Source of the DNA: Terriglobus albidus | GTDB lineage: Bacteria; Acidobacteriota; Terriglobia; Terriglobales; Acidobacteriaceae | Assembly (NCBI RefSeq): GCF_025685425.1 | Contig: NZ_JAGTAS010000056.1 | Coordinates: forward strand, 1-64,000 | Length of the DNA stretch: 64,000 bases | Reading direction: 5' to 3' | Shown: positions 1 through 64,000 of the stretch, piece after piece | Position numbering within the stretch: position 1 is the stretch's first letter | Layout of the letters: each line of letters begins with the position of its first letter | Program-made: the position numbers and the translations under genes | The notes under the pieces: model-generated | Told to the model about the DNA's origin: nothing | The model's database searches: none | Seen by the model: the letters and a program-made list of their open reading frames with translations, nothing else

Positions 1-43
1 CTCGACCACGCACTGTCAAACGGGCATGATGGTGATAGTCCAT
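1..43 (-). pseudogene. Start of an IS481-like transposase gene, cut by the window edge
   Basis: Read on the minus strand from an ATG at 43, the first codons give MDYHHHARLTVRGR. This resembles the N-terminus of IS481-family transposases, which open with a short polar stretch followed by an ARLT-x-x-x-R motif. Only 14 codons are inside the window, so the call rests on a very short match and it is not possible to say whether the gene is intact. It faces away from the gene at 327-1265. Confidence 0.4.
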
Positions 44-160
44 CTGGCCTCCGAAGATTTTGGATTGCTCTCACAATCAGCTTCTTCGTTCTCGGTCAGA
101 TGGACAATAACCTATTGAAACTTCACATTTAGCCACTGAGGTACCCAACCAATGACCTCA

Positions 161-210
161 GCGGCTAAAGCCGCGTTTCTTGCCAACTTTGTACGGCACG
201 GCTGAAGCCG
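161..210. repeat. Two short palindromes of the GGCTAAAGCC type
   Basis: GCGGCT-AA-AGCCGC lies at 161-174 and CGGCT-GA-AGCCG at 199-210. The same CTAAA/CTGAA-centred palindromes recur in the 38.1-38.3 kb gap, so this looks like a dispersed intergenic repeat family. The rest of 44-326 shows no gene that I can support. Confidence 0.5.
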
Positions 211-326
211 ATGCCCTTAAGCAAAACAGGAGCGAACTTCGGTATAGTGCGGGGTCTTGGCAATTTGCGCCGTTTTCCTGTAAAGCAAACTGCATTCGTC
301 GGAGCTACAGCATTAGGAGAATTGCT

Positions 327-1265
327 CTAACTCTTCACCGCTTCGCACTCTGCGGACGATGTGACTGGCTGGGGGCTGGGCTCGATTTTGGGCGATGGCT
401 TTCGCATACTGCTGTTCATCAGAATCAAGCCGGCGATCACCACCAGCACTCCTACATAGGCCAGAGGCGCAACCTGTTCATGTGCAACGAGCCCCCAGAA
501 GATACCCCAGATCGGCAAAAGGTAGGTCACCGCGACAACGTGGGTCGCGGGAATGTGGGCCAGCAGATTGAAGTACAGGAAGTAAGCCAAGCCGCTACCG
601 GCAAGGCCGAGGACCAGAATAGCGAGAACAGGAGGCAGGGTGATGTGAGTCGGATGCCGCGTGAGGACGGCGACAGGAGCCAGCATCGATGCAGCCAGCG
701 AGAGCTGTGCTGTGGCCAGGCCGATAGGATCCAGGCCCTGTAGCTTCGCCTTCGCGATAAGTGTAGCGGTCGCGTAGCCGAGTGTCGCCAATACAATCAC
801 GGTGATCCCAAGGGTCAGATTGCCTTGTCCCGGCGCCGGGTCGGAGGCTCGGCTGTAGACCACCAAGGCTACACCGCCAAAGCCGATCAGAACACCGAGT
901 ATCGTCGCCAGTCCCATCTTCGTGCGGTGCACAGCCATGCCTAAGAGCATGGTCCAGATCGGGAGAGTCGCATTCAGGACGGCAGCCGTATTGCTCGGCA
1001 CAGTTTGCTCTCCCCAGGCAAAGAAGCTGAAGGGAATCGCGTTATTGAAGAGCGCCACGGCAAGCAGCCAGGGCAACATCTTCCGTGGAGGAAGCCGGTT
1101 TCCCCTGAGTTTCAGTAAGACCAGGAGCAAGACCGCGCCCGAGCCGGACCGGAGCATTCCTACCCAGACCGGCGGGAAGGTTGTCGCTGCGATCCGGATC
1201 ATGAGAAATGAGATGCCCCATACCGCTGAGAGCAGGATGATCTGCGCGATGTGCCGTGGCTTCAT
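327..1265 (-). CDS. EamA/DMT-family inner-membrane transporter
   Basis: The 312-residue protein is almost entirely hydrophobic, with about ten predicted membrane segments arranged as two EamA repeats. It opens with QIILLSAVWGISFLMIRIAA, typical of the drug/metabolite transporter superfamily, which exports amino acids, nucleotides or other small metabolites. Repeat one covers roughly residues 5-135 and repeat two roughly 150-285. The tail after residue 285 is polar. The substrate cannot be read from sequence. The gene is divergent from the LysR regulator at 1352, with only about 86 bp between the two starts, so that regulator is the natural candidate to control it. Confidence 0.88.
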   Translation of the reverse strand: MKPRHIAQIILLSAVWGISFLMIRIAATTFPPVWVGMLRSGSGAVLLLVLLKLRGNRLPPRKMLPWLLAVALFNNAIPFSFFAWGEQTVPSNTAAVLNATLPIWTMLLGMAVHRTKMGLATILGVLIGFGGVALVVYSRASDPAPGQGNLTLGITVIVLATLGYATATLIAKAKLQGLDPIGLATAQLSLAASMLAPVAVLTRHPTHITLPPVLAILVLGLAGSGLAYFLYFNLLAHIPATHVVAVTYLLPIWGIFWGLVAHEQVAPLAYVGVLVVIAGLILMNSSMRKPSPKIEPSPQPVTSSAECEAVKS

Positions 1266-1351
1266 GGAGATTAACTTTCGCAGGCGGTATGAATCGCGTC
1301 CAGCGAATTGATATGATGACTTGCATCGAAATTCCTGATGGGAGTGAAGCT

Positions 1352-2242
1352 GTGCTCGATCTCAAGCAGGTACGGACGTTTGCGGAAGTTGCGCGCGAAA
1401 AGAGCTTTACCCGTGCTGCCAGTCAGTTACATTATGCGCAGTCCAGCGTAACAGCGCAGGTGCATGCGCTCGAAAGCGAACTCGGTTTGCCGCTGTTCAA
1501 TCGGTTGGGCCGGCAGGTGGAACTGACGGCAGCAGGCACGCAGTTTCTCGCGTATGCAACCCGGCTGCTGGTCCTGGCGGAAGAAGCGCGTACCTCGGTG
1601 CAGAAGAGCGGGCAGGTAGTCGGCCCCCTGGTGATTACAGCGTCGGAAAGTCTGTTGACCTACCGTCTGCCGGACCTGCTGCGGAGTTTCCAGTGCACTT
1701 ACCCGGGTGTACAACTTACGCTGCATACCAGTACGCAGTGTGCTTCTGTCAGTCCTCTGGAACCGGGCATCGACATCGCCATCACTATCGATGAGCCGAT
1801 CGAGGTGCCGCAACTTCTGGTGAAGTGTGTCCGCCGGGAGCCGATGCTGGCCCTCGTTGCCAAGGAGCATGCGCTTGCCGGCTATAAGAAGGTTACGGCA
1901 ACGGAGATCGCCGAACAGCAGATACTGCTTACGGAACGCAGTTGCAGTTATCGCGCACTCTTCGAACGTACCCTGGCGCAGGGCGGTGGCCGTGTGAGTA
2001 AATGCCTGGAGTTCGCGAGCGTCGAGGCCCTGAAACAGTGCGCGCTCGCGCGCATGGGCGTCGCCGTGCTGCCGGAGGTTGTGGTGGAGGAAGAACTGGA
2101 GAAGGGAAGCCTGGTTGCATTGCCGTGGCCGGAGAAGCGGCTCTCTGTCTATACCCAGGTCGTTCGGCATCGCGACAAGTGGTTTTCGCCGGTGATGCAG
2201 GCATTCTGGTCGATGGCGCTGGAGATGCTAGCGGAACGGTAG
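1352..2242 (+). CDS. LysR-family transcriptional regulator
   Basis: The protein has the standard LysR layout. A winged helix-turn-helix lies in the first 60 residues (DLKQVRTFAEVAREKSFTRA, then ASQLHYAQSSVTAQVHALE), and a periplasmic-binding-protein-like effector domain follows to the end. I chose GTG at 1352 (296 residues) because GGAG at 1341-1344 sits 7 bases upstream and the family normally begins right at LDLKQ. The longer frame opens at GTG 1256, and starting there would put the protein inside the divergent EamA gene. LysR proteins usually regulate a divergent neighbour in response to a small ligand, here probably the transporter at 327-1265. Confidence 0.9.
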   Translation: MLDLKQVRTFAEVAREKSFTRAASQLHYAQSSVTAQVHALESELGLPLFNRLGRQVELTAAGTQFLAYATRLLVLAEEARTSVQKSGQVVGPLVITASESLLTYRLPDLLRSFQCTYPGVQLTLHTSTQCASVSPLEPGIDIAITIDEPIEVPQLLVKCVRREPMLALVAKEHALAGYKKVTATEIAEQQILLTERSCSYRALFERTLAQGGGRVSKCLEFASVEALKQCALARMGVAVLPEVVVEEELEKGSLVALPWPEKRLSVYTQVVRHRDKWFSPVMQAFWSMALEMLAER

Positions 2243-2259
2243 AGCATTTCACGAAAAGA

Positions 2260-2283
2260 GTGAAGCTGTGCTTGCAGCTTCAC
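2260..2283. terminator. Hairpin terminator between convergent genes
   Basis: GTGAAGCTG at 2260-2268 pairs perfectly with CAGCTTCAC at 2275-2283 around a 6-base loop. On the minus strand the stem is followed by CTCTTTTC, so it probably ends the mannosidase transcript. It may serve the LysR gene as well. Confidence 0.65.
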
Positions 2284-2304
2284 CCTTTGGTGATTGAGTG
2301 GAGA

Positions 2305-5300
2305 TTATTTCGACGTTGCTGCACCGGGTTCTGCCGCTGGGGGTTTCGGCACATCGAGTAATGAGGTCGCGACGGTGAGCTTCTCGCTTTCCTGTGCTGC
2401 GGAGATAGCGAGGATGCGAATCTTGTCGTTGTTTGGCAGCGTGATGGTCTTTGCACCTTCCGCGACATCGATCGGATAGGCAAACAGGTAGGAATACTGA
2501 TAGGGCTGGTTGAGTCCTTGCGGCGTATGAATGTGCGAGGCGTACCAGGCGAGACCAGCTGTCTTCAGGAAGCCGGCTTTCAGGCCGATATAGTCGTCCG
2601 GATAACGAGGCGCCGGAGGACGTGCCTCGCGCTGCTGCAGATCTGCAGGAGGCCATGCCGCGTGATTGGCTGAGATGGCCCAGTTGCGCCCGGGCTGCTG
2701 TTCCTTCCAGAGACGCGTATCCCACTGGCCGATATAGCCGGTCCAGTCCTGGATTTTGAGCGTCGTAGTATGAGAGCCGACCTTGAAGACACCGGTCTGA
2801 TCACCATCAGCAGATGCGGCCAGGATATAGACACGATTGAAGTGTCCTTCCGGAAGCTTGACGGCCTGGCCTTTTGCTACTACGGCATTCAGGTTGCCTG
2901 TCTTCGCAGAGGCAAGGTCGAAGACTATGCCGTGATAGTCGATCTTGTCTGGGAGCATCTCGGCAGGGATGGCATTACCTTTCCCATCGAAGCCACCGCC
3001 ATTGGTTGCAGTATCGTCGTTGCTGCCGGCGGCAAGGTCATACTGTAGCGGCACCGCCTGAGATTGAACCGCATTCAGCTTCTCCGCGGCATCCACGAGC
3101 CGAATAGCAAAGGTCCTTGGCTGATAGGCGGTCAACGAGGTTTTGAGGGCTCCTTGTTCGACGGTCGCATCACCCAGGGGCTGCTCCTGTGCGTTGACTT
3201 CACGGGCGGAAGCAATTGGGCCTGCGAAAGAGACCTGAACATCCTGTGCCGGTTTGCCGTCAAGCTCCACCATGCGGAGGATGACTTCATCGCTGTCTTC
3301 TGCTTTCTTTAACGCGAGGACGCGGATACGCGAGTTGTTTAGATGCATGAGGGAGAAACTCTTCCCAAGTGTTCCCTGGTGTTTGCCGGTCTGGAAGGCA
3401 ATGACGGGAGCGTTCATGCGATAGGCCTGCCAGTCTGTCTGCGCAGTGCGCCAGTCACCGTCGTGCCCGGCAAGACCGAAGATGAACTCGTGATGTCCCC
3501 AGTCCTGGTTGGCTTGATCCGAATAGGGAATTGGCCGCCCGTTGGTCGAAGGTTGAAGACCCGGAGAACGCAGAAGTGTCAGCCGGATGGTGTTGTCATT
3601 CGGCTTGTCCGAACCATTCTTGAAGTCGGTCAGGATCGTGGCTCCGAAGCTTCCACTCTTGTCCTGCAGATCGATCCACTTGTGCGAGGCAACCTCGAAC
3701 TGCCGCTCATTGGCATTAGGTCTCTGAACCGTTCCAAGGTCCCAATTGTAGGTGGCGTTCTCATTCGACGCGCTCAGCGGGAACGTGGCCTTCAGGTTAG
3801 CCGAGAGCGTCTTCCAATCGATACTGTTCCCCCACACCACGCGGTTGCCCGGGTTTCCGGCGGAGAGGCTGACGGTCTGTACGAACTTCGAGCCTTCGGC
3901 TTCGCGCGTTACTTCCAGCGTGACGCGGACCGGGCCGTTCTCCTTGATGCGGATCGTGGGCTTGCCCGCGACATAGGAGCGAGGCGCGGCCTGCTCCTGA
4001 TCGAAGTCCATATTCCATGCCGGCCACTGCTTTGGCTTGTCATTGGAGATGGCCAGACGTACAGGAGCAGAGAGAAGTTCTTTCTTCATTTGCTTGTCGT
4101 AGATGCTGGAGACATCACCATCTGAGTTGAGCTTCACGAGATAACGAGCGTTTTCGAGAGAAGAGTTAGTCACCTTGAGGCCGGTCGAGGGAGCAGCTTT
4201 TTGTGCCGCCTGCACGTGATACACGGCGTATCCAACAGATGGGACCGTTGCTAAGAAGAGGACCTTCCCTTCGGCAATCTGTGCGGGCACTTCTTTGCCC
4301 TGAGGATCGGTGACTGTGACGCTCTTTGGAGGGGCGCTGGGGAAGTGGAGATCGGCTTCGACCACATCTTCACGCTCAACGTTCAGCGGATTGAAGAGAA
4401 CGACAGGGATGCCTGCCCCTTCGGTGTCTAATCCTGAGGCGATCGCCTGGCTCGCGCTGGTGAGGATGCCGGTGAACTGGTTGGCGACGATGGCATCGTC
4501 ATTCCAGGCATACTCATACGACTTTGGTGTGGCGGTTCCAGCGGCGGTGTCATGGAAGTGACCTGCCAACGCCAGCATCCAGGCATCGTTCAAACGCTGT
4601 TGCGGATAGGCGCCGCCACCCATCCATGCAGCCGCGAGTGCAGACTTCTCTGCGGCATCGGCCAGAAGCTCGTTCTTCAGCACCCAGCGCTTGTGATAAG
4701 CCTGCGAGGTCAGGGAGCCGGCGGAATGGTTGATGAGCTCAAGGTCTCCTTTTACGGTCGGCAGCCTTGAGGTCATAGACGAGGGAATATCTTTGAAGAG
4801 CTGGTCGGCGGTTGCGATGACGACATGAACAGGGCCGTCTCCCACTTGTACCTCAGGTCCTGCTTCTGCGGCTTTGGGTGTCTCTCCCATCGCAAATGCG
4901 CCGCGCGGCGGAGTCGGCAGAACAGTCTTGCTCTTGGTGACGATCGCTTCCAGAAGTTTGACCGTAGACTCCTGAGTCGCGCCACCCACGTCTCCTGTAC
5001 CGACGTAATGATAGTCGGCGAAGATGCCTGTTACTTTTCCATCGAGCTCGATGCGCTTCACCCAGTTCGGCTCTACATTACGGGGACGAGGAGGAAGCGC
5101 GGCAAGCTGCTGCGGGGAAAGGCGGGCGCGCTCTTCACTGGTGAGTTGTGGTGCATTGGCCACAGCTTCTGTCGGCTCTTTGCTCAAATCGGTGTAGGTG
5201 TTGCTACCGTAGCCGCCGGGATTGAGGGCTGCGATCACGCCTTTTCCATCAGGGCCGTACCACATGCCGACATTGAAGGGGATGCCTTCGGGAGTCTGCT

Positions 5301-5943
5301 CCGGCGAGTTAGGACCACCGATCTTTGGCGCCGGCTGCCACTCGGCATTAAGCTTCTGAGTCGAGAAGCCCTTGATTCCGGCATGGGCAAGAATGCTCGG
5401 CAGCGAGGCCGGGAAGCCGAAGCAGTCCGGAAGCATGTATTCCTCGCTAGCCTTACCGAAGTCTTTGCGGAAGTAGCTATTGCCATACAGGATCTGGCGG
5501 AAGATGCCTTCTGCGCTGGGAAGGTTGACGTCGCCTTCCTCGACAGATGAGCCGGCGGGATACCAGCGGCCGGCGGCAACATAGGTGCTCATCCGTGCGT
5601 AGTCGGAAGGGAAGTACTCCTTCATCAGCCGGTAGCGGTTGGCTCCGGTCCAGTTGAAGACGTAGTGCGGATAGCGGTCCATGTAGTCGAAGTTCACCCG
5701 CATGGTCTTCAACAGGTATTCGCGGATGGTTTGGGGGAACTCCCAGCGCCACTGCGTATCGAGGTGTGCATATGGAACGACGTAAAGCGTCGGCTGGCTG
5801 GTGATATCGGGCGCCTTCATCGTCTGGGCAAAGGCTGCGCTGGAGAGAGCACTAAGCCACAGGACGCGGCGGACGAGGCTCCACCTGGAAGTGTTGCGAT
5901 GTTCACCATTGAAGAATGAGCGCGAAGAATCCATCGATCGCAT
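2305..5943 (-). CDS. Secreted glycoside hydrolase family 38 alpha-mannosidase
   Basis: This 1,212-residue protein carries an N-terminal export signal (about residues 20-40, ending AAFAQ) and then the GH38 catalytic core from about residue 50. PYAHLDTQWRW (H60, D62) matches the zinc-binding start of the family, and LPDCFGFPASLP matches the segment holding the catalytic aspartate. The middle and C-terminal regions (from about 500) are beta-rich, as in GH38 alpha-mannosidases, which remove alpha-mannosyl residues from glycans. The family includes other specificities, so the exact linkage is not certain. The gene follows the TonB-dependent receptor in the same direction, with a terminator between them, and the LacI regulator is nearby, which suggests one glycan-use locus. 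Confidence 0.9.
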   Translation of the reverse strand: MRSMDSSRSFFNGEHRNTSRWSLVRRVLWLSALSSAAFAQTMKAPDITSQPTLYVVPYAHLDTQWRWEFPQTIREYLLKTMRVNFDYMDRYPHYVFNWTGANRYRLMKEYFPSDYARMSTYVAAGRWYPAGSSVEEGDVNLPSAEGIFRQILYGNSYFRKDFGKASEEYMLPDCFGFPASLPSILAHAGIKGFSTQKLNAEWQPAPKIGGPNSPEQTPEGIPFNVGMWYGPDGKGVIAALNPGGYGSNTYTDLSKEPTEAVANAPQLTSEERARLSPQQLAALPPRPRNVEPNWVKRIELDGKVTGIFADYHYVGTGDVGGATQESTVKLLEAIVTKSKTVLPTPPRGAFAMGETPKAAEAGPEVQVGDGPVHVVIATADQLFKDIPSSMTSRLPTVKGDLELINHSAGSLTSQAYHKRWVLKNELLADAAEKSALAAAWMGGGAYPQQRLNDAWMLALAGHFHDTAAGTATPKSYEYAWNDDAIVANQFTGILTSASQAIASGLDTEGAGIPVVLFNPLNVEREDVVEADLHFPSAPPKSVTVTDPQGKEVPAQIAEGKVLFLATVPSVGYAVYHVQAAQKAAPSTGLKVTNSSLENARYLVKLNSDGDVSSIYDKQMKKELLSAPVRLAISNDKPKQWPAWNMDFDQEQAAPRSYVAGKPTIRIKENGPVRVTLEVTREAEGSKFVQTVSLSAGNPGNRVVWGNSIDWKTLSANLKATFPLSASNENATYNWDLGTVQRPNANERQFEVASHKWIDLQDKSGSFGATILTDFKNGSDKPNDNTIRLTLLRSPGLQPSTNGRPIPYSDQANQDWGHHEFIFGLAGHDGDWRTAQTDWQAYRMNAPVIAFQTGKHQGTLGKSFSLMHLNNSRIRVLALKKAEDSDEVILRMVELDGKPAQDVQVSFAGPIASAREVNAQEQPLGDATVEQGALKTSLTAYQPRTFAIRLVDAAEKLNAVQSQAVPLQYDLAAGSNDDTATNGGGFDGKGNAIPAEMLPDKIDYHGIVFDLASAKTGNLNAVVAKGQAVKLPEGHFNRVYILAASADGDQTGVFKVGSHTTTLKIQDWTGYIGQWDTRLWKEQQPGRNWAISANHAAWPPADLQQREARPPAPRYPDDYIGLKAGFLKTAGLAWYASHIHTPQGLNQPYQYSYLFAYPIDVAEGAKTITLPNNDKIRILAISAAQESEKLTVATSLLDVPKPPAAEPGAATSK

Positions 5944-5994
5944 CTGACCGCTCCTCGTTCCTTGAATCTGATTTGTATGGGGAGAAAGAGAAAA

Positions 5995-6018
5995 GCCCCG
6001 CGGCGTATGCCGCGGGGC
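5995..6018 (-). terminator. Rho-independent terminator after the TonB-dependent receptor gene
   Basis: A perfect 10-bp stem (5995-6004 with 6009-6018) with a 4-base loop is followed on the minus strand by TTTTCTCTTTC. It lies directly after the receptor stop codon. Confidence 0.8.
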
Positions 6019-6025
6019 CTGTGGT

Positions 6026-9000
6026 TTAGAACGCGTATCTCAGACTGAACTGGAACTGGCGTTCCGACGCGTAGGTTGTGCCCTTGTTCGTGACCTTACC
6101 GAACGTGCTGTTGGTGGGGGTCATGTCAGGGTTATCCAGGTTGGGATGGTTAGCGAAGTTGAACGCTTCAGCCTTGAAGACCAACTGGTGGTTTTCATGA
6201 CCGGGGATGACGTGGAAGGCCTTCTGCAGCGCGGCATTATAGCTCTGGAAGCCGGGGCCATAGATGAGGCCACGGGAGCCGCGCGGAGCAAAGGTGCCGG
6301 CCGCGGCAGGCTGGAAGATGCAGGTTGAGTTGATCGGACCGCAGCTTGTACCAACCTCAAACCACTGGCCAGACGTGCCGAATGAATGTGGCAGAGAAGG
6401 GGTGCGGGTGCGGGTATAGTATTGGTTGCCCGAGCCCGGTCCTACACCAGCCTGATCGAGGTTGCGCGTAACACTTTGTGGACGTCCAGACTGCGCCTGG
6501 ATGGTTCCGGAGAACTGCCAGTCGCCAACTACGGTGCGGACGAACGGATTACTTGCGTGGGTTCCGTAAGGGATATCCCAGACGTAGTTGGCAACCATCA
6601 CGTGTTTGGTGTCGAAGTCGCTCGGACCATACAGGTTAGCGTTGCTGTAAGCATTGGGAATGTTGGTTCCGTTGGAAGAGCCGTAATCCAGGCTCTTGGA
6701 CCAGGTGTAAGCCACACCGAAGAGGAAGCCCCTGGTAAGACGGCGCTTCAGATTTGCCTGCATGCCATGGTAGAACGATCCGCCATTGTTCTGGGCCTCG
6801 ATGATGGTCGAGAAGCCCTTATAGGGACGGAGCGCATCCGGAGCCTTGACCGTCGGATTCGCCTGGATCGTTCCGGGCTGAAGCTGGTTGATGTTGGCTA
6901 ACTGCTCCAGGTGGTAACCACGGCGGCCGACATAGCTCAGAGTGAACGTGCCGATGTTGGTGAACTCGTGTTCCACCGTCATGTTCCAGGCCCAGGCCTC
7001 GGGACTGGGGTAGTTGTATGCATGCGAGGTGAAGGCCAGCGGGGTGATGCTTCCTGCGGCTCCGCCGGGGTTATCAACGCTTCCCTGGCTTACCGTGGAT
7101 GCCGGCTGGAACGGAGCGTTGCCGCCGACGTGCACTGTATCGCTGATACCGAGACGCTGCATATAACGGCCGGCGCCACCACGGATTACCGTACCAGGCT
7201 CAACCTGGTAGGCAAAACCTACGCGAGGCTGGATGTTGGTATAGACCGTCGGAGAGTAGTTCGCGTCGTAGCCGCGGAAGAGCCGCTGGAAGTTGCCATT
7301 GAGGATGCTGTCGGGAACATGTCCCTTGGCGGCGCTGGGGAAGCCGGAGCCAGGGATCACGACGCCATTGTACTGATCTCCACCGATCAGGAAGCCAGTG
7401 GTCGTATTGACCGTAGGAGCCAACGTCGGGTTGTAGTCCTTCGGGCTGAAGAAGGCCTGGTTACCCCACAACGAGTGATACGGCTTCATGATGCTGTAGC
7501 GGACGCCGTACTCGAGCACGAACTTCGGAGTCATGCGCCACTGGTCCTGGGCAAACATCTCGAACATGTTGCCGCGGAACGGAGTGTAGGAGCGCTGGCC
7601 GATCTCTCCGTAGGTGTCGAAGATGCCCAGCGCTGCGTTGGCGACTGCTGCCTTGGACGTGGCCCCGCCGCCGCGATTATCCGTAAAGACGAACAGACCG
7701 TTCTGGTTGTTCGTGGTGCCCGGCCGCGTGTTGTCGACGCTGATCTGGTCGTAGTTGTTCTCGCCGGCGTACTCCCATACTCCACCGAACTTGAGCGTGT
7801 GGTTTCCTTTGACCCAGGTGAACGTATCGCCCACGTCGTAAACCATACCGCCGGACCGCGACGGATACGGACCGCCGTCAAGCGTACCGAAGCTGCCGAG
7901 CTGAATGGTCGGGATCTTGTTGGGAACGACCTTGGTGGCGGAACCGAAGAGGTAGGGATAGTTGATGCCGTACTTCGTACGATCAAAACGGCCCGAGGAT
8001 GTATCGATATTGATGTCGACGTGATCGGCAGCGCCAGAGACGAAGGCGTCATTGATCATCGTGGAGTTGATGGTCCAGGTATGGTGCAGCACGCCGACCT
8101 GGTTCGGGCGGTGGAAGATACGAGGATTGGTGTTGAAGTTGCCGAAGTGCGGCTCGTAATCGTCGTAGTTGTAGTTCAACAGGCTGAAGCGCAGACGATG
8201 CGCATCGTTGGGAACAAAGTCGATGATCAGCGTGTCTTTACGCTGACTTTCGGTGTAAAGCGCAGTATCGGTCCAGTTGCTGGAGGCATTTCCCACGAGA
8301 TTGGGGAGTGGATATGCATTCAGCAGGCCAATACCGTTCGGGCTGAGCTGAGCGGTGGGAATGACGTTATTGGCGTAGGCAACACCCGTAGTGGGATTCA
8401 CGATCTGCACGGGCGAGCTATAGAAGATGTTCGAGCCGAGCAGTTCGCCGAAGTCACCCGTTCTCATGCGAGCTGTCGGAACCTTCAGCGTGGCGCTGGA
8501 GGTATCGTCGTGGTTGTACTTCACCCACTCCTGGCCGGCCAGGAAGAAGAGCTTGGAGCGACCCGAGTTGAAGTGGCCGGGGATGAAGAACGGACCGTTC
8601 AGGTTCCAGCCGTACTGGTTGTAGCGGAAGGCGCCGCGCTTCAGCTTTTGATTGTTGCGCTGCCAAGTGTTGGCGTTGAGATAGTTATTGCGGAAGTACT
8701 CGAACAGGCTGCCGTGGAAGTTCGCCGTACCGCTCTTGGGAACCAGACGGATCAGACCGCCGGAGGTGCGGCCGTATTCGGCAGGATAGTTCGAGCTGAG
8801 GACCTGAACCTGCGACGTGGAGTCAACATCGGCAACACCAACGCTGGTGCCGTTGGAGCGGGTACGCACCATCGGTGCGCCGTCGAAGGTCTGCATGCTC
8901 TCCTGCGAGCGGGCTCCGTTGATGTTGAGCGGGTTATCGAGACCGAAGCCAAGGGCCGCCATCGAGTTGTTGCGGACGACGCCGGGTTCCATCTGTGCGA

Positions 9001-9475
9001 GATAGAGCGGGTTACGGCCGTTAAGCTGGATGTTCTTGACCTGCTCCTGCGTGATGAGCTGGCCCACCGATGCGCTCTCGGTCTGGACCGTGTTGGCATT
9101 GGCTTCGACCGTGACCGAGGTGGTGCTGTCACCCACCTTCATGGTTACGTCGACGCGGCGACCAATGTTCGGGTCGACCTGGATACCGCTGAGGGTTACG
9201 GATGCAAAACCCGCGGCCTCGACGCGCAGGGTGTATGCCCCCGGTGTGACGTTGGTGATGTTGAAGTTGCCTTCGTCGTTTGAGACCGCATGGGTCTCAG
9301 CGCGGGTAGCGTTGTTCTGAAGGGTGATATTGGCCTTCGAAACAAGGGCTCCGGACGGGTCGGTAATGGTTCCTGACAGTGAAGACGTATCCTGCGCAAC
9401 GAGCGAATAGCCCGTTAAAAACAGATACACCAGAACGGATAGAAATATCCGAATAGGGATTTTGTGGCGTTTCAT
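6026..9475 (-). CDS. Large TonB-dependent receptor with carboxypeptidase-regulatory domain (Oar-like)
   Basis: The 1,149-residue outer-membrane protein has a signal peptide (about residues 1-27), then a CarboxypepD_reg beta-sandwich at about 30-115 (SLSGTITDPSGALVSKANIT). A plug domain follows at about 125-245 (NGRNPLYLAQMEPGV, then NINGARSQE), then a long beta-barrel that ends in aromatic F (FQFSLRYAF). This layout is the Oar/CarboxypepD type abundant in Acidobacteriota, thought to import large glycans with energy from TonB. GAGGAGG sits 4 bases before the ATG. The neighbouring alpha-mannosidase and LacI regulator suggest a mannose-containing ligand, but that is inference. Confidence 0.9.
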   Translation of the reverse strand: MKRHKIPIRIFLSVLVYLFLTGYSLVAQDTSSLSGTITDPSGALVSKANITLQNNATRAETHAVSNDEGNFNITNVTPGAYTLRVEAAGFASVTLSGIQVDPNIGRRVDVTMKVGDSTTSVTVEANANTVQTESASVGQLITQEQVKNIQLNGRNPLYLAQMEPGVVRNNSMAALGFGLDNPLNINGARSQESMQTFDGAPMVRTRSNGTSVGVADVDSTSQVQVLSSNYPAEYGRTSGGLIRLVPKSGTANFHGSLFEYFRNNYLNANTWQRNNQKLKRGAFRYNQYGWNLNGPFFIPGHFNSGRSKLFFLAGQEWVKYNHDDTSSATLKVPTARMRTGDFGELLGSNIFYSSPVQIVNPTTGVAYANNVIPTAQLSPNGIGLLNAYPLPNLVGNASSNWTDTALYTESQRKDTLIIDFVPNDAHRLRFSLLNYNYDDYEPHFGNFNTNPRIFHRPNQVGVLHHTWTINSTMINDAFVSGAADHVDINIDTSSGRFDRTKYGINYPYLFGSATKVVPNKIPTIQLGSFGTLDGGPYPSRSGGMVYDVGDTFTWVKGNHTLKFGGVWEYAGENNYDQISVDNTRPGTTNNQNGLFVFTDNRGGGATSKAAVANAALGIFDTYGEIGQRSYTPFRGNMFEMFAQDQWRMTPKFVLEYGVRYSIMKPYHSLWGNQAFFSPKDYNPTLAPTVNTTTGFLIGGDQYNGVVIPGSGFPSAAKGHVPDSILNGNFQRLFRGYDANYSPTVYTNIQPRVGFAYQVEPGTVIRGGAGRYMQRLGISDTVHVGGNAPFQPASTVSQGSVDNPGGAAGSITPLAFTSHAYNYPSPEAWAWNMTVEHEFTNIGTFTLSYVGRRGYHLEQLANINQLQPGTIQANPTVKAPDALRPYKGFSTIIEAQNNGGSFYHGMQANLKRRLTRGFLFGVAYTWSKSLDYGSSNGTNIPNAYSNANLYGPSDFDTKHVMVANYVWDIPYGTHASNPFVRTVVGDWQFSGTIQAQSGRPQSVTRNLDQAGVGPGSGNQYYTRTRTPSLPHSFGTSGQWFEVGTSCGPINSTCIFQPAAAGTFAPRGSRGLIYGPGFQSYNAALQKAFHVIPGHENHQLVFKAEAFNFANHPNLDNPDMTPTNSTFGKVTNKGTTYASERQFQFSLRYAF

Positions 9476-9506
9476 CCAGCCTCCTCGAAAAAATACAACG
9501 TCATCG

Positions 9507-9516
9507 TTTACGTAAA
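9507..9516. promoter_or_regulatory. Candidate LacI-family operator in front of the receptor gene
   Basis: TTTACGTAAA is a perfect 10-bp palindrome with a central CG step, the form typical of LacI-family operators. It lies about 31 bp upstream of the receptor start codon, where it could block or overlap the promoter. Confidence 0.55.
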
Positions 9517-9610
9517 ATTATGATTGCGCTATCACAGCGACAACCATATTTATGCGTTTGGAATAAGTGTTGTCAAGACAGATGCACCGATTTTATTGTG
9601 GAATACGGAC

Positions 9611-9638
9611 GCTACCAGAAAACCGGTGATATGGTAGC
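9611..9638. promoter_or_regulatory. Interrupted dyad upstream of the LacI gene
   Basis: GCTACCA (9611-9617) and TGGTAGC (9632-9638) form a perfect inverted repeat around a central ACCGGT palindrome with the same dyad centre. It ends 22 bp before the TTG start of the regulator, a natural place for an autoregulatory operator. Confidence 0.5.
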
Positions 9639-9660
9639 TCTCTCAGATTTGAGGCCATGA

Positions 9661-10689
9661 TTGCATCAACAATCGAAGAAAAAACGGGCAACGTTGCAAG
9701 ACGTGGCAAAAGCAGCCGGAGTAGCCCCCATGACCGTCTCTCGGATGATCAATGGGCACCCTTATGTCACGCCCGCGACCGCCAAAAAGGTCCGTGAAGC
9801 TATCCGGAAGCTGAATTACCGTCCTAATCATGCCGCACGGATGTTAACAGGAAAGTTATCGCGCTCCATCGGTCTGATTGTTCCTGACATCTCCGATACG
9901 TTTTTTTCGGTTGTGAGCCATGCCGTCCAGGAGACCGCCCGGGCCCAGAACTATCTGGTGTGGCTGGCTGCGTCGGAGGACGACTCTGCCATCGAGGCGG
10001 CGCAGGTTGAAAGTATGACCCATCACCCGGTGGACGGCATTCTTCTTGTTCCCACCCAGAGTCGGGAGCCGTATCTCAAGGCCATCGTTTCTGGGAATAC
10101 ACCAATCGTAACCATCGACCGCCCGATTGAGGTGGCCACAACAGATTCCGTCGGAGTTGAAAACCAGGCCGGCGCCGCGATGGCCGTGGATCACCTGGTA
10201 GAGCATGGTTGCAAGAAGATTGCATGTATATCAGCGAATGCGCACCTCCGGACTATGAAGGATCGTATTGCCGGGTACCGGGACTCGCTCCGAAGAGCGA
10301 AACGTTCTTATCAGAACGAGCTGGAGCTGAAATCGAGTCTTTCCTCAAAAGCTGTCCTGGCCGAATTGCTTACCTCGCGCGACCGGCCTGACGCCTTGTT
10401 TACGGCGAACAACGCATCCACGATCTGGGTGATTGAGGCTCTTAAAGAGCTGAACATTCAGATGGGGAAGGACATTGCGCTGGTTGGTTTCGATGACGTC
10501 GACTTTTTCACCCTGATTACTCCCGCCGTAACCGCTGTGCGTCAGCCTGCCGCCGAACTGGGAAATGTGGCTACCCGGCTGCTGTTGCAGCGTATTAATG
10601 GGGAGTTCAAGTCGACAAGCGTCCGGACGATTCTGCCTGTGACCCTTACCATCCGTGAATCCTGCGGATGCCGAAGAGCAAGTGCTTAG
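9661..10689 (+). CDS. LacI-family transcriptional regulator
   Basis: The 342-residue protein has the LacI helix-turn-helix at about residues 12-35 (ATLQDVAKAAGVAPMTVSRM), the hinge helix (LNYRPNHAARMLT) and a type-I periplasmic-binding-protein effector domain starting SRSIGLIVPDISDTFF. The start is TTG at 9661 with GAGG 6 bases upstream. The ATG at 9657 is out of frame. The C-terminus ends ESCGCRR, common in this family. Proteins of this kind usually repress sugar-use genes until a sugar or sugar phosphate binds. The gene is divergent from the receptor and directly upstream of the sugar porter, so both are likely targets. Confidence 0.93.
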   Translation: MHQQSKKKRATLQDVAKAAGVAPMTVSRMINGHPYVTPATAKKVREAIRKLNYRPNHAARMLTGKLSRSIGLIVPDISDTFFSVVSHAVQETARAQNYLVWLAASEDDSAIEAAQVESMTHHPVDGILLVPTQSREPYLKAIVSGNTPIVTIDRPIEVATTDSVGVENQAGAAMAVDHLVEHGCKKIACISANAHLRTMKDRIAGYRDSLRRAKRSYQNELELKSSLSSKAVLAELLTSRDRPDALFTANNASTIWVIEALKELNIQMGKDIALVGFDDVDFFTLITPAVTAVRQPAAELGNVATRLLLQRINGEFKSTSVRTILPVTLTIRESCGCRRASA

Positions 10690-10702
10690 CTCGCCCCCCA
10701 AA

Positions 10703-10715
10703 GCCCCTCCGGGGC
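10703..10715 (+). repeat. Small hairpin between the LacI and sugar-porter genes
   Basis: GCCCC-TCC-GGGGC lies in the 78-bp gap between the two genes and has no T-run. It could weakly attenuate readthrough or stabilise mRNA ends. Its function cannot be told from the sequence. Confidence 0.35.
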
Positions 10716-10767
10716 AAGTTGTGAGAATGTGACGCCGCCGGAAGGGCGGTAAGAGACAGGAGATGCC

Positions 10768-12090
10768 TTGAATCGCTATCTGGTAAAAGCAACCGCCGTC
10801 GGAGCCCTGGGGGGCCTTCTATTCGGCTTCGATACCGCCGTTATCGCAGGCACGACACAACAACTGACCGAAATCTTCCATCTCACCCCCGCCACGCTGG
10901 GCGTCACCGTCTTCATCGGCCTGGTGGGAACCGTGATCGGCGCCATGGGATCGGGAGTACTGGGGCAGAGGTTTGGCGGCCGGGAGGCTTTGCGGTTGAT
11001 GGCTGTGCTTTATACGATCTCCGCAATTGGCTCCGCGTTTGCCTGGAACTGGGATGTGTTGCTGGTGGCGCGCTTTATCGGCGGTCTTGGTATCGGCGGA
11101 TCGTCCGTTCTGGGACCGGTGTACATTGCTGAGCTCGCGCCGGCAAAATGGCGTGGCCGGATGGTGGGCCTGTTTCAGGTCAATGTCGTCGTCGGTATCC
11201 TGCTGGCCTATCTGTCGAACTTCCTGATTACCTTAATGCATCTTGGCGCCGCTCAGTGGCGGTGGGAGTTCGGGGTGGCGTTTCTGCCGTCTCTCTTCTT
11301 CCTGATCCTGCTGTACGGTATCCCGCGCAGCTCCCGCTGGCTGGTGACGACGAATCAGACAGACGAAGCCCTTGAGGTGCTGCGCCTGATGGGTTCACCC
11401 GACTCAGAGGCCGAGCTGCAGGAGATCATCGACTCCGTTCATCTGGAGCGAGGTGTCGCGCAGGAGTCGTTGTTCCAGTGGAAGTACCGGCTGCCGATCT
11501 TTCTGGCTATCTCGATCGGTATGTTCAACCAGCTTTCAGGCATCAACGCCATCCTTTATTACTCGAACTATATCTTTGCTTCGGCCGGATTCAGTGAAAG
11601 CTCGGCGGCGTTACAGACCGTCGGTGTGGGCCTGGTCAATTTGCTGGCGACCTTTCTGGGAATGAGTCTGATCGACAAGTGGGGAAGGGTGACCCTGCTG
11701 ATCGTTGGCGCTGCTGGAATGGCGGCAGCCCTGGCCGGGACCGCGGCGATCTTTTATCTGAACGCGCATCAGGGCCTGCTGATCTGGATGTTGGTTGCCT
11801 TCATCATCTTCTTTGCCATCTCCCAGGGGTCGGTGATCTGGGTCTACCTGGCGGAGGTCTTTCCGTCACGAGTCCGTTCCAAGGGCCAGAGCCTGGGATC
11901 GTCGTCCCACTGGATCATGAATGCGGTGATTGCAGGTGTCTTCCCGACGATTGCCGCGAAGAGCCAGGGGCTTCCATTCGCCTTCTTTGCAGCGATGATG
12001 TTGGTGCAGCTGGTGGTTGTGCTGGTGGTGTATCCCGAAACGAAGGCGATCTCTCTGGAACAGATTCAGTCGAAGCTGGGCGTTTCCTGA
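10768..12090 (+). CDS. Sugar porter, major facilitator superfamily
   Basis: This 440-residue protein has twelve predicted membrane segments and the sugar-porter signatures. These are GGLLFGFDTAVIAG in helix 1, RFIGGLGIGGSSVLGPVYIAE in the helix 4/5 loop region, FNQLSGINAILYYS in helix 7 and a closing YPETK motif. Members such as XylE and GalP bring in pentoses or hexoses by proton symport. The start is TTG at 10768 with AGGAG a few bases upstream. It lies 78 bp after the LacI gene on the same strand, so the two are probably co-regulated. The substrate is unknown, though mannose released by the neighbouring mannosidase would fit. Confidence 0.92.
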   Translation: MNRYLVKATAVGALGGLLFGFDTAVIAGTTQQLTEIFHLTPATLGVTVFIGLVGTVIGAMGSGVLGQRFGGREALRLMAVLYTISAIGSAFAWNWDVLLVARFIGGLGIGGSSVLGPVYIAELAPAKWRGRMVGLFQVNVVVGILLAYLSNFLITLMHLGAAQWRWEFGVAFLPSLFFLILLYGIPRSSRWLVTTNQTDEALEVLRLMGSPDSEAELQEIIDSVHLERGVAQESLFQWKYRLPIFLAISIGMFNQLSGINAILYYSNYIFASAGFSESSAALQTVGVGLVNLLATFLGMSLIDKWGRVTLLIVGAAGMAAALAGTAAIFYLNAHQGLLIWMLVAFIIFFAISQGSVIWVYLAEVFPSRVRSKGQSLGSSSHWIMNAVIAGVFPTIAAKSQGLPFAFFAAMMLVQLVVVLVVYPETKAISLEQIQSKLGVS

Positions 12091-12109
12091 CAATCGCAGG
12101 TACTTACAA

Positions 12110-12139
12110 CAAAGCCCCGAAACCATGTTCGGGGCTTTG
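12110..12139. terminator. Bidirectional terminator between the sugar porter and FAH genes
   Basis: CAAAGCCCCGAA (12110-12121) pairs perfectly over 12 bp with TTCGGGGCTTTG (12128-12139) around a 6-base loop. It sits in the 71-bp gap between two convergent genes. Confidence 0.8.
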
Positions 12140-12161
12140 CTGTATCTGGAGGTGACCTGTC

Positions 12162-13007
12162 TTACTCGTCTGCAACGACGGTCTGCTGCTGTTCTCCCAG
12201 ACCTTGGACTCCCAACCGGATGACATTGCCGGCACGCAGGTAGACCGGCGGCTTCTGGCCCAGGCCGACTCCCGGAGGTGTGCCGGTGCTGATAATGTCG
12301 CCAGGCTGCAGGCTCATGAAGCGGCTCAGATAGCTGACCAGGTAAGCGACGCCAAAGACCATGGTCGATGTTGTGCCGTTCTGATAACGGTGTCCGTCGA
12401 CTTCCAGCCACATCGAGAGCGCCTGCGGGTCGGGTACCTCATCGCGGGTGACCAGCCATGGGCCGGTCGGGCCGAAGGTGTCGGCACTCTTTCCTTTGAC
12501 CCACTGTCCGGTGCCTTCAAGCTGGAAGGCGCGTTCGGAGACGTCATTGATGACGCAGTAGCCGGCCACATAGTTCAGAGCGTCCGCTTCCGAGACGTAC
12601 TTTGCCTTAGCGCCGATCACCACGCCAAGTTCAACCTCCCAGTCTGTCTTCAAGGAGCCACGCGGAATCACTACGTTGTCATTGGGGCCGCAGATCGATG
12701 ATCCGGCCTTCATGAAAAGAACCGGTTCCGCCGGTACCGCCATGCCGGACTCGGCGGCGTGGTCTGAATAGTTCAGCCCAATACACAGGAACTTGCCCGG
12801 CTGCGCGACGCACGAGCCCAGGCGGACCGGCCCGTCGACCAACGGAAGGGAAGCAACATCGGCCGACGCAATCTTCTCTAGCCACTCCGGCGTGAGGTAC
12901 TGCCCGGCCAGGTCCGGAACAATCGAAGAGATATCGCGGATGCTGCCGTTCTGGTCCAGGATGCCCGGGCGCTCTGCCCCTTGGGCTCCATATCGTAGAA
13001 GCTTCAA
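12162..13007 (-). CDS. Fumarylacetoacetate hydrolase family protein
   Basis: The 281-residue protein has the FAH fold. KFLCIGLNYSDHAAE opens the domain, WEVELGVVIG supplies two metal-binding glutamates, and VINDVSER supplies the aspartate. STGTPPGVGLG lies near the end. Length and start (MKLLRYG) match the branch that includes 2,4-diketo-3-deoxy-L-fuconate hydrolase and ureidoglycolate-lyase-like enzymes, which split beta-diketo or related acids using a divalent metal. In this sugar-use setting a role late in deoxy-sugar-acid breakdown is likely. No other gene of such a pathway is visible nearby, so the substrate remains open. Confidence 0.85.
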   Translation of the reverse strand: MKLLRYGAQGAERPGILDQNGSIRDISSIVPDLAGQYLTPEWLEKIASADVASLPLVDGPVRLGSCVAQPGKFLCIGLNYSDHAAESGMAVPAEPVLFMKAGSSICGPNDNVVIPRGSLKTDWEVELGVVIGAKAKYVSEADALNYVAGYCVINDVSERAFQLEGTGQWVKGKSADTFGPTGPWLVTRDEVPDPQALSMWLEVDGHRYQNGTTSTMVFGVAYLVSYLSRFMSLQPGDIISTGTPPGVGLGQKPPVYLRAGNVIRLGVQGLGEQQQTVVADE

Positions 13008-13265
13008 TGCCGATCTCCTTGGTGATGAATGCGGGTGTTCATGAATAGAGTAGTCTGCCTTATGCGGATGATGCGAGTTTCTGCAACTCCGGGTGTAAAG
13101 ATCGATATGGGGACGCTATCGTTATCAAGAAGAGTACAGAGCGTAAGCTGTATGACGGAATGGGAGACCCCGAGAAACATTCCATGGACGACCTCTACGA
13201 GTGGCTGGCGAGATGCAAGGTGGGCGGCGTAGGGTGGATTCGCAGCTACGTTCGAAAGGGCCTGG

Positions 13266-13375
13266 AGCATTTTCCCTGTAGGTGTAGCGTAGGGTTTTCA
13301 CATCTATGGGCGTTTTCCGCAACGAAAACGCCGCTGCACGCTCCTTCCGGGACACCCCGCAACAGGGAAAATGCT
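13266..13375. repeat. 110-bp nested-hairpin element before the lyase gene
   Basis: AGCATTTTCCCTGT at 13266-13279 is the exact inverse complement of ACAGGGAAAATGCT at 13362-13375, a 14-bp terminal inverted repeat. Inside it GGCGTTTTC (13309-13317) pairs with GAAAACGCC (13324-13332). The right end stops 2 bp before the start codon of the next gene. It could be a small mobile repeat (MITE/REP type) or a structured leader. The remaining 13008-13265 shows no gene. Confidence 0.6.
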
Positions 13376-13377
13376 CT

Positions 13378-16128
13378 ATGAGATTGAACTTCCGTGCGTG
13401 GCTTGTGTTGTCTTTTTTTTGCCTGGTGATTGGGACCGCAGCCGCGCAGCAGGATCGATCTCCGCTTGCGCCCTACGTCTATCGGTCGCACTTTCAGCCC
13501 AGTTCAGGCGTTGCTCCTGGCTCCGGCTCCCGCGATGGGTGGGAGAGTTTTCCCCTCGCGGAAGATACAGGTTATGACCCCACCCTGGGAGTAGAGACCT
13601 CCCATGGTCTCAGTGCTGTTACGCGCGAAGTGGTTCCGCATCGTGATGGAAAGCTGGCAATGGGTTTCATCCGTCGCATGTATGTGGTTGCCGGGCCCTC
13701 TTCCTCGCTGGCATTTCGCCTCAGGGTCTCCTCCGCCACGGGTGGGATACCGGTTTCGATCCATATCTATCGCGGAGAAGAAGAGGTTGTCCTGCGATCG
13801 GCGATTCAGGGAGGTGGCTGGCAACATGTGCAGGTTGCCTTGCCGGCATCTTCGCGGCGCATCACCGCAATTGCAATTACGGCAGACCTGCCTCATGTCA
13901 GCAGCGAACGACTTGAGCGGGTTGCCCTCTCCGATGTCGAGCTTCGCGCACAATCCACGCGGCACTATCTGTTGAAGGCGCCCACCGCATTGTGGGATGG
14001 AGTTCAAGAGCTGTTTTATCTGCCGCACGCACTGCGGCCCGGTGATCAGCTTGCGGTAGAGTTTGACGGTCCTAAGCCATCCTTTCACGCGAGTTGGGAG
14101 ATCGAAGGTCCGGATGGCCAGCTGATTGACCATGGCTCCGGTCTCAAGGTGCAACACGCCATCTCGCCGTCTGATCCTGACGGTGTCTGGACCCTCCGTT
14201 TGGTGGGGCAGGGCGGCTTCTCGACGGTGCTTGCTCTGATTCGTCCTTCGATACGTCAGCCGCTCCTTGGCGCTGCTGTGCATGCAGTCTCTCCGGAGCT
14301 TTTGCAGCAGGTTGTTGCCCGGCGCGACGAACTACGGAAAGATCTGGGGCCGGCTCTCGCATTTGGCGTGGGGACGAACATCCCGGAGATGAATGCGCAG
14401 CTGCTGCTGCCGGGATTATCGTCCTACTTCAACCTTGTTCAGAAACCGACGGAGCTTGCTCTATGGGATGCGGTCTCCTATCGCACGACCGGAGAGAGCC
14501 GCGAACGGGACGAGGCGCTTCACATTCTGCGAGAGATTGCCTCATGGCCGCAATGGGTTCACCCCTGGTTTCCAGCGCATGGATATCTCAGCTATTACCC
14601 CCTCGGCATCATGACGAAGAACATTGTTATGGCGGAACAGTTTCTGGGGAATGCGCTGCCTGCGGATTTGAAACACACGCTCGATGATGCTCTGTTGCAG
14701 CAGTCCATCAAGCCGGTCTACCAGGAATATGTCGTAGAGGATCGCCTTCAGTTCGACACCAGTAACTGGATTGGCCACACGGTTGGAGGAGCGCTGCTGG
14801 CGGCTCTGCAGAGCGACGATCCCGATATCGCCGGGTATGTCCTGGCGCTCTACGCAAAAGAACGTAGACATCTGGAGTCGGCGTACACTGCGGACGATTC
14901 CTATGGTGAGGGAATCTCCTATCATCGCTTTGACTTTGAGACGACGGCGCTGGTGGCGGCCGCGGCGAAGGAGCAACTGGGGAAATCGTTCGACAGCCGG
15001 CTTGCACGTCCGCAGCGCTACCTCCGTTACGCGACCTACGGCAAAGACTCACTGGAAGACTTCGGCGACAGCCATGGCGATACCGGCCCTTCGAATGTCT
15101 TCGCCTACATGGCGGCGCAGAACAGTGATCCAGATCTGACGGCGTTTTATTTCCAGTATCGGAATCCTGGGACAACTGAACTGTTGAGCCGGGTGCTTTG
15201 GGAAGACGGCATTCATCAGTCTGCGGCGACAACCGCGGTGGATGCACCAACGTCAGCGTTGTTCGAAAAGCGCGGTGTTGCCGCACTGCGTGATAGTTGG
15301 TCGCCGGAGTCTGCGGTTATTGCCATGCGCGCCGGACCGAACTTCAATCACAATCATGCCGACCAGGGCAGTCTCTACTACGCCTGGAACAACCGCCTCT
15401 GGATAGGCGAGGCGGGGTATGCCGATTACTATAAAGATCCCAACTATCGCACCTATAACATCCAGGCGATCGGCCATAACACGATTCTGGTAGACGGAGA
15501 CCCGGAGAGCCAGGTGGTTGCCGGAAATGCGGTCTTCGGCAAGTACCCTTCGATGCGCCGGCTCGCTTCGAAGGATGGATCTGAGATCATCAGTGCCGAC
15601 CTCAGCTCTGTCTATCCACAGGTTCGTTCCTATGTTCGTACGCTGATCTATCGCAAGGGCGGAACTCTGGTGGTAATGGATCAGATCCGTGCGGACGGGC
15701 CGCACCGCTTCAGCCAGATATGGCATCCCGAGCAGGCAGTCGAGTCCTTCGATCTGCAGAAGAACCTGCTTCGCATGCGGGCGCAAAACGATAGTGTGGA
15801 GATGCATCTGTTCTCCACGACGGCGATGATATTGGGCCAAAGCAAGGGACCATTTCCTCTGAGCAGCTACGAGAAGGCTGAACGGGAGCCGGTGCAGAAG
15901 CCAATGATCATCGAGTATCAGTCAGGGCTTGTCGACTCTCTGACGATTCTGACCCTCATTCAACCATCTGGAGGCGCGATAGCGCCGCAATGGAGTGTGG
16001 CGGCAGGGGCGAAGAGGGCGCTTCGCCTGGGGGACCTTCTGATCCAGTGCGACAACCGGCAGGCTACGGTCTCTTTCGGAAAGACGCCTGATATGACCTG
16101 GACGATCGGGCCCCCTTCGCAAAAGTAA
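13378..16128 (+). CDS. Secreted heparinase II/III-family polysaccharide lyase
   Basis: From ATG 13378 the protein is 916 residues with a signal peptide ending in TAAAQQ. The middle region is an alpha-helical toroid (about residues 310-580). The C-terminal half is the heparinase II/III beta-sandwich, recognised by MRAGPNFNHNHADQGSLYYA and GHNTILVDGDPE. Enzymes of this fold cleave uronic-acid-containing polysaccharides by beta-elimination, and the HNHAD segment includes expected active-site and metal residues. The N-terminal 200 residues form a beta-rich extra domain. An upstream start at 13306 is in frame, but it lies within the hairpin element and would put a charged stretch before the signal peptide. 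The exact substrate (alginate, heparin-like or other) is not evident. Confidence 0.85.
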   Translation: MRLNFRAWLVLSFFCLVIGTAAAQQDRSPLAPYVYRSHFQPSSGVAPGSGSRDGWESFPLAEDTGYDPTLGVETSHGLSAVTREVVPHRDGKLAMGFIRRMYVVAGPSSSLAFRLRVSSATGGIPVSIHIYRGEEEVVLRSAIQGGGWQHVQVALPASSRRITAIAITADLPHVSSERLERVALSDVELRAQSTRHYLLKAPTALWDGVQELFYLPHALRPGDQLAVEFDGPKPSFHASWEIEGPDGQLIDHGSGLKVQHAISPSDPDGVWTLRLVGQGGFSTVLALIRPSIRQPLLGAAVHAVSPELLQQVVARRDELRKDLGPALAFGVGTNIPEMNAQLLLPGLSSYFNLVQKPTELALWDAVSYRTTGESRERDEALHILREIASWPQWVHPWFPAHGYLSYYPLGIMTKNIVMAEQFLGNALPADLKHTLDDALLQQSIKPVYQEYVVEDRLQFDTSNWIGHTVGGALLAALQSDDPDIAGYVLALYAKERRHLESAYTADDSYGEGISYHRFDFETTALVAAAAKEQLGKSFDSRLARPQRYLRYATYGKDSLEDFGDSHGDTGPSNVFAYMAAQNSDPDLTAFYFQYRNPGTTELLSRVLWEDGIHQSAATTAVDAPTSALFEKRGVAALRDSWSPESAVIAMRAGPNFNHNHADQGSLYYAWNNRLWIGEAGYADYYKDPNYRTYNIQAIGHNTILVDGDPESQVVAGNAVFGKYPSMRRLASKDGSEIISADLSSVYPQVRSYVRTLIYRKGGTLVVMDQIRADGPHRFSQIWHPEQAVESFDLQKNLLRMRAQNDSVEMHLFSTTAMILGQSKGPFPLSSYEKAEREPVQKPMIIEYQSGLVDSLTILTLIQPSGGAIAPQWSVAAGAKRALRLGDLLIQCDNRQATVSFGKTPDMTWTIGPPSQK

Positions 16129-16147
16129 GAGTGCTTTTGCCGAAGGG
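16113..16147 (+). terminator. Hairpin overlapping the lyase stop codon
   Basis: CCCTTCG+CAAAAG (16113-16125) pairs with CTTTTG+CGAAGGG (16134-16147) with one bulged base. The stop codon lies in the loop region. It separates the lyase from the convergent dps gene. Confidence 0.55.
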
Positions 16148-16165
16148 AGCTCGCAATCGGTCGTG

Positions 16166-16681
16166 TTAGCGGCGGGTTGATTCGAAGAGGAACCAGCTAC
16201 GGCGCTGTGATTGATCGATCCAGTTCTCCAGCAGACTGGCCGTAGCAACATCGCCGCCGTCATCGCAAAGATCATGGATGGCGCGCATTCTGAGCGTCAG
16301 CGCCTTTTCGTCTTCATGCAGCTCACTCAGCATATCTGCGGCGGTAACGAACTCGGCATCGTTGTCCGCAACTCTCTGAAGCCGGGCAATGTGGCCGATT
16401 GAGCGGATGGTGGTGCCGCCGATCTTCCGCACGCGCTCCGCGATGTCATCGGTCATGGCGAAGAGCTGATCGCCATGCTCATCCAGCAGCAGATGATAAT
16501 CACGGAAATGTGGTCCGCTCATATGCCAGTGGAAGTTCTTCGTCTTCAGATAAAGGGCGAAGACATCTGCCAGCAGGCCATTCAGGCCGGCCGAGATATC
16601 GCGCACGGCTTCACTGGAGAGATCTGAGGTGAGGGTGAGGGGTGACTGTTGGCGCTTTTGCAGATCAGCGGTCGCTGTCAT
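16166..16681 (-). CDS. dps: Dps-family DNA-protection ferritin
   Basis: The 171-residue protein matches Dps in length and motifs. LYLKTKNFHWHMSGPHFRDYH followed by LLLDEHGDQL carries the His, Asp and Glu residues of the intersubunit ferroxidase centre, and AERVRKIGGT is the usual following segment. Dps forms a 12-subunit cage that oxidises iron(II) with peroxide, stores the iron and often coats DNA during starvation. The first 20 residues are polar with a few basic residues. It stands alone, convergent with the lyase and with a 440-bp gap on its other side. Confidence 0.92.
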   Translation of the reverse strand: MTATADLQKRQQSPLTLTSDLSSEAVRDISAGLNGLLADVFALYLKTKNFHWHMSGPHFRDYHLLLDEHGDQLFAMTDDIAERVRKIGGTTIRSIGHIARLQRVADNDAEFVTAADMLSELHEDEKALTLRMRAIHDLCDDGGDVATASLLENWIDQSQRRSWFLFESTRR

Positions 16682-17119
16682 TGATTTCCTCCCAGGGTAT
16701 GGAACTACCGTAATTCCATCCCTCTCTTCTCACCATACTCCTTAGAGGGGGATGTCTGACCTACGGAAGGGTGACAGGCAGGACTGGATGATCGATGTTC
16801 GCCTATTCCTTTGGCATGGAGTGGAAATAGGCCGTTATTCGCACGCAGAGGGCGTCTATCGCACAGGTGTCGCAATGCAGCAAGAGGATGTCGGTCATAA
16901 GGCATCGGACCTTAAAAGGGCTTGATTTATCCCGCTGAGGTTTTCATGCGATGCGAAAACTTGTTTGCAAAGTAATAAATAATGCCTGCACTTAAGTATG
17001 GATACCTTTGAGTATTGCGCCCTCAATGGGAAGCAAATAGGGTCACGGAATCCTTACGACAAATTTCGAATGACTCCTGGAGAGTCGACGACGGAGTCGT
17101 TTCATGAAGTGGGGTTCCT
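16682..17119. other. Intergenic region without a supported gene
   Basis: Short open frames here lack recognisable homology and good start signals. The region must hold the dps promoter (minus strand) and the promoter of the fibre-gene cassette (plus strand). I see no clear operator. Confidence 0.5.
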
Positions 17120-18136
17120 GTGCGTTTGTCTGTCCTTCTGCTTGGTACTGCAAAAAATAGAGTGTGGTTCCGGACCGTACTTGTCGCAGGGGCTGTCTTA
17201 TCCGGTGGTCTTCTCGGCATCGCACAAAACGCGTTTCCCAGCAGTGGGAATGTGGGGATCGGAACGCTAAGCCCGAACTCGTTGCTGCATCTCTATACGT
17301 TCACGCCAAGCACGATGCTCACAATCCAGTCTGGTTACACCGGCCCTGCTGAAGTGGGGATCAAGTTCCAGAATTCCGAGGCGAGCGGGTCAATTGTCTC
17401 CAACTGGTGGGCAGGAGGAATGACGTTCACCACTCCGCGGGATCTGGTACAGAGTGGCTTTCATTTCTTCTCTCAGGGGGGATCTGAAGTAGCCCACATC
17501 GATACCAGTTCAGGTGGAATGGCCGTTGGCTCAACGTATGCATCAGGAACCGTTCAAGCGCCGGCGAACGGCATGATCGTGAGGGGGAATGTCGGCATAG
17601 GTACGACATCTCCAGCCGCCAAACTCGACGTCAATGGCAGCGTAAAGATCAGCGGTAGCGGCGCTTCAATGACCTTCCCTGACAGCACAGTGCAGTCGAC
17701 GGCGTGGAATGGCACGACTTGTGGCGGAGACTACGCAGAATCAGTCGATGTGACCGGCGACCGTAAGGCTTATGAGCCCGGCGATGTGCTGGTGATCGAC
17801 CGTACCGCCTCGGGTAAATTTGCGCACTCCACGACACCATACTCCCGACTTGTCGCTGGTATTTACTCCACCAGGCCAGGACTGACCGGCCGCCGTCAGG
17901 GCCGGACCGTGACTGGAGAGGAGGCTCCGATGGCAATGCTGGGTATTGTCCCTACAAAGGTCAGCGCCGAGAACGGAGCCATTGACGTGGGTGATCTGCT
18001 GGTCTCTTCCGGAACGGAAGGCTATGCGATGAAGGGAACGGACTTCAGCAAGTTGATGGGTGCTGTTATTGGGAAAGCAATGGCAAAGCTGGATACGGGG
18101 AAAGGCTTGATTGAAGTTCTAGTTTCACTGCAGTAA
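17120..18136 (+). CDS. Exported fibre-like protein 1 of a five-gene tandem family
   Basis: The 338-residue protein starts at GTG 17120 and has a hydrophobic export segment (about residues 16-38, VLVAGAVLSGGLLGIAQ). Two short repeats follow: GNVGIGTLSPNSLLHLY and GNVGIGTTSPAAKLDVNG. Such repeats are typical of trimeric phage-tail-fibre-like beta-structures. The last 150 residues form the module shared by all five neighbours. It begins CGGDYAESVDVTGDRK, passes through PGDVLVID, GIYSTRPGLTGRR and GIVPTKVSAENG, and ends IEVLVSLQ. Phage-type versions of such modules can be self-cleaving chaperones, but no catalytic residue is identified here. Likely a surface adhesin or filament. Confidence 0.6.
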   Translation: MRLSVLLLGTAKNRVWFRTVLVAGAVLSGGLLGIAQNAFPSSGNVGIGTLSPNSLLHLYTFTPSTMLTIQSGYTGPAEVGIKFQNSEASGSIVSNWWAGGMTFTTPRDLVQSGFHFFSQGGSEVAHIDTSSGGMAVGSTYASGTVQAPANGMIVRGNVGIGTTSPAAKLDVNGSVKISGSGASMTFPDSTVQSTAWNGTTCGGDYAESVDVTGDRKAYEPGDVLVIDRTASGKFAHSTTPYSRLVAGIYSTRPGLTGRRQGRTVTGEEAPMAMLGIVPTKVSAENGAIDVGDLLVSSGTEGYAMKGTDFSKLMGAVIGKAMAKLDTGKGLIEVLVSLQ

Positions 18137-18194
18137 CTACTGTTTGGTTCGTCGAGTTAGCGGAAGAACGAAGGGTTCGAGGAGAGAAATATTC

Positions 18195-19460
18195 ATGCGT
18201 AACAAATTAGGCCTTGGTCTGGTACGTGTAAGCGTGTCGTTGATCTTTGGAAGTGTCTCGGTTCTTGCTCAGACAAATGTGACTGTCGACACCAATTCCC
18301 CTGGTTCCTATATGAGCATTCCTGTATTCAGAAGTGGTTCTGTCATTGCTAATTCAACGATGGTGCAGGCTCCAAACGGCAACATCGGAATCAAAACCGG
18401 GACGGCCGCTCCTTTTTTTCCGTTGACGGTCTATGGCAACGCCGCGTTCGGTTATGGCACCGATACTATGAACGGTTTGATCACCATGGGGAAAACTCCA
18501 CTCGTTCAGATCGTTGGAGGTGGTAATTCGAATGCGGCTCCGAGCCTTGGACTGCTGCAATTGAATATGAACGCTATTGGCATGACCCAGGCCGCGGCTG
18601 AGATCTACATTGGCGCTTCAGCCGGCACGACTGCAACCTCGCGGGCCCCGGTACAGAATGGGGTGCTCCTTGGACAGCTAGGGTTCTTCGGGGATGACGG
18701 CACGAATGTGCGTACGCGGGGCGCCTTTATCAATTCGTATGTTGATACCTCGCATGTCCCAGTATCGACCGGTGTTATTCCGGCCGGTCTTAACCTCGGA
18801 ACGACCAGCAGCGCTCCGATCATCTTCAGCACGAGAGTCAATCTGGCAAACGGGAGAGACGTAACTGATCCGACGCAAACCTCCGAAAGAATGCGTATTG
18901 ACTACAACGGCAATGTCGGTATCGGTACCGGGACTCCTAGGGAGAAGCTGGAAGTAAACGGCAATATCAAGATAAGCGGTGTCGGTGCATCGATAGCTTT
19001 TCAGGATGGCTCGGTGCAAAACACTGCCTGGAATGGAACTACCTGTGGTGGTGACTACGCTGAGTCGGTAGACGTGACCGGAGACCGTAAGGCCTACGAG
19101 CCGGGCGATGTGCTGGTGATCGATCCCTCCTCTCCTGACAAATTCCTCCGCACCGCTGAGCCTTATTCTCCTCTGGTCGCTGGAATCTACTCCACTCAGC
19201 CCGGTCTTACAGGCCGCAGAAAAGGAGCTCCCAAGACCGGCGAAGAAGTTCCTATGGCGCTTGTCGGTATTGTGCCGACGAAAGTAAGTGCTGAGAACGG
19301 GCCCATCAAGCCGGGCACACTGCTTGTGACTTCGTCCACTGCCGGCTATGCGATGCGAGGCACGGACCGGGAGAAGCTGACGGGTGCCATTATCGGTAAG
19401 GCGATGGGCACACTCGACTCCGGTAAGGGAGTCATCGAAATTCTGGTTTCACTGCAGTAG
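18195..19460 (+). CDS. Exported fibre-like protein 2
   Basis: From ATG 18195 (GGAG 10 bases upstream) the protein is 421 residues. It has a signal peptide (LGLVRVSVSLIFGSVSVLAQ) and a roughly 250-residue beta-rich body containing NGNIGIKTGTAAPFF and NGNVGIGTGTPREKLEVNG. The shared C-terminal module closes it, ending IEILVSLQ. The N-terminal 300 residues are nearly the same as in fibre protein 3, with scattered substitutions, which points to a fairly recent duplication. The gap after gene 1 contains TTTGGTTCGTCGAG, similar to sequence after each of the other copies, so the spacer was duplicated too. Confidence 0.6.
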   Translation: MRNKLGLGLVRVSVSLIFGSVSVLAQTNVTVDTNSPGSYMSIPVFRSGSVIANSTMVQAPNGNIGIKTGTAAPFFPLTVYGNAAFGYGTDTMNGLITMGKTPLVQIVGGGNSNAAPSLGLLQLNMNAIGMTQAAAEIYIGASAGTTATSRAPVQNGVLLGQLGFFGDDGTNVRTRGAFINSYVDTSHVPVSTGVIPAGLNLGTTSSAPIIFSTRVNLANGRDVTDPTQTSERMRIDYNGNVGIGTGTPREKLEVNGNIKISGVGASIAFQDGSVQNTAWNGTTCGGDYAESVDVTGDRKAYEPGDVLVIDPSSPDKFLRTAEPYSPLVAGIYSTQPGLTGRRKGAPKTGEEVPMALVGIVPTKVSAENGPIKPGTLLVTSSTAGYAMRGTDREKLTGAIIGKAMGTLDSGKGVIEILVSLQ

Positions 19461-19518
19461 TTACTGCCTGGTTCGTTTGGACAACAGAAAAAGATTGGTT
19501 CTAAGGGAGAGAAATTTC

Positions 19519-20787
19519 ATGCGTTATAAGTTGAGCCTTGGCCTGATCGGCGCGAGTGCGTTGCTTATTCTCGGAAATGTCGCAGCTTTTGCCCAAACAA
19601 ATGTGACGGTGGACAACAGTTCTCCAGGTACATACGGAAACATTCCCTATTTCAGAAGTGGATCTGTCATTGCTAATTCCACGATGGTGCAGGCTCCAAA
19701 CGGCAACATAGGAATCAAGACCGGGACTACCGCCCCTTTTTTCCCGCTGACAGTATATGGCAACGCTGCGTTCGGTTACGGCCCCGATACGATGAGCGGT
19801 CTTATCACCATGGGGAAGACACCCCTCGTTCAGATCGTTGGAGGTGGTAATCCGAATGCGAATCCGGGCCTTGGACTGTTGCAGTTGAATATAAACGCTC
19901 CGAATATGGCCCAGGCCGCAGCGGAGGTTTACATCGGCGCCTCAGGCGGTACGACTGTAACCACCCCGGTTGCAGTACAGAATGGGGCGCTCCTTGGCAT
20001 GGTGGGGTTCTTCGGGGATGACGGTACGAATGTGCGTACGCGGGGCGCGTTTATCCATTCGTATGTTGATACGGGGGTTCGCCCGGTATCGACCGGTGTT
20101 ATTCCAGCCGGTCTTGTTCTAGGAACAACTAGTAGCGGCCCGATCATCTTCGGCACAAGATGGAATCTGGCAAACGCGAGAGACGTAGACAATCCGACGC
20201 AAACCGCCGAAAGAATGCGCATTGCCTACAACGGCAATGTTGGGATCGGCACAGGGGCTCCCGCATCAAAACTGGAAGTAAACGGCAATATCGCGCTAAC
20301 TTCCGGAAGCGGTGCATCGATGATCTACCCGGATGGAACAGTGCAGTCAACCGCCTGGAATGGCACGACCTGCGGCGGTGACTACGCTGAGTCGGTAGAC
20401 GTGACCGGTGACCGAAAGACGTATGAGCCGGGCGATGTGCTGGTCGTCGATCCAAAGGTCGAAGGCAAATTTCTCAAGTCTTCCGAGCCGTATGCGACTA
20501 CTGTGATGGGGATCTATTCGACCCAGCCCGGACTCACTGGGCGTCGTGTAGGTGCTCCGAAGACAGGTGAAGAAGTCCCGATGGCGATGCTGGGCATTGT
20601 GCCCACGAAAGTAAGTGCGGAGAACGGCGCTATCAAGCCAGGTGACTTATTGGTGACCTCGTCCACTCCTGGATACGCAATGAAGGCGACGGATCGCTCC
20701 CGCATGATAGGAGCACTGATAGGAAAAGCCCTCGGTCATCTCGATTCAGGAGTTGGCGTGATTGAAGTCGGAATAGCACTGCAGTAA
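19519..20787 (+). CDS. Exported fibre-like protein 3
   Basis: ATG 19519, preceded by GGGAGAG, opens a 422-residue protein with a signal peptide ending in AAFAQ. The body is the close twin of fibre protein 2 (TVYGNAAFGYG, then DTMSGLITMGKTPLVQIVGG). The C-terminal module, however, is closer to that of fibre protein 4: both have DVLVVDPKV, KFLKSSEPYATTVMGIYS and TGRRVGA, which protein 2 lacks. The copies are therefore mosaics, with body and tip exchanging between neighbours. No enzymatic motif is visible. Confidence 0.6.
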   Translation: MRYKLSLGLIGASALLILGNVAAFAQTNVTVDNSSPGTYGNIPYFRSGSVIANSTMVQAPNGNIGIKTGTTAPFFPLTVYGNAAFGYGPDTMSGLITMGKTPLVQIVGGGNPNANPGLGLLQLNINAPNMAQAAAEVYIGASGGTTVTTPVAVQNGALLGMVGFFGDDGTNVRTRGAFIHSYVDTGVRPVSTGVIPAGLVLGTTSSGPIIFGTRWNLANARDVDNPTQTAERMRIAYNGNVGIGTGAPASKLEVNGNIALTSGSGASMIYPDGTVQSTAWNGTTCGGDYAESVDVTGDRKTYEPGDVLVVDPKVEGKFLKSSEPYATTVMGIYSTQPGLTGRRVGAPKTGEEVPMAMLGIVPTKVSAENGAIKPGDLLVTSSTPGYAMKATDRSRMIGALIGKALGHLDSGVGVIEVGIALQ

Positions 20788-20818
20788 TTATTTGCCTGGT
20801 TCGTTAGGAGAGAGTGCA

Positions 20819-21988
20819 ATGCGTTTACGGAATGTTCTTGTAGCCGGGGCTATCGCGGCCGGCAGTGTGGCCGGTTTTGCCCAGGTTACCGGCAGTGGAT
20901 CAACCAATACAGTTCCTAAATTCACCGGAAGCTCAACGATCGGTCCTTCGGCGATCTCCGAAGTAAATGGGAATGTCGGGATCGGCACGACAAACCCTGG
21001 AGCTTCTCGTTTGCAAGTTTCAGGCGGGAACGTCGCAGTTGATTCTGACCCTACTCCTAACCCTCTCCCCGGTGACAGCTCAGAAACAAACGCAACAAGG
21101 TATTTTCAGTGGAGTCGTGCATCGGACGGATGGACTCCTGCACGGATTGGACAGACTTACGGAATCACTTATGGTGGCAATCTTGTTTTCGACTTAAATT
21201 CAGGTGGCTCTCCTACATCTCTATTTACTGCAATGACGATTCTACAGAACGGCAACGTCGGGATTGGAATGGTCAATCCAGTAATGCCTCTGGATATTAA
21301 GCCCGATGCTAATAGCAATTGGATATCTTTGAATGATGGTAGCGGGCATGTCCTTGGAAGTTTTGGCCGCTCCGGCAACGGATTAATTATTGGAACCTGG
21401 TCCGGTGGTGCAAGCAATTTGATTCTAAATCCTACTGGCAACGTGGGCATCGGCACGACATCTCCAGCAACCAAACTCGATGTTAATGGAAGCGTGAAGA
21501 TCAGCGGTAGTGGCGCTTCGATGACCTTCCCTGATAACACAGTGCAATCGACGGCGTGGAATGGAACGACGTGCGGCGGAGACTATGCGGAATCCATCGA
21601 TGTCACCGGCGACCGTAAGTCTTATGGGCCGGGCGATGTGCTCGTCGTTGATCCGAAGGTCGCAGGCAAATTCCTTAAGTCCTCTGAGCCGTATGCCACC
21701 ACAGTGATGGGCATTTACTCCACGCAGCCGGGATTGACTGGACGTCGCGTTGGTGCTCAGAAGACAGGCGAAGAAGTTCCCATGGCGATGCTGGGGATTG
21801 TGCCCACCAAGGTGAGTACGGAGAACGGCCCTATCAAGCCTGGCGACCTGTTGGTGACCTCGTCGACTCCCGGATATGCGATGAAAGCTACGGACCGTTC
21901 TCGCATGGTGGGAGCTCTGATTGGAAAAGCCCTCGATTATCTCGATTCGGGAACGGGCCTGATCGAAGTCGGAATTGCCCTGCAGTAA
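20819..21988 (+). CDS. Exported fibre-like protein 4
   Basis: ATG 20819, with AGGAGAG just upstream, gives a 389-residue protein. The signal peptide is VLVAGAIAAGSVAGFAQ. Three repeats are visible (NGNVGIGTTNPGASRLQ, NGNVGIGMVNPVMPLDI and GNVGIGTTSPATKLDVNG) before the shared C-terminal module ending IEVGIALQ. The leader and first residues (MRLRNVLVA) are almost identical to those of fibre protein 5, while the C-terminal module matches protein 3. The middle section (SWASRASDGWTPARI-like, about residues 100-190) is unique to this copy. Confidence 0.6.
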   Translation: MRLRNVLVAGAIAAGSVAGFAQVTGSGSTNTVPKFTGSSTIGPSAISEVNGNVGIGTTNPGASRLQVSGGNVAVDSDPTPNPLPGDSSETNATRYFQWSRASDGWTPARIGQTYGITYGGNLVFDLNSGGSPTSLFTAMTILQNGNVGIGMVNPVMPLDIKPDANSNWISLNDGSGHVLGSFGRSGNGLIIGTWSGGASNLILNPTGNVGIGTTSPATKLDVNGSVKISGSGASMTFPDNTVQSTAWNGTTCGGDYAESIDVTGDRKSYGPGDVLVVDPKVAGKFLKSSEPYATTVMGIYSTQPGLTGRRVGAQKTGEEVPMAMLGIVPTKVSTENGPIKPGDLLVTSSTPGYAMKATDRSRMVGALIGKALDYLDSGTGLIEVGIALQ

Positions 21989-22020
21989 TGATTTGCTTGG
22001 TTCGTTAGGAGAAGAGTGCA

Positions 22021-23448
22021 ATGCGCTTACGGAATGTTCTTGTTGCTAGTGCTATCACTGCCGGAAGCATGGTTGGTTTTGCTCAGACAGTTACCGGTAG
22101 CGGATCGGCGGGTAAGCTTCCTGTCTTTACTACGACTGGATCCACGATCGGTGATTCGGTGATCTACCAAGCAACAAACGGCAATGTAGGGATAGGCACA
22201 ACATCGCCGGATGCTCCATTGAAGGTCAATACAAGCGCTGGAACTACAAAGATATTCGGACCAAATCTCGAGCTGAATAATTTCGGTGCTGAGTACAACC
22301 TCTCAGTGACCTCTGGGAACTTTAACATTCAAAACAATTCCGATGGAGGCGCGCCCGTCCGCTTTGCGATTCTGGGCGGCTCAGGGAATGTTGGCCTGGG
22401 AACCTCTTCTCCGCAACAAAATCTCTCAGTGCAGGGAGGAGCTGTTATCGACCAGGGAAATGCCAATGCTGGGGCCTTCGATAACAGTGGGCTACATTTC
22501 GGTTCCTCCAGCGGAGAAGGAATTGCTTCTTCGAGAAGCGGAACGAACAACACGTGGGGACTTGATTTCTACACAAACTTTCAAAAGCGTCTATCGATTA
22601 CGAATGTAGGAAGCGTCGGTATCGGAACATCAAATCCTCTGGGCTCTTTTGAAATAAGTGCTCCCGTAGGTGGCTTCGTAGTCTCAGGGCTGAATCTCGA
22701 TCCTCAGTGGAATTCTCTCAACCTGAGTCGAGTCGTTAATAGCGGTAAATTAGTTACCGGATGGAACCGCATGGGCGGTGATGGCGAGGCTGATTTTCTT
22801 GCCAATCGAGGCGGTGGGGGAACAGGAGGCTTTGCCTTCTACGATGTAACCAATGGTGGTTCCGTCAATCCTCTTTTGCGCCTTCATGGAAACGGCAATG
22901 TGGGCATCGGCACAATCCAACCCAGCGCAAAGCTGGAAGTAAACGGCAGCATCAAGCTCACATCTGGTAGTGGCGCGTCCATGACTTACCCCGATGGCAC
23001 CGTGCAGTCGACGGCATGGAACGGCACAACCTGCGGCGGCGACTATGCGGAATCAGTTGATGTCACCGGCGACCGCAAACGCTACGAGGCTGGAGACGTC
23101 CTGGTCATCGACGCTGACACACCGGACAAGTTCCTCCACTCCAGCGAACCCTACTCCAGATTCGTCGCCGGAATCTACTCCACCCGTCCGGGACTGACCG
23201 GCAGACGCGAGGGAAGAGCCAAGACCGGCGAAGAGGTCCCGATGGCCATGCTCGGCATCGTGCCCACCAAGGTAAGTGCAGAGAACGGAGTGATCCGCCC
23301 AGGAGACCTTCTGGTCTCTTCCGCCACGGAAGGCTACGCCATGAAGGGAACCGACTCCACCAGAATGATGGGCGCCGTGATCGGAAAAGCAATGGGACGT
23401 TTAGACAAGGGAACCGGAACGATCGAGGTTCTGGTGTCGCTGCAATAA
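22021..23448 (+). CDS. Exported fibre-like protein 5
   Basis: This is the longest copy (475 residues), starting at ATG 22021 behind AGGAGAAGAG. After the signal peptide (ITAGSMVGFAQ) there are four GNVGIGT-type repeats (GNVGIGTTSPDAPLKVN, GNVGLGTSSPQQNLSVQ, GSVGIGTSNPLGSFEIS, GNVGIGTIQPSAKLEVN). The common C-terminal module follows, ending IEVLVSLQ. Its module is closest to that of protein 1 (LLVSSATEGYAMKGTD). Repeat number grows from protein 1 to protein 5, so the family varies in shaft length as well as in sequence. Confidence 0.6.
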   Translation: MRLRNVLVASAITAGSMVGFAQTVTGSGSAGKLPVFTTTGSTIGDSVIYQATNGNVGIGTTSPDAPLKVNTSAGTTKIFGPNLELNNFGAEYNLSVTSGNFNIQNNSDGGAPVRFAILGGSGNVGLGTSSPQQNLSVQGGAVIDQGNANAGAFDNSGLHFGSSSGEGIASSRSGTNNTWGLDFYTNFQKRLSITNVGSVGIGTSNPLGSFEISAPVGGFVVSGLNLDPQWNSLNLSRVVNSGKLVTGWNRMGGDGEADFLANRGGGGTGGFAFYDVTNGGSVNPLLRLHGNGNVGIGTIQPSAKLEVNGSIKLTSGSGASMTYPDGTVQSTAWNGTTCGGDYAESVDVTGDRKRYEAGDVLVIDADTPDKFLHSSEPYSRFVAGIYSTRPGLTGRREGRAKTGEEVPMAMLGIVPTKVSAENGVIRPGDLLVSSATEGYAMKGTDSTRMMGAVIGKAMGRLDKGTGTIEVLVSLQ

Positions 23449-23487
23449 CTACAGGGTTAGTTAGAAAAGTGTGCGAGTCGTCACCAA

Positions 23488-24297
23488 ATGAAGAAGGTAG
23501 TAATGCGAGACTTTATGAGTATTCGGAAAACAAATTATAAGCTCATCGTTGTGGTTGGAATTGCTCTGTTCGCCCTTCCTTTGTACTCCGCCGCTCAAGC
23601 AGGCTCTGCCAGCGAGCAGGATAAGACGCGTTTACTCGTACAGAAAGTTATTGCCGCGATGGGAGGAAATCAGTGGCGATCCGTCGGGGCAGTGACCTCC
23701 ACGGTATCCATATCACTCCCCGACTCCTCCGCGGCCCTCAAAGAGGAGTGGAGTGATGACTGGAGTACGGGAACGGTTAGCAACCGGCGTGAACAGATCG
23801 ATGGATCTGATAAGAAGGCCTGGATCTTTACACCGGAACGTTCGGAGACATACGGGAAGACGGCAACACCGTCCATAAGCCCGCCGGAATACGATCTGAT
23901 CAATATCGCAAGGTCTATGCCAGCCGTTGCTTTGCTCATTGGGGCATCTAGAGACTCTTGTGTTTTTTCGCATGAAGTTCGAGCCGATGAGTCAAAGCAA
24001 ATTGCCATATCGCAAGTCTGCATTGCTCGCCTCTACCCGAACCACCGCGTTGAGATCAAATGGATAATCGATGCCTCTTCTGCTCTGCCTATATCCGTCG
24101 AGCTTCCGATACGGGGAATGAATGGGAACGTTTCGCTTGCAACGGTGACCTTCCTGGAGTTCAAACAGGCCGATGGATTGAAGTATCCGGTTCGCGCCGA
24201 AATTACTTGGAGCGGGACAAAGTTCACTAAAACAATCAGCATGACAGAGACGAAGTTCTATACAGCTTTGGATAAGAGCAAGTTTTTAGGTCGTTAG
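23488..24297 (+). CDS. Small secreted protein of unknown function between fibre and RHS genes
   Basis: The 269-residue protein has a signal peptide (LIVVVGIALFALPLYSAAQA). A beta-rich domain follows with LLVQKVIAAMGGNQWRSVGAVTST near its start. The layout, an N-terminal AMGG motif and then a half-barrel of about 200 residues, recalls LolA/LppX-like lipoprotein-carrier folds, but the match is by eye only and weak. The gene lies 39 bp after the last fibre gene and 9 bp before the RHS gene, so it is probably in the same operon. No catalytic motif is evident. Confidence 0.5.
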   Translation: MKKVVMRDFMSIRKTNYKLIVVVGIALFALPLYSAAQAGSASEQDKTRLLVQKVIAAMGGNQWRSVGAVTSTVSISLPDSSAALKEEWSDDWSTGTVSNRREQIDGSDKKAWIFTPERSETYGKTATPSISPPEYDLINIARSMPAVALLIGASRDSCVFSHEVRADESKQIAISQVCIARLYPNHRVEIKWIIDASSALPISVELPIRGMNGNVSLATVTFLEFKQADGLKYPVRAEITWSGTKFTKTISMTETKFYTALDKSKFLGR

Positions 24298-24306
24298 GGA
24301 GCCAGT

Positions 24307-27300
24307 ATGCGTAGAATTGTGTTTTTTCTTCTTTGGTTCTTAGCTACATGCTGTGGATCGATTGCTGTAGCGCAAGGGTTCAAAACAGATTCCCTCTTTC
24401 AGCATTTTGATGCCGACCATGTGAACGTGAGTGATTTGACATCGGTGGTGCGCATTCCGCTGTTTTCATGGGCGCAACGCGGATCATCGCCACCGCTGGA
24501 ATTCGTGCTAAATGCGAATACCCCTATGTGGTATCCGCAGGTCAACTGCCTGGATGCAGGCCATTGCCAATACTTCTACAACCATGACCAGCCTCTTCCA
24601 ACCAGCGATGGGTTTCCTAACCTGGGAGGATTTGGCCCGAGTTTTTTGCCGGTGGGAATACCATATGTAATAACTAAAAACTACACGTTCCAGGATCCGG
24701 GGTCCGCCTGGTGGAGTTATGATAAGAGCTATGTTATCGATGACTCTGGGGCAAGCCATCAGCTTTGGGTTGATGCAGGGAATGCCGGTTCGTCGCGAAC
24801 TGTAGACGGGTCAGGTTACTTAGACGATAGCACGGGATTAAAAGACTCTCTGGGGCGCACTATAACGACTTCGTGGTCTGCGCCTCCATCGACTAACACC
24901 GTTACTGATAACGATGGGAACGTGATTTCCTGGACTTACAACTCAAACCAAACCGTTACATGGACGGATACGGTAGGTCGGTCACTTACCTTTGGTTGGA
25001 ATTCGTTTAGCAGTAATACTTCGGGCTGCCCAACTCCTCCCGTAAATGAACCGTTGCCAGTTGCAAAGCTATTGATGACTGTTCCGGGGTATTCTGCCCC
25101 CTTGATGATTTGTTCGGCGAATGTCAATATCAATACCAACTTTTTTGGGAATGGACCTGGGCAGTCAGTCTCACAAACTATGAGTGGTGGCTGCGCGGGA
25201 GATCCGGGATGTCCCGCTTATTTCGTTATCGATTTCCTGGAAACATCGAAGACTGTTCAGCCAATACAGAGCGTAACGCTTCCGGATGGCCGAGTGTGGA
25301 TGTTCCTCTATGACTCTGCCCCCGACAACACCACCAATGAAGCATATGGAGAGATAAAAAGAATCATCGAACCCACCAAGGGATCGATCTGGTATTGCTA
25401 TAAGCACGACTGGCTTAAGCCCGGTAATCCCCCCGGCAGGTGGGGCTCTGGAACTCCCCTTTCTATATATCTGAGTGAGCGTGTTATCGACTCTGACCCC
25501 AATGCTCCCAACTATCAATGCGGCAGTTCGACTTCAGCGAACGGTCGTTCGATCTGGCACTATGAGGTCGGCCCAGATTCGGTGGGATATACAAATACGG
25601 TCACAGACCCCCAAGGGAATGACGAAGTGGCATCGTACGTTCCGGGTACCATATATAGTCAATACAATACGAATACCCGAACTGAAAGTTATTATTTGCA
25701 TAGTGGAAACTCCCGGCAATTAATGAAATCTGTAACGGAAAGCAGCCAGGGAAAACGGCTGCCAGTCTCAGGAGATTCGGCGGAGCAGTTTTCTTTTGTC
25801 AATCGAGATAGCACAACGACAACGAATGTAGACAACGTTACAACAGAGACAGACTCCCAGGGCTACGACAGCTCATTTCAGCCGGCAATAAAAGTCTGTG
25901 GATTGGGACCGGACAATAATTTCTGTCAGTACAAAACGTCTGTCGCCACTGGTATAGGGCAGGTCACCAGCACCTCGAATGGAATTCAGACCCAAGCTAC
26001 AGTCTATAAATGGAGTACCGATACAAACTTCTCAGCGGCAAATTTTATAAACGCAGTTCAGTCCCAGACTACGAGCGATGCGTCCTCATCCTCCGAGACG
26101 GATTACGCCTATGACGAGCCGAGCTATTACGGAGGCACGGGGAAAGGGCATTTGACGGGCATAACGAAGGTGAATGACAGCGGCTCCAATGTGACGACGC
26201 ACACCCACTATGATTCGTACGGCATGCCCGACATACAATATGACGGTAAGAACCACTCGACAACAACGACTTATGATGCGACATACCATGTCTATCCTAT
26301 TTCTGTGACAAAGGGCGGTTTATCCGATGGTTACTCCTATAACCTGGATACCGGAGCAGTCCTCTCTCATACCGATGCCAACAACCAGGTGACACAGTTT
26401 GGGTACGATTCTGGCGGCCGCCCAATAACGGTTCAGACGCCCGGGTTGAGTAGTGGCCACTACTCAACCACGATTTGCTACCCGGATTCCAACACGGCTC
26501 GTGTCTTCCAGGCGCAGGCTACCTCGATTTCGAGTCCATCCTCAGATGGAACGACATGTGGCTCATCCGCGTCCGATACAGTCATAAAAACCTTCAAGGC
26601 TGATGGGCTGGGAAGGACAGTCCGCTCTAGTCTCGATTCCGCTCCAGGTGGGGCCGTTCAATCGGACACCAGCTATGACGCATGGGGTCGTGTGACGTTC
26701 ACGTCGATCCCGTATCTCGCTACTTCCAGTACATCGATTGGAACATCAACTCACTACGATGCGATCGGGCGGGTTTCCGAGGTTGATACGCCCACGGGTG
26801 TGAAGACCTGGGCGTATTCTGGCTTCACATCAAAACTGACTGATGAACTGCAAAACAGAAGGTGGACAACCACCGATGCGCTGGGGAGGATTACGTCCGT
26901 GCTTGAGCCGACAGCTCCGAGCACGGATCCCACTCTTTCCACCACTTATACGTACAATATTTTCGGTCTTACAGATGTGACCCAGTCAGGTGCAAGTGGA
27001 GATCAGCCACGCGTAAGAGCATTCCGTTACAACTCGTTGGGACAGCTAAAAGGAGCTTATAATCCAGAGAGCGGTTTGGTTTGCTATGGGACGTCTCTTG
27101 CGGGAAGCGTGGATTCTTGTTCGGGATCGTACGATCTGAATGGCAATCTGCTGGCTAAAACGGATGCGCGTGGAATCACGACGAACTTTGATTACGATTC
27201 GCTCGACCGCCTTCTGCATAAGACGTACGCTAATGGTGCGACTCAATCGCACACGCTTTCGAGTTGTTATGCGTATGGAACCAGCACCTCAGGCAATCTA

Positions 27301-27732
27301 AACGGGCGTCTGATTCATGAATGGACACAAGATGGATCCTGCCCAGGGGCACCGTCGTCAGGTGTCTGGACTCGCCACTCGGTGATTGCTTACGATGCGC
27401 TTGGTGGGATCTCACAGGAGGAGCGGTGCAACGGCAATAGCTGCACTCAAAGTCGGCCCCATTCCTTCACTTATCAGAGCGATCTCTCGGGAAACCTGAC
27501 TCAATTTTCTGACGGACGTCAATTCTTTACCTTCCACACCGCATACGATGGCGCAGGAATGGCATCTTCGCTTCGTTCGTACCGCGGAACGTTGTCCTAT
27601 CAGACTTTATATACCTTAACCGGTTCAGGCCCGGGTGGCATCACTGGATACTTGCTCGGGAATAATATCGCTGTTCAAAAGACATACGACCAATATCTAA
27701 GACTCCAGGGTCTGACAGCAAAGGCGAGGTAA
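24307..27732 (+). CDS. RHS/YD-repeat protein, N-terminal part of a two-gene RHS
   Basis: The 1,141-residue protein has a signal peptide ending in AVAQG and a beta-rich N-terminal region. YD-type repeats run through the second half (YDSYGMPDIQYDG, FGYDSGGRPITVQTPG, YDAIGRVSEVDTPTGVKTW, NFDYDSLDRLLHKTYANGATQ). Such repeats build the hollow shell of RHS toxins. The protein stops at LRLQGLTAKAR without the conserved core and toxin tip. The next gene, starting 7 bp later, supplies both, so the shell appears to be encoded in two pieces. ATG 24307 follows GGGAGCC. Confidence 0.85.
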   Translation: MRRIVFFLLWFLATCCGSIAVAQGFKTDSLFQHFDADHVNVSDLTSVVRIPLFSWAQRGSSPPLEFVLNANTPMWYPQVNCLDAGHCQYFYNHDQPLPTSDGFPNLGGFGPSFLPVGIPYVITKNYTFQDPGSAWWSYDKSYVIDDSGASHQLWVDAGNAGSSRTVDGSGYLDDSTGLKDSLGRTITTSWSAPPSTNTVTDNDGNVISWTYNSNQTVTWTDTVGRSLTFGWNSFSSNTSGCPTPPVNEPLPVAKLLMTVPGYSAPLMICSANVNINTNFFGNGPGQSVSQTMSGGCAGDPGCPAYFVIDFLETSKTVQPIQSVTLPDGRVWMFLYDSAPDNTTNEAYGEIKRIIEPTKGSIWYCYKHDWLKPGNPPGRWGSGTPLSIYLSERVIDSDPNAPNYQCGSSTSANGRSIWHYEVGPDSVGYTNTVTDPQGNDEVASYVPGTIYSQYNTNTRTESYYLHSGNSRQLMKSVTESSQGKRLPVSGDSAEQFSFVNRDSTTTTNVDNVTTETDSQGYDSSFQPAIKVCGLGPDNNFCQYKTSVATGIGQVTSTSNGIQTQATVYKWSTDTNFSAANFINAVQSQTTSDASSSSETDYAYDEPSYYGGTGKGHLTGITKVNDSGSNVTTHTHYDSYGMPDIQYDGKNHSTTTTYDATYHVYPISVTKGGLSDGYSYNLDTGAVLSHTDANNQVTQFGYDSGGRPITVQTPGLSSGHYSTTICYPDSNTARVFQAQATSISSPSSDGTTCGSSASDTVIKTFKADGLGRTVRSSLDSAPGGAVQSDTSYDAWGRVTFTSIPYLATSSTSIGTSTHYDAIGRVSEVDTPTGVKTWAYSGFTSKLTDELQNRRWTTTDALGRITSVLEPTAPSTDPTLSTTYTYNIFGLTDVTQSGASGDQPRVRAFRYNSLGQLKGAYNPESGLVCYGTSLAGSVDSCSGSYDLNGNLLAKTDARGITTNFDYDSLDRLLHKTYANGATQSHTLSSCYAYGTSTSGNLNGRLIHEWTQDGSCPGAPSSGVWTRHSVIAYDALGGISQEERCNGNSCTQSRPHSFTYQSDLSGNLTQFSDGRQFFTFHTAYDGAGMASSLRSYRGTLSYQTLYTLTGSGPGGITGYLLGNNIAVQKTYDQYLRLQGLTAKAR

Positions 27733-27739
27733 GGTTAGG

Positions 27740-29905
27740 ATGAGATTCGTTAGAGTGTCTGCCCTTTTTAGGCGTGCGCTGTTTGCAGGCTTTTCCATCA
27801 TGGCCGTCGGTAATGCTACCTCACTACGAGCTGCCACGACTGTCGCCATTACTTCGCAAGGGAGTCCCGCGTCTGGCGGTAGTGTGACGCTGACCATTAA
27901 TGGCGTCAGCAAAACTACTCGCTATGGTGCCTTCTCTACAACTCAGTCCATTGCATCGGCATTAGCCGCGATGTTTTCGGCCGATTGCAATGGACCCGCT
28001 ACGGCAAAGGCTGACAACAATGGCGTCATAACAGTAAAACCGCGTGGTAGTGGTGTCTTATCCTCGGTTCAGGTGACAGGAAGCTCGGACCAAGGAGGAA
28101 CGATAGCATTTGGCGGCTCTACCACTTCGACGTCGCCGCCCACGAATACCGTTCTTTATACCTATAACATTCAGCAAACGAACGGCTCCAGCGGCTATGC
28201 CGCGGATGGCAAGATCACGGCCTATTCCGATTCGGTCAATGGTACATGGTCCATGGATAACGGGTATGATTCGCTCAACCGGATCGCTACGGCATTCCAA
28301 ACTCCCGTTGGCCGTTCATCACAGTATTTCTGCTGGGATTATGATAGCTTTGGCAACCGAACGACACAGTCCATATCTCAGTCTATATTCGGAGGATCCC
28401 CTGGAGATAAATGCACCTCACGTGCGACTGGTGCGTTAGCCGTAAATAACTGGGTACACTATGACCAGAATAACCGCCCAACCGAGTCGTGGGCCTCTGC
28501 ATCGCCAGGTAGTCTTTCGCCCGACTCGGCGGGAAATTTAACTTCCGATGGGCAAAATTCGATGCTCTACGATCAGGAAGGCCGTCTTTGTGCCGTGAGC
28601 GGCCCTGGAGGTAATATCGGATACCTCTACGACGCCCAAGGTCAACGCGTCGCGAAAGGTACGATCACTTCTCTCTCCTGCAATCCGTCTCAAAATGGAT
28701 TCACGATGACGGAGGAGATCATCACCACAGCGGGAGGTGCGCAAACCGTTCGTTTCGATTCGCAAGGAGCGTGGACCGAAAGCGATCTCACCGTCGGCGG
28801 ACAGCTCGCCGCTACATACAGAAATGACGGTCAGGATGCGCACTTTCACATGGCGGATTGGCTTGGGAGCAAACGCTTTACGACTACTTCGGATGGCGCT
28901 CCAGAGCTCAAATGTGAAAGCGGAGCTTTTGGTGACGGGCAGATTTGCTCTGCGTTAGCTACTAACGCCTCAGATGTTAGTAACGTTCATTTCACTGACA
29001 AAGAAAGAGATCAGGAATCAGGACTCGATTACTTCGGAGCTCGGTACTATGGAAGTTCTATAGGACGGTTTATGTCCCCCGATCCAAGCGGTCTGGCATA
29101 CGCTAGTCCCGGTAATCCGCAGAGCCTTAATCTTTATAGCTATGCGCTGAATAATCCGTTGAGATTCATAGATCCTTCTGGATTAACTTCATGCTTCTAT
29201 GGTGGTGAGGGGGATACAACTGAAAACGATCATGATCCCACTGATTATGAGGACACGGGTACTGACGCAGCTTGCATAGCTAATGGAGGCAAGGTTCTGT
29301 CGGTAAATGCCACCGTTGACGTTCATGCTGATGGGAGTGGTGCTGGAGATATAACGACAGTTGGTGATGGCTTAACTACTCTGATCAACGTTTGGGTCGT
29401 TCCGAATATCGGAGGTTGCCCCTCGGCTGTAAAATATGCCGGAAAAACGATGGCCGGCGTCAAAAGAGCCGATGCTTCGTCTGCGGCGATTAATGATGCT
29501 GCATCCAAAAACAATGTGCCAGCTGCACTAATAGATGCGATTGGTATGGAAGAAACTGACTTCTCAAGTGTTCAGGAAAAAACGCAGGGTGGTGGTACAG
29601 GACCTGGGATGGGTGTTTTCCAACTCACGAACCAACCGGGGGTTTCCAAAGAGCAGGCATTCAGCATCCCGTTTTCCGCAAACCACACTGCACAGTCCCT
29701 TTCGAAGAATATGGTTAAATTCGCCAATAAGTTTCCTGCGCTAACTCCGACTCAACTGCTACAAGCTACTGCGGCTTCCCACAATATTGGCCCGGGAGGC
29801 ATCAGTGGAAATCCTGCTACCATCGATAATGGTACTCATGGCACACCAGATGGTCATTACGGAGCTAGTGTTGTCGGCCTTATGAATTGCTTCGGAGGTT
29901 GGTAA
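27740..29905 (+). CDS. RHS core protein with a lysozyme-like C-terminal tip
   Basis: The 721-residue protein has its own hydrophobic leader (about residues 1-34). A beta-sandwich of about 100 residues (SVTLTINGVSKTTRYGAF) and further YD repeats follow. The RHS-associated core reads KERDQESGLDYFGARYYGSS and then GRFMSPDPSG. After the core the tip diverges. Residues about 584-721 include PAALIDAIGMEETDF and GPGMGVFQLTNQPGV, which look like a lysozyme or lytic-transglycosylase fold with a catalytic glutamate at about 604/605. That predicts a peptidoglycan-cleaving effector. The next gene lies 20 bp on and may be its immunity partner. Confidence 0.8.
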   Translation: MRFVRVSALFRRALFAGFSIMAVGNATSLRAATTVAITSQGSPASGGSVTLTINGVSKTTRYGAFSTTQSIASALAAMFSADCNGPATAKADNNGVITVKPRGSGVLSSVQVTGSSDQGGTIAFGGSTTSTSPPTNTVLYTYNIQQTNGSSGYAADGKITAYSDSVNGTWSMDNGYDSLNRIATAFQTPVGRSSQYFCWDYDSFGNRTTQSISQSIFGGSPGDKCTSRATGALAVNNWVHYDQNNRPTESWASASPGSLSPDSAGNLTSDGQNSMLYDQEGRLCAVSGPGGNIGYLYDAQGQRVAKGTITSLSCNPSQNGFTMTEEIITTAGGAQTVRFDSQGAWTESDLTVGGQLAATYRNDGQDAHFHMADWLGSKRFTTTSDGAPELKCESGAFGDGQICSALATNASDVSNVHFTDKERDQESGLDYFGARYYGSSIGRFMSPDPSGLAYASPGNPQSLNLYSYALNNPLRFIDPSGLTSCFYGGEGDTTENDHDPTDYEDTGTDAACIANGGKVLSVNATVDVHADGSGAGDITTVGDGLTTLINVWVVPNIGGCPSAVKYAGKTMAGVKRADASSAAINDAASKNNVPAALIDAIGMEETDFSSVQEKTQGGGTGPGMGVFQLTNQPGVSKEQAFSIPFSANHTAQSLSKNMVKFANKFPALTPTQLLQATAASHNIGPGGISGNPATIDNGTHGTPDGHYGASVVGLMNCFGGW

Positions 29906-29924
29906 ATATTTTCTAAGAGGATTT

Positions 29925-30476
29925 ATGCACAACCGTACCCTTTCAACTGCCTTGCTGATCTGTGTTGCGGTCACTGGTTCATTATTTGCGCAGAAGGATC
30001 TACCCGCGAGGTCAGCCTCTTTTCGCGATCCGCTAAAAAAGTTTGTGAGATCGGTTTTGAATCCAGATGGAAACAAAGATGGCAATGAGGATGCCAGGAT
30101 CGTTTTTTTTCAAGTTCCTCCAAAAGGAAAAGCGAAGGCGATCGTACTTGTTTACGTCATCGGCAGCAACTGGTGCGGTAGTGGGGGCTGCACCTTGCTA
30201 ATCTTGGAGCCGCTTGAATCTTCTTTTAAGGTTCTCGGCAGACTAACCATCGTTCAACTTCCAATATGGCTCTTGCCCAGTACAACGAATGGTTATCCTG
30301 ATATTGGCGTTGGTGTTCGGGGAGGTCGCAGAACTCCTGTCGAATACGAAGCAAAGTTGTCGTTTGACGGGTTTATGTATCCAAGTAATCCCTCCCTTCC
30401 CCCGGCTCATAGAATACCGTTTGGTCGTGGTCGAAAAATCATTGTTTCTACGGAAGATAGCGTGGCGTTGTACTAG
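29925..30476 (+). CDS. Small secreted protein, candidate periplasmic immunity factor
   Basis: The 183-residue protein has a clear signal peptide (STALLICVAVTGSLFAQ) and no membrane segment afterwards. It contains the cysteine pair in GSNWCGSGGCTLLILE and a basic C-terminus. I recognise no named family. Its size, its export signal and its position directly after the RHS tip are what is expected of an immunity protein that protects against a periplasmic, cell-wall-degrading toxin. The same features could describe an unrelated secreted protein, so the role is inferred from context only. Confidence 0.5.
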   Translation: MHNRTLSTALLICVAVTGSLFAQKDLPARSASFRDPLKKFVRSVLNPDGNKDGNEDARIVFFQVPPKGKAKAIVLVYVIGSNWCGSGGCTLLILEPLESSFKVLGRLTIVQLPIWLLPSTTNGYPDIGVGVRGGRRTPVEYEAKLSFDGFMYPSNPSLPPAHRIPFGRGRKIIVSTEDSVALY

Positions 30477-30911
30477 AGGACCTCGAGGGAAATGTGGGGG
30501 AGCGGGAAATGGAGGTGATAGATAGGACGTAACCGGATAATTTGTAGTGATGGGACGACTTGCACGAGTAGTTGCTGTCGGACAGCCGCATCACGTAACG
30601 CAGCGTGGCAACGCGCAGCGGTACATCTCGGAGCACGATGACGATCGGTCGTGTACTGAGGTGGTTGCTGGGAAGATGCAGCAATACAATGTGTCATTGC
30701 CTAGATATTGCTGATGTCCGAGCGCTCCTGTCCGTTGGAACCGTATTTAGCACTCCAGCATCCAGCACTCCGGCCATGGGTGTGCTTCAACGCCAACGCT
30801 AGGCTATCCGTCTCGTATGGAACCATCACAAGATGGACCACCCCATGTTCGTCGGATCGGCTTCGTCCCGTGCTCGCATGAAGCGTTTGATTTAATGTAG
30901 GATAGAAACAC
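30477..30911. other. Gap between the RHS cassette and tRNA-Ser
   Basis: No convincing gene is seen on either strand. The short frames lack start signals and known motifs. The tRNA promoter must lie near the right end. Confidence 0.5.
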
Positions 30912-31003
30912 GGAGAGGTGGCAGAGCCCGGTTTAATGCACCTGACTCGAAATCAGACGTACCAGCAATGGTACCGGGGGTTCGAATCCCTCCCTCTCCG
31001 CCA
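30912..31003 (+). tRNA. tRNA-Ser (anticodon CGA)
   Basis: The acceptor stem GGAGAGG pairs with CCTCTCC (30993-30999), with discriminator G and an encoded CCA. The anticodon loop CTCGAAA at 30946-30952 gives anticodon CGA (30948-30950). The long variable arm (TACCAGCAATGGTA region) is the class-II feature expected for serine, and GGTTCGAATCC forms the T loop. Confidence 0.95.
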
Positions 31004-31074
31004 TCTGCTCACTCGGACCCGCTAAAATGCGGGTTTTGTTATCTGTAACGCAGCAGCGTGAGCTAGGTAGTCTT

Positions 31075-32211
31075 ATGGGGAACCGGGTCACATCTATTAG
31101 CTCTGAACTTCGCGATGCGCTTGTGGCTCGCGCGTTGGAGTGTGGCTTCTCCGCTGCCGGGATTGCTGCTGTTCCTGAAGATAATCCTGATCTGCGGCGA
31201 CGCTATGAGGGCTGGGTTGATCAGGGCTATGCCGGAGAGATGGGGTATCTACAGCGACGTGATGAGGCTGGGCAGTTGTTGCGCTCCTCATTGCGTGTGG
31301 CCATTCCCTGGGCGCGGTCGGTGATTGTCTGCTCGCTCAATTACAACGCTGCGCATCCGAAGTCGATCGATCCGGCTCCTGAAGGTTCGGGCTGGATCGC
31401 TCGGTATGCCTGGAGCGGCCGGCCTGATGGCGATGACCTTGCTCCAACCGATTATCACGATGTGCTGCTCGCGAAGCTGCGGGGCGTCGAAGAGTTTCTG
31501 CGCGAGCAGGCCGGGCCTGATCTGGAGGTCCGCAGCTATGTCGATACCGGTCCTGTCGTCGAGCGAAGCTTCGCCGAAGCCGCCGGTGTGGGCTGGGTAG
31601 GGAAGAATACCTGCATGATTCAGCAGGGAACCGGCTCCTGGACGCTGCTTGCTGTCATCGTCACTTCGCTGCCTCTTGTCCACGAAGCTGAGCTCCTGCC
31701 GGCGGCAGATCGCTGTGGCACCTGCACACGCTGCCTGGATGCTTGCCCGACCGGGGCGCTGATCGCTCCGCGGCAGATGGATGCGCGCAAGTGCATCGCC
31801 TATCTGACGATCGAGAAGAAGGGCGAGATCGAAGAGGAGCTGCGTCCGCTGATGGGGCGGCAGATCTTCGGCTGCGATATCTGCCAGGATGTCTGTCCGT
31901 GGAATCGCAAGGCTCCCGTGGGCAGCACGACGGAGATGCAGCCGCGCACCGAGCTGGTGAACCCTGACCTGGCGATGCTGGCGGCGATGACGCCCGCTGA
32001 GTTCCGCACGCGTTTCCGCGGGTCGCCGCTGGAGCGCACGCGTCTGAAGCGTCTGCGCCGGAATATCGCGATTGCGATGGGGAACAGCGAAGACACACGT
32101 TATCTGCCGCAGCTTGAAGCGTGGCAGCAATCAGAGGATACGGTATTGCGTACGACGGCGGCGTGGGCTGTACAACGCATCACCCACAGCCGCCAGCGTG
32201 CTGTGATCTAG
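31075..32211 (+). CDS. queG: Epoxyqueuosine reductase
   Basis: QueG makes the last step of queuosine synthesis, reducing the epoxide of epoxyqueuosine in tRNA with a cobalamin cofactor and two 4Fe-4S clusters. The sequence shows the family signature DTGPVVERSFAEAAGVGWVG. It also has the ferredoxin-like cluster ligands CGTCTRCLDACPTGAL and GCDICQDVCPWNRK. The C-terminus carries a short HEAT-like stretch, as in typical QueG. Length (378 residues from ATG 31075) fits the family. The frame is open back to ATG 31027, only 24 bp after the tRNA, and the Shine-Dalgarno is weak at both sites, so the start is uncertain. Confidence 0.93.
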   Translation: MGNRVTSISSELRDALVARALECGFSAAGIAAVPEDNPDLRRRYEGWVDQGYAGEMGYLQRRDEAGQLLRSSLRVAIPWARSVIVCSLNYNAAHPKSIDPAPEGSGWIARYAWSGRPDGDDLAPTDYHDVLLAKLRGVEEFLREQAGPDLEVRSYVDTGPVVERSFAEAAGVGWVGKNTCMIQQGTGSWTLLAVIVTSLPLVHEAELLPAADRCGTCTRCLDACPTGALIAPRQMDARKCIAYLTIEKKGEIEEELRPLMGRQIFGCDICQDVCPWNRKAPVGSTTEMQPRTELVNPDLAMLAAMTPAEFRTRFRGSPLERTRLKRLRRNIAIAMGNSEDTRYLPQLEAWQQSEDTVLRTTAAWAVQRITHSRQRAVI

Positions 32212-32315
32212 CCGTCTTAATCTAAGTTCGCGCCATCTGAAGCGTTGAAAAAGCAGGTCCTTCGCCATTCGGCTCAGGATGACACCATTTGGGTACGAAC
32301 TTTAGACTCGCCGCC

Positions 32316-32522
32316 CTAGACCCCGCGAACGACGTTGGCAGCGCTGAGTCCCTTCGGACCCTGCTGGCACTCGAATTCGACTGCCTCGCCTTCGTTCAAC
32401 GTCTTGTAGCCCTCCTCCTGAATTGCGGAGAAGTGTACAAATACGTCCTTTCCATCAGCGCGCTGGATAAAGCCGTAACCTTTTGTTCCGTTGAACCACT
32501 TCACGACACCCTTTTCCTTCAC
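32316..32522 (-). CDS. Cold-shock domain protein
   Basis: Starting at GTG 32522 the protein is 68 residues, the standard CspA length. [20 protein letters not shown] holds RNP1 and DVFVHFSAI holds RNP2, the two RNA-contacting motifs. AAGGGA lies a few bases before the GTG. A longer in-frame reading to 32666 adds a Cys/Ser-rich stretch that does not belong to the family. CspA-like proteins bind single-stranded RNA and melt secondary structure. The 270-bp gap upstream could include the long 5' leader common for these genes. Confidence 0.92.
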
Positions 32523-32795
32523 AGCCAGTCCCTTCTTGTTTGCGAGCCTCTCCCTGGAGATAGAGAGACACCTCGGAGAGCCTTCGACATGTGCGAAGCG
32601 GAGGAGGCCCCTACACCCGAAAGAGGATATGGAGGTTTTGGAGTTACACGTGGAGTTGCAAGACACCGAGGGCCCAGTGAAACCTATGAGTTCGAATGTC
32701 TTATGCCTTTTATGGCAAAAATCGGGCCGTCATGCAACACAAATTTTTCTGTCATCCGGCTCTGCTAGCATGAAAGTTTGCGGATTCCACTGACG

Positions 32796-33734
32796 ATGCC
32801 ATCCATTCTCCCGCCCAGTGAGGAACCTCGCGATCCCGCGTCCACCTCCGCTGAAGAGCTGACGGAACGTCCCGCCGTACTGGAAGCCGGCTCCTGGCCG
32901 CAGCTTCGGGCGCTGCTGAAATATCTCACCAAGACCGAGGTCCACACCTACGCCTTCAGCGTCGCCGCCCAGGTGATTCTCTCGCTGTTTCCGTTCATCG
33001 TGATGATGTTGACGCTGAGCCGGAACCTCTTCCACTCTCGCGCCATGGAGTCCGTCGTCGGTGAGATGATGCGCAACCTGTTGCCGGTGGGGCAGGACTT
33101 CATCGTTCGCAATATGCAGCTCCTCGCCCATCCCCGCAAGGGAGTACAGGTGTTCTCCATCGTTATGCTGCTGATCACCTCCACCGGCGTCTTCCTTCCG
33201 CTGGAAGTGGCGCTGAATGCCGTATGGGGCGTGAAAGAAAATCGCAGCTACCTGCATAACCAGATGGTCTCCCTGGGGCTGGCGCTCGCAGTGGGTGTGC
33301 TTGCCATGGCCTCGGTCGCCGGAACCGCCGGGCAGCAGTCGCTGCTGAGCTGGATCTTCTTTGGCCACACCGACAACTGGGTCTTCAACTTCGTCTCGCA
33401 TACGGTGCTGAAGATCTTCTCCGTCGTGGCGGGCATTCTGCTCTTCTTTCTGATCTACTGGTTGCTGCCCAACCGGAAGATTCCAGCGGCCGCTGTAATG
33501 CCGACGGCCATTGTGGTTGGCCTGCTGTGGCAGCTCGCCAAGGTGGTGTACGTGAAGGCGCTGCCGTGGCTGGACTTCCCGGGAGTCTACGGCCCCTTCT
33601 ATATCTCAGTGGGGCTGATGACGTGGGCCTTTCTCTCCGGCCTGCTTCTGTTGGCTGGCGGACACTTTTCCGCGAACCGGCATGCGATGCGCATGGCCCG
33701 TCTCGCGGAGCAGAAAGAGGCGGCGCAGGCATGA
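32796..33734 (+). CDS. YihY/virulence-factor-BrkB-family membrane protein
   Basis: The protein (312 residues from ATG 32796, in-frame TTG at 32778 possible) has six predicted membrane segments and the YihY family features. These include AAQVILSLFPFIVMMLT near the first helix, VFLPLEVALNAVWGV, and a C-terminal FYISVGLMTWAFLSGLLLLAGG. The family was once called ribonuclease BN but is now regarded as inner-membrane proteins of unknown role. Its stop codon overlaps the start of the phosphatase gene (ATGA at 33731-33734), so the two are translationally coupled and probably act together. Confidence 0.85.
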   Translation: MPSILPPSEEPRDPASTSAEELTERPAVLEAGSWPQLRALLKYLTKTEVHTYAFSVAAQVILSLFPFIVMMLTLSRNLFHSRAMESVVGEMMRNLLPVGQDFIVRNMQLLAHPRKGVQVFSIVMLLITSTGVFLPLEVALNAVWGVKENRSYLHNQMVSLGLALAVGVLAMASVAGTAGQQSLLSWIFFGHTDNWVFNFVSHTVLKIFSVVAGILLFFLIYWLLPNRKIPAAAVMPTAIVVGLLWQLAKVVYVKALPWLDFPGVYGPFYISVGLMTWAFLSGLLLLAGGHFSANRHAMRMARLAEQKEAAQA

Positions 33735-35812
33735 GTGTCGATCTGAAAGGTGCATGGCGAAGCTGGTCGGTTCTGACGCGCCTTATCGCGCTGCTGACGG
33801 CCCTGTTTCTGCTGCTGTGGCCCATCAGCCTGTTGCAAAATGCGCTCGGCAACACCGCTCGTGACCTCTGGTTCCTGGCCGGCGGCGCGCTTCTGGTCTG
33901 CGTGATTCCGTGGGGCATTCGTCAGGCGCGGATGCGCTTTCTCTGGAGCCTGCGCAACAAGCTCGCCATTACCTATCTCCTGATCGGCCTGGCGCCGGTG
34001 GTGCTCTTTGTCACGCTGGTGCTTGTCTCGGCTTATGTCGCGGCAGGGCAGTTCGCGATCCACCTGGTCGCGCAACGGATCCAGACGCAACTGGACCAGA
34101 TGCAGACTGAGAATACCGACTGCGCCGTGCACTTTGCGCGCGTCCTCGCCCGGCCCGAGACGAAGGTGGATCAACACAACCTCGATCCCAGCCTGCTGGG
34201 TCTGGACAAAGCAGAGATGGAGCGCGGACAGGTCGCTATCTTTATCGATCGTCTTCCCGCTCTGCTGGCGCCCGAAGCCGGCATGGAGCACTCGCCGCTT
34301 GGTCTGCCGGACTGGACGCCGCCGCGCGAAGGCTTCCACGGCATTGTGATCGATGATGGCCGTCTCTACTTGGCGGCGATCACCCAGCGCCACTCGCGCA
34401 ACGGGCACGTTGTTACCGTGGTGCGCAGTGTCCCTCTGGATCGACACATCATGGAGCTCACGGCACTCGGCCTGGGCCGCGCGTCGCTTGTTCCCGCGCT
34501 GGCAGAGTCTACGGGAAGCTCGCTGCGTAGCAACTTCACGTTGGCTCGGCGTAGCGACGTCAACGTGCAAAGTGTCTCCGGTGGAACATTTCCGGGCGCC
34601 GTGAACCTGCTCGATGTTCCGGTGCACTTCTTCTCGACCATTCCCATGACGGTATGGGATACGGCTGCGAAAGAGAACGTTCCGGTCGAGGTCGACTCCC
34701 GTCCGTCGCTGCTCTATACCCAGCTCTTCGCCGTGTCGATCGAAGGCCTGATGCCGGAGTTCATCCGGCTTCTGCTGATCGTTCTCTGCATCCTGTTTGC
34801 GTTTATAGAGGCGTTCGCGCTCTACATGGCGATGCGGCTCAGCAGCACGATAACGGCTTCGGTCTCCGATCTCTATGCCGCAACGCAGGCCATCGACCGC
34901 GGCGAGCTGGCGCATCGCATTCGGGTCACGCGCACCGATCAGCTTGCGGAGCTCAGCCGGGCCTTCAACCGTATGAGCGGGTCGCTGCAGCGTCTGCTGG
35001 CCGAGCAGCAGGAGAAAGAGCGGATGCAGAATGAGCTTTCCATCGCGCAGGAGGTCCAGGCCAATCTCTTTCCTTCCGTCGATGTGAAGATACCTTCACT
35101 GGAGCTCCATGGTGTCTGCCGTCCGGCGCGAACCGTCTCCGGTGACTACTATGACTTCCTTGTCTACCAGGACGAGGGCCAGCCGCCCAGCGGCCTCGGC
35201 ATCGCGATTGGTGACATCAGCGGCAAGGGAATCTCCGCTGCGCTGTTGATGGCGACCCTGCACTCCGCTGTGCGCGCTTACCGGTTTGCCAGTGAAGAGC
35301 TGAGCCAGCCGATTCATGCCGCGCAGGATCACTGTGAAGATCTTTTCGATTCGCCCGGACACATCCTTGGCCTGCTCAATCGCCATCTCTACCGCAGCAC
35401 CCAGCCGGAGAAGTATGCCACGCTCTTCCTGGCGCAGTACGACATCGCGCGCTCGCGCCTGACGTACTCCAACGCCGGCCAGTTGCCGCCGCTGGTGCTC
35501 TGCCGTGACCGTTCCGTGCATCGGCTCGATAAGGGCGGTACTGTCGTCGGCCTGATAGACAACATGGAGTACATGGATGACGCCGTCACGCTGCAGGTCG
35601 GTGATATTTTCATTGGCTACTCCGATGGCGTTACGGAGCCCGAGAACGACTTCGGTGAGTTTGGCGAGCACCGCCTGTTGGAAGTGGTATGGCGCTACCG
35701 CAACGAGCCGCTGCATGTCATCTCGGCGCAGGTGCTGCAGGCACTCGATGCCTGGATCGGTGATGCTGAACAACCGGATGACATCACTCTTGTCCTCGCC
35801 CGCCGCGTGTAG
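33731..35812 (+). CDS. Membrane-bound HAMP / PP2C-type serine phosphatase (RsbU/SpoIIE-like)
   Basis: From ATG 33731 the protein is 693 residues. It has two membrane segments near the N-terminus (about 15-65), a third (NKLAITYLLIGLAPVVLFVT), a long extracytoplasmic sensor region and another membrane helix near residue 350. A HAMP segment (AIDRGELAHRIRVTRTDQL), a short coiled coil and a PP2C/SpoIIE phosphatase domain follow. GDYYDF, IGDISGKG, SDGVTEPENDF and DDITLV carry the metal-binding aspartates. Such proteins usually dephosphorylate anti-anti-sigma factors in stress or surface signalling. No partner-switch kinase or STAS gene is in the window. The overlap with the YihY gene fixes this start. 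Confidence 0.9.
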   Translation: MSVDLKGAWRSWSVLTRLIALLTALFLLLWPISLLQNALGNTARDLWFLAGGALLVCVIPWGIRQARMRFLWSLRNKLAITYLLIGLAPVVLFVTLVLVSAYVAAGQFAIHLVAQRIQTQLDQMQTENTDCAVHFARVLARPETKVDQHNLDPSLLGLDKAEMERGQVAIFIDRLPALLAPEAGMEHSPLGLPDWTPPREGFHGIVIDDGRLYLAAITQRHSRNGHVVTVVRSVPLDRHIMELTALGLGRASLVPALAESTGSSLRSNFTLARRSDVNVQSVSGGTFPGAVNLLDVPVHFFSTIPMTVWDTAAKENVPVEVDSRPSLLYTQLFAVSIEGLMPEFIRLLLIVLCILFAFIEAFALYMAMRLSSTITASVSDLYAATQAIDRGELAHRIRVTRTDQLAELSRAFNRMSGSLQRLLAEQQEKERMQNELSIAQEVQANLFPSVDVKIPSLELHGVCRPARTVSGDYYDFLVYQDEGQPPSGLGIAIGDISGKGISAALLMATLHSAVRAYRFASEELSQPIHAAQDHCEDLFDSPGHILGLLNRHLYRSTQPEKYATLFLAQYDIARSRLTYSNAGQLPPLVLCRDRSVHRLDKGGTVVGLIDNMEYMDDAVTLQVGDIFIGYSDGVTEPENDFGEFGEHRLLEVVWRYRNEPLHVISAQVLQALDAWIGDAEQPDDITLVLARRV

Positions 35813-35833
35813 GGAACAATCGAGTTTAAAGTC

Positions 35834-35862
35834 AGACGGTTCGAGCCAGGCTCGAACCGTCT
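35834..35862. terminator. Strong bidirectional terminator
   Basis: A perfect 13-bp stem (35834-35846 with 35850-35862, core AGACGGTTCGAGC) has a 3-base loop and is followed by TTGATTTTG. It lies between the convergent phosphatase and chemoreceptor genes. Confidence 0.85.
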
Positions 35863-35893
35863 TGATTTTGCTACTTTGTTCTAAACCCCAAGC

Positions 35894-37366
35894 TTACGCG
35901 GGTTCGAACTGTGTCTGGATATCCCACGCGGCATTGGAGCTCTTCTTGTCGACCTGTGTTTTGCCTTCGACGACTGCGCTCAGGATGCGAACGCTCTCGT
36001 TGAGGGCCCGCGACTCTGTCTTCAGAGTGGATGCAACCGAGGAGCTGGACTCCGCGTTCGCGGCCGACTGCTGCGTGAGGGTTTCCATGCCAGAGAGCGA
36101 ACGCGAGATCTGAATGATGCCCTGTGTCTGCTCACGGCTGCGGAGATTGATCTCGTCGACCAGGCGCTTGACCTTGGAAGACTCTTCGGTGATGCCGGCA
36201 ATGGCTGCCGTTACATCGTCGAGTCTTGCCTTACCGCTCTGCGATTTGGAGATCGACTCACCAAGCAGCTCGGCGGAATCGCGAGCCGCTTCGGCGCAGC
36301 GCTGCGACAGGGTACGGACCTCTTCGGCGACGACCGCGAAGCCGAGACCCGCATCGCCTGCACGGGCCGCTTCAACTGCAGCGTTCAGTGCGAGGATGTT
36401 GGTCTGGAATGCGATCGTATCGATGATGGCGATTACCTTTGAGATCTTGCCGCTGGCGGCAGTGATGCCTTCCATGGCGCGAATCAGTTCGTTGAGTGAG
36501 GAGTTGGACTCAATGGTCTTCGCCTCGGACATGGCAACCAGCTCAGCCGTCGAGCTGCAGCTATCGCTGCTGGCCTGCGCCATGGCGCGAATCTCTTCTG
36601 ACGACGCAGAGATCTCTTCGATGGAAGAAGCCTGGCGTGATGAGCTCTGCGACAGGCTCTCGCTCGACTCCGATACCTGGTCTGCGGAATCCGATACACG
36701 GTTGGCGCGCAGCGCGAGATTCTTGGCCAGCTCACGCAGAGGAGCGCTAACCTTTCTCTCCATGATCACCAGTGAGCCGCCGGCGACCACCAGGGCAACC
36801 AGGAAGAGTGCGATGCCCAACACGGCCTGAACGTGGTTGGCCGAGGTCACCGCCTCCAGCTCCGCGCGATAGCTCGTGCTGCCCACTTCCGTACGAAGCT
36901 CGTCGATGGTCTTGTCTAGCGCCGCCTGGTCACGCTCGAGTGTAGCGAGCATATTCGGATCGGCGCTTGCCGGATTGGCAATCGCCTTCGCATAAGCACC
37001 GCGAGCACGCTCATGCAGCTCCTGGTAGCGAGCGATCAGCTCACTGGCCTTCTGGCCGTACGTGGGATTGTAGGAGAGCTTCTCCTTCGCAGCTTCCAGA
37101 GCGCTGATAACGGCCCGGGTCTCCGTGTCGCCGGTGTTCAACGCTGACGGATCCTGCAACATCAAAGCATCCTTGTAGGACTTAGCGACTCGCTGTGAAC
37201 TGGACTCCGCGAGCTGGAGGTTGGAAGCGCCTGGGAACAGGAAGTCAGACGCTACGTGAAGATGGCGTTGTACCGTGGAAGTGGTGATCGCCATCAGCGC
37301 AAAGAAAAAGACATACCCGAGCGCAAGGGCGCCGATACTCCAGAAAAGTTTGCCACGAATGCCCAT
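35894..37366 (-). CDS. Methyl-accepting chemotaxis protein
   Basis: From ATG 37366 (GGAG 9 bases upstream) the receptor is 490 residues. One membrane helix lies near the start ([20 protein letters not shown]), then a four-helix periplasmic sensor to about residue 185, and a second membrane helix ([20 protein letters not shown]). A long cytoplasmic coiled coil follows. The hairpin tip includes [20 protein letters not shown] and [17 protein letters not shown], the part that contacts CheA and CheW. No other chemotaxis genes are in the window. The HAMP region is short and not well defined. The C-terminus (QTQFEPA) could serve as a weak methyltransferase tether, but this is speculative. Confidence 0.92.
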
Positions 37367-37450
37367 TACAGTTAGCTCCAAAAGGGATAATCAGTGTCTC
37401 AATGGCGACAGAGTGTGGTGCACAACTAGCACTGCTCTTTAGAGCAGTGA

Positions 37451-37783
37451 CTAGTTGTTTGCTTCAAAGTTGATTTCTACGGTGACCGTCTCGGTCGCGT
37501 CGCCGGGAGCAAACTTCCAACGCTTCACAGCATCAACGGCAGCGGAAACCAGCATCTTGTTCGGGCTATCGGACTCAGCCTTCAGAACGTTGCCACCTGC
37601 ATCGACGGTTGCCGCAACGCGGATCACGCCGCCAATGTGCATCTGCTTGGCGAGAGCAGGATAGGTGGGAGGGGTCTTCGATACAGCCTTGCGCGACTGC
37701 GCATGAAGAGAGTTGGTGGTCAGAAAGAAAAGGCCGGCGGCGAAAAGCACCAGAGAAGACTTAGGTGACAAGGCGTACTTCAT
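37451..37783 (-). CDS. Secreted TonB C-terminal-domain protein
   Basis: From ATG 37783, with AAGGAG just upstream, the protein is 110 residues. It has a signal peptide (LVLFAAGLFFLTTNSLHAQ) and one TonB C-terminal-like domain (PTYPALAKQMHIGGVIRVAA, KRWKFAPG, ending TVEINFEANN). It lacks the proline-rich spacer and the stable N-terminal anchor of true TonB, so it cannot be the usual energy transducer alone. Small free TonB_C domains of this kind are common in Acidobacteriota, and their role is not established. It is transcribed in the same direction as the chemoreceptor and 84 bp upstream of it. Confidence 0.8.
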   Translation of the reverse strand: MKYALSPKSSLVLFAAGLFFLTTNSLHAQSRKAVSKTPPTYPALAKQMHIGGVIRVAATVDAGGNVLKAESDSPNKMLVSAAVDAVKRWKFAPGDATETVTVEINFEANN

Positions 37784-38144
37784 GAGAGGGCTCCTTAGGA
37801 AAGTCATTCACTCCCACTTATCGGCACCTTGGTCATCGCCATTAGAGAAACGGCGGTATTACGACATATTTTTTTAATGTGCTAAACCGGGACTGCTGCG
37901 TCTCACGAAACTTCAAGAGCTGCCGAGCCATTTATCTCGTAAATACTGCGATTTAGAGGGCTTTGCAGCGCCAGGAGAGGCGTGCGTAGATGAAGCTATA
38001 TGAAGCCGATACAACCGCTGCACTAGTTACCTTTAGCACTGTCCTATTTCGAGACATGGGTACGTTTGCAGATTCGAGAGCCCATATCTTGGGTACCCCA
38101 TTCACGCGGAGCGTGAGTAGAAAATTCGAGCGAAGCTCGAACGA

Positions 38145-38287
38145 GGTGGGAGCCGTGGGCTTCTAGCCCACGGTCTATTGGCTTAATAAAAAGTGGGCTT
38201 TTCATGATCCACAGAGAACAGTCCAGGGCTAAAACCCGGCATATTGTTCGGGCCTAAATCAGCGGACTGAAGCCCGCTGCTCCCACC
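38145..38287. repeat. 143-bp hairpin-rich interspersed repeat with terminal inverted repeats
   Basis: GGTGGGAGC at 38145-38153 and GCTCCCACC at 38279-38287 are exact inverse complements. Between them lie CCGTGGGC-TTCTA-GCCCACGG (38153-38173) and GGGCTAAAACCC and ACTGAAGCCCGC motifs like the palindromes at 161-210. Two more hairpins flank it on the left (CACGC-GGA-GCGTG at 38103-38115, TTCGAGC-GAA-GCTCGAA at 38125-38141). The gap 37784-38373 holds this element and no gene. Confidence 0.6.
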
Positions 38288-38373
38288 CGAAACGGTCGCG
38301 CATCGCGCGATATCCCACCCATCGCGATGAGATGGATGGGGCACCCAGTTCCGAGGTTAGTTTGGCGCTCGGC

Positions 38374-39561
38374 TTACTTCACGCTGAATGCCTTCACTCC
38401 AATGGCATTCGGCTGGGCGCCTGCCGGCAGCATGGTGAACAGCTCCGGCTGTCCATTGCGTCCTTTGGTGCGAATCACCGCGACATCCCCGGATTTCGCA
38501 TTCGCGGCGAGCAACAGGTGTTCATCCCTAGAGAAGGCGAGAGCATCGGGCGCTGTACCGGTACGTACGCTGTTGACTCGTTTTCCATCCTCGATGCTGT
38601 AGAGGCTCAGCATATCCGCGCCGAAATTTGAGACCCAGAAGCTCGTGTTATCGCGACCGATCACACCGTGAACGGGATGCGTGCCGATCGGAAACGTGTT
38701 GCTGACCTCATTAGTCCAGCCAGAGATTTCAGAGATCGTGTTCGAGTCGAAGTTCGAAACAAACAGCTCAAAGCCATCCGGCTTGAGCGTGATCTGCATC
38801 GGCGTCTCCCCCACGTCCAACATGGTCAAAAATGCATCCCGCTGCAGCGAGGGATCCTGCTTGCCGCGCCATTCGTTCGGGTCAGCAGCAAGCCATACTG
38901 CCATCACCTGGCGATTCGAAGAGCAAGTCACAAAAACCTTAGTCGAGTCGCCAATAATGGCGGCATCCGTCGCTCCGGGGCAGTTGCCCCAGGTGCTGCG
39001 AAGCTTTAACGGAGGAGCGTTCTGTTCTGTGGATACGGCATAGACCGAGACCGATCCTGAAGCCCGGTTGGTGACCACAACCGCGCGATTGTCCGGTGCT
39101 ACCACAACGACACCCGGCTTCTCCCCGGCGCCCACAGCCGCGATCTGCCGGCGCGTATCCAGATCGATGACCGAGACCGAGTTCGAACCGGAATTAGCCG
39201 TATAGGCACGCTTTCCATCGGGAGAGACTGCAATGGAGTAGGGACCGCGCTGTACGCCGATGGTGGCCTCAATGCGATTCAGCTCCGTATTGATCACCGT
39301 GACGGTGCCCGAACCTGCATTGGCGACGTACACCTCATTCCGTAGCGGGTTCACAGCGATGCCTGAGGGTGACTGGCCTACCTGCAGCACCTTGTCCTGA
39401 CGCAGGTACACCAGGTCCAGCACGGTGACGGTGTTGGCCGCGCCGTTGGTGACATACGCAAATTCGCGATAGTTTGCCGGGTACTCCGGAAAGGCGCCGC
39501 GCTTGCAACCGGCGAGGAGTACCAGCATGGCAGGAAGGGTAGCCCGTAACAGCGATTTCAC
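38374..39561 (-). CDS. YVTN-type beta-propeller lipoprotein
   Basis: Read from GTG 39561 the protein is 395 residues. It begins with a lipoprotein signal (MKSLLRATLPAMLVLLAGC) whose cysteine would be lipidated. The mature part is a series of beta-propeller blades with the YVTN/YVAN signature (FAYVTNGAANTVTVLDL, VYVANAGSGTVTVINT, AYTANSGSNSVSVIDL, WVSNFGADMLSLYS). Related proteins (YncE, surface-layer YVTN proteins) bind DNA or surface partners, and enzymatic roles are rare. The frame continues upstream to 40320, but that part is antisense to proline dehydrogenase. An ATG at 39627 is a possible alternative and would overlap the divergent gene. Confidence 0.83.
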   Translation of the reverse strand: MKSLLRATLPAMLVLLAGCKRGAFPEYPANYREFAYVTNGAANTVTVLDLVYLRQDKVLQVGQSPSGIAVNPLRNEVYVANAGSGTVTVINTELNRIEATIGVQRGPYSIAVSPDGKRAYTANSGSNSVSVIDLDTRRQIAAVGAGEKPGVVVVAPDNRAVVVTNRASGSVSVYAVSTEQNAPPLKLRSTWGNCPGATDAAIIGDSTKVFVTCSSNRQVMAVWLAADPNEWRGKQDPSLQRDAFLTMLDVGETPMQITLKPDGFELFVSNFDSNTISEISGWTNEVSNTFPIGTHPVHGVIGRDNTSFWVSNFGADMLSLYSIEDGKRVNSVRTGTAPDALAFSRDEHLLLAANAKSGDVAVIRTKGRNGQPELFTMLPAGAQPNAIGVKAFSVK

Positions 39562-39609
39562 ACGCACAGATGCGAGTGTATCAATCCCGCGCCCTTGCAA
39601 AGCAATGCC

Positions 39610-40563
39610 ATGAAGGCTACATTGCATAGGAGCCAGAGGGAAAACGAGACCTTGCTTCGCAGTTTCTTCATCGCACTCTCCCAAAACAGACAGATGCGCG
39701 CGTTTTCTGAGCGCTCCCCCATCGGCCGCCGGATGTCCAGCCGCTTCGTCGCCGGTATGACTCTGGATGAGGCGCTGAAAGCCTGCAAAGAGCTCAACCG
39801 CCAGGGCATGGCCGTGACACTCGATGCTTTGGGAGAGAGCGTCCTCTCCGAGGAACACGCCCGTCGCACCGGCAGGCTCTACGCGCAGATGATTGAGGCG
39901 ATCACCCAGCGGAACCTGAAGGCGAATGTCAGCCTGAAGCTGACGCAGATGGGCATGGATCTCGATCCGCTGCTGGCCGAACAGGTAGTCGGCGAACTGG
40001 TAGACCAGGCCGCCCGTGTCGGAAACTTCGTGCGCCTTGATATGGAAGGCTCCGCCTATACGGAAGCGACGGTGGCTATGACCGAGCGTCTCTTCCGCAG
40101 GTACGGTGCTGCCGGAACCGTGTTGCAGGCCTATCTCTACCGCACCGAGCAGGATGTCGAACGGCTGTTGGGGCAGGGAATCCGCATCCGGCTCTGCAAG
40201 GGCGCTTACAAGGAACCGGCGTCGCTCGCCTTCCCGGAGAAGGCCGATGTCGATGCAAACTACCTCAAGCTCGCGAAACGATGCATGACCAGTGGAGTCT
40301 TCTGCGGGATAGCAACGCATGATGAGCGCATCATCGAAGAGCTGAAGCGATTCGCCGCTGAAGCGAAGCTGCCGAAGACAGCCTTCGAGTTCCAGATGCT
40401 CTATGGAGTGCGGCGCGATTTGCAGCGTGAACTGGTCGAAGAGGGCTGGGGTGTGCGCGTCTATCTGCCCTTCGGCCCGGAGTGGTACCCCTACTTTATG
40501 CGTCGTCTTGCCGAGCGTCCGGCGAACGTGCTCTTCCTGGCGAAGAACTTCTTCCGGAACTAA
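39610..40563 (+). CDS. Monofunctional proline dehydrogenase
   Basis: The 317-residue protein is a PutA-type PRODH barrel without the P5C-dehydrogenase domain, as in Deinococcus/Thermus-type enzymes. It oxidises proline to pyrroline-5-carboxylate using FAD and passes electrons to quinone. Motifs seen are FVRLDMEGSAYTEATVAM, AGTVLQAYLYRTEQDV, IRLCKGAYKEP (substrate/FAD site), ATHDERIIEE and FEFQMLYGVRRDLQ. The closing VYLPFGPEWYPYFMRRLAER supplies the paired arginines that bind the substrate carboxylate. ATG 39610 is preferred over the TTG at 39595. It is divergent from the propeller lipoprotein with only 48 bp between starts. Confidence 0.92.
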   Translation: MKATLHRSQRENETLLRSFFIALSQNRQMRAFSERSPIGRRMSSRFVAGMTLDEALKACKELNRQGMAVTLDALGESVLSEEHARRTGRLYAQMIEAITQRNLKANVSLKLTQMGMDLDPLLAEQVVGELVDQAARVGNFVRLDMEGSAYTEATVAMTERLFRRYGAAGTVLQAYLYRTEQDVERLLGQGIRIRLCKGAYKEPASLAFPEKADVDANYLKLAKRCMTSGVFCGIATHDERIIEELKRFAAEAKLPKTAFEFQMLYGVRRDLQRELVEEGWGVRVYLPFGPEWYPYFMRRLAERPANVLFLAKNFFRN

Positions 40564-40592
40564 AGAAGCCCACGCCGTAGCGTAGGCTTCTT
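40563..40592. terminator. Terminator between proline dehydrogenase and the TlpA-like gene
   Basis: AAGAAGCC (40563-40570) pairs with GGCTTCTT (40585-40592). The inner bases ACGC/GCGT extend the stem around a CGTA loop. The A- and T-rich ends suit transcripts from both sides. Confidence 0.75.
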
Positions 40593-40607
40593 GGGGAAGA
40601 TGAAAGC

Positions 40608-41843
40608 TTAGTTGCTCGCCTTCAGCGTCTGCGACTTTTCGGCGAGCAGCTTCTCGACGAGTTCGGTGGTCTCCTTGACCAGCTCCTCATGAGCCTTGCC
40701 GGTCGCAGGACCGGAGAAGCCGGCATGGATCTCCCGCACTTTGCCTTCGCGATCGACGAAGAAGCTTGTCGGCCAGCAGTTCAGATTCTCAGCGCCGGTG
40801 ATCTTCTCATTCAACTGGTCAGTGGTTCCGGCCAGCAGCACGGGATAGGTCACGTTGTAGCGCTTGATAAAGGCCTTCACGCGGACCGGATTCTTGAGCT
40901 GGTCTTCATCCTGCTCAAAGGTCAGACTTACGACCTCCAGCCCTTTGCTATGGAACTTCTTATAGAGCGACTCAAGCAGCGGAGCCTCATCGTGGCAGTT
41001 CGGGCACCACGATCCGCCAATCGCTACGAGGACGACCTTGTCCTTGAACTCCGGGTCCTTGCTGGAGACAGTCTTGCCGTTCAGGTCAGGGAAGCTGAAA
41101 GACAGCGGCTGTGCCGGATCCTTCCAGCGGGTCTGTTCTGTGGTGGCCGTAGGAGGAGCCAGGTTCTCCTTGCGCGCGTCGGCTGGACGGCGAGCCGTCC
41201 ACTGCTGGTCGTCCTTGAGAGCATTGGTGACCACCAGGGTGCCGTCATCCTGCGGCTTCAGGGTATAAAGAGCGGGTCCGGCAGCCGTGAAATGCGACAG
41301 GACATACTGCTTTGCGTCGGCGTCGTAGTTGCCGTACAGGCCGCCCGTGTCACCGTCGATACGCAGAATGGCGCCCTTCACTACGGTGGGTGTCTGCTCG
41401 ATCTTCATGTTCCAGGCCGACTCACCTTTGCTGGACGTGCCGACGGCAATCTCCCAATCGCCGTGGATATCCGGCCCCTTGGCCGCGGCGGGCTTGGTCA
41501 CGGAGCCACGGTGCAGCGCCAGCGGATACTTCGTTGTCACCGTGCCGAAGGTGCCAGTCAGATCGTCTCCCTTGACGGTTGCGTCGACCTTGCGAGCGAA
41601 GTAGTCAAAGCTCAGCACCAGGTTTCCATTCGTAGCCGAGCCGCTGGTAGCCTCCCAGCGCTCCGGGCCGCTTAGAAAAGCGCCCTTCACTCCATTGGCT
41701 TCCTGCTTGAGCTCCAGCTTGACAGGGACCTTCTGCCCATGGATCTCGGAGTAGCCCTCCCACGTACCGGTCAGGGCCGATTGGCCAAGTGCCGGCAGGG
41801 AGAAGGCGAGAGCAGAGGCGAGTGTGACAAGACGTGCATTCAT
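40608..41843 (-). CDS. Secreted TlpA-like thioredoxin-fold protein with an N-terminal beta domain
   Basis: From ATG 41843 (AGGA 7 bases upstream) the protein is 411 residues with a signal peptide ending in ALGQS. Residues about 22-230 form a beta-rich domain with two similar halves (TGTWEGYSEIHGQKVPVKLE, HGDWEIAVGTSSKGESAWNM). The C-terminal 170 residues are a TlpA/AhpC-type thioredoxin fold whose active site is GGSWCPNCHDE, followed by the cis-proline segment NCWPTSFFVDREGK. A periplasmic thiol-disulfide role is likely. Many Acidobacteriota have this fused form. It is convergent with proline dehydrogenase. Confidence 0.87.
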   Translation of the reverse strand: MNARLVTLASALAFSLPALGQSALTGTWEGYSEIHGQKVPVKLELKQEANGVKGAFLSGPERWEATSGSATNGNLVLSFDYFARKVDATVKGDDLTGTFGTVTTKYPLALHRGSVTKPAAAKGPDIHGDWEIAVGTSSKGESAWNMKIEQTPTVVKGAILRIDGDTGGLYGNYDADAKQYVLSHFTAAGPALYTLKPQDDGTLVVTNALKDDQQWTARRPADARKENLAPPTATTEQTRWKDPAQPLSFSFPDLNGKTVSSKDPEFKDKVVLVAIGGSWCPNCHDEAPLLESLYKKFHSKGLEVVSLTFEQDEDQLKNPVRVKAFIKRYNVTYPVLLAGTTDQLNEKITGAENLNCWPTSFFVDREGKVREIHAGFSGPATGKAHEELVKETTELVEKLLAEKSQTLKASN

Positions 41844-42091
41844 GGTCATTTCCTTGCTGGTGAACGGTTCAGGTGGTTTTCTCCGGGGCAAAATAAGAAC
41901 GCCCACGACTTCGGGGAAGGTCGCAGGCTCGCGGGAGAATTGGATGTTTTTGGATTAGGAGGGAATCAAGCTGGGATCGCTTGACTCTACCGTCCGAAAC
42001 GCAATTCCACGGCGGCCTGCTGCGGACAGCAGCAGCGGCAACAACAAGCGTGGATGGCGTAATGTGACATCTTCTGTACGATAATCGCTTG

Positions 42092-42125
42092 CGTCCTGGC
42101 GGGTCAAGTTCGGCCAGCCAGGACG
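42092..42125 (-). terminator. Hairpin after the DUF3106 gene
   Basis: CGTCCTGGC (42092-42100) pairs with GCCAGGACG (42117-42125). There is no T-run, so it may be an mRNA-stabilising end and not a classic terminator. The rest of the 41844-42154 gap shows no gene. Confidence 0.45.
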
Positions 42126-42154
42126 TTGGCTTCGAATATTAGATGCAGCAACCT

Positions 42155-42733
42155 CTACGGTTGTTGCGGGAGCATCGGCTCAACCTGCATCAGGTTGTTG
42201 AGCGTAGAGCGCTCCTGCGGCGTGAAGTCACGGTAAGCAGCGGAGTTAAGGGCGTTCTGCCGCTGCTCCGGGGGGACCCGGCGGAGATCGCGGAAAGCTC
42301 GCGCCACCATCCGGCGGCGTTCCGTCGGCAGTGCACCAAGCTGGCTCAATGCGCCACGGACCTGCTGCCGCTGCTGCGGCTCCAGTTTCTCCATCGCCTC
42401 TGCCCGGTTGATGACACGCTGCCGCTGCTGCGGGGGCATGGCGTTCAACTGGCCCAGCCGGCCCATCACCCGTGCCTGGGTCTCCGGCGGAAGTTGCTGG
42501 AAACCGGGCTCGCTGCGTAGAGCATTCTGCTGCTGTTGCGGGGTCAGGTTGCGGTGCTTGTCCATCCACTGGGCAAGATGTTCGCCACGGCCGCCGCCTC
42601 CGGCGGGTGGGGGTGGCATCTGGCGTTGTGGCGGCGGTGAACCCGGCCGACGCTGCTGAGCCAATACCGGCATGACCATAGCGGCCATCAGGGCTACCTG
42701 TGTCACTCTCCGCATTGTGGCTAAGCAGTTCAT
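42155..42733 (-). CDS. Secreted DUF3106 protein
   Basis: From ATG 42733 (AGG 7 bases upstream) the protein is 192 residues with a signal peptide (VALMAAMVMPVLAQQ) and a Pro/Gly-rich linker. A helical Arg/Gln-rich domain made of short repeats follows (LTPQQQQNALRSEPGFQQLPP, LEPQQRQQVRGALSQL, VPPEQRQNALNS). This is the DUF3106 layout. These proteins commonly follow an ECF sigma and anti-sigma pair, and their role is unknown, possibly envelope-stress sensing in the way of CpxP/Spy. Starting upstream of 42733 adds a non-secretory stretch without family similarity. Confidence 0.82.
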   Translation of the reverse strand: MNCLATMRRVTQVALMAAMVMPVLAQQRRPGSPPPQRQMPPPPAGGGGRGEHLAQWMDKHRNLTPQQQQNALRSEPGFQQLPPETQARVMGRLGQLNAMPPQQRQRVINRAEAMEKLEPQQRQQVRGALSQLGALPTERRRMVARAFRDLRRVPPEQRQNALNSAAYRDFTPQERSTLNNLMQVEPMLPQQP

Positions 42734-42915
42734 TTCCGTACCTGTACTACGCGTCAAAGATAGCAACTTTCGCGGCAAAAGCCAGCGTGAAATATCAACG
42801 CCAGTGTTACCTTTCCGCTCCCAGCCGCACGCCTGGGATTTCCTTCGTATAGAAAGCCAAGAATCCCCTTCTATTAAAGGACCCAAAGCTCGAGAAAAGG
42901 ATGTGGTACGGGCTC

Positions 42916-43404
42916 CTAGGTCTGAGGAGTCCCGTCTTCGTCCTGAACAGCGTCGTCCAGAAGATCCATCTCCTGGATCGCCTGGTCGTTGCGATCCAGA
43001 ATTTGAAGATCGTCAACCACAGCGGCTCGCGCCGGCGGCGTGGACTTCAACTGTGTAAGAACCCCTGCGCCGCCCAGCATCAGAACCAGCGCCATGGCTC
43101 CGGCCATCATCGGCCGGAACTGGGCTCCGGTGTTATAGAGCAGGCGGGCGCGCATACGCTCCAGGAATCCTGCGGGAGCAGCCTTCTGCTCGGCGCGGAT
43201 GCGGGCGTTCACGCGGGTATCAAACCACGGAGAAGGCTCAGGCGCCGTCCAGGCGTCCATTGCCGCAAATGTCGCACGCAGTTCCTTCAGCTCGACACTG
43301 CACGGTTCACAACCGGACAGGTGAGCCTGGGCCGCACGCGAGGGAGCCTTTGCCGGGTTGAGTACCAGGTCTTCTAGCTCGTTTTGGAATTCATGGCAGT
43401 TCAT
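42916..43404 (-). CDS. Anti-sigma factor with a zinc-binding ZAS motif
   Basis: The 162-residue protein has a cytoplasmic N-terminal zinc-finger (MNCHEFQNELEDLVL, then HLSGCEPC, the HxxxCxxC of ZAS anti-sigma domains). One membrane helix follows (about residues 98-118, MMAGAMALVLMLGGAGVL), then a short acidic periplasmic tail. It would hold the upstream ECF sigma factor inactive at the membrane until a signal releases it. It lies 27 bp after the sigma gene and 182 bp before the DUF3106 gene, so all three are probably one operon. Confidence 0.85.
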   Translation of the reverse strand: MNCHEFQNELEDLVLNPAKAPSRAAQAHLSGCEPCSVELKELRATFAAMDAWTAPEPSPWFDTRVNARIRAEQKAAPAGFLERMRARLLYNTGAQFRPMMAGAMALVLMLGGAGVLTQLKSTPPARAAVVDDLQILDRNDQAIQEMDLLDDAVQDEDGTPQT

Positions 43405-43431
43405 GACAGTTCATCCTGGCGCCGACGCGCC

Positions 43432-44160
43432 TTATACAAAATCCTTCAGTTTCACCCGCAACGTCTGGTAGGCGCGGAATAACAGCGATTTAGTAGCGGA
43501 CTCAGATAGTTTAAGGACTTCTCCTATCTGTTTGTAGTCCATTCCCTGATACTTGTGCATCAAAACGGCGTTCTTTTGCCGTTCCGGAAGAGCCAGCACA
43601 TGTTGCCGGATGGCCTGCATACGCTCGTCCCGTAAAAGGTCGGCCTCAATATTCGGCGTATTGTCGGCCACATCAGGCATGGTTCCGGTCTCATGGTCTG
43701 GCTCATCCAGGTGCACCGTCGGGGCAGAGCGCTCGTGCTTGGTGTCACGCGCATAGTTCACGCCGAGGTTCGTGGCGATGCGGTATAACCACGTCGAAAA
43801 ACGGGCTTCGGCGCGATAGGTCTCACGCGACCGGAAGACCCGGAGGAAGACCTCCTGCGCCAACTCTTCGGCAACGGCCTGGTTGTGCACCATGCGATAC
43901 ATAAAGCTCACAATTGGCTTGCGGTACTTCGCCAGAAGAATGTCGAAGGCGGCAAAGTTGCCGGCCTTCAGCGCCAGCATGGTCTGGACGTCGTCATTGG
44001 CCGCAAAGTCGGCCTGCATGCCTGTCACCGCCGGGTCGGGAAGGGTGACGGTCTGGAGGTCCGGATTGAGCGCCATCGTGCCCATGTCTTTCTGAACACG
44101 GTCCTCGGCAGGAGGTTGCGCGCCTTCCTCCGGGAATTTAGCTGATCGTGGCTCCGGCAT
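43432..44160 (-). CDS. ECF RNA polymerase sigma factor (RpoE-like)
   Basis: The 242-residue protein has an unusual 70-residue N-terminal extension, then sigma region 2 (FMYRMVHNQAVAEELAQEVF, FSTWLYRIATNLGVNYARD) and region 4 (LPERQKNAVLMHKYQGMDYKQ, then ALSESATKSLLFRAYQTL-type helix-turn-helix). ECF factors of this kind direct transcription of envelope-stress or signalling genes, usually including their own operon. The next gene is its membrane anti-sigma factor. The N-terminal extension has no recognised domain, and an internal start is possible. Confidence 0.9.
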   Translation of the reverse strand: MPEPRSAKFPEEGAQPPAEDRVQKDMGTMALNPDLQTVTLPDPAVTGMQADFAANDDVQTMLALKAGNFAAFDILLAKYRKPIVSFMYRMVHNQAVAEELAQEVFLRVFRSRETYRAEARFSTWLYRIATNLGVNYARDTKHERSAPTVHLDEPDHETGTMPDVADNTPNIEADLLRDERMQAIRQHVLALPERQKNAVLMHKYQGMDYKQIGEVLKLSESATKSLLFRAYQTLRVKLKDFV

Positions 44161-44289
44161 TCCGTTGGCCTATTCTACCGGTTGAGATGCGGGTTGCGGC
44201 CAGTGGCGTCATCAGGGCGTCAATGGTATCTTGGATAAGGTCGTCGAGGCGGCGTGTGTAGCGGTCCGCGGTCCGGCCCAACCTTTATA

Positions 44290-44364
44290 GGGCGCATAAC
44301 TCAGCGGTAGAGTGCCACCTTCACACGGTGGAAGTCGTAGGTTCGAATCCTGCTGTGCCCACCA
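44290..44364 (+). tRNA. tRNA-Val (anticodon CAC)
   Basis: GGGCGCA (44290-44296) pairs with TGTGCCC (44354-44360), with discriminator A and encoded CCA. The anticodon stem CCACC/GGTGG encloses TTCACAC, giving anticodon CAC at 44322-44324. The T arm is GGTTCGAATCC. Its 3' end is the probable attachment site of the integrase relic that follows. Confidence 0.95.
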
Positions 44365-44410
44365 TAAAATCAACAACTTACAGGCTGTGGCGAAATGGAT
44401 TTGATGCCAT

Positions 44411-44440
44411 TTGATGCCAAATTGCACCGGTTGGCATCAA
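44411..44440. repeat. Perfect 10-bp inverted repeat next to tRNA-Val
   Basis: TTGATGCCAA (44411-44420) and TTGGCATCAA (44431-44440) are exact inverse complements around a 10-base loop. TTGATGCCAT directly precedes it (44401-44410) as a near copy. It may be an integrase arm-type site or a terminator at the island edge. Confidence 0.5.
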
Positions 44441-44469
44441 GTGCGCCGGTTGTACCGGCTGCATCCTTC

Positions 44470-44715
44470 CTATGTCGCTGGCGGCTCGGTTGACTCTGCG
44501 GTGAGCATTTCGAAGACCGCGCCGACCATTTGTTGCACACTCTCCGGCAGCTCCTGCATGTACTCGTTTGCCGTCGTGTCGGCTCTTGAGTGCCACAGAT
44601 GCGACTGGACGTCCTTCATCGACCCCAGCTTTTGTGCACGCGTCGCAATCGTTCGGCGAAGCACCTGGAAGTTCAGCTTGGGAACTCGATCTTCCCAACC
44701 CGGCGCTGGCCACAA
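44470..44715 (-). pseudogene. C-terminal relic of a tyrosine recombinase (integrase)
   Basis: The remaining 81-codon frame holds LNFQVLRRTIATRAQKLG, the Arg-containing box II segment. It continues as QSHLWHSRADTTANEYMQ, which carries the second box with the His/Arg pair and the nucleophile tyrosine. The catalytic domain upstream is missing. The sequence before about 44695 joins abruptly to a relaxase fragment on the other strand. Full integrases are 300-400 residues. The position 106 bp downstream of tRNA-Val fits an element that integrated at the tRNA 3' end and then decayed. Confidence 0.75.
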
Positions 44716-45023
44716 TCGAAGACGTTGCGCGAAGCGGCGACATCACAGTCCGTATGGACAACCGCAGGGTTGTTACGTTCGACCCATTGGAGCTGCGGCA
44801 CTTTGATCACGGCTCCGCTGTCACGTCGCACAGCTCGCAAGGTTTGACTGCGGAACGTGTTCTGGTCAACGCAGACACCGAACTGCATCCTGAACTCCTC
44901 AATGCACGATTTGCCTATGTAGCAGTGTCTCGGGCGTCTCGCGAAGTCAACGTGTATACCAACCGTGCTTCCTCCCTTGGAGAAAAGCTTGGTCACGACA
45001 CTCCGAAAAGCTCAGCATTGGAG
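44703..45023 (+). pseudogene. C-terminal fragment of a MobF/TraA-type relaxase-helicase
   Basis: The frame reads ALATIEDVARSGDITVRMDN, then HGSAVTSHSSQGLTAERVLV and RFAYVAVSRASREVNVYT. These are the last helicase motifs (the SHSSQG and VAVSRA segments) of UvrD/RecD-like relaxase helicases found on conjugative plasmids and elements. More than 600 upstream residues are missing, and the fragment runs on into an unrelated frame, so it is a relic. It shows that the integrated element was once conjugative. Confidence 0.7.
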
Positions 45024-45179
45024 CTTTCCGCTAACGCATTGGGACATACGCCGAACACTGAGCAGGGCGCGAAGATTCCAGTCGTTATCCGAACGTCTTT
45101 CAGCTTCCCGTACGCAAGCAGCGATGCCTTGGGAGCCAGCGCATTTGCAAATGGCAGCATCTCAGGGGTCGCTCGCTGC

Positions 45180-45511
45180 CTGACTTGGCGGGGACAAGCG
45201 CTTTTCAAAACGATATATGAGTTCGCTCTTTATCCCATGATTCTCTGCGAAAGCAAACCTCAAACGATCATTGAATTGGGATCTGGCACCGGAGGGAAGG
45301 ACGCCTTCCCGACATCGAAGTCCTCTCCCATCTCAGCAAGTACACTCTTCCTGGGGACTACTTGATTGTTGAGGACAGTCTGACAAAGGCGGGCGAACTC
45401 GCCGTCATCGACCGAGTGTGGAGGGGAAAACTTGGCGTGGACACGAGATACACGGATTTTTTCGGAAGGAATGCCACCTCCTGCGTCGATTCAATTTTTA
45501 TAACAATTTAG
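45180..45511 (+). pseudogene. Internally deleted cephalosporin-hydroxylase-like methyltransferase gene
   Basis: The first part reads FKTIYEFALYPMILCESKPQ then TIIELGSGTGG, the beginning of the CmcI/cephalosporin hydroxylase family with its SAM-binding glycine loop. About 15 codons later, in another frame, the end of the same family is seen as DIEVLSHLSKYTLPGDYLIV followed by ED and, at the end, CVDSIFITI and a stop. Roughly 100 residues between them are absent. The gene is therefore broken by a deletion plus frameshift near 45290-45315. The fusion to the relaxase frame upstream is accidental. Confidence 0.6.
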
Positions 45512-45781
45512 CTCAATGAACTGACATTGCAGGAGTGTGCTCCAGATCGTGTTGTCACTCTTCTTACTGACAACGGTAGCCTTTTCCCCGAAGATGAGAG
45601 AACCGAGATAAAAATTGACCGCGAGGAGATGGCGTATCTTGGCGATCATGCCATAGTCAGGTCGCCCGTTTCGCGCGGCTGTAGTGTTCGGTCATGCCGG
45701 AGCATGGTGCATCGCCACCAGTGAATATCATTGCGTTAGCTGCGATACCTACTGTCAGATCGAACATGACGAATTGATGAA
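45512..45781. other. Stretch with only a short unassigned open frame
   Basis: On the plus strand a frame from about 45527 reads DRVVTLLTDNGSLFPEDER and EEMAYLGDHAIV before turning into low-quality sequence and stopping at 45724. It has the composition of real protein, but I recognise no family and it may be another truncated relic. Confidence 0.3.
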
Positions 45782-46137
45782 CTAGAAGCTGTTGCCTGTC
45801 TTCGTCTCGCAGATCTGATCTGAAATGGCATCGTAAATTTTGGCGGCATGTGTTTGACGTCGTGTTGACCTGTGAGGCAATGCACATCGGGTCTTACGGG
45901 CGGTACGTAGGGGTAGTCTACACCGGCTACCTGCGTAATCTCTTTAGACGCCAGCTTCCTATAGATTCCTCGGGAGTCGCGCTCCATGCAGATATTCAAC
46001 GGGCAATCTACATAGACTTCGAGGAAGCCACGATGCAGCAGCTTTGCACGAGCCGACTCACGATCCTCAGCATCGGGCGAGACTGCACATATTAAGATGA
46101 TCAAGCCTTGCCTCATCAATATGAGTGCGTCCGCCAT
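45782..46137 (-). pseudogene. Frameshifted C-terminal half of an adenylylsulfate kinase (CysC-like)
   Basis: From about 46110 downward the minus strand reads RQGLIILICAVSPDAEDRE, then RGFLEVYVDCPLNICMERD and VDYPYVPPVRPDV. This is the second half of APS kinase, which phosphorylates adenylylsulfate. A frameshift near 45880 moves the ending to another frame (AAKIYDAISDQICETKTG, stop at 45782). The P-loop and everything before it are gone, so no kinase can be made. Sulfate-activation genes often ride with nodulation-like or surface-sulfation cargo. Confidence 0.65.
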
Positions 46138-46417
46138 TTAGGGCGGAATCGTGATCTCGAAGGGAGTCGAGGATATATCCAAAGAGACGGTGTGCTCCAT
46201 CTGCGGTGAGGGAATTCCGCATCCCGAAGTCATGTACTAAGCTCAGCATCGGCCGGTTACTGAGTCGTCTGAGATTCGACAGCAGGTTTCCTGTCTTCTG
46301 CTCGCGGTAGTTGTAGATCTCTTGTTCTGCAGCAGTCGTTGGAGCTACCTGCCGGTGCAGGTTCCGGATATGTTTGATTCGATCTACGACTTCTTCTCGA
46401 GAAACATGTTCGTACAT
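46067..46417 (-). CDS. Hypothetical protein overlapping the APS-kinase relic
   Basis: From ATG 46417 the frame encodes 116 residues (EHVSREEVVDRIKHIRNLHR, RRLSNRPMLSLVHDFGMRN), with an amphipathic helical character. It runs over the first part of the APS-kinase relic in a different frame, so its last 20 residues may be accidental. I recognise no family. It may be the truncated head of a larger gene that was joined to the kinase fragment by deletion. Confidence 0.3.
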   Translation of the reverse strand: MYEHVSREEVVDRIKHIRNLHRQVAPTTAAEQEIYNYREQKTGNLLSNLRRLSNRPMLSLVHDFGMRNSLTADGAHRLFGYILDSLRDHDSALNGGRTHIDEARLDHLNMCSLARC

Positions 46418-46572
46418 GATCCGGCAAGCTCCTCTTGAAAATCTCAATTTGGGAGTCGCAAAGACAGACGTACGCTACTGATCGACAACTACTATTTAGC
46501 ATAAGGACGTAGTCGGAACGAGAATGGTTACCCAGCTTCGAAGTCCACAATTGCCCAGCGAACTTTGAGAGC

Positions 46573-46597
46573 GTGACCAATTGTTACAAATCGTTAC
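46573..46597 (+). promoter_or_regulatory. Decamer boxes, locus A (three copies)
   Basis: GTGAC at 46573, GTTAC at 46583 and GTTAC at 46593 are spaced exactly 10 bp apart. The flanks CAATT/AAATC fit the shared consensus GTKACNAATC. TGTACT at 46620-46625, 22 bp after the last box, is a candidate -10. Confidence 0.7.
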
Positions 46598-46631
46598 CCT
46601 AAGCATGCTCTGAATGGGTTGTACTGATTAC

Positions 46632-46689
46632 ACCTAATCGTACTTGCATGCCGGCGTGTAACCACTGTTCCACCCGGCATGCTTTTTTT
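46632..46689 (+). ncRNA. Candidate small RNA, copy 1
   Basis: If transcription starts about 7 bp after TGTACT, the RNA would be about 58 nt. It would end in GCATGCCGG (46646-46654) paired with CCGGCATGC (46674-46682) and seven T (46683-46689), a textbook intrinsic terminator. The second copy at 53717-53773 keeps every stem base. Confidence 0.4.
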
Positions 46690-46769
46690 GCGAAAAAGGT
46701 GCAGCTCGGGATCGGGGTCAGGATGCTTCCGGTCACTACAAGCCCAGCGGTAGCGATTGCCTCTGCGAG

Positions 46770-46832
46770 GCTCCCCTCGTTTCTAAGTGTGCGGATGCGC
46801 ATTCCGAGACGCTGACAAATATCAGTTACCAC
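46770..46832 (-). pseudogene. Short relic with a DNA-binding-protein-like segment
   Basis: The minus strand reads DICQRLGMRIRTLRNEGS. This resembles either the opening of an XRE-type helix-turn-helix (LG-x-RIR-x-LR) or the final hairpin of an OmpR-type regulator (IRTIRNVGY in the intact regulator at 58.8-59.5 kb). It is too short to choose between them. Confidence 0.25.
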
Positions 46833-46916
46833 CTACTTAGCCTTTATAAGATTTATTAGAAGCAATGAGCTCGTGCTGATTGCTGTGTTTCGAAATCGAA
46901 TTAGGAAGATATAACG

Positions 46917-46943
46917 AAAAGCGCCTGTCACAGGGCGCTTTTT
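46917..46943. terminator. Intrinsic terminator hairpin
   Basis: AAAAGCGCC and GGCGCTTTTT arms (about 46917-46925 and 46934-46943) enclose a short loop. They have A- and T-runs suited to both strands. It would stop readthrough from the copy-1 element before the receptor gene. Confidence 0.6.
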
Positions 46944-47122
46944 CTTTGTTCGCTACGCCGCAAGTCTCTGTGGTTGTTACGACATGAGAGTGAATTGCGG
47001 TAAATGTTGAGCGGTTCCTGCGCCTCTCCAGAGTGCAGTTGTCGTGGTATGACGATTGCTTCATTACGGCCATAGCAGCAGTTTGCTGCATGTTTCCCCG
47101 GATCCCTGAAGGAGAGTTCGAG

Positions 47123-49258
47123 ATGACTACGTACACACTAAAAAGTCGAGCTGTCGCTGTACTGGTTGTAATGCTGCCATGGTCTTTCATTGGACAGACT
47201 TCTAAACACAAGATGCCTTCTCCGACCGCAGCACCCGTAACGCCATCCGCACCCGCAACCACCGTCATGCCAGCAGCGATTGCTTCCATCACCGTGGAAG
47301 GCCACTCCGCAGGTGACATTCTGCAGGCCGACACCGCTATCACACTGCAGGCGACAAGCGCCGAGATGCAGGCCGCACCTGGCACCTATAACGACATCCC
47401 TCGCTTTCTGATGACCGAGCCAGGCGTAACCTTCGATACCGACTCCAGAAACACCTATATGGTGAACGGCGGTAACCCGATCGAGAATCTGTATGTCGTC
47501 GACGGTGTTGAGATCGCGAACATCAACCACCTCAGCACCAGCAATTCCTCGGGTGGCTTTGTGTCGATGCTTGATACCGACGCGGTCTCATCGGTCAGCC
47601 TGCACAAGGCGCTCTATAGCACGAAGTACACCGGAGCTCTGTCTTCCGTTCTCAGCGTGAATACGGCTTCGCCGGCTGCGCAGAGGCGGCATCTGCAGAT
47701 GGATGTGGGTTATGCCGGCATGGGTGCAATTTACAGTCATCCGCTGGGGAAGAAGGCCGCATTCCTCACGCAGTATCGTCGTAGCGTGATCAACTACTTT
47801 ACCGATGACATCGGCATCGGCGGTGCGCCGATCTACTCCGGTATGCTGGCTCGTGTTGATACGCATCCGACTGGAAAGGATACGGTCTTCGGTCTGTATA
47901 TTGGCGGCAACGACAAGATTGCACTCCATCCTAATCTGCTGGACAACGAAGATCCGGGATATGTCAGCACAACGTATACAGGGAATCGCGGTATCTATGC
48001 CGCGACGTGGAACCACATTGTCTCCGGCAACACGCTGCTGACAAGCCAGGTGAGCTACGCGTCATCGCATACAACGACCTCGCAGGCGAATGAAATGCAG
48101 AATAATGCTCCGGTGTACAGCGATGACCTGAAGGAAGGCCTCAGCAACGGCCGCTTTGAATGGCTCTCTGACAGGCGTAATTTCAAAGTGCTTCTAGGGA
48201 CAACCTTCGGTGTTCGCCAGCTTGACTACAGCATCAATCAGGCGAAAGGCTTTCCCAGCCCCTACAACATCGACCCTCTTCCGGTGAATGCAAGCGATGT
48301 CCAGTTCAACGGAAATCCGATGGACCAGGCAGCCTACGGTCAGTTCACATGGAAGAAGTTCCGCAAGCTTGAAGCGAACCTCGGCGCTCGCATGCAGCGG
48401 TTCGGCCTGAGCGGAGCGACAGCCGTTTCTCCGCAGGGCAGCGTCATGGTGCAGCTCACCAAGGGCGTGCGCTTCTTCGGCGGTGTTGCGAACTATAGCC
48501 AACAGGTGCCGCTGCCTACGACGCTGGGCATTGCATCGAACCGCACCCTGAAGCCGATCTCCGATGTGCAGTACCAGGTAACGGTGGTCTATGAGAATGA
48601 GCGTGGAGATCGCTTCAGCCTGGGCGGTTATCACAAGGTGTACTCGATGTATCCGGTATCGGTAGAGCATCCGACGCTCAGCCTGGCCAATATCGTGGAT
48701 ACCTTCGGACAGCCCTTCCTCTATATGCCGATGGTCAGCAAAGGATCGGGTGTTTCCAACGGCGTCGAGGCTGAATTCAACTCCAGCTTCAGCCGCAAGC
48801 TGTTCGTTCGCGCGAACGTCGGCCTGGGACGTTCGTTCGCGACGGCTCTGGATGGCGTCTCTCGCCGCACCAACTATGACATGCCTTTGCGGACTAACCT
48901 GATCACCGCTGTCCGTATCGGCAAGAAGCAGATGTTCACAACCCGCTACTCCTCGCACACGGGAACGCCGTACACCCCGTACCTGGTGGCGCAGTCGCAG
49001 CTTCAGCAGCGGCCGATCTATGACATCACCAGCGTCAACACCGCACGTGGCACCGACTATCAACGCATCGACGTTCACTACGAGGTGAATCTCCAGAAAG
49101 AGGGCCGCGGTATGAAGCTGTACGGCGGACTCGATAACGCCCTCAACAACCGGAACTATTACCAGTACGTCATGATTCCGCACTGCCCGGGTTGCGGACC
49201 CTACGAACTGACCCAGATGAATCGCTATCCTGAGTTCGGGCTCACCTGGGCCTTCTAA
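47123..49258 (+). CDS. TonB-dependent-receptor-like outer-membrane protein
   Basis: From ATG 47123 (GGAGAG 8 bases upstream) the protein is 711 residues. It has a signal peptide (VAVLVVMLPWSFIGQ), a Thr/Pro/Ala-rich linker and a plug domain at about residues 60-190 (DIPRFLMTEPGVTFDTDS, VNGGNPIENLYVVDGVEI). A beta-barrel with repeated aromatic strands ends in LTWAF. It is shorter than the receptor at 6026-9475 and lacks the CarboxypepD_reg domain. No TonB box is obvious. The longer reading from 47033 is unlikely because it adds no signal and skips the good ribosome site. Substrate unknown. It is the first intact gene of the accessory region. Confidence 0.82.
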   Translation: MTTYTLKSRAVAVLVVMLPWSFIGQTSKHKMPSPTAAPVTPSAPATTVMPAAIASITVEGHSAGDILQADTAITLQATSAEMQAAPGTYNDIPRFLMTEPGVTFDTDSRNTYMVNGGNPIENLYVVDGVEIANINHLSTSNSSGGFVSMLDTDAVSSVSLHKALYSTKYTGALSSVLSVNTASPAAQRRHLQMDVGYAGMGAIYSHPLGKKAAFLTQYRRSVINYFTDDIGIGGAPIYSGMLARVDTHPTGKDTVFGLYIGGNDKIALHPNLLDNEDPGYVSTTYTGNRGIYAATWNHIVSGNTLLTSQVSYASSHTTTSQANEMQNNAPVYSDDLKEGLSNGRFEWLSDRRNFKVLLGTTFGVRQLDYSINQAKGFPSPYNIDPLPVNASDVQFNGNPMDQAAYGQFTWKKFRKLEANLGARMQRFGLSGATAVSPQGSVMVQLTKGVRFFGGVANYSQQVPLPTTLGIASNRTLKPISDVQYQVTVVYENERGDRFSLGGYHKVYSMYPVSVEHPTLSLANIVDTFGQPFLYMPMVSKGSGVSNGVEAEFNSSFSRKLFVRANVGLGRSFATALDGVSRRTNYDMPLRTNLITAVRIGKKQMFTTRYSSHTGTPYTPYLVAQSQLQQRPIYDITSVNTARGTDYQRIDVHYEVNLQKEGRGMKLYGGLDNALNNRNYYQYVMIPHCPGCGPYELTQMNRYPEFGLTWAF

Positions 49259-49261
49259 ACG

Positions 49262-49423
49262 AAATACCTTGACGTTGCCATGGGCCGTCTCCGGATCGTA
49301 TCCCGGCCAGTGCGTTGCATTGGCCGGAATCGTCTGCGTGGTTTTCTCAATGATCTGCTCGATGGTCTCGGCCGAGATCGATGGCGTGCGGCCGGGACGG
49401 CGCATCCTTGAGCGCCCGGAATG
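49262..49423 (-). mobile_element. Relic of an IS630-family transposase
   Basis: The minus strand reads RRPGRTPSISAETIEQIIEK, then TTQTIPANATHWP and VKVF. This is the helix-turn-helix/linker part of IS630-type transposases, in which a GRKPSIS segment is followed by ATHWS. The remainder, including the DDE domain, is missing. It lies immediately after the receptor stop codon. Confidence 0.65.
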
Positions 49424-49506
49424 CCGAGCGAGATATGCATATCCTCCGCCTGCGCAAGAAGCTTCATGAGCCCACACGAGCTCGACCACAACTGCGATAC
49501 GATTAG
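49411..49506 (+). pseudogene. Relic of an OmpR-type response-regulator DNA-binding domain (recognition helix)
   Basis: The plus strand encodes ARNAERDMHILRLRKKLHEP and soon stops. It matches the recognition-helix segment of the intact regulator at 58782-59528 (RSLDMHILRLRRKLTS). The receiver domain and the rest of the winged helix are missing. Confidence 0.6.
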
Positions 49507-49555
49507 CCGACGTTCTGAGGCCCGGATCGTCCCGGCTCGTGTGGATGAACCATTC

Positions 49556-49636
49556 CGCGTTGACAGGTTCACTGTCGACACGATGTCCCGAGAAATACGA
49601 TATGCAGACGTCAAACTGAACCTGCACGGGGTCGAA
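49556..49636 (+). pseudogene. Second response-regulator relic (start of the DNA-binding domain)
   Basis: RVDRFTVDTMSREIRYADVK resembles GEFTVDSPKQEVKYGNSTLR of the intact regulator, the first beta-strands of an OmpR-type C-terminal domain. It lies downstream of the recognition-helix relic, the reverse of the normal order, so at least two genes or a rearrangement are involved. Confidence 0.45.
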
Positions 49637-49914
49637 TCCGTTGCAGTCTGGGAAGTCCAATATCAAGCAGGACCATAGCCGGGGGCCTGCATCGCAAGAG
49701 TTCCAAAGCACGGCGGCCGTTATGAACGAATTCGGCGCTCAACTATGTTGTTCGAGAAAGCATGTCGGCGTGCGGCACATGGCGGCGTTACCATCCACGA
49801 TGATGACGGCCCGATGCATCGCTGGGTTGAGCTGTACCGGTTCTGAACTTTGCTTCTGTCCCACCTTGTGTATCGGCCTCTTTCTCACCTGCTGATTTGT
49901 TACATACACGAGTT
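49637..49914. other. Gap with no supported gene
   Basis: A short plus-strand frame ends with HDDDGPMHRWVELYRF and a stop at about 49852. I cannot assign it. The rest is probably decayed sequence before the locus B regulatory boxes. Confidence 0.35.
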
Positions 49915-49949
49915 ATGACAAATCGTTACGAAGAGTGACATTCCATTAC
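49915..49949 (+). promoter_or_regulatory. Decamer boxes, locus B (four copies)
   Basis: ATGAC, GTTAC, GTGAC and ATTAC begin at 49915, 49925, 49935 and 49945, exactly 10 bp apart. CATACC at 49974, 24 bp after the last box, is a possible -10. The next start codon is at 50006. Confidence 0.75.
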
Positions 49950-50005
49950 GGAACCTCCTTACTACTCCTACGTCATACCTCTTAAACGTGGCCCGAGGGA
50001 TCACC

Positions 50006-50425
50006 ATGAACACCGAGAATGCACCTACCCTTGTTTTGCCCAGCCGAACAGCCAATTGGCTATGGTGCCGACCAATTTACAGCTGGCTGACGGTCCTGAT
50101 AGCCAAATCCTGTCTGGAAGGTCTGCTGGCTACAATGCTGTCCCTATTGCTGGCCGGATTTACGTGGATTCGGTTCTACAGAGATGAGCTGTTTCCGCCA
50201 CGGAGGGAGATTGTTCCTCCCGCCATGAACAGCCGCGCGCACGCAAACGTGGTGTTATCGCTGTTTGCAATTCTTGGGCTTGCAAATGGCAGTTACGCAT
50301 TCGGCAGGCAGTGCGGATCGAATCACACAGGAAATTACTGCTCACAGCTGTTCCTCATCCTGAAATTGAAACGAAGAGATTCGAGCACAACACATTCGAT
50401 GAAAGGCGAAAACCCTGATGAGTGA
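50006..50425 (+). CDS. Small membrane protein of unknown function
   Basis: From ATG 50006 (GAGGGA 5 bases upstream) the protein is 139 residues. It has a hydrophobic region at about 25-55 (LLATMLSLLLAGFTWI) and a second at about 75-95 (VVLSLFAILGLANGSYAF). I recognise no family. It overlaps the VOC gene by 8 bp (50418-50425), so they are translated together. It is the first gene after the locus B boxes. The Cys-containing C-terminal part is basic and hydrophilic. Confidence 0.5.
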   Translation: MNTENAPTLVLPSRTANWLWCRPIYSWLTVLIAKSCLEGLLATMLSLLLAGFTWIRFYRDELFPPRREIVPPAMNSRAHANVVLSLFAILGLANGSYAFGRQCGSNHTGNYCSQLFLILKLKRRDSSTTHSMKGENPDE

Positions 50426-50831
50426 ACCAGAAAATCCGACTGTTCCTATCTGCAAACCGGATCAGAAGCGACTTGGCGAGAACTTCTTCCAAACCGCTAT
50501 CCCGATCTTATTCGTGGATGACGTAAGCCGAAGTGTCGCTTACTACGAGCAAAGCCTTGGATTCAATTTGCAATGGAATATCGACTCCCAATCTGCTCTT
50601 GTGACCCGAGGAGACTGCACTCTTCTCCTCGCCACCGCAATGCACAACTCGTCACCTTCCCGGGTGTGGATCGAAGTCGATGACGTGCAGGACCTCTTCG
50701 AAGAGTTTCTCATCGCCGGGGCTGTAATTGTCGGTCCTCCGGACGATTTGGAGTCCGGCACAGAGATGCAAATTGCCGATCTTGACAACAACTTCCTTTG
50801 GTTCGCAGAGCCGAAGCCCTTACTCCATTGA
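50418..50831 (+). CDS. VOC-superfamily (glyoxalase/bleomycin-resistance-like) protein
   Basis: The 137-residue protein is one VOC module with paired beta-alpha-beta-beta-beta units. TAIPILFVDDVSRSVAYYEQ followed by LGF opens the first, VWIEVDDVQDLFEEF opens the second, and MQIADLDNNFLWFAEP closes it. Members bind metals and act as glyoxalases, dioxygenases or antibiotic-binding proteins. The usual Glu/His metal ligands are only partly present, so catalysis is uncertain. The first 25 residues are extra. It is translationally coupled to the preceding membrane protein. Confidence 0.85.
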   Translation: MSEPENPTVPICKPDQKRLGENFFQTAIPILFVDDVSRSVAYYEQSLGFNLQWNIDSQSALVTRGDCTLLLATAMHNSSPSRVWIEVDDVQDLFEEFLIAGAVIVGPPDDLESGTEMQIADLDNNFLWFAEPKPLLH

Positions 50832-50862
50832 GCGCCGAGTTTAAACAAGGCAGATGAACGTC

Positions 50863-50887
50863 GTGACCAATCGTTACGCAGTGCGAC
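50863..50887 (+). promoter_or_regulatory. Decamer boxes, locus C (three copies)
   Basis: GTGAC, GTTAC and GCGAC begin at 50863, 50873 and 50883. TTTAAT at 50910-50915, 22 bp on, is a candidate -10 for the secreted-protein gene at 50968. Confidence 0.75.
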
Positions 50888-50967
50888 ATCCATAGACCAC
50901 TTGCAGATCTTTAATGAACTTATGGTGGCCGGGATAGACCACCTTTAGCCCACGTAGGAGAAGCAAA

Positions 50968-51555
50968 ATGAACTTCTTTCCAGTTCCTCCCCATCTCACA
51001 ACCATCCGCGGTTCAGGCATGGCAGGTGCCGTCCTGATTCTGGGTTCCATGGGAGGCTCCGTGGCAGCTCAGCAATCAGTTGGCGGCCAACCCATTGGCG
51101 GCCCGCCTCCCCCATTCAAGCCGGTTGTGACTATTCGTTACGGCGGCGCGTACAACGGACCGCGCAATGCTCCCCAAAGAACCATTACCGGCCTGGTTAA
51201 GAACAAAGAAGGCGAGGTCATGTCGGAGGCGATGGTCTACCTCAAGGATATCCAAGGTAAATCCACACTTGTGGCAATCGTTGACTCCACCGGCAGCTTC
51301 CACTTCGGCCCCCTGTCTTTAGAGCACGACTATGAAGTTTGGGCGGAGGCAGGCGAACTGAAATCTCCAAAGAGGTCAATCAGTACATTTATGGCACAGA
51401 ACGAGGTCTCGCTACCGCTGTTGGTAGATGTGCCAGAGAGACATCAGGGTGAGCCCACCTTAAAACGCCGGCCTGAGGCCCCCGCTTCTACAGAGCCTCG
51501 GGCTTCAGAGGGAGCGCAGCTTGGGCGACAGAAGGAGCAGATATCGAAGAACTAA
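50968..51555 (+). CDS. Secreted protein with a carboxypeptidase-regulatory-like beta-sandwich
   Basis: The 195-residue protein has an N-terminal export segment (MAGAVLILGSMGGSVAAQQ) and a Gly/Pro-rich linker. One CarboxypepD_reg-like domain lies at about residues 70-150 (ITGLVKNKEGEVMSEAMVYL, then GSFHFGPLSLEHDYEVWAE). The C-terminus is charged and Glu/Arg-rich. The domain is the same type as the N-terminus of the Oar-like receptor but here stands alone, without a barrel. It may bind a surface glycan or protein, with no enzymatic motif. The locus C boxes lie 80-105 bp before its ATG. Confidence 0.7.
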   Translation: MNFFPVPPHLTTIRGSGMAGAVLILGSMGGSVAAQQSVGGQPIGGPPPPFKPVVTIRYGGAYNGPRNAPQRTITGLVKNKEGEVMSEAMVYLKDIQGKSTLVAIVDSTGSFHFGPLSLEHDYEVWAEAGELKSPKRSISTFMAQNEVSLPLLVDVPERHQGEPTLKRRPEAPASTEPRASEGAQLGRQKEQISKN

Positions 51556-51723
51556 CATGCTGCGCAAGCTACGCATTTATTTCTATGATGCTGCTCACGA
51601 CGCGAGTCACAAACCAGCTTTACCGCCATGAGGCTCCCGTAAGGAAACCAAACCTCGCCGCGAGCTGTTGGGAGCTACGCACCCGCATTCTGGCGATGAC
51701 GATGCACAATCTACAACCGGATC

Positions 51724-51738
51724 GTTACACATCGTTAC
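51724..51738 (+). promoter_or_regulatory. Decamer boxes, locus D (two copies)
   Basis: GTTAC at 51724 and 51734, each followed by AC-x-T-C, sit 10 bp apart. CATACCCT with TACCCT at 51761, 22 bp on, could be the -10 for the GH27 gene at 51817. Confidence 0.65.
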
Positions 51739-51816
51739 ACTCCTCGGAGACAAAAGGGCATACCCTCAGATTGCCAAAACGAGAGCGTCAAGCGCGACTC
51801 CGAAGAAGGATGCATC

Positions 51817-53442
51817 ATGTTGCTAAGCCGCGTCGGTCTTTTGCTTCTCTACCTGTTTTTCGCTTTCCAGATGCCGCACCCTCTACCCGCCCAGGCTAAA
51901 GATATCTCCGGCACTTGGGTCGCCAAGACGGAGGGTCCGATGGGAGCTATGGAAATCGTCTATGTTCTGAAGGTCAAGGACGGACATATCACGGGCCAGC
52001 AATCCCTCCCCTTTGGCGATTCACCGATTACGGATGGTGTCATTAACGGCGAAACCTTCCATTTCACTGTCGAGCTGGAGTCCTTTGGCACGCTGAGCAA
52101 ACGCGAAGTCAACGGCAAAATTGTTGGCGACACTCTGAAGCTCACGCCGGTGATGCCCGTGCCGCCCCCGGGGGCCGTAGAAGCACCGCCAACCACGAAT
52201 ACGTCCCCAGCCGCTGGTGCCTCACCGATGCCGTTACTTCACATTGGAGAAGTCACGGCAGTGCGCGGTACTCCCACACCGTCGTACCGCGCACCCGCGG
52301 TGGATTACTCAAATCTGCCGAAGATTGTGTTGCCGACTCTTCATACGAGTGACTATAACGGCTTGGCGAAGACACCGCCAATGGGTTGGAACTCTTGGAA
52401 CAAGTTTCAGACTCACATCGACGACAAGACAGTACGTGGTATCGCCGACGCGATGGCCGCGAACGGCATGAAGGCCGCGGGATACGAGTACATAATCATT
52501 GACGACGGCTGGCAGGGTAAGCGAGACGAACAGGGTATCCTGCAGCCCAATCCGAATTTCCCAGACATGAAGGCGCTCGCAGAGTACGTCCACGGTAGAG
52601 GGCTAAAGATCGGTATCTACTCCTCACCCGGGCCCCGCACTTGCGGAGGCTTCGAGGGAAGCTACGGACACGAGGCTCAGGACGCCAGGACTTGGGCTGC
52701 ATGGGGCATGGACTACCTGAAATACGACTGGTGTAGTGCCTCACGCGTTTGGAAAGAGACAGAGATGCAGGCCGTCTATCAGCTCATGGGCGATGCACTA
52801 CAGTCTACGGGCCGCTCGATCGTTTACGCGCTTTGCCAGTATGGACGGGCCGACGTCGAACAATGGGCGCCGCTGGTCGGTGGCAACCTGTACCGCACCA
52901 CGAGTGATATTCGCGACAGCTACGATTCCATGACGAGCATCGGCTTCGCACAAAGCCGCCTCGCGTCCTTTTCCGGTCCTGGCCATTGGAACGATCCGGA
53001 CATGCTCGAAGTCGGCAATGGCCGCATGAGTCAAGACGAGTACCGCACTCACTTTGCACTTTGGGCAATGATCGCCGCGCCACTTATCGCCGGTAACGAT
53101 CTTCGGGATATGACGCCCGAGACACACGAACTGCTTACCAACAAGGAGATTATCGCAGTCGACCAAGACGCGCTTGGTGCGGGTGGCAAGGAGTTATACA
53201 AGGAAGGCGACATTCGTGTCTGGAGCAAGCCTTTGGCGTCAGGCGACGTGGCGATTGCGGTTTTCAACACGGGAAGCGCAGCGCAGACCGTCACTCTGTC
53301 CAAGCAACGTCTTGGCCTCGACAGCCAGTTTGCCGCTCAAAATCTGATTCTTCATAAAGCGGTGAGCGAAGACCAGGGTGTGATGGCAGTTCGGATTGCA
53401 CCACATGGGGTAAGCATGTTCCGTTTTCACAAGAAGCCGTGA
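51817..53442 (+). CDS. Secreted GH27 alpha-galactosidase with an extra N-terminal domain
   Basis: The 541-residue protein has a signal peptide (LLLLYLFFAFQMPHPLPAQA). A beta domain of about 100 residues follows (DISGTWVAKTEGPMGAMEIV), then a Pro/Thr linker and a GH27 TIM barrel from about residue 185. Motifs seen are PPMGWNSWNKFQTHID, YEYIIIDDGWQ, MDYLKYDWC (nucleophile aspartate), the SDIRDSY acid/base region and GHWNDPDMLEVG. The small beta domain typical of GH27 ends the protein. It should release terminal alpha-galactose from oligosaccharides outside the cell or in the periplasm. It follows the locus D boxes by about 80 bp and stands alone. Confidence 0.93.
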   Translation: MLLSRVGLLLLYLFFAFQMPHPLPAQAKDISGTWVAKTEGPMGAMEIVYVLKVKDGHITGQQSLPFGDSPITDGVINGETFHFTVELESFGTLSKREVNGKIVGDTLKLTPVMPVPPPGAVEAPPTTNTSPAAGASPMPLLHIGEVTAVRGTPTPSYRAPAVDYSNLPKIVLPTLHTSDYNGLAKTPPMGWNSWNKFQTHIDDKTVRGIADAMAANGMKAAGYEYIIIDDGWQGKRDEQGILQPNPNFPDMKALAEYVHGRGLKIGIYSSPGPRTCGGFEGSYGHEAQDARTWAAWGMDYLKYDWCSASRVWKETEMQAVYQLMGDALQSTGRSIVYALCQYGRADVEQWAPLVGGNLYRTTSDIRDSYDSMTSIGFAQSRLASFSGPGHWNDPDMLEVGNGRMSQDEYRTHFALWAMIAAPLIAGNDLRDMTPETHELLTNKEIIAVDQDALGAGGKELYKEGDIRVWSKPLASGDVAIAVFNTGSAAQTVTLSKQRLGLDSQFAAQNLILHKAVSEDQGVMAVRIAPHGVSMFRFHKKP

Positions 53443-53667
53443 CTCGATCTGCACAGGGCAATATTTGAGACCGAGCACGGCGTGCCTTGATCCATTGTGA
53501 AATCTTGTGTGGCGCTCGGCATCAGGCTGTCGCAGCTTTTGCGCCAGATCGAGGTGATGTCAAAGATTTGAGGGCACGTTACTTTGTGCGCGGTAGTTTG
53601 CGCTGAAAAAATCGCTTCAACTTTTACTCAGGACTTGGCTGGAGCCGCCAGGACAAAGTTCAAGATC

Positions 53668-53682
53668 GTGACCAATTGTTAC
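53668..53682 (+). promoter_or_regulatory. Decamer boxes, locus E (two copies)
   Basis: GTGAC at 53668 and GTTAC at 53678, 10 bp apart. TGTACC at 53705-53710, 22 bp after the second box, occupies the same place as in copy 1. Confidence 0.65.
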
Positions 53683-53716
53683 CCTGAACATGCTCTGAAT
53701 AGGTTGTACCGATTGC

Positions 53717-53773
53717 ACCTAAACATACTTGCATGCCGGCGTGTGATCACTGTTCCACCCGGCATGCTTTTTT
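53717..53773 (+). ncRNA. Candidate small RNA, copy 2
   Basis: Matches 46632-46689 by position. The terminator stem GCATGCCGG (53731-53739) pairs with CCGGCATGC (53759-53767), followed by six T. Differences from copy 1 fall in the loop and the 5' part, not in the stem. Confidence 0.4.
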
Positions 53774-53871
53774 GCGCGAAACTGTACAGTTCGGGATAAG
53801 GGTCACGATGTATGGAGTATCTGCGCTTTAATTACGGTGTAGATGAAGGGACCTATCGAATCTTCTAGATT

Positions 53872-54342
53872 CATGGGCCGGGGCCACAAACACTCGGCTT
53901 TGCTGGACTATGGACGCTGTTCGTGCCAGAGTTCCGCGAGGAGGTACGTTTCCGTTATCTGGGTGTCCAGAAGATTCATAACGTAGAGACGGATGTCATC
54001 GCCCTTGCACAGATTCCCGGAAGATCAATTCCAGGCTTCATCAAGATGGAGGCCCACACCCTGCCCATGTTACAGCAGGGGTTTGCATGGATCGACCGTG
54101 AAACCGGTCATATCCTCAAGATCCGAACAGAATTGCTCGCGCCTATCCCGGAGATTGAGATGCAACAGCTTACTTCTTCAATTGAATTTAGTGCCGTCCA
54201 CATCACCGGTGTCCACGAGATCTTCTGGCTTCCCAGGCAAGTGGATGTCCGGATGAACTGGCATCAACGCTGCGGAGGCGAACTGCACAAATACAGCAAT
54301 TATCGGCTCTTCACGGCAACGATCAGGATACTGCCCCAGTGA
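53872..54342 (+). pseudogene. N-terminally truncated gene of a secreted acidobacterial protein
   Basis: Open from the TAG just before 53872, the frame reads TLGFAGLWTLFVPEFREEVR, FAWIDRETGHILKIRTEL and ITGVHEIFWLPRQVDV, ending at 54342. It looks like the C-terminal half of a beta-rich secreted protein in which a WIDRETG segment precedes a VHI-x-G strand. No signal peptide or proper start remains, and the missing part would lie where repeat copy 2 now ends. GTG 53923 could restart translation, but a functional product is doubtful. Confidence 0.45.
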
Positions 54343-54483
54343 GCCATCCGCTTTTGCCGGGACGTAGCCCTGATGGCGCATCACCTGCAATCAGCATCGA
54401 GTCTTGTGAGTGAGCTTGGAGGACGCGGGATCTAAACGAGGTCTTCCCCTCCTCGCCAGATCCCGACCTTCATCCGGCCCCAG

Positions 54484-54921
54484 TTACTCTGGCGGTGGGG
54501 GCGGGTCCCCTGGGTTTGGTCCCCCATCCGGACCGGATTCCATGCGTTTCTTCTCTTCAGCCACCTGCCGGTCGAAGTCCTTACGTTGCGCTTCGTTGAG
54601 CAGAGAACGGATCTCTTCGTTCGAGCGATCCCGAATGGCCGTGATCTTGGGGAACTTATCTTGCATGGATGTCTCTTGATCGGCGAGGAGCTTCTCAATC
54701 GCGTCCTTGCGCCGCTGCAATATCGGAAGAATCCTTGTCTTTTGATCGTCCGATAACTTCAGGACCTTGTTCATGCGCTTGAGTTCTTTGTCGGGATTAC
54801 TTCGATCCGCCATGGGTGGCGGGTCTCCCATTGGCATCTGGGCCCATGAACGAGATCCGGGACAGATCGAGAGCATGAGCGCGCCAACTATGGAAAGAGT
54901 AATAAGCGTTCGCTGGGACAT
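54484..54921 (-). CDS. Small secreted Spy/CpxP-like helical protein
   Basis: The 145-residue protein has a signal peptide (LITLSIVGALMLSICPG) and a Met/Pro-rich stretch. A helical hairpin follows (LKRMNKVLKLSDDQKTRILP and SNEEIRSLLNEAQRKDFDR), and the C-terminus is Pro/Gly-rich. The KLSDDQK and LNEAQRKDF segments resemble the LTxxQ helices of Spy/CpxP periplasmic chaperones and metal-resistance proteins. A chaperone or stress-sensor role in the periplasm is likely but not proven. The locus F boxes lie about 50 bp before its start, in the same orientation. Confidence 0.65.
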   Translation of the reverse strand: MSQRTLITLSIVGALMLSICPGSRSWAQMPMGDPPPMADRSNPDKELKRMNKVLKLSDDQKTRILPILQRRKDAIEKLLADQETSMQDKFPKITAIRDRSNEEIRSLLNEAQRKDFDRQVAEEKKRMESGPDGGPNPGDPPPPPE

Positions 54922-54972
54922 ACAGTGGAGCTCCTATGTGACGCATCCTACGCGGTAAACAAAGAGTTCAAA

Positions 54973-54997
54973 GTCATATTGGGTAACGATTTGTAAC
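54973..54997 (-). promoter_or_regulatory. Decamer boxes, locus F (three copies, minus strand)
   Basis: On the minus strand GTTAC, GTTAC and ATGAC occur at 10-bp spacing (complements at 54993, 54983 and 54973). TAGGAT (54950 down to 54945) begins 22 bp after the last box as a candidate -10 for the Spy-like gene. Confidence 0.75.
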
Positions 54998-55032
54998 CTC
55001 TTGCCGGCGGTTATGGACGCAGGCATTGTTGA

Positions 55033-56814
55033 TTACTCATCGCTGTCGGAACGGAAGGGCAGAAGAACCTGTGCACCTACTGCTACAGAGCGCGCTGGGC
55101 GAAGGAGATGGGGGGTGACGAGAACCAAAACCTCCTCGGTGTCTTTTTCGCGGTCTCCCCCGGTCGACGCGGTCTGGAAACCGGGAAGTTCACTCAATCC
55201 CGGAATTCCATTGAGTGCTTTGGACTCCTGCACTGTGAGGCTACTGGATAGGGCCACGGTCTCCCCTGATCGGGCGGCGATATCACCGATGAACTGACGA
55301 TTGGTCAGGATCGGCATATCATTCAAGGAACTCCCCGAAAGATTACGGAATGTCAGGTCGAGATGAAGTTCGACGTTGTCCGCGTGCACTTTGGGAGTGG
55401 CGGCTAGAGTGAATCCAAGGTCTTCGTATTGCACCTGGGGGACGGTAGAGCTGCTAGACGTCGAAGATTGGCTAGAGGTGACGATCGAGGAGTACTGGGA
55501 GGTAGCGATTGGGTAACGGCTTCCATTTCGCAAGATGCCTTTCTCGCCGTCTTTCACCCGCATTTGCACTTTATCAACCAAGCGACTGTCTGAGGAATTG
55601 AGTGCCAGATGGAGTGTCGTTGTTCCAAACGAAAGCCCGCTCCAACTGATTCCCCCGCCAAAGACAGCGAAGCCTTGCCCGAGAGGGGAGCTGCTGGCGT
55701 AGCCGCCCTCGATTAAGAGAACCGCAATGCCGAGAGTATCGTCAGACGTAACCAGTCCCGCCGAGATCGCCTGATTGACGACGGATTGGTTGTCGGAGAT
55801 CAACTTACGGACTTCCGCGCTGACATTGAAGACGCTCGCTTCCTGAGGAAGTTGGAGCCCGATATTGCGAGTCTTCGAGCGTGCCAGCTGATAGACCTCC
55901 ACATCAATTACAACTTCCCCACGAGGACGAAAAATCTCGTCGAAGGTTTCATTGAACAGCAGGAGACGATCCTCCGAGCCACGAAGTGTGATCTTCTTTT
56001 CGCTGGTTTCCACGTTAACGTTGCGAATTCCGAGCAAGCCTTTCGCGATGTTTTGAATCTCAACGACTTGATCGGGCTGGAGTGAGGAGGCATTGAGCGT
56101 CTCATAGCCCAGAGGATCGAAGTGCTGCCGATTCTCGATCGTATCTTTGTAGACTATGGCGCGATCCTCCGCCACGGGTACAAGAAAGGTACGGGTAAGC
56201 ATTTCCAGCCCTCTACGCAGATCGCTGAAGGATGCATCGTCGAGATCGATACGGATCATTTCGTTGGAAACCGATACATCGAAGAGCGTACCGATGCCGA
56301 AGGCTGTGAAGCTTTGCCGAATAAGCTCCTGGGCGGGGGCTTGCATGTGAATGCTTATCCGCCGACGCCTGGGATGAAGAGTTACCAAAGTTTCAGCTTG
56401 CGGAGCGAGAACCAATGGGCTTTCGCGAGTTGTATCGTCGCCTCCGCCTCGAAGCGTTGCAGTGTTCGGTGGCGAGGCTGAGAACGTCTCATCTGTTACT
56501 TTGTCAGTGGCCAACTTCCTCTTCCTGTAGTTATCGGCTATTGCGGCCGCAGCTACGTAAACCCTGCTGGTGCTATCGAGAGCGAGTGCCTCGTGAAATT
56601 TGGAGGACGCAAGAGCGAAGTTGGCTTTCGCAAAGGCACGAGCGCCGGCCAGATAGAGATCCTCCGCCCGATAGCGCTGTTTCGGGGAAATCGTAGGACT
56701 GGAGCCCGTCTCATTTGGCGTGTCTTGCGCGCGCGCTGGTTGCTGGGGTTGAGCATGTCCCAGTGCGGCGTAGAGAGACACAAGGAGCAGATTTACGGAC
56801 CATACGGTTTTCAT
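55033..56814 (-). CDS. Secretin-like protein, second of a tandem pair
   Basis: From ATG 56814, one base after the stop of the previous gene, the protein is 593 residues. The signal peptide is VNLLLVSLYAALGHAQ. A TPR-like helical stretch (about 45-100), N-domains (FDVSVSNEMIRIDLDD, IRNVNVETSEKKITLRG) and a secretin core complete it. The core is seen as VVIDVEVYQLARSKTRNIGL, GEKGILRNGSRYPI, YEDLGFTLAATPKVH and TEEVLVLVTPHLLRP. Secretins form gated outer-membrane pores for type II or III secretion or pili. No other secretion-system gene is nearby. The upstream reading to 56889 lies inside the first secretin. Confidence 0.82.
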   Translation of the reverse strand: MKTVWSVNLLLVSLYAALGHAQPQQPARAQDTPNETGSSPTISPKQRYRAEDLYLAGARAFAKANFALASSKFHEALALDSTSRVYVAAAAIADNYRKRKLATDKVTDETFSASPPNTATLRGGGDDTTRESPLVLAPQAETLVTLHPRRRRISIHMQAPAQELIRQSFTAFGIGTLFDVSVSNEMIRIDLDDASFSDLRRGLEMLTRTFLVPVAEDRAIVYKDTIENRQHFDPLGYETLNASSLQPDQVVEIQNIAKGLLGIRNVNVETSEKKITLRGSEDRLLLFNETFDEIFRPRGEVVIDVEVYQLARSKTRNIGLQLPQEASVFNVSAEVRKLISDNQSVVNQAISAGLVTSDDTLGIAVLLIEGGYASSSPLGQGFAVFGGGISWSGLSFGTTTLHLALNSSDSRLVDKVQMRVKDGEKGILRNGSRYPIATSQYSSIVTSSQSSTSSSSTVPQVQYEDLGFTLAATPKVHADNVELHLDLTFRNLSGSSLNDMPILTNRQFIGDIAARSGETVALSSSLTVQESKALNGIPGLSELPGFQTASTGGDREKDTEEVLVLVTPHLLRPARSVAVGAQVLLPFRSDSDE

Positions 56815-56815
56815 C

Positions 56816-58636
56816 TCATTCCTGGGGAGGCGCCGGTGACACTGCCTCCGGTGAGGGGGCGGTGGCCGGCGCGCCGGGGCGAATCTCAATTGTTTGGCTG
56901 GTTCCTGTATCCACGATGGATGTGCTTCCGTTTCCTACCTGCGGCATGCGAATAATCCGCGGTGTGATGGCGAAGACTACCTCGCTATTCACGACTTCAT
57001 GTTTCTGCGAGCTAAACAGATATTTCAAAAGCGGAATCTCTCCGAGGCCTGGAGTTCCGGAAACGCTGCGGGTGTCATCTTTTTCCAGGATTCCTCCCAT
57101 GAGATTTACTTCTCCTTCCGTAAGCCGAACCGTTTGCTCGATGGTCTTCTGGCCAATGATGGGCTCGCTGATGCCGCCGATATCGCTAGTACCTGTCTCC
57201 GAAGAAACCTCGATCTTCATTTTTACGGTGACATCATGATTGGAGTGGATAGTTGGCTGCATATCGACATTCACGCCGACGTCGATGTACTGGTACTGCG
57301 TATTTACGAGAGAACTGGTGGTTGTACTGGTTGTAGAAGAGTAGGAGCCGGTAGCCACAGGAATGCGGGAACCGATCTTGAGGGTCGCTTTCTGCCCGTC
57401 GCTGGCACGCATTTTGGGATTCTGCAGAATCCGCGTATCGCTGTCGCTGAGCAGCATGTTGAGGGTTGCTTGTCCGATGGTTACGGAAACGTTCGAAGCA
57501 TTCAGGTGGGCAACATCATTGAGGCTCAAGTTCGAGGAAGAACTGGACGAGGAAGAAGAACTACTGGAACTGCTACTGGAGCTGCTGCTGGACGATGAGG
57601 TAGTTTGAAGGCCTAGGCTGATCGACGAAGGCAAGGTGATTCCCATATTGCGGAGCTTGTCTCGGCTCACCTGAAGAATCGAGACGTCAAAAACCACCTC
57701 CGCATGCGGCTTATCGAGGTCGTCGATCATCAACTTCGTTAAATACAACTGGTCCGGCGTTCCGCGGACGGTGATTGCGTTCTGACTGGGGACGCCGAAG
57801 ACCTTGAAGGAAGAATCTCCTCCAAAGAGATTGCGGATGGCGGTAAGGACTTCATTTAGATCGTTCTGCTGGGAGACATTTGCCAGATAGAAAGTCTGCA
57901 GAGCCTGGGTTTCATACTCGGTTCGTTTCGCTTTGGTATCGGCTGCGACAAAAATGGTATGTGCCGTAACAGGGGATACGAAGGTTTGGGAGATCCGTTG
58001 GATGACCCGCAGGGCATCCTGCATATTCTCGTTCACCAAATCGACGGAGATGCGTCGCGGCGGAAGCTCTGGGTCAAAAAGTACGTTGAGGCCATTGATC
58101 TTTCCAAAAGCCTGGTAGACGGCTCGTACATCTTCGACCATATGCAGCGTGATGGAGTCCGGCTGGAGTGGCTTCATCGGAACCGGGCCAGATGGACGGC
58201 GCTCATCCTCGGGAGACATCCTGGCTGGGGATACGGCAGGGATTGGCTTGCCTGCCAGGCTCTCCCGCTTCAACCTTTCGAGAACGACCGTGGCCATTTC
58301 ATTGGTCTCGTCGACTGCGATCGCATGCAGGACTCTCACCATTGCACCTTGGATGTCTCCTTCCTTCTCACGCTCCTCCCCCTCTTTCAGATAAGCCATC
58401 GAGGCAAACGGCCGAAGACGGTTGAAAGATGCAAGATAACGCATGTCTTCGGGTGCGGATTGGTGTGCATGTTCATACGCAGTGAAGGCAGCAATGACGT
58501 CATTGCGCGTCTCCGCCTTTTGGCCCTGACGAAAATAGTCCTTTGCAGAAGTCGGACGTGCAGGCTCTGCATTTAGCAGTAAAACGATGAAGACGCAGAG
58601 CCACAGCGATTTGCGAGGGCTATCCAGGGGCAGCAT
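56816..58636 (-). CDS. Secretin-like protein with a 22-residue serine tract
   Basis: I choose ATG 58636 (606 residues). The longer start at GTG 58675 lies inside the regulatory boxes. The signal peptide is LWLCVFIVLLLNAEPA. TPR-like helices, a DUF-like N-domain (VEDVRAVYQAFGKINGLNVL), an NolW/N1-type domain (LTAIRNLFGGDSSFKVFGVP) and the secretin core follow. The core carries VVFDVSILQVSRDKLRNMGI, ATLKIGSRIPVATGSYS, YIDVGVNVDMQP, GVPGLGEIPLLKYLFSS-type segments and VVFAITPRIIR. Residues about 347-368 are all serine, encoded by a mixture of TCN and AGY codons. It is coupled to the second secretin. Confidence 0.85.
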   Translation of the reverse strand: MLPLDSPRKSLWLCVFIVLLLNAEPARPTSAKDYFRQGQKAETRNDVIAAFTAYEHAHQSAPEDMRYLASFNRLRPFASMAYLKEGEEREKEGDIQGAMVRVLHAIAVDETNEMATVVLERLKRESLAGKPIPAVSPARMSPEDERRPSGPVPMKPLQPDSITLHMVEDVRAVYQAFGKINGLNVLFDPELPPRRISVDLVNENMQDALRVIQRISQTFVSPVTAHTIFVAADTKAKRTEYETQALQTFYLANVSQQNDLNEVLTAIRNLFGGDSSFKVFGVPSQNAITVRGTPDQLYLTKLMIDDLDKPHAEVVFDVSILQVSRDKLRNMGITLPSSISLGLQTTSSSSSSSSSSSSSSSSSSSSSSNLSLNDVAHLNASNVSVTIGQATLNMLLSDSDTRILQNPKMRASDGQKATLKIGSRIPVATGSYSSTTSTTTSSLVNTQYQYIDVGVNVDMQPTIHSNHDVTVKMKIEVSSETGTSDIGGISEPIIGQKTIEQTVRLTEGEVNLMGGILEKDDTRSVSGTPGLGEIPLLKYLFSSQKHEVVNSEVVFAITPRIIRMPQVGNGSTSIVDTGTSQTIEIRPGAPATAPSPEAVSPAPPQE

Positions 58637-58670
58637 ACTTTCAAAGACGTAGCGGCTACGATTTGGATTT

Positions 58671-58695
58671 GTCACGATTGGTCACTGTTGGTCAC
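58671..58695 (-). promoter_or_regulatory. Decamer boxes, locus G (three copies, minus strand)
   Basis: GTCAC at 58671, 58681 and 58691 is GTGAC on the minus strand, exactly 10 bp apart. The boxes end 35 bp before the secretin start at 58636. No strong -10 stands out in this short leader. Confidence 0.7.
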
Positions 58696-58781
58696 GATCG
58701 CCTGTCGTCCAAGCGGCCATCTTGCGATATCTGCTGTTACCGGATCGATGCCCGAATACCGAAGGGTTGCCACATGGCCAC

Positions 58782-59528
58782 TCAGTTCCGATCCGATCCT
58801 GGATGAAGTAAGAACATGTATCCCACGTTGCGAATAGTGCGTATCGTTCCGTTGAAGTGTACGGACGTCAGTTTTCGACGCAGCCGGAGGATGTGCATAT
58901 CGAGGCTCCGCCCCTGAGATTCTGCGGCTCTTCCCATGGTCCGTCGTATCAACTCGTCGCGATTGAGCACGTCATACGATCGGAGAAGAAAGAGGCGCAA
59001 TAGCAGAAATTCGATTTGCGTGAGCCGCAGCGTAGAGTTTCCGTATTTCACCTCCTGTTTGGGGCTATCCACGGTAAATTCGCCGACCATAAAGGAGTCG
59101 GACGATTCCGGTCCAATGTGAAACGAAGAGCGGCGAAGTACGGCTCCCATGCGAGCCAAAAGCTCCCGCACACTGAACGGCTTGGTGAGATAGTCATCGG
59201 CACCCAGTTCGATTCCTAGAATGCGGTCGGCTTCTTCTCCCTTCGCACTGATGATAAGGATGGGAGTAAACCGTTCCCGCCGTAGACGCCGAAGTACCTC
59301 GAAGCCATCGCAATCGGGCAGAAGCAGGTCGAGCAGAATCAAATCAGGACGACATTGAGAGGTGAGTTCGAGGCCACCTTTCCCAGTCGGCACCGGATGT
59401 ACCTCCCATCCACATTTCTCTAAGAAGTCGCGGAGCATCTCGCAAAACTCGTCATCATCATCGATGATGACGACCCGCTTACGTTGAGCTGGATACCTGG
59501 CGCTTCCGTATCCGCTGTTTGTGTGCAC
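58782..59528 (-). CDS. OmpR/PhoB-family response regulator without a linked kinase
   Basis: The 248-residue protein begins at GTG 59528 with GGAGG 5 bases upstream. The receiver domain (about 17-130) has the acidic pocket VVIIDDDDEF, the phosphoacceptor region LILLDLLLPDCDG, ILIISAKGE and DDYLTKPFSVREL. A winged-helix DNA-binding domain follows (EFTVDSPKQEVKYGNSTLRL, MHILRLRRKLTS, IRTIRNVGYMFLLHP). When phosphorylated such proteins bind direct repeats with 10-11 bp spacing. No histidine kinase gene is in the window. It is the prime candidate to bind the GTKACNAATC decamers. Confidence 0.93.
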   Translation of the reverse strand: MHTNSGYGSARYPAQRKRVVIIDDDDEFCEMLRDFLEKCGWEVHPVPTGKGGLELTSQCRPDLILLDLLLPDCDGFEVLRRLRRERFTPILIISAKGEEADRILGIELGADDYLTKPFSVRELLARMGAVLRRSSFHIGPESSDSFMVGEFTVDSPKQEVKYGNSTLRLTQIEFLLLRLFLLRSYDVLNRDELIRRTMGRAAESQGRSLDMHILRLRRKLTSVHFNGTIRTIRNVGYMFLLHPGSDRN

Positions 59529-59557
59529 AAGCCCTCCCCGCTGTCACGGCTTGTGTC

Positions 59558-59582
59558 GTTACATACCGTGACAAATCGTTTC
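59558..59582 (+). promoter_or_regulatory. Decamer boxes, locus H (three copies)
   Basis: GTTAC, GTGAC and GTTTC begin at 59558, 59568 and 59578. They lie 30 bp in front of the response-regulator start codon but point the other way, which could mean autorepression or an unseen plus-strand transcript. Confidence 0.65.
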
Positions 59583-59808
59583 ACCGCAGGGTCTGCAGAG
59601 TTCGCCATCTCGCCGCAAGGAGACCGCGCCGTATCCACTTGCAAATACGAACGCTTACCTTCCGTCAGACGATAGAGCCGCTGACGGGTCTCCGCCGGCA
59701 TCAGCGAATTTCCCCGTTGCTTTGTCGCAACGCGCTGGATTCCGCAAACATTCCCATATATGAATTTGGACGTCGAAAGATCGTACCGGCACTACTCTTG
59801 AACCAAGA
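59583..59808. other. Gap without a supported gene
   Basis: CCGTCAG (59662-59668) and CTGACGG (59681-59687) form a hairpin. No T-run or convincing open frame is seen. If the locus H boxes drive a plus-strand transcript it would start here. Confidence 0.35.
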
Positions 59809-60018
59809 TTAGAAGTCGATTCCGCGTTGGAAAAGAATCTCTTCGGCTGCGTCCACATACTGCTCCCAGGATTCAGAATCGTCCCCCAACTGCTGGATGG
59901 CTTGCTCTCGCAATTCCAGTGCTTGATACACGCTCGCGCCTCGCACTATTTCCTTCCATGCACCGATTCCGGGGCAGGATAACGACTGATCGATACTTCG
60001 TTGCATGCTGGTCCTCAT
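59809..60018 (-). CDS. Small hypothetical protein
   Basis: ATG 60018 (AGG upstream) gives 69 residues (SIDQSLSCPGIGAWKEIVRG, VYQALELREQAIQQLGDDSE). The protein is acidic and helical, without an export signal. No family is recognised. The composition is that of a real gene, and the frame to 60108 extends it with less coding-like sequence. It sits between the regulator and a second small gene, both on the minus strand. Confidence 0.4.
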   Translation of the reverse strand: MRTSMQRSIDQSLSCPGIGAWKEIVRGASVYQALELREQAIQQLGDDSESWEQYVDAAEEILFQRGIDF

Positions 60019-60331
60019 GGCAATAACCTGGCGATGAATTGCAGTTACGTGAGGACCCCCAGGGATAGATCCGGTACTGATGCCAAGTGGATATTCGACT
60101 GCACTCAACCAAGATGGTGAGCGGTGGTATTAGCTCCGTGGATTTCTTCTTGAAGGAATGCGGCGGCTCATTGTGTTATCGAGGGCGTGCGTAATCCGTA
60201 CCAAGTTCCATGTTGTCAGACGTCACTTATTCAGCATGCGACATTCGGGTTCCCCAGTAGGGGAGGGGAACCAACTCGTCTCTGTCTGATCCAACTAAGA
60301 CTAGATCTTCGCGAAGCCTGCTGCGGCCGCG

Positions 60332-60604
60332 CTACTGGATAGCTCGAGAGTCGTGGACGAATCCCGCGGTGACGAGAACCTCTGGCTCAACGTTATCCCC
60401 TCTGGCCGTCCACAACCTCCTCGAGAGCACTTGGACGATGTTGACCGTTTCTCTATGAGGAAGCAATCCAGCTTCCTCCAAGATGATGCAGGCGTCTTCG
60501 GTCGAATCGAACTCGCACATCCAGCAACCGAAAGTGCTGTCTGTCCTGAGGGCCGTGACCCGGACGTTTCCCATGAGTTCACTAATGAGGGCGATGGCTT
60601 TCAT
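60332..60604 (-). CDS. Small hypothetical protein
   Basis: ATG 60604 gives 90 residues (KAIALISELMGNVRVTALRT, CEFDSTEDACIILEEAGLLP, HRETVNIVQVLSRRLW). The alternating beta and helix pattern suggests a small compact alpha/beta fold. I recognise no family. The ORF is open up to 60643. The gap 60019-60331 on its downstream side shows nothing clear. A regulatory or binding role is possible but unsupported. Confidence 0.4.
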   Translation of the reverse strand: MKAIALISELMGNVRVTALRTDSTFGCWMCEFDSTEDACIILEEAGLLPHRETVNIVQVLSRRLWTARGDNVEPEVLVTAGFVHDSRAIQ

Positions 60605-60701
60605 GAAATGGTTTGACGTATCAGGAGATGAATTCGACGACACTGGTCGTGCTCGATTGACTCTCGTGCTACGGCTCAGACGCGTTGTTCAATAACAAGC
60701 T

Positions 60702-60726
60702 GTTACCCGTCGTGACGAATCGTTAC
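60702..60726 (+). promoter_or_regulatory. Decamer boxes, locus I (three copies)
   Basis: GTTAC, GTGAC and GTTAC begin at 60702, 60712 and 60722. TATACA at 60752-60757, 25 bp after the last box, is a good -10 for the protease gene. Confidence 0.8.
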
Positions 60727-60782
60727 AGATCGAGTGTGCACCTTCGCCGTCTATACAAGACAAAAGTATGACGGACCACAAT

Positions 60783-63656
60783 ATGAACACGTATGTCTCG
60801 CGCTTCTTGAAGAGCGAAGCCATTGATATTCGCCGGCTCGTAGCTGCTCTGATCCTGATGCTGCTGGTTTCAAGCTTGAGCTGCGGTTACGCACTTGCAC
60901 AGACGATACATGCCCGAATCACACAAGAAATTACCAACCAAAGCCGTGTGACCTTGACGGGTTCACATCCCCCGATGGCTCGTTCAGAACAAGATGCCGG
61001 GCGGGTCCCCTCGGACAAGCCGCTTAGCGGGTTGGCGCTCGTCTTTAGCCGAACAGAAGATCAAGAAAATGAGTTGCAAGCCTTGTTGGCTGCCCAGCAA
61101 AATCCGTCATCCTCGCAATATCATCAATGGTTATCACCGGACGAATTTGCGGCACGCTTCGGAGTTGCCGATTCCGATATCGAAAAGGCCGAAGCTTGGT
61201 TGCAGCAGCAGGGATTCACTGTCACCGGCGTAGCACGTGGCAAGAACAGAATTACCTTCTCTGGCACGGTGGGACAGGTCGAGTCCGCCTTTGGCACCCA
61301 ACTGCACTATTACAAATCCGGCTCGCAAACCGAATTTGCTCCCTCCACCGACATCTCTCTCCCTGCCGCGCTCTCATCGGTGGTTCAGACGGTCTCCAAT
61401 CTATCGAGCTTCAGACCAAAGCCACACGTAAGATTCAAGCCCGCTCAGAAAGCCTCTTCGATCTCGGCGAACTTCACCTCAAGTCAGTCGGGAAGCCACT
61501 TTCTAAGCCCCAAGGATGTTGCCACCATCTACGACATTAACCCCGTCTACAATTCCGGCTACAAAGGTAGCGGCCAAGCCATTGCCGTTGTAGGACAGTC
61601 GGACGTTCAGCTCTCTGACATTGAACACTTCCAGTCAGCTGCGGGCTTTACGGTGAAGGACCCTACTCTTGTGCTGGTGCCTAACTCGGGAAGTTCCACC
61701 TACTATACCGGGGGAGATGAGGCAGAATCCGACCTGGATTTGGAATACACCAGCACGATCGCTCCCGAGGCCACAATCTATTTTGTCTACACGGGCAACA
61801 ATCAGAACTACGGCGTCTTCGATGCCTTGCAATATGCCATCGACACGAACCTCGCTCCCATCATCAGCGTAAGCTACGGCGAGTGCGAGACGGCTCTTGG
61901 CTCTACGGACTACAAAACCTATAACGGAATCCTGGCACAAGCGGCCTCACAGGGACAGACGGTGGTCGTCGCGGCGGGCGACTCAGGCTCAACGGACTGC
62001 TACGAGCAAACCAGCCTCAGCACCTCTCAACGTCAGGCTCTCGCCGTCGATTTTCCCGCCAGCAGCCAGTACGTCACCGGCATGGGTGGTACCGAATTTC
62101 CTTCTGCGGACGTATCCTCCTCGAACACCACCTATTGGGAATCAGCCGGTGGTAGTGATGTCGTTTCGTCGGCAAAATCTTATGTTCCCGAACAGGTCTG
62201 GAACGATGATTCCTCCAGTAGCGGCCTTTCGTCGGGCGGTGGGGGTATCAGTACCTTTACCTCCCGCCCCAGTTGGCAAACCGGCGTTACCGGCATTTCC
62301 TCGGGAAGCTATCGGCTCGTTCCAGACATCTCTCTCGATTCTTCCCCTGACAACGCAGGCTATCTCTTCTGTTCGAGTGACTCTGACGCTACCGGTGTCA
62401 GTGGAAGCTGTTCCAACGGATTTCGTGACAGCAACAGTACTTACCTTACAGTCGCTGGTGGTACCAGCTTTGCATCCCCGATCTTCTCCGGCATGATGGC
62501 CCTGATCAACCAGAAGCTCAACTCCACTGGTCAGGGAGTTATCAACTCCACCCTCTATCAACTGGCATCGAGCTCCAGCACCTATGCTTCCGCCTTTCAT
62601 GACATCACCAGCGGAAGCAATGCCTGCACCGCGGGCTCAAGCTATTGCTCAGGGAGCGCCACAAGCCAATATGCCGCCACGACCGGATACGATGAAGCCA
62701 CCGGTCTGGGCTCCATCGATTTCTATAACCTCTTTTCCGCCTGGCCAACCCCAACCAACACATCTTCAAAGAGCTCTTCGAAAACGACCCTGACTGCTGC
62801 CACGACTTCTCCGAGTTCCGGAGCGAACGACGTGGTGACCATCACGGTTGCCTCGGGATCGAGTTCCGCCACATCTACACCCACCGGTACCCTATCGATC
62901 GCCGTGGACGGCACGACCGTGAACTCATCGTTGGCGCTTACAAGCGGAACCGCCGCCTATACCTTCTCGTCAACCACCTCCGGCACTCACGTCGTAAGCG
63001 CCACCTACTCTGGTGATAGTACGTATGCCAGTTCTTCGGGGGTGATTACGCTCACGATTGGCTCGACAAGCGGTACTACGTCTGGAAGCGGCGGTTCGGG
63101 TTCAACCACGGTGACTGCCACTCCCTCTGGGGGCTTTACCGGCACCGTGTCCTACTCTCTGTCGACATCCAACACCTATTTGCAACAATATGCTTGCTAC
63201 GACCTCTCGGACGCCTCCGTTACGGGCACAAGCGCCGTCAGTGAAACGCTCACCATCTATCTGGGGACCACATACTGCGCGAATGCCCAGCGCAAAGGAA
63301 AGATGCATGGTTTCACTCAGGTCGCTCAAACAAATTCCAGTGCTCTTCCAGGAGGCGCCCTATCAGGGATAGCCGGTATCTTTGCGGCTGGCCTGGTCTG
63401 CCTACGACGCCGACGTCTTCGTTCGCTCTGGTTGCTCGTACTCGTAGGGGTAAGCATGAGCTTTGCGCTCACCGGATGTGGAAGCAGCAATGGTTCATCG
63501 TCTTCCTCCAAGAGTTTCACCGTTTCAATTTCGCCATCCACTGTAACGCTTTCTGCGGGAAGTTCAGGGGTGCCCACGGGCACTTATAGCGTCACGATCA
63601 AAGGCACTTCGGGATCTCTATCCTCTTCAACAACGCTCACCCTGACGGTCAATTGA
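60783..63656 (+). CDS. Secreted S53 (sedolisin/pro-kumamolisin) protease with Ig-like C-terminal repeats
   Basis: From ATG 60783 the protease is 957 residues. ATG 60768 would leave almost no leader after the -10 at 60752. A signal peptide ends in YALAQ, and a pro-kumamolisin activation domain runs to about 200 (QYHQWLSPDEFAARFGV). The S53 catalytic domain shows DEAESDLDLEY (Glu/Asp pair), ISVSYGECE (oxyanion region), AAGDSGSTDCYE and VAGGTSFASPIFSGM (catalytic serine). S53 enzymes are acid-active serine-carboxyl peptidases. The C-terminus adds Ig-like repeats, a hydrophobic and arginine-rich anchor-like segment, and a lipobox-like FALTGC followed by another Ig-like strand set. It lies directly behind the locus I boxes. 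Confidence 0.92.
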   Translation: MNTYVSRFLKSEAIDIRRLVAALILMLLVSSLSCGYALAQTIHARITQEITNQSRVTLTGSHPPMARSEQDAGRVPSDKPLSGLALVFSRTEDQENELQALLAAQQNPSSSQYHQWLSPDEFAARFGVADSDIEKAEAWLQQQGFTVTGVARGKNRITFSGTVGQVESAFGTQLHYYKSGSQTEFAPSTDISLPAALSSVVQTVSNLSSFRPKPHVRFKPAQKASSISANFTSSQSGSHFLSPKDVATIYDINPVYNSGYKGSGQAIAVVGQSDVQLSDIEHFQSAAGFTVKDPTLVLVPNSGSSTYYTGGDEAESDLDLEYTSTIAPEATIYFVYTGNNQNYGVFDALQYAIDTNLAPIISVSYGECETALGSTDYKTYNGILAQAASQGQTVVVAAGDSGSTDCYEQTSLSTSQRQALAVDFPASSQYVTGMGGTEFPSADVSSSNTTYWESAGGSDVVSSAKSYVPEQVWNDDSSSSGLSSGGGGISTFTSRPSWQTGVTGISSGSYRLVPDISLDSSPDNAGYLFCSSDSDATGVSGSCSNGFRDSNSTYLTVAGGTSFASPIFSGMMALINQKLNSTGQGVINSTLYQLASSSSTYASAFHDITSGSNACTAGSSYCSGSATSQYAATTGYDEATGLGSIDFYNLFSAWPTPTNTSSKSSSKTTLTAATTSPSSGANDVVTITVASGSSSATSTPTGTLSIAVDGTTVNSSLALTSGTAAYTFSSTTSGTHVVSATYSGDSTYASSSGVITLTIGSTSGTTSGSGGSGSTTVTATPSGGFTGTVSYSLSTSNTYLQQYACYDLSDASVTGTSAVSETLTIYLGTTYCANAQRKGKMHGFTQVAQTNSSALPGGALSGIAGIFAAGLVCLRRRRLRSLWLLVLVGVSMSFALTGCGSSNGSSSSSKSFTVSISPSTVTLSAGSSGVPTGTYSVTIKGTSGSLSSSTTLTLTVN

Positions 63657-63951
63657 AAGGCAAGATTCAAAAAACGACTGAACTTGCCATCCAAAGCTAA
63701 GACATATTTGCCTCCGCAACAGGCAAGGGCAGTTCGGCTCCGATACTCGGAAGTGCCCGATGAACCAAAGACTCGTCCAATGATGCGAGTGATCAATGGT
63801 CGCCTCAGAACCAACGTACCGAGGTCGGAAAACCTCTCCTTCTTCGATGGTTGCTCTTCGATTTCGAGTTATCCGCTTTTCACAAAGCGGTACCTGGTGG
63901 CGGCGCACAGATTAGTCCCGAGCCGGTCGGAGCTGCGCGAACACAAACCGC
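63657..63951. other. Gap after the protease gene
   Basis: Several overlapping short frames exist, none with a family match or good start. I see no terminator with a clear T-run. Confidence 0.4.
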
Positions 63952-63986
63952 GTGACACTTCGTTACAAACTATTACCTATCGTGAC
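63952..63986 (+). promoter_or_regulatory. Decamer boxes, locus J (four copies)
   Basis: GTGAC, GTTAC, ATTAC and GTGAC begin at 63952, 63962, 63972 and 63982. The controlled gene would lie just beyond the window end. Confidence 0.75.
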
Positions 63987-64000
63987 AACAATCGGTGAGG

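Follow-up and report, generated by a model that had tools for sequence, protein, structure and literature searches.

Within the window analysed here, the first 64,000 nt of a Terriglobus albidus contig, a noncoding element occurs twice, at 46580-46725 and 53665-53810 (Table 1). The two copies are 83% identical over an ungapped alignment of 146 nt and carry their parts in the same order, confirming the duplication described in the original prediction. They lie 7.1 kb apart, not in tandem, and 17 of 142 aligned positions differ between them. A search of the whole 6.1-Mb genome found the element at these two places only (the second at E 3.1e-34), a pattern distinct from the many dispersed copies that mark mobile repeats of the REP or MITE type. 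No Rfam 15 family reached its gathering score for the element (best 15.7 bits against a cut-off of 50), the only Rfam matches in the window being two tRNAs. A DNA similarity search with the element returned nothing from 100 relatives and nothing from a plasmid collection, and a literature search showed no paper on the element or its regulon among those listed. Compared by BLAST with the collected loci (E ≤ 0.1), the copies matched only themselves and a 17-nt stretch of boxes near 54990. For this reason, the 46 stretches in genome contigs and 53 in viral contigs returned by stem-loop pattern scans were dismissed as chance.

Table 1 Features of the twin element and of the surrounding putative regulon in the window
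Feature	Position	Strand	Basis or remark
Copy 1 operator, three GTKAC boxes with a 10-bp period (GTGACcaattGTTACaaatcGTTAC)	46573..46597	+	Box scan; period 10 specific
Copy 1 TTGTAC	46619-46624
Copy 1 proposed -10, TACTGA, 24 nt past the last box	46622..46627	+	Co-regulated promoters
Copy 1 predicted RNA, ~56 nt	46634..46689	+	Start taken 7 nt past the -10
Copy 1 hairpin, 9-bp outer stem GCATGCCGG/CCGGCATGC plus inner pairs	46646..46682	+	Folding, covariation
Copy 1 stem arms	46646-46654 / 46674-46682
Copy 1 T7 tract, predicted intrinsic terminator	46683..46689	+	Terminator score
Copy 1 sequence after the T tract, common to both copies up to an ATG	46690..46725	+	No long frame after
Copy 2 operator, two GTKAC boxes	53668..53682	+	One decamer fewer than copy 1
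Copy 2 TTGTAC	53704-53709
Copy 2 proposed -10, TACCGA, 24 nt past the last box	53707..53712	+	Co-regulated promoters
Copy 2 predicted RNA, ~55 nt	53719..53773	+	Predicted
Copy 2 hairpin	53731..53767	+	Folding, covariation
Copy 2 stem arms	53731-53739 / 53759-53767
Copy 2 T6 tract	53768..53773	+	Terminator score
Array of two boxes, 90 nt before CarboxypepD_reg-like gene 50968-51555	50863..50877	+
Array of two boxes, 78 nt before alpha-galactosidase-family gene 51817-53442	51724..51738	+
Two-box array upstream of small gene 54484-54921(-)	54983..54997	-
Array of three boxes where secretin gene 56816-58675(-) starts	58671..58695	-
Response regulator of the OmpR/PhoB type (Response_reg + Trans_reg_C), candidate regulator	58782..59528	-	One of three on the contig
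Three-box array, 41 nt before Pro-kuma_activ/peptidase gene 60768-63656	60702..60726	+	Example regulon promoter

Behind copy 1, no long frame is found before a bidirectional terminator-like site at 46916-46943. The 139-aa frame behind copy 2 corresponds to the C-terminal part of 327-386 aa frames found elsewhere and, since only this part is matched, we regard the frame as a truncated remnant. This 5'-truncated remnant, at 53923-54342, has a full-length paralogue at G000:C18:165617, G000 being this genome. The stretch 44290-45365 contains a tRNA gene, then an integrase-like C-terminal fragment (44470-44715, minus strand) and a TraI-like fragment (44568-45365, plus strand), as judged by eye; the integrase-like fragment has a 69% identical match at C50:78611-79228 on the same contig. 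This raises the question of whether the tRNA and the two fragments are the edges of an old mobile island. Elsewhere in the window, five tandem paralogous genes with repeats of ~300 nt occupy 17120-23448, and a frame at 49421-49678 looks by eye like the C-terminal part of the response regulator, possibly another remnant.

The statement that no open frame spans the element does not strictly hold. A frame that starts at an ATG within the stem runs for 55 codons in copy 1 and for 32 in copy 2; it is maintained between the copies via two compensating indels, and a mechanically called 77-aa frame on the minus strand (46599-46832) also crosses copy 1. Protein coding from the stem ATG was considered and rejected, given the amino-acid changes between the copies and the loss in the same-genus genome G008, judged by eye, of the register between frame and stem. 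From the downstream ATG that both copies share, 30 codons are open in copy 1 and 7 in copy 2, and the sequence likeness of the copies stops at this ATG.

The hairpin has a minimum free energy of -23.2 kcal/mol in each copy (z -5.1 and -4.9), and none of 200 shuffles was as good. The expected T-run does follow the stem in both copies, T7 in copy 1 and T6 in copy 2, and both score as terminators (+25.8 and +17.1, respectively) by a d'Aubenton-type formula. The hairpins are missing from a separate terminator scan of both regions because that scan admits loops of 3-8 only. The idea of a kept stem with a varied loop was upheld in part: all 18 stem bases are the same and 2 of 19 loop bases differ, but the sparing of the hairpin as a whole (2 of 37 aligned positions differ, versus 15 of 105 in the rest) is not significant (Fisher p 0.24). 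An inner pairing, AAC/GTT in one copy, becomes GAT/GTT in the other and can still pair via G-U.

A hairpin followed by a T tract might be the plain terminator of an upstream gene, and copy 2 does lie on the same strand as the alpha-galactosidase-family gene, 289 nt past its stop codon at 53442. However, a predicted operator and promoter stand immediately upstream of the hairpin in both copies, and the nearest listed frames upstream of copy 1 (46067-46447 and 46257-46580) are on the other strand. We consider a plain terminator highly improbable. Another explanation is that a promoter-leader unit was duplicated in a rearranged island and is now useless. The broken surroundings would fit such a relic, including the remnant gene behind copy 2 and the fragments named by eye as integrase-like and TraI-like beside the tRNA (44.4-45.4 kb), as would the differences between the copies and the lack of significant sparing. 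However, both copies retain all 18 stem bases, the motif of the boxes and the 24-nt distance from box to -10 despite the other changes, and a relic seems to us improbable, if less so than a plain terminator.

The boxes are tandem decamers of the form GTKAC-N5, with two to three repeats. The 17-nt BLAST match near 54990 falls on them, and we therefore scanned for GTKAC-N5-GTKAC. The window contains 14 such pairs, versus 0.30 expected from Markov shuffles, and four further regions (L138, L140, L141, L143) contain 7, 9, 8 and 7, versus 0.05-0.15 expected. L138 is the next 16 kb of the same contig (0.05 expected); the following 15 kb, L139, hold no box pair. In C50:42001-95000, GTKAC pairs occur 21 times at distance 10 and at most once at other distances from 5 to 19, with a second peak at 20. 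Genome-wide, 8 of the 10 sites within one mismatch of GTGACCAATCGTTAC and 14 of the 24 within two mismatches fall in C50:46-77 kb. At three mismatches there is no genome-wide enrichment (93 sites versus 122 in the reversed control), indicating that the box signal is local.

A frame of at least 79 codons begins within 250 nt downstream of 13 of the 16 arrays in C50:42-95 kb, a count that includes the remnant gene behind copy 2. The three arrays without such a frame are that of copy 1, one at 51127 within a reading frame, and one at 59558. Among the genes with an array, the small gene 54484-54921(-) shows a weak LTXXQ/Spy-like match under the cut-off. A second duplicated intergenic pair with decamer arrays was seen in G008 (L140, 1807-1817 and 7387-7397, both on the minus strand); its members are 90.5% identical across 169 nt, lack a strong hairpin and are not closely followed by a frame.

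TTGTAC had been taken as the -10 motif. Judged from the co-regulated promoters, the hexamers three bases 3' of it are more likely, and the -10 is probably TACTGA in copy 1 and TACCGA in copy 2, 24 nt past the last box. Of 35 arrays from five genomes, 8 have a TA that starts 24 nt past the last GTKAC, compared with a mean of 2.1 per offset, a modest signal, and the common bases past this box are T24 (19/35), C26 (19/35) and T27 (21/35). The homologous elements read TACTGC at this place in G008 and TACTAT in G291, a genome of another genus. A sigma-70-type scan found no -35/-10 pair in the region of either copy, which would be expected if an activator replaces the -35.

Besides the candidate regulator in the window, the contig encodes two further response regulators, located at 66989 and at 69238, as well as a histidine kinase (69969-71366), all beyond the window. 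A search with the kinase (E ≤ 1e-80) found it in 24 of 398 family genomes, 18 of which were examined for arrays. Arrays were seen in G000, G007, G008, G011 and G291 and in all 11 further regions; they are absent from the regions read of the kinase-bearing G005 and G016, and from one (L153) of the three kinase places in G011. The 11 further regions contain 19 box pairs, versus 1.1 expected in all. In 10 of these 11 relatives the response-regulator gene has an array close upstream (within ~100 nt, from coordinates); in the exception, G185, the regulator search matched best to a different gene at the region edge. This position upstream of the regulator gene is sequence evidence for the decamers serving as operator of this OmpR/PhoB-type regulator family. 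Both copies of the element thus have a predicted OmpR-family operator at their putative promoter, recognised through the arrays. Since arrays are common to the cluster genes and also stand upstream of the response-regulator gene in relatives, membership of the element in the regulon of the two-component system is well supported at the sequence level.

Related clusters with a regulator-kinase pair are present in the same-genus genomes G007, G008 and G011 and in G291. All four include genes for a membrane-fusion protein, two RND proteins and an outer-membrane efflux protein and a small CarboxypepD_reg-like gene, the G007 content being among the matches listed and Pfam having been applied to part of the clusters. 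The same-genus clusters also contain two secretins; those of G007 and G008 further include a related peptidase. In contrast to these four genomes, we saw no RND transporter gene in C50:42001-95000 of G000, where the kinase, the three regulators and an OEP-family gene are found.

Promoter and hairpin together have homologues in these relatives. In G008, the hairpin GTATGCCGAGGCC...GGGCCTCGGCATAC, with GTTTTC after it, stands behind an array at an unchanged distance, and its loop contains CTGTTCC as in the window copies. A covariance-model search for further copies in related genomes had been proposed. The first model, built from three sequences (the window copies and G008) and searched against 250 family genomes, did yield a new strong match, in G291 (GCATGCTGG/CCAGCATGC; 62.3 bits, E 3.4e-10, with G291 absent from the model). 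A weak match in G007 (31.7 bits, E 0.002) retains the boxes and promoter with an altered hairpin of ordinary stability (z -0.92). With a second model (R2), matches at E ≤ 0.1 came from 5 of 398 family genomes, including G124 (hairpin only) and G007, and matches at E ≤ 0.05 from 4 of 298 genomes order-wide, all of them previously found. In the four-member alignment, all 36 stem pair cells contain standard pairs, and both sides have changed in 3 of 9 pairs; a compensatory-change score as high was reached by 7 of 500 shuffles, and slid structures show none. The covariation is supportive rather than proof, because the four sequences include two paralogues and the alignment was fitted to the model. 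When 24 leaders were folded, the lowest z values (-6.4, -4.1, -2.9 and -2.6) belonged to the four element members; the next were -2.08 and -2.05.

The relatives also bear on whether the hairpin is part of an mRNA. In G291 a CarboxypepD_reg-like gene begins, at an ATG, 16 nt past the hairpin, with GAGG between, and the U-tracts are weak in both G008 and G291 (terminator scores -20.7 and -17.2). On these grounds, what is conserved may be a hairpin of the 5' UTR that has turned free-standing in the T. albidus genome. A rival reading holds that the unit provides a regulon gene with its promoter and leader, the hairpin acting in cis on the mRNA through attenuation, stability or start-site masking, and that the window copies are orphaned leaders. 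The likeness of these copies as far as an ATG and no further would agree with this, as would the G008 gene of the CarboxypepD_reg-like family: its promoter is similar and a shorter hairpin precedes its SD, although the stability of the 75-nt leader is unremarkable (z -0.67). However, a regulated gene directly downstream, as a cis leader would have, is seen in G291 and behind neither window copy, where no long frame follows the shared ATG. Furthermore, both window copies have good U-tracts, and the remaining regulon leaders (19 of the 24 folded) never fall below z -2.08. Orphaned cis leaders are a less likely explanation than a small RNA pair, though not as improbable as a relic.

The reading we favour, at a probability of about one half, is a sibling pair of ~55-nt self-terminating RNAs under response-regulator control, most likely leader-derived and acting in trans. 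The proposed regulator-controlled small RNA in two copies thereby stands in part: the arrays, the compensatory changes in the hairpin and the terminator quality speak for it, and the leader position of the G291 hairpin and the weak U-tracts in G008 and G291 speak against it. Further points against it are the small number of genomes with homologues, the lack of a target common to the members, the absence of arrays from the regions read of G005 and G016, the negative sigma-70-type scan, the missing genome-wide excess at three mismatches and the modest TA signal. Promoter binding by the regulator, the start site, the transcript, action in trans and the targets are what we infer from these features. 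The OmpR/PhoB-family regulator of the two-component system would bind the tandem GTKAC-N5 decamers, which would stand in for a -35, and RNA polymerase would start from TACTGA or TACCGA 24 nt downstream of the boxes. The ~55-nt RNA would fold into the 9-bp hairpin and stop at the U7 or U6 tract. The two paralogous copies would yield a pair of sibling small RNAs, probably derived from the leader of a regulon gene and acting in trans within an envelope/efflux stress response. Genes of the Hfq family occur in the genome. When targets were sought by duplex energy, none was common to the element members, and the top match for G291 was its own leader. One gene at z -3.4 and -3.0 for the two copies was set aside, having an uncertain start codon and no G008 counterpart.

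Several known systems resemble parts of this arrangement. The BaeSR regulon of Escherichia coli and Salmonella includes mdtABC and spy; similarly, the regulator-kinase pair of the relatives lies beside MFP-RND-RND-OMF genes, and the gene with the sub-threshold LTXXQ/Spy-like match has an array. However, the putative regulon described here differs in its box sequence, its secretins and peptidase and its predicted hairpin RNA, and C50:42-95 kb has the OEP-family gene with no RND gene seen. Actinobacterial OmpR-family regulators of the MtrA type recognise GTAAC-like direct repeats, the complement of GTTAC. The boxes compared with them here are predicted ones, and the phylum and partner genes are different. 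The closest analogue in action may be OmrA/OmrB, enterobacterial sibling sRNAs under EnvZ/OmpR with an outer-membrane/envelope regulon (PMC4211561; PMC12692685). Each case would involve a pair of related short RNAs controlled by a two-component system of the OmpR type, those of T. albidus being predicted. However, the predicted RNA is ~55 nt and mostly hairpin, whereas OmrB has 82 nt (PMC4211561), and OmrA/OmrB are in tandem. The likeness is functional, and homology is not claimed.

Annotated sRNAs are few outside Proteobacteria and Terrabacteria, with 4 given for Acidobacteria in the table of a review (PMC9029176). The element could represent a new hairpin-RNA family that became trans-acting by detachment from a regulon gene's leader, with the leader state kept in G291, a free-standing state in G008 and T. 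albidus, and duplication with strong terminators in T. albidus, yielding a sibling sRNA pair within a two-component envelope/efflux regulon; we offer this tentatively. Our analysis defines a predicted decamer operator and a local regulon, with named promoters, for a two-component system spread over the family, and points to a possible transition from leader to sRNA across three related lineages.
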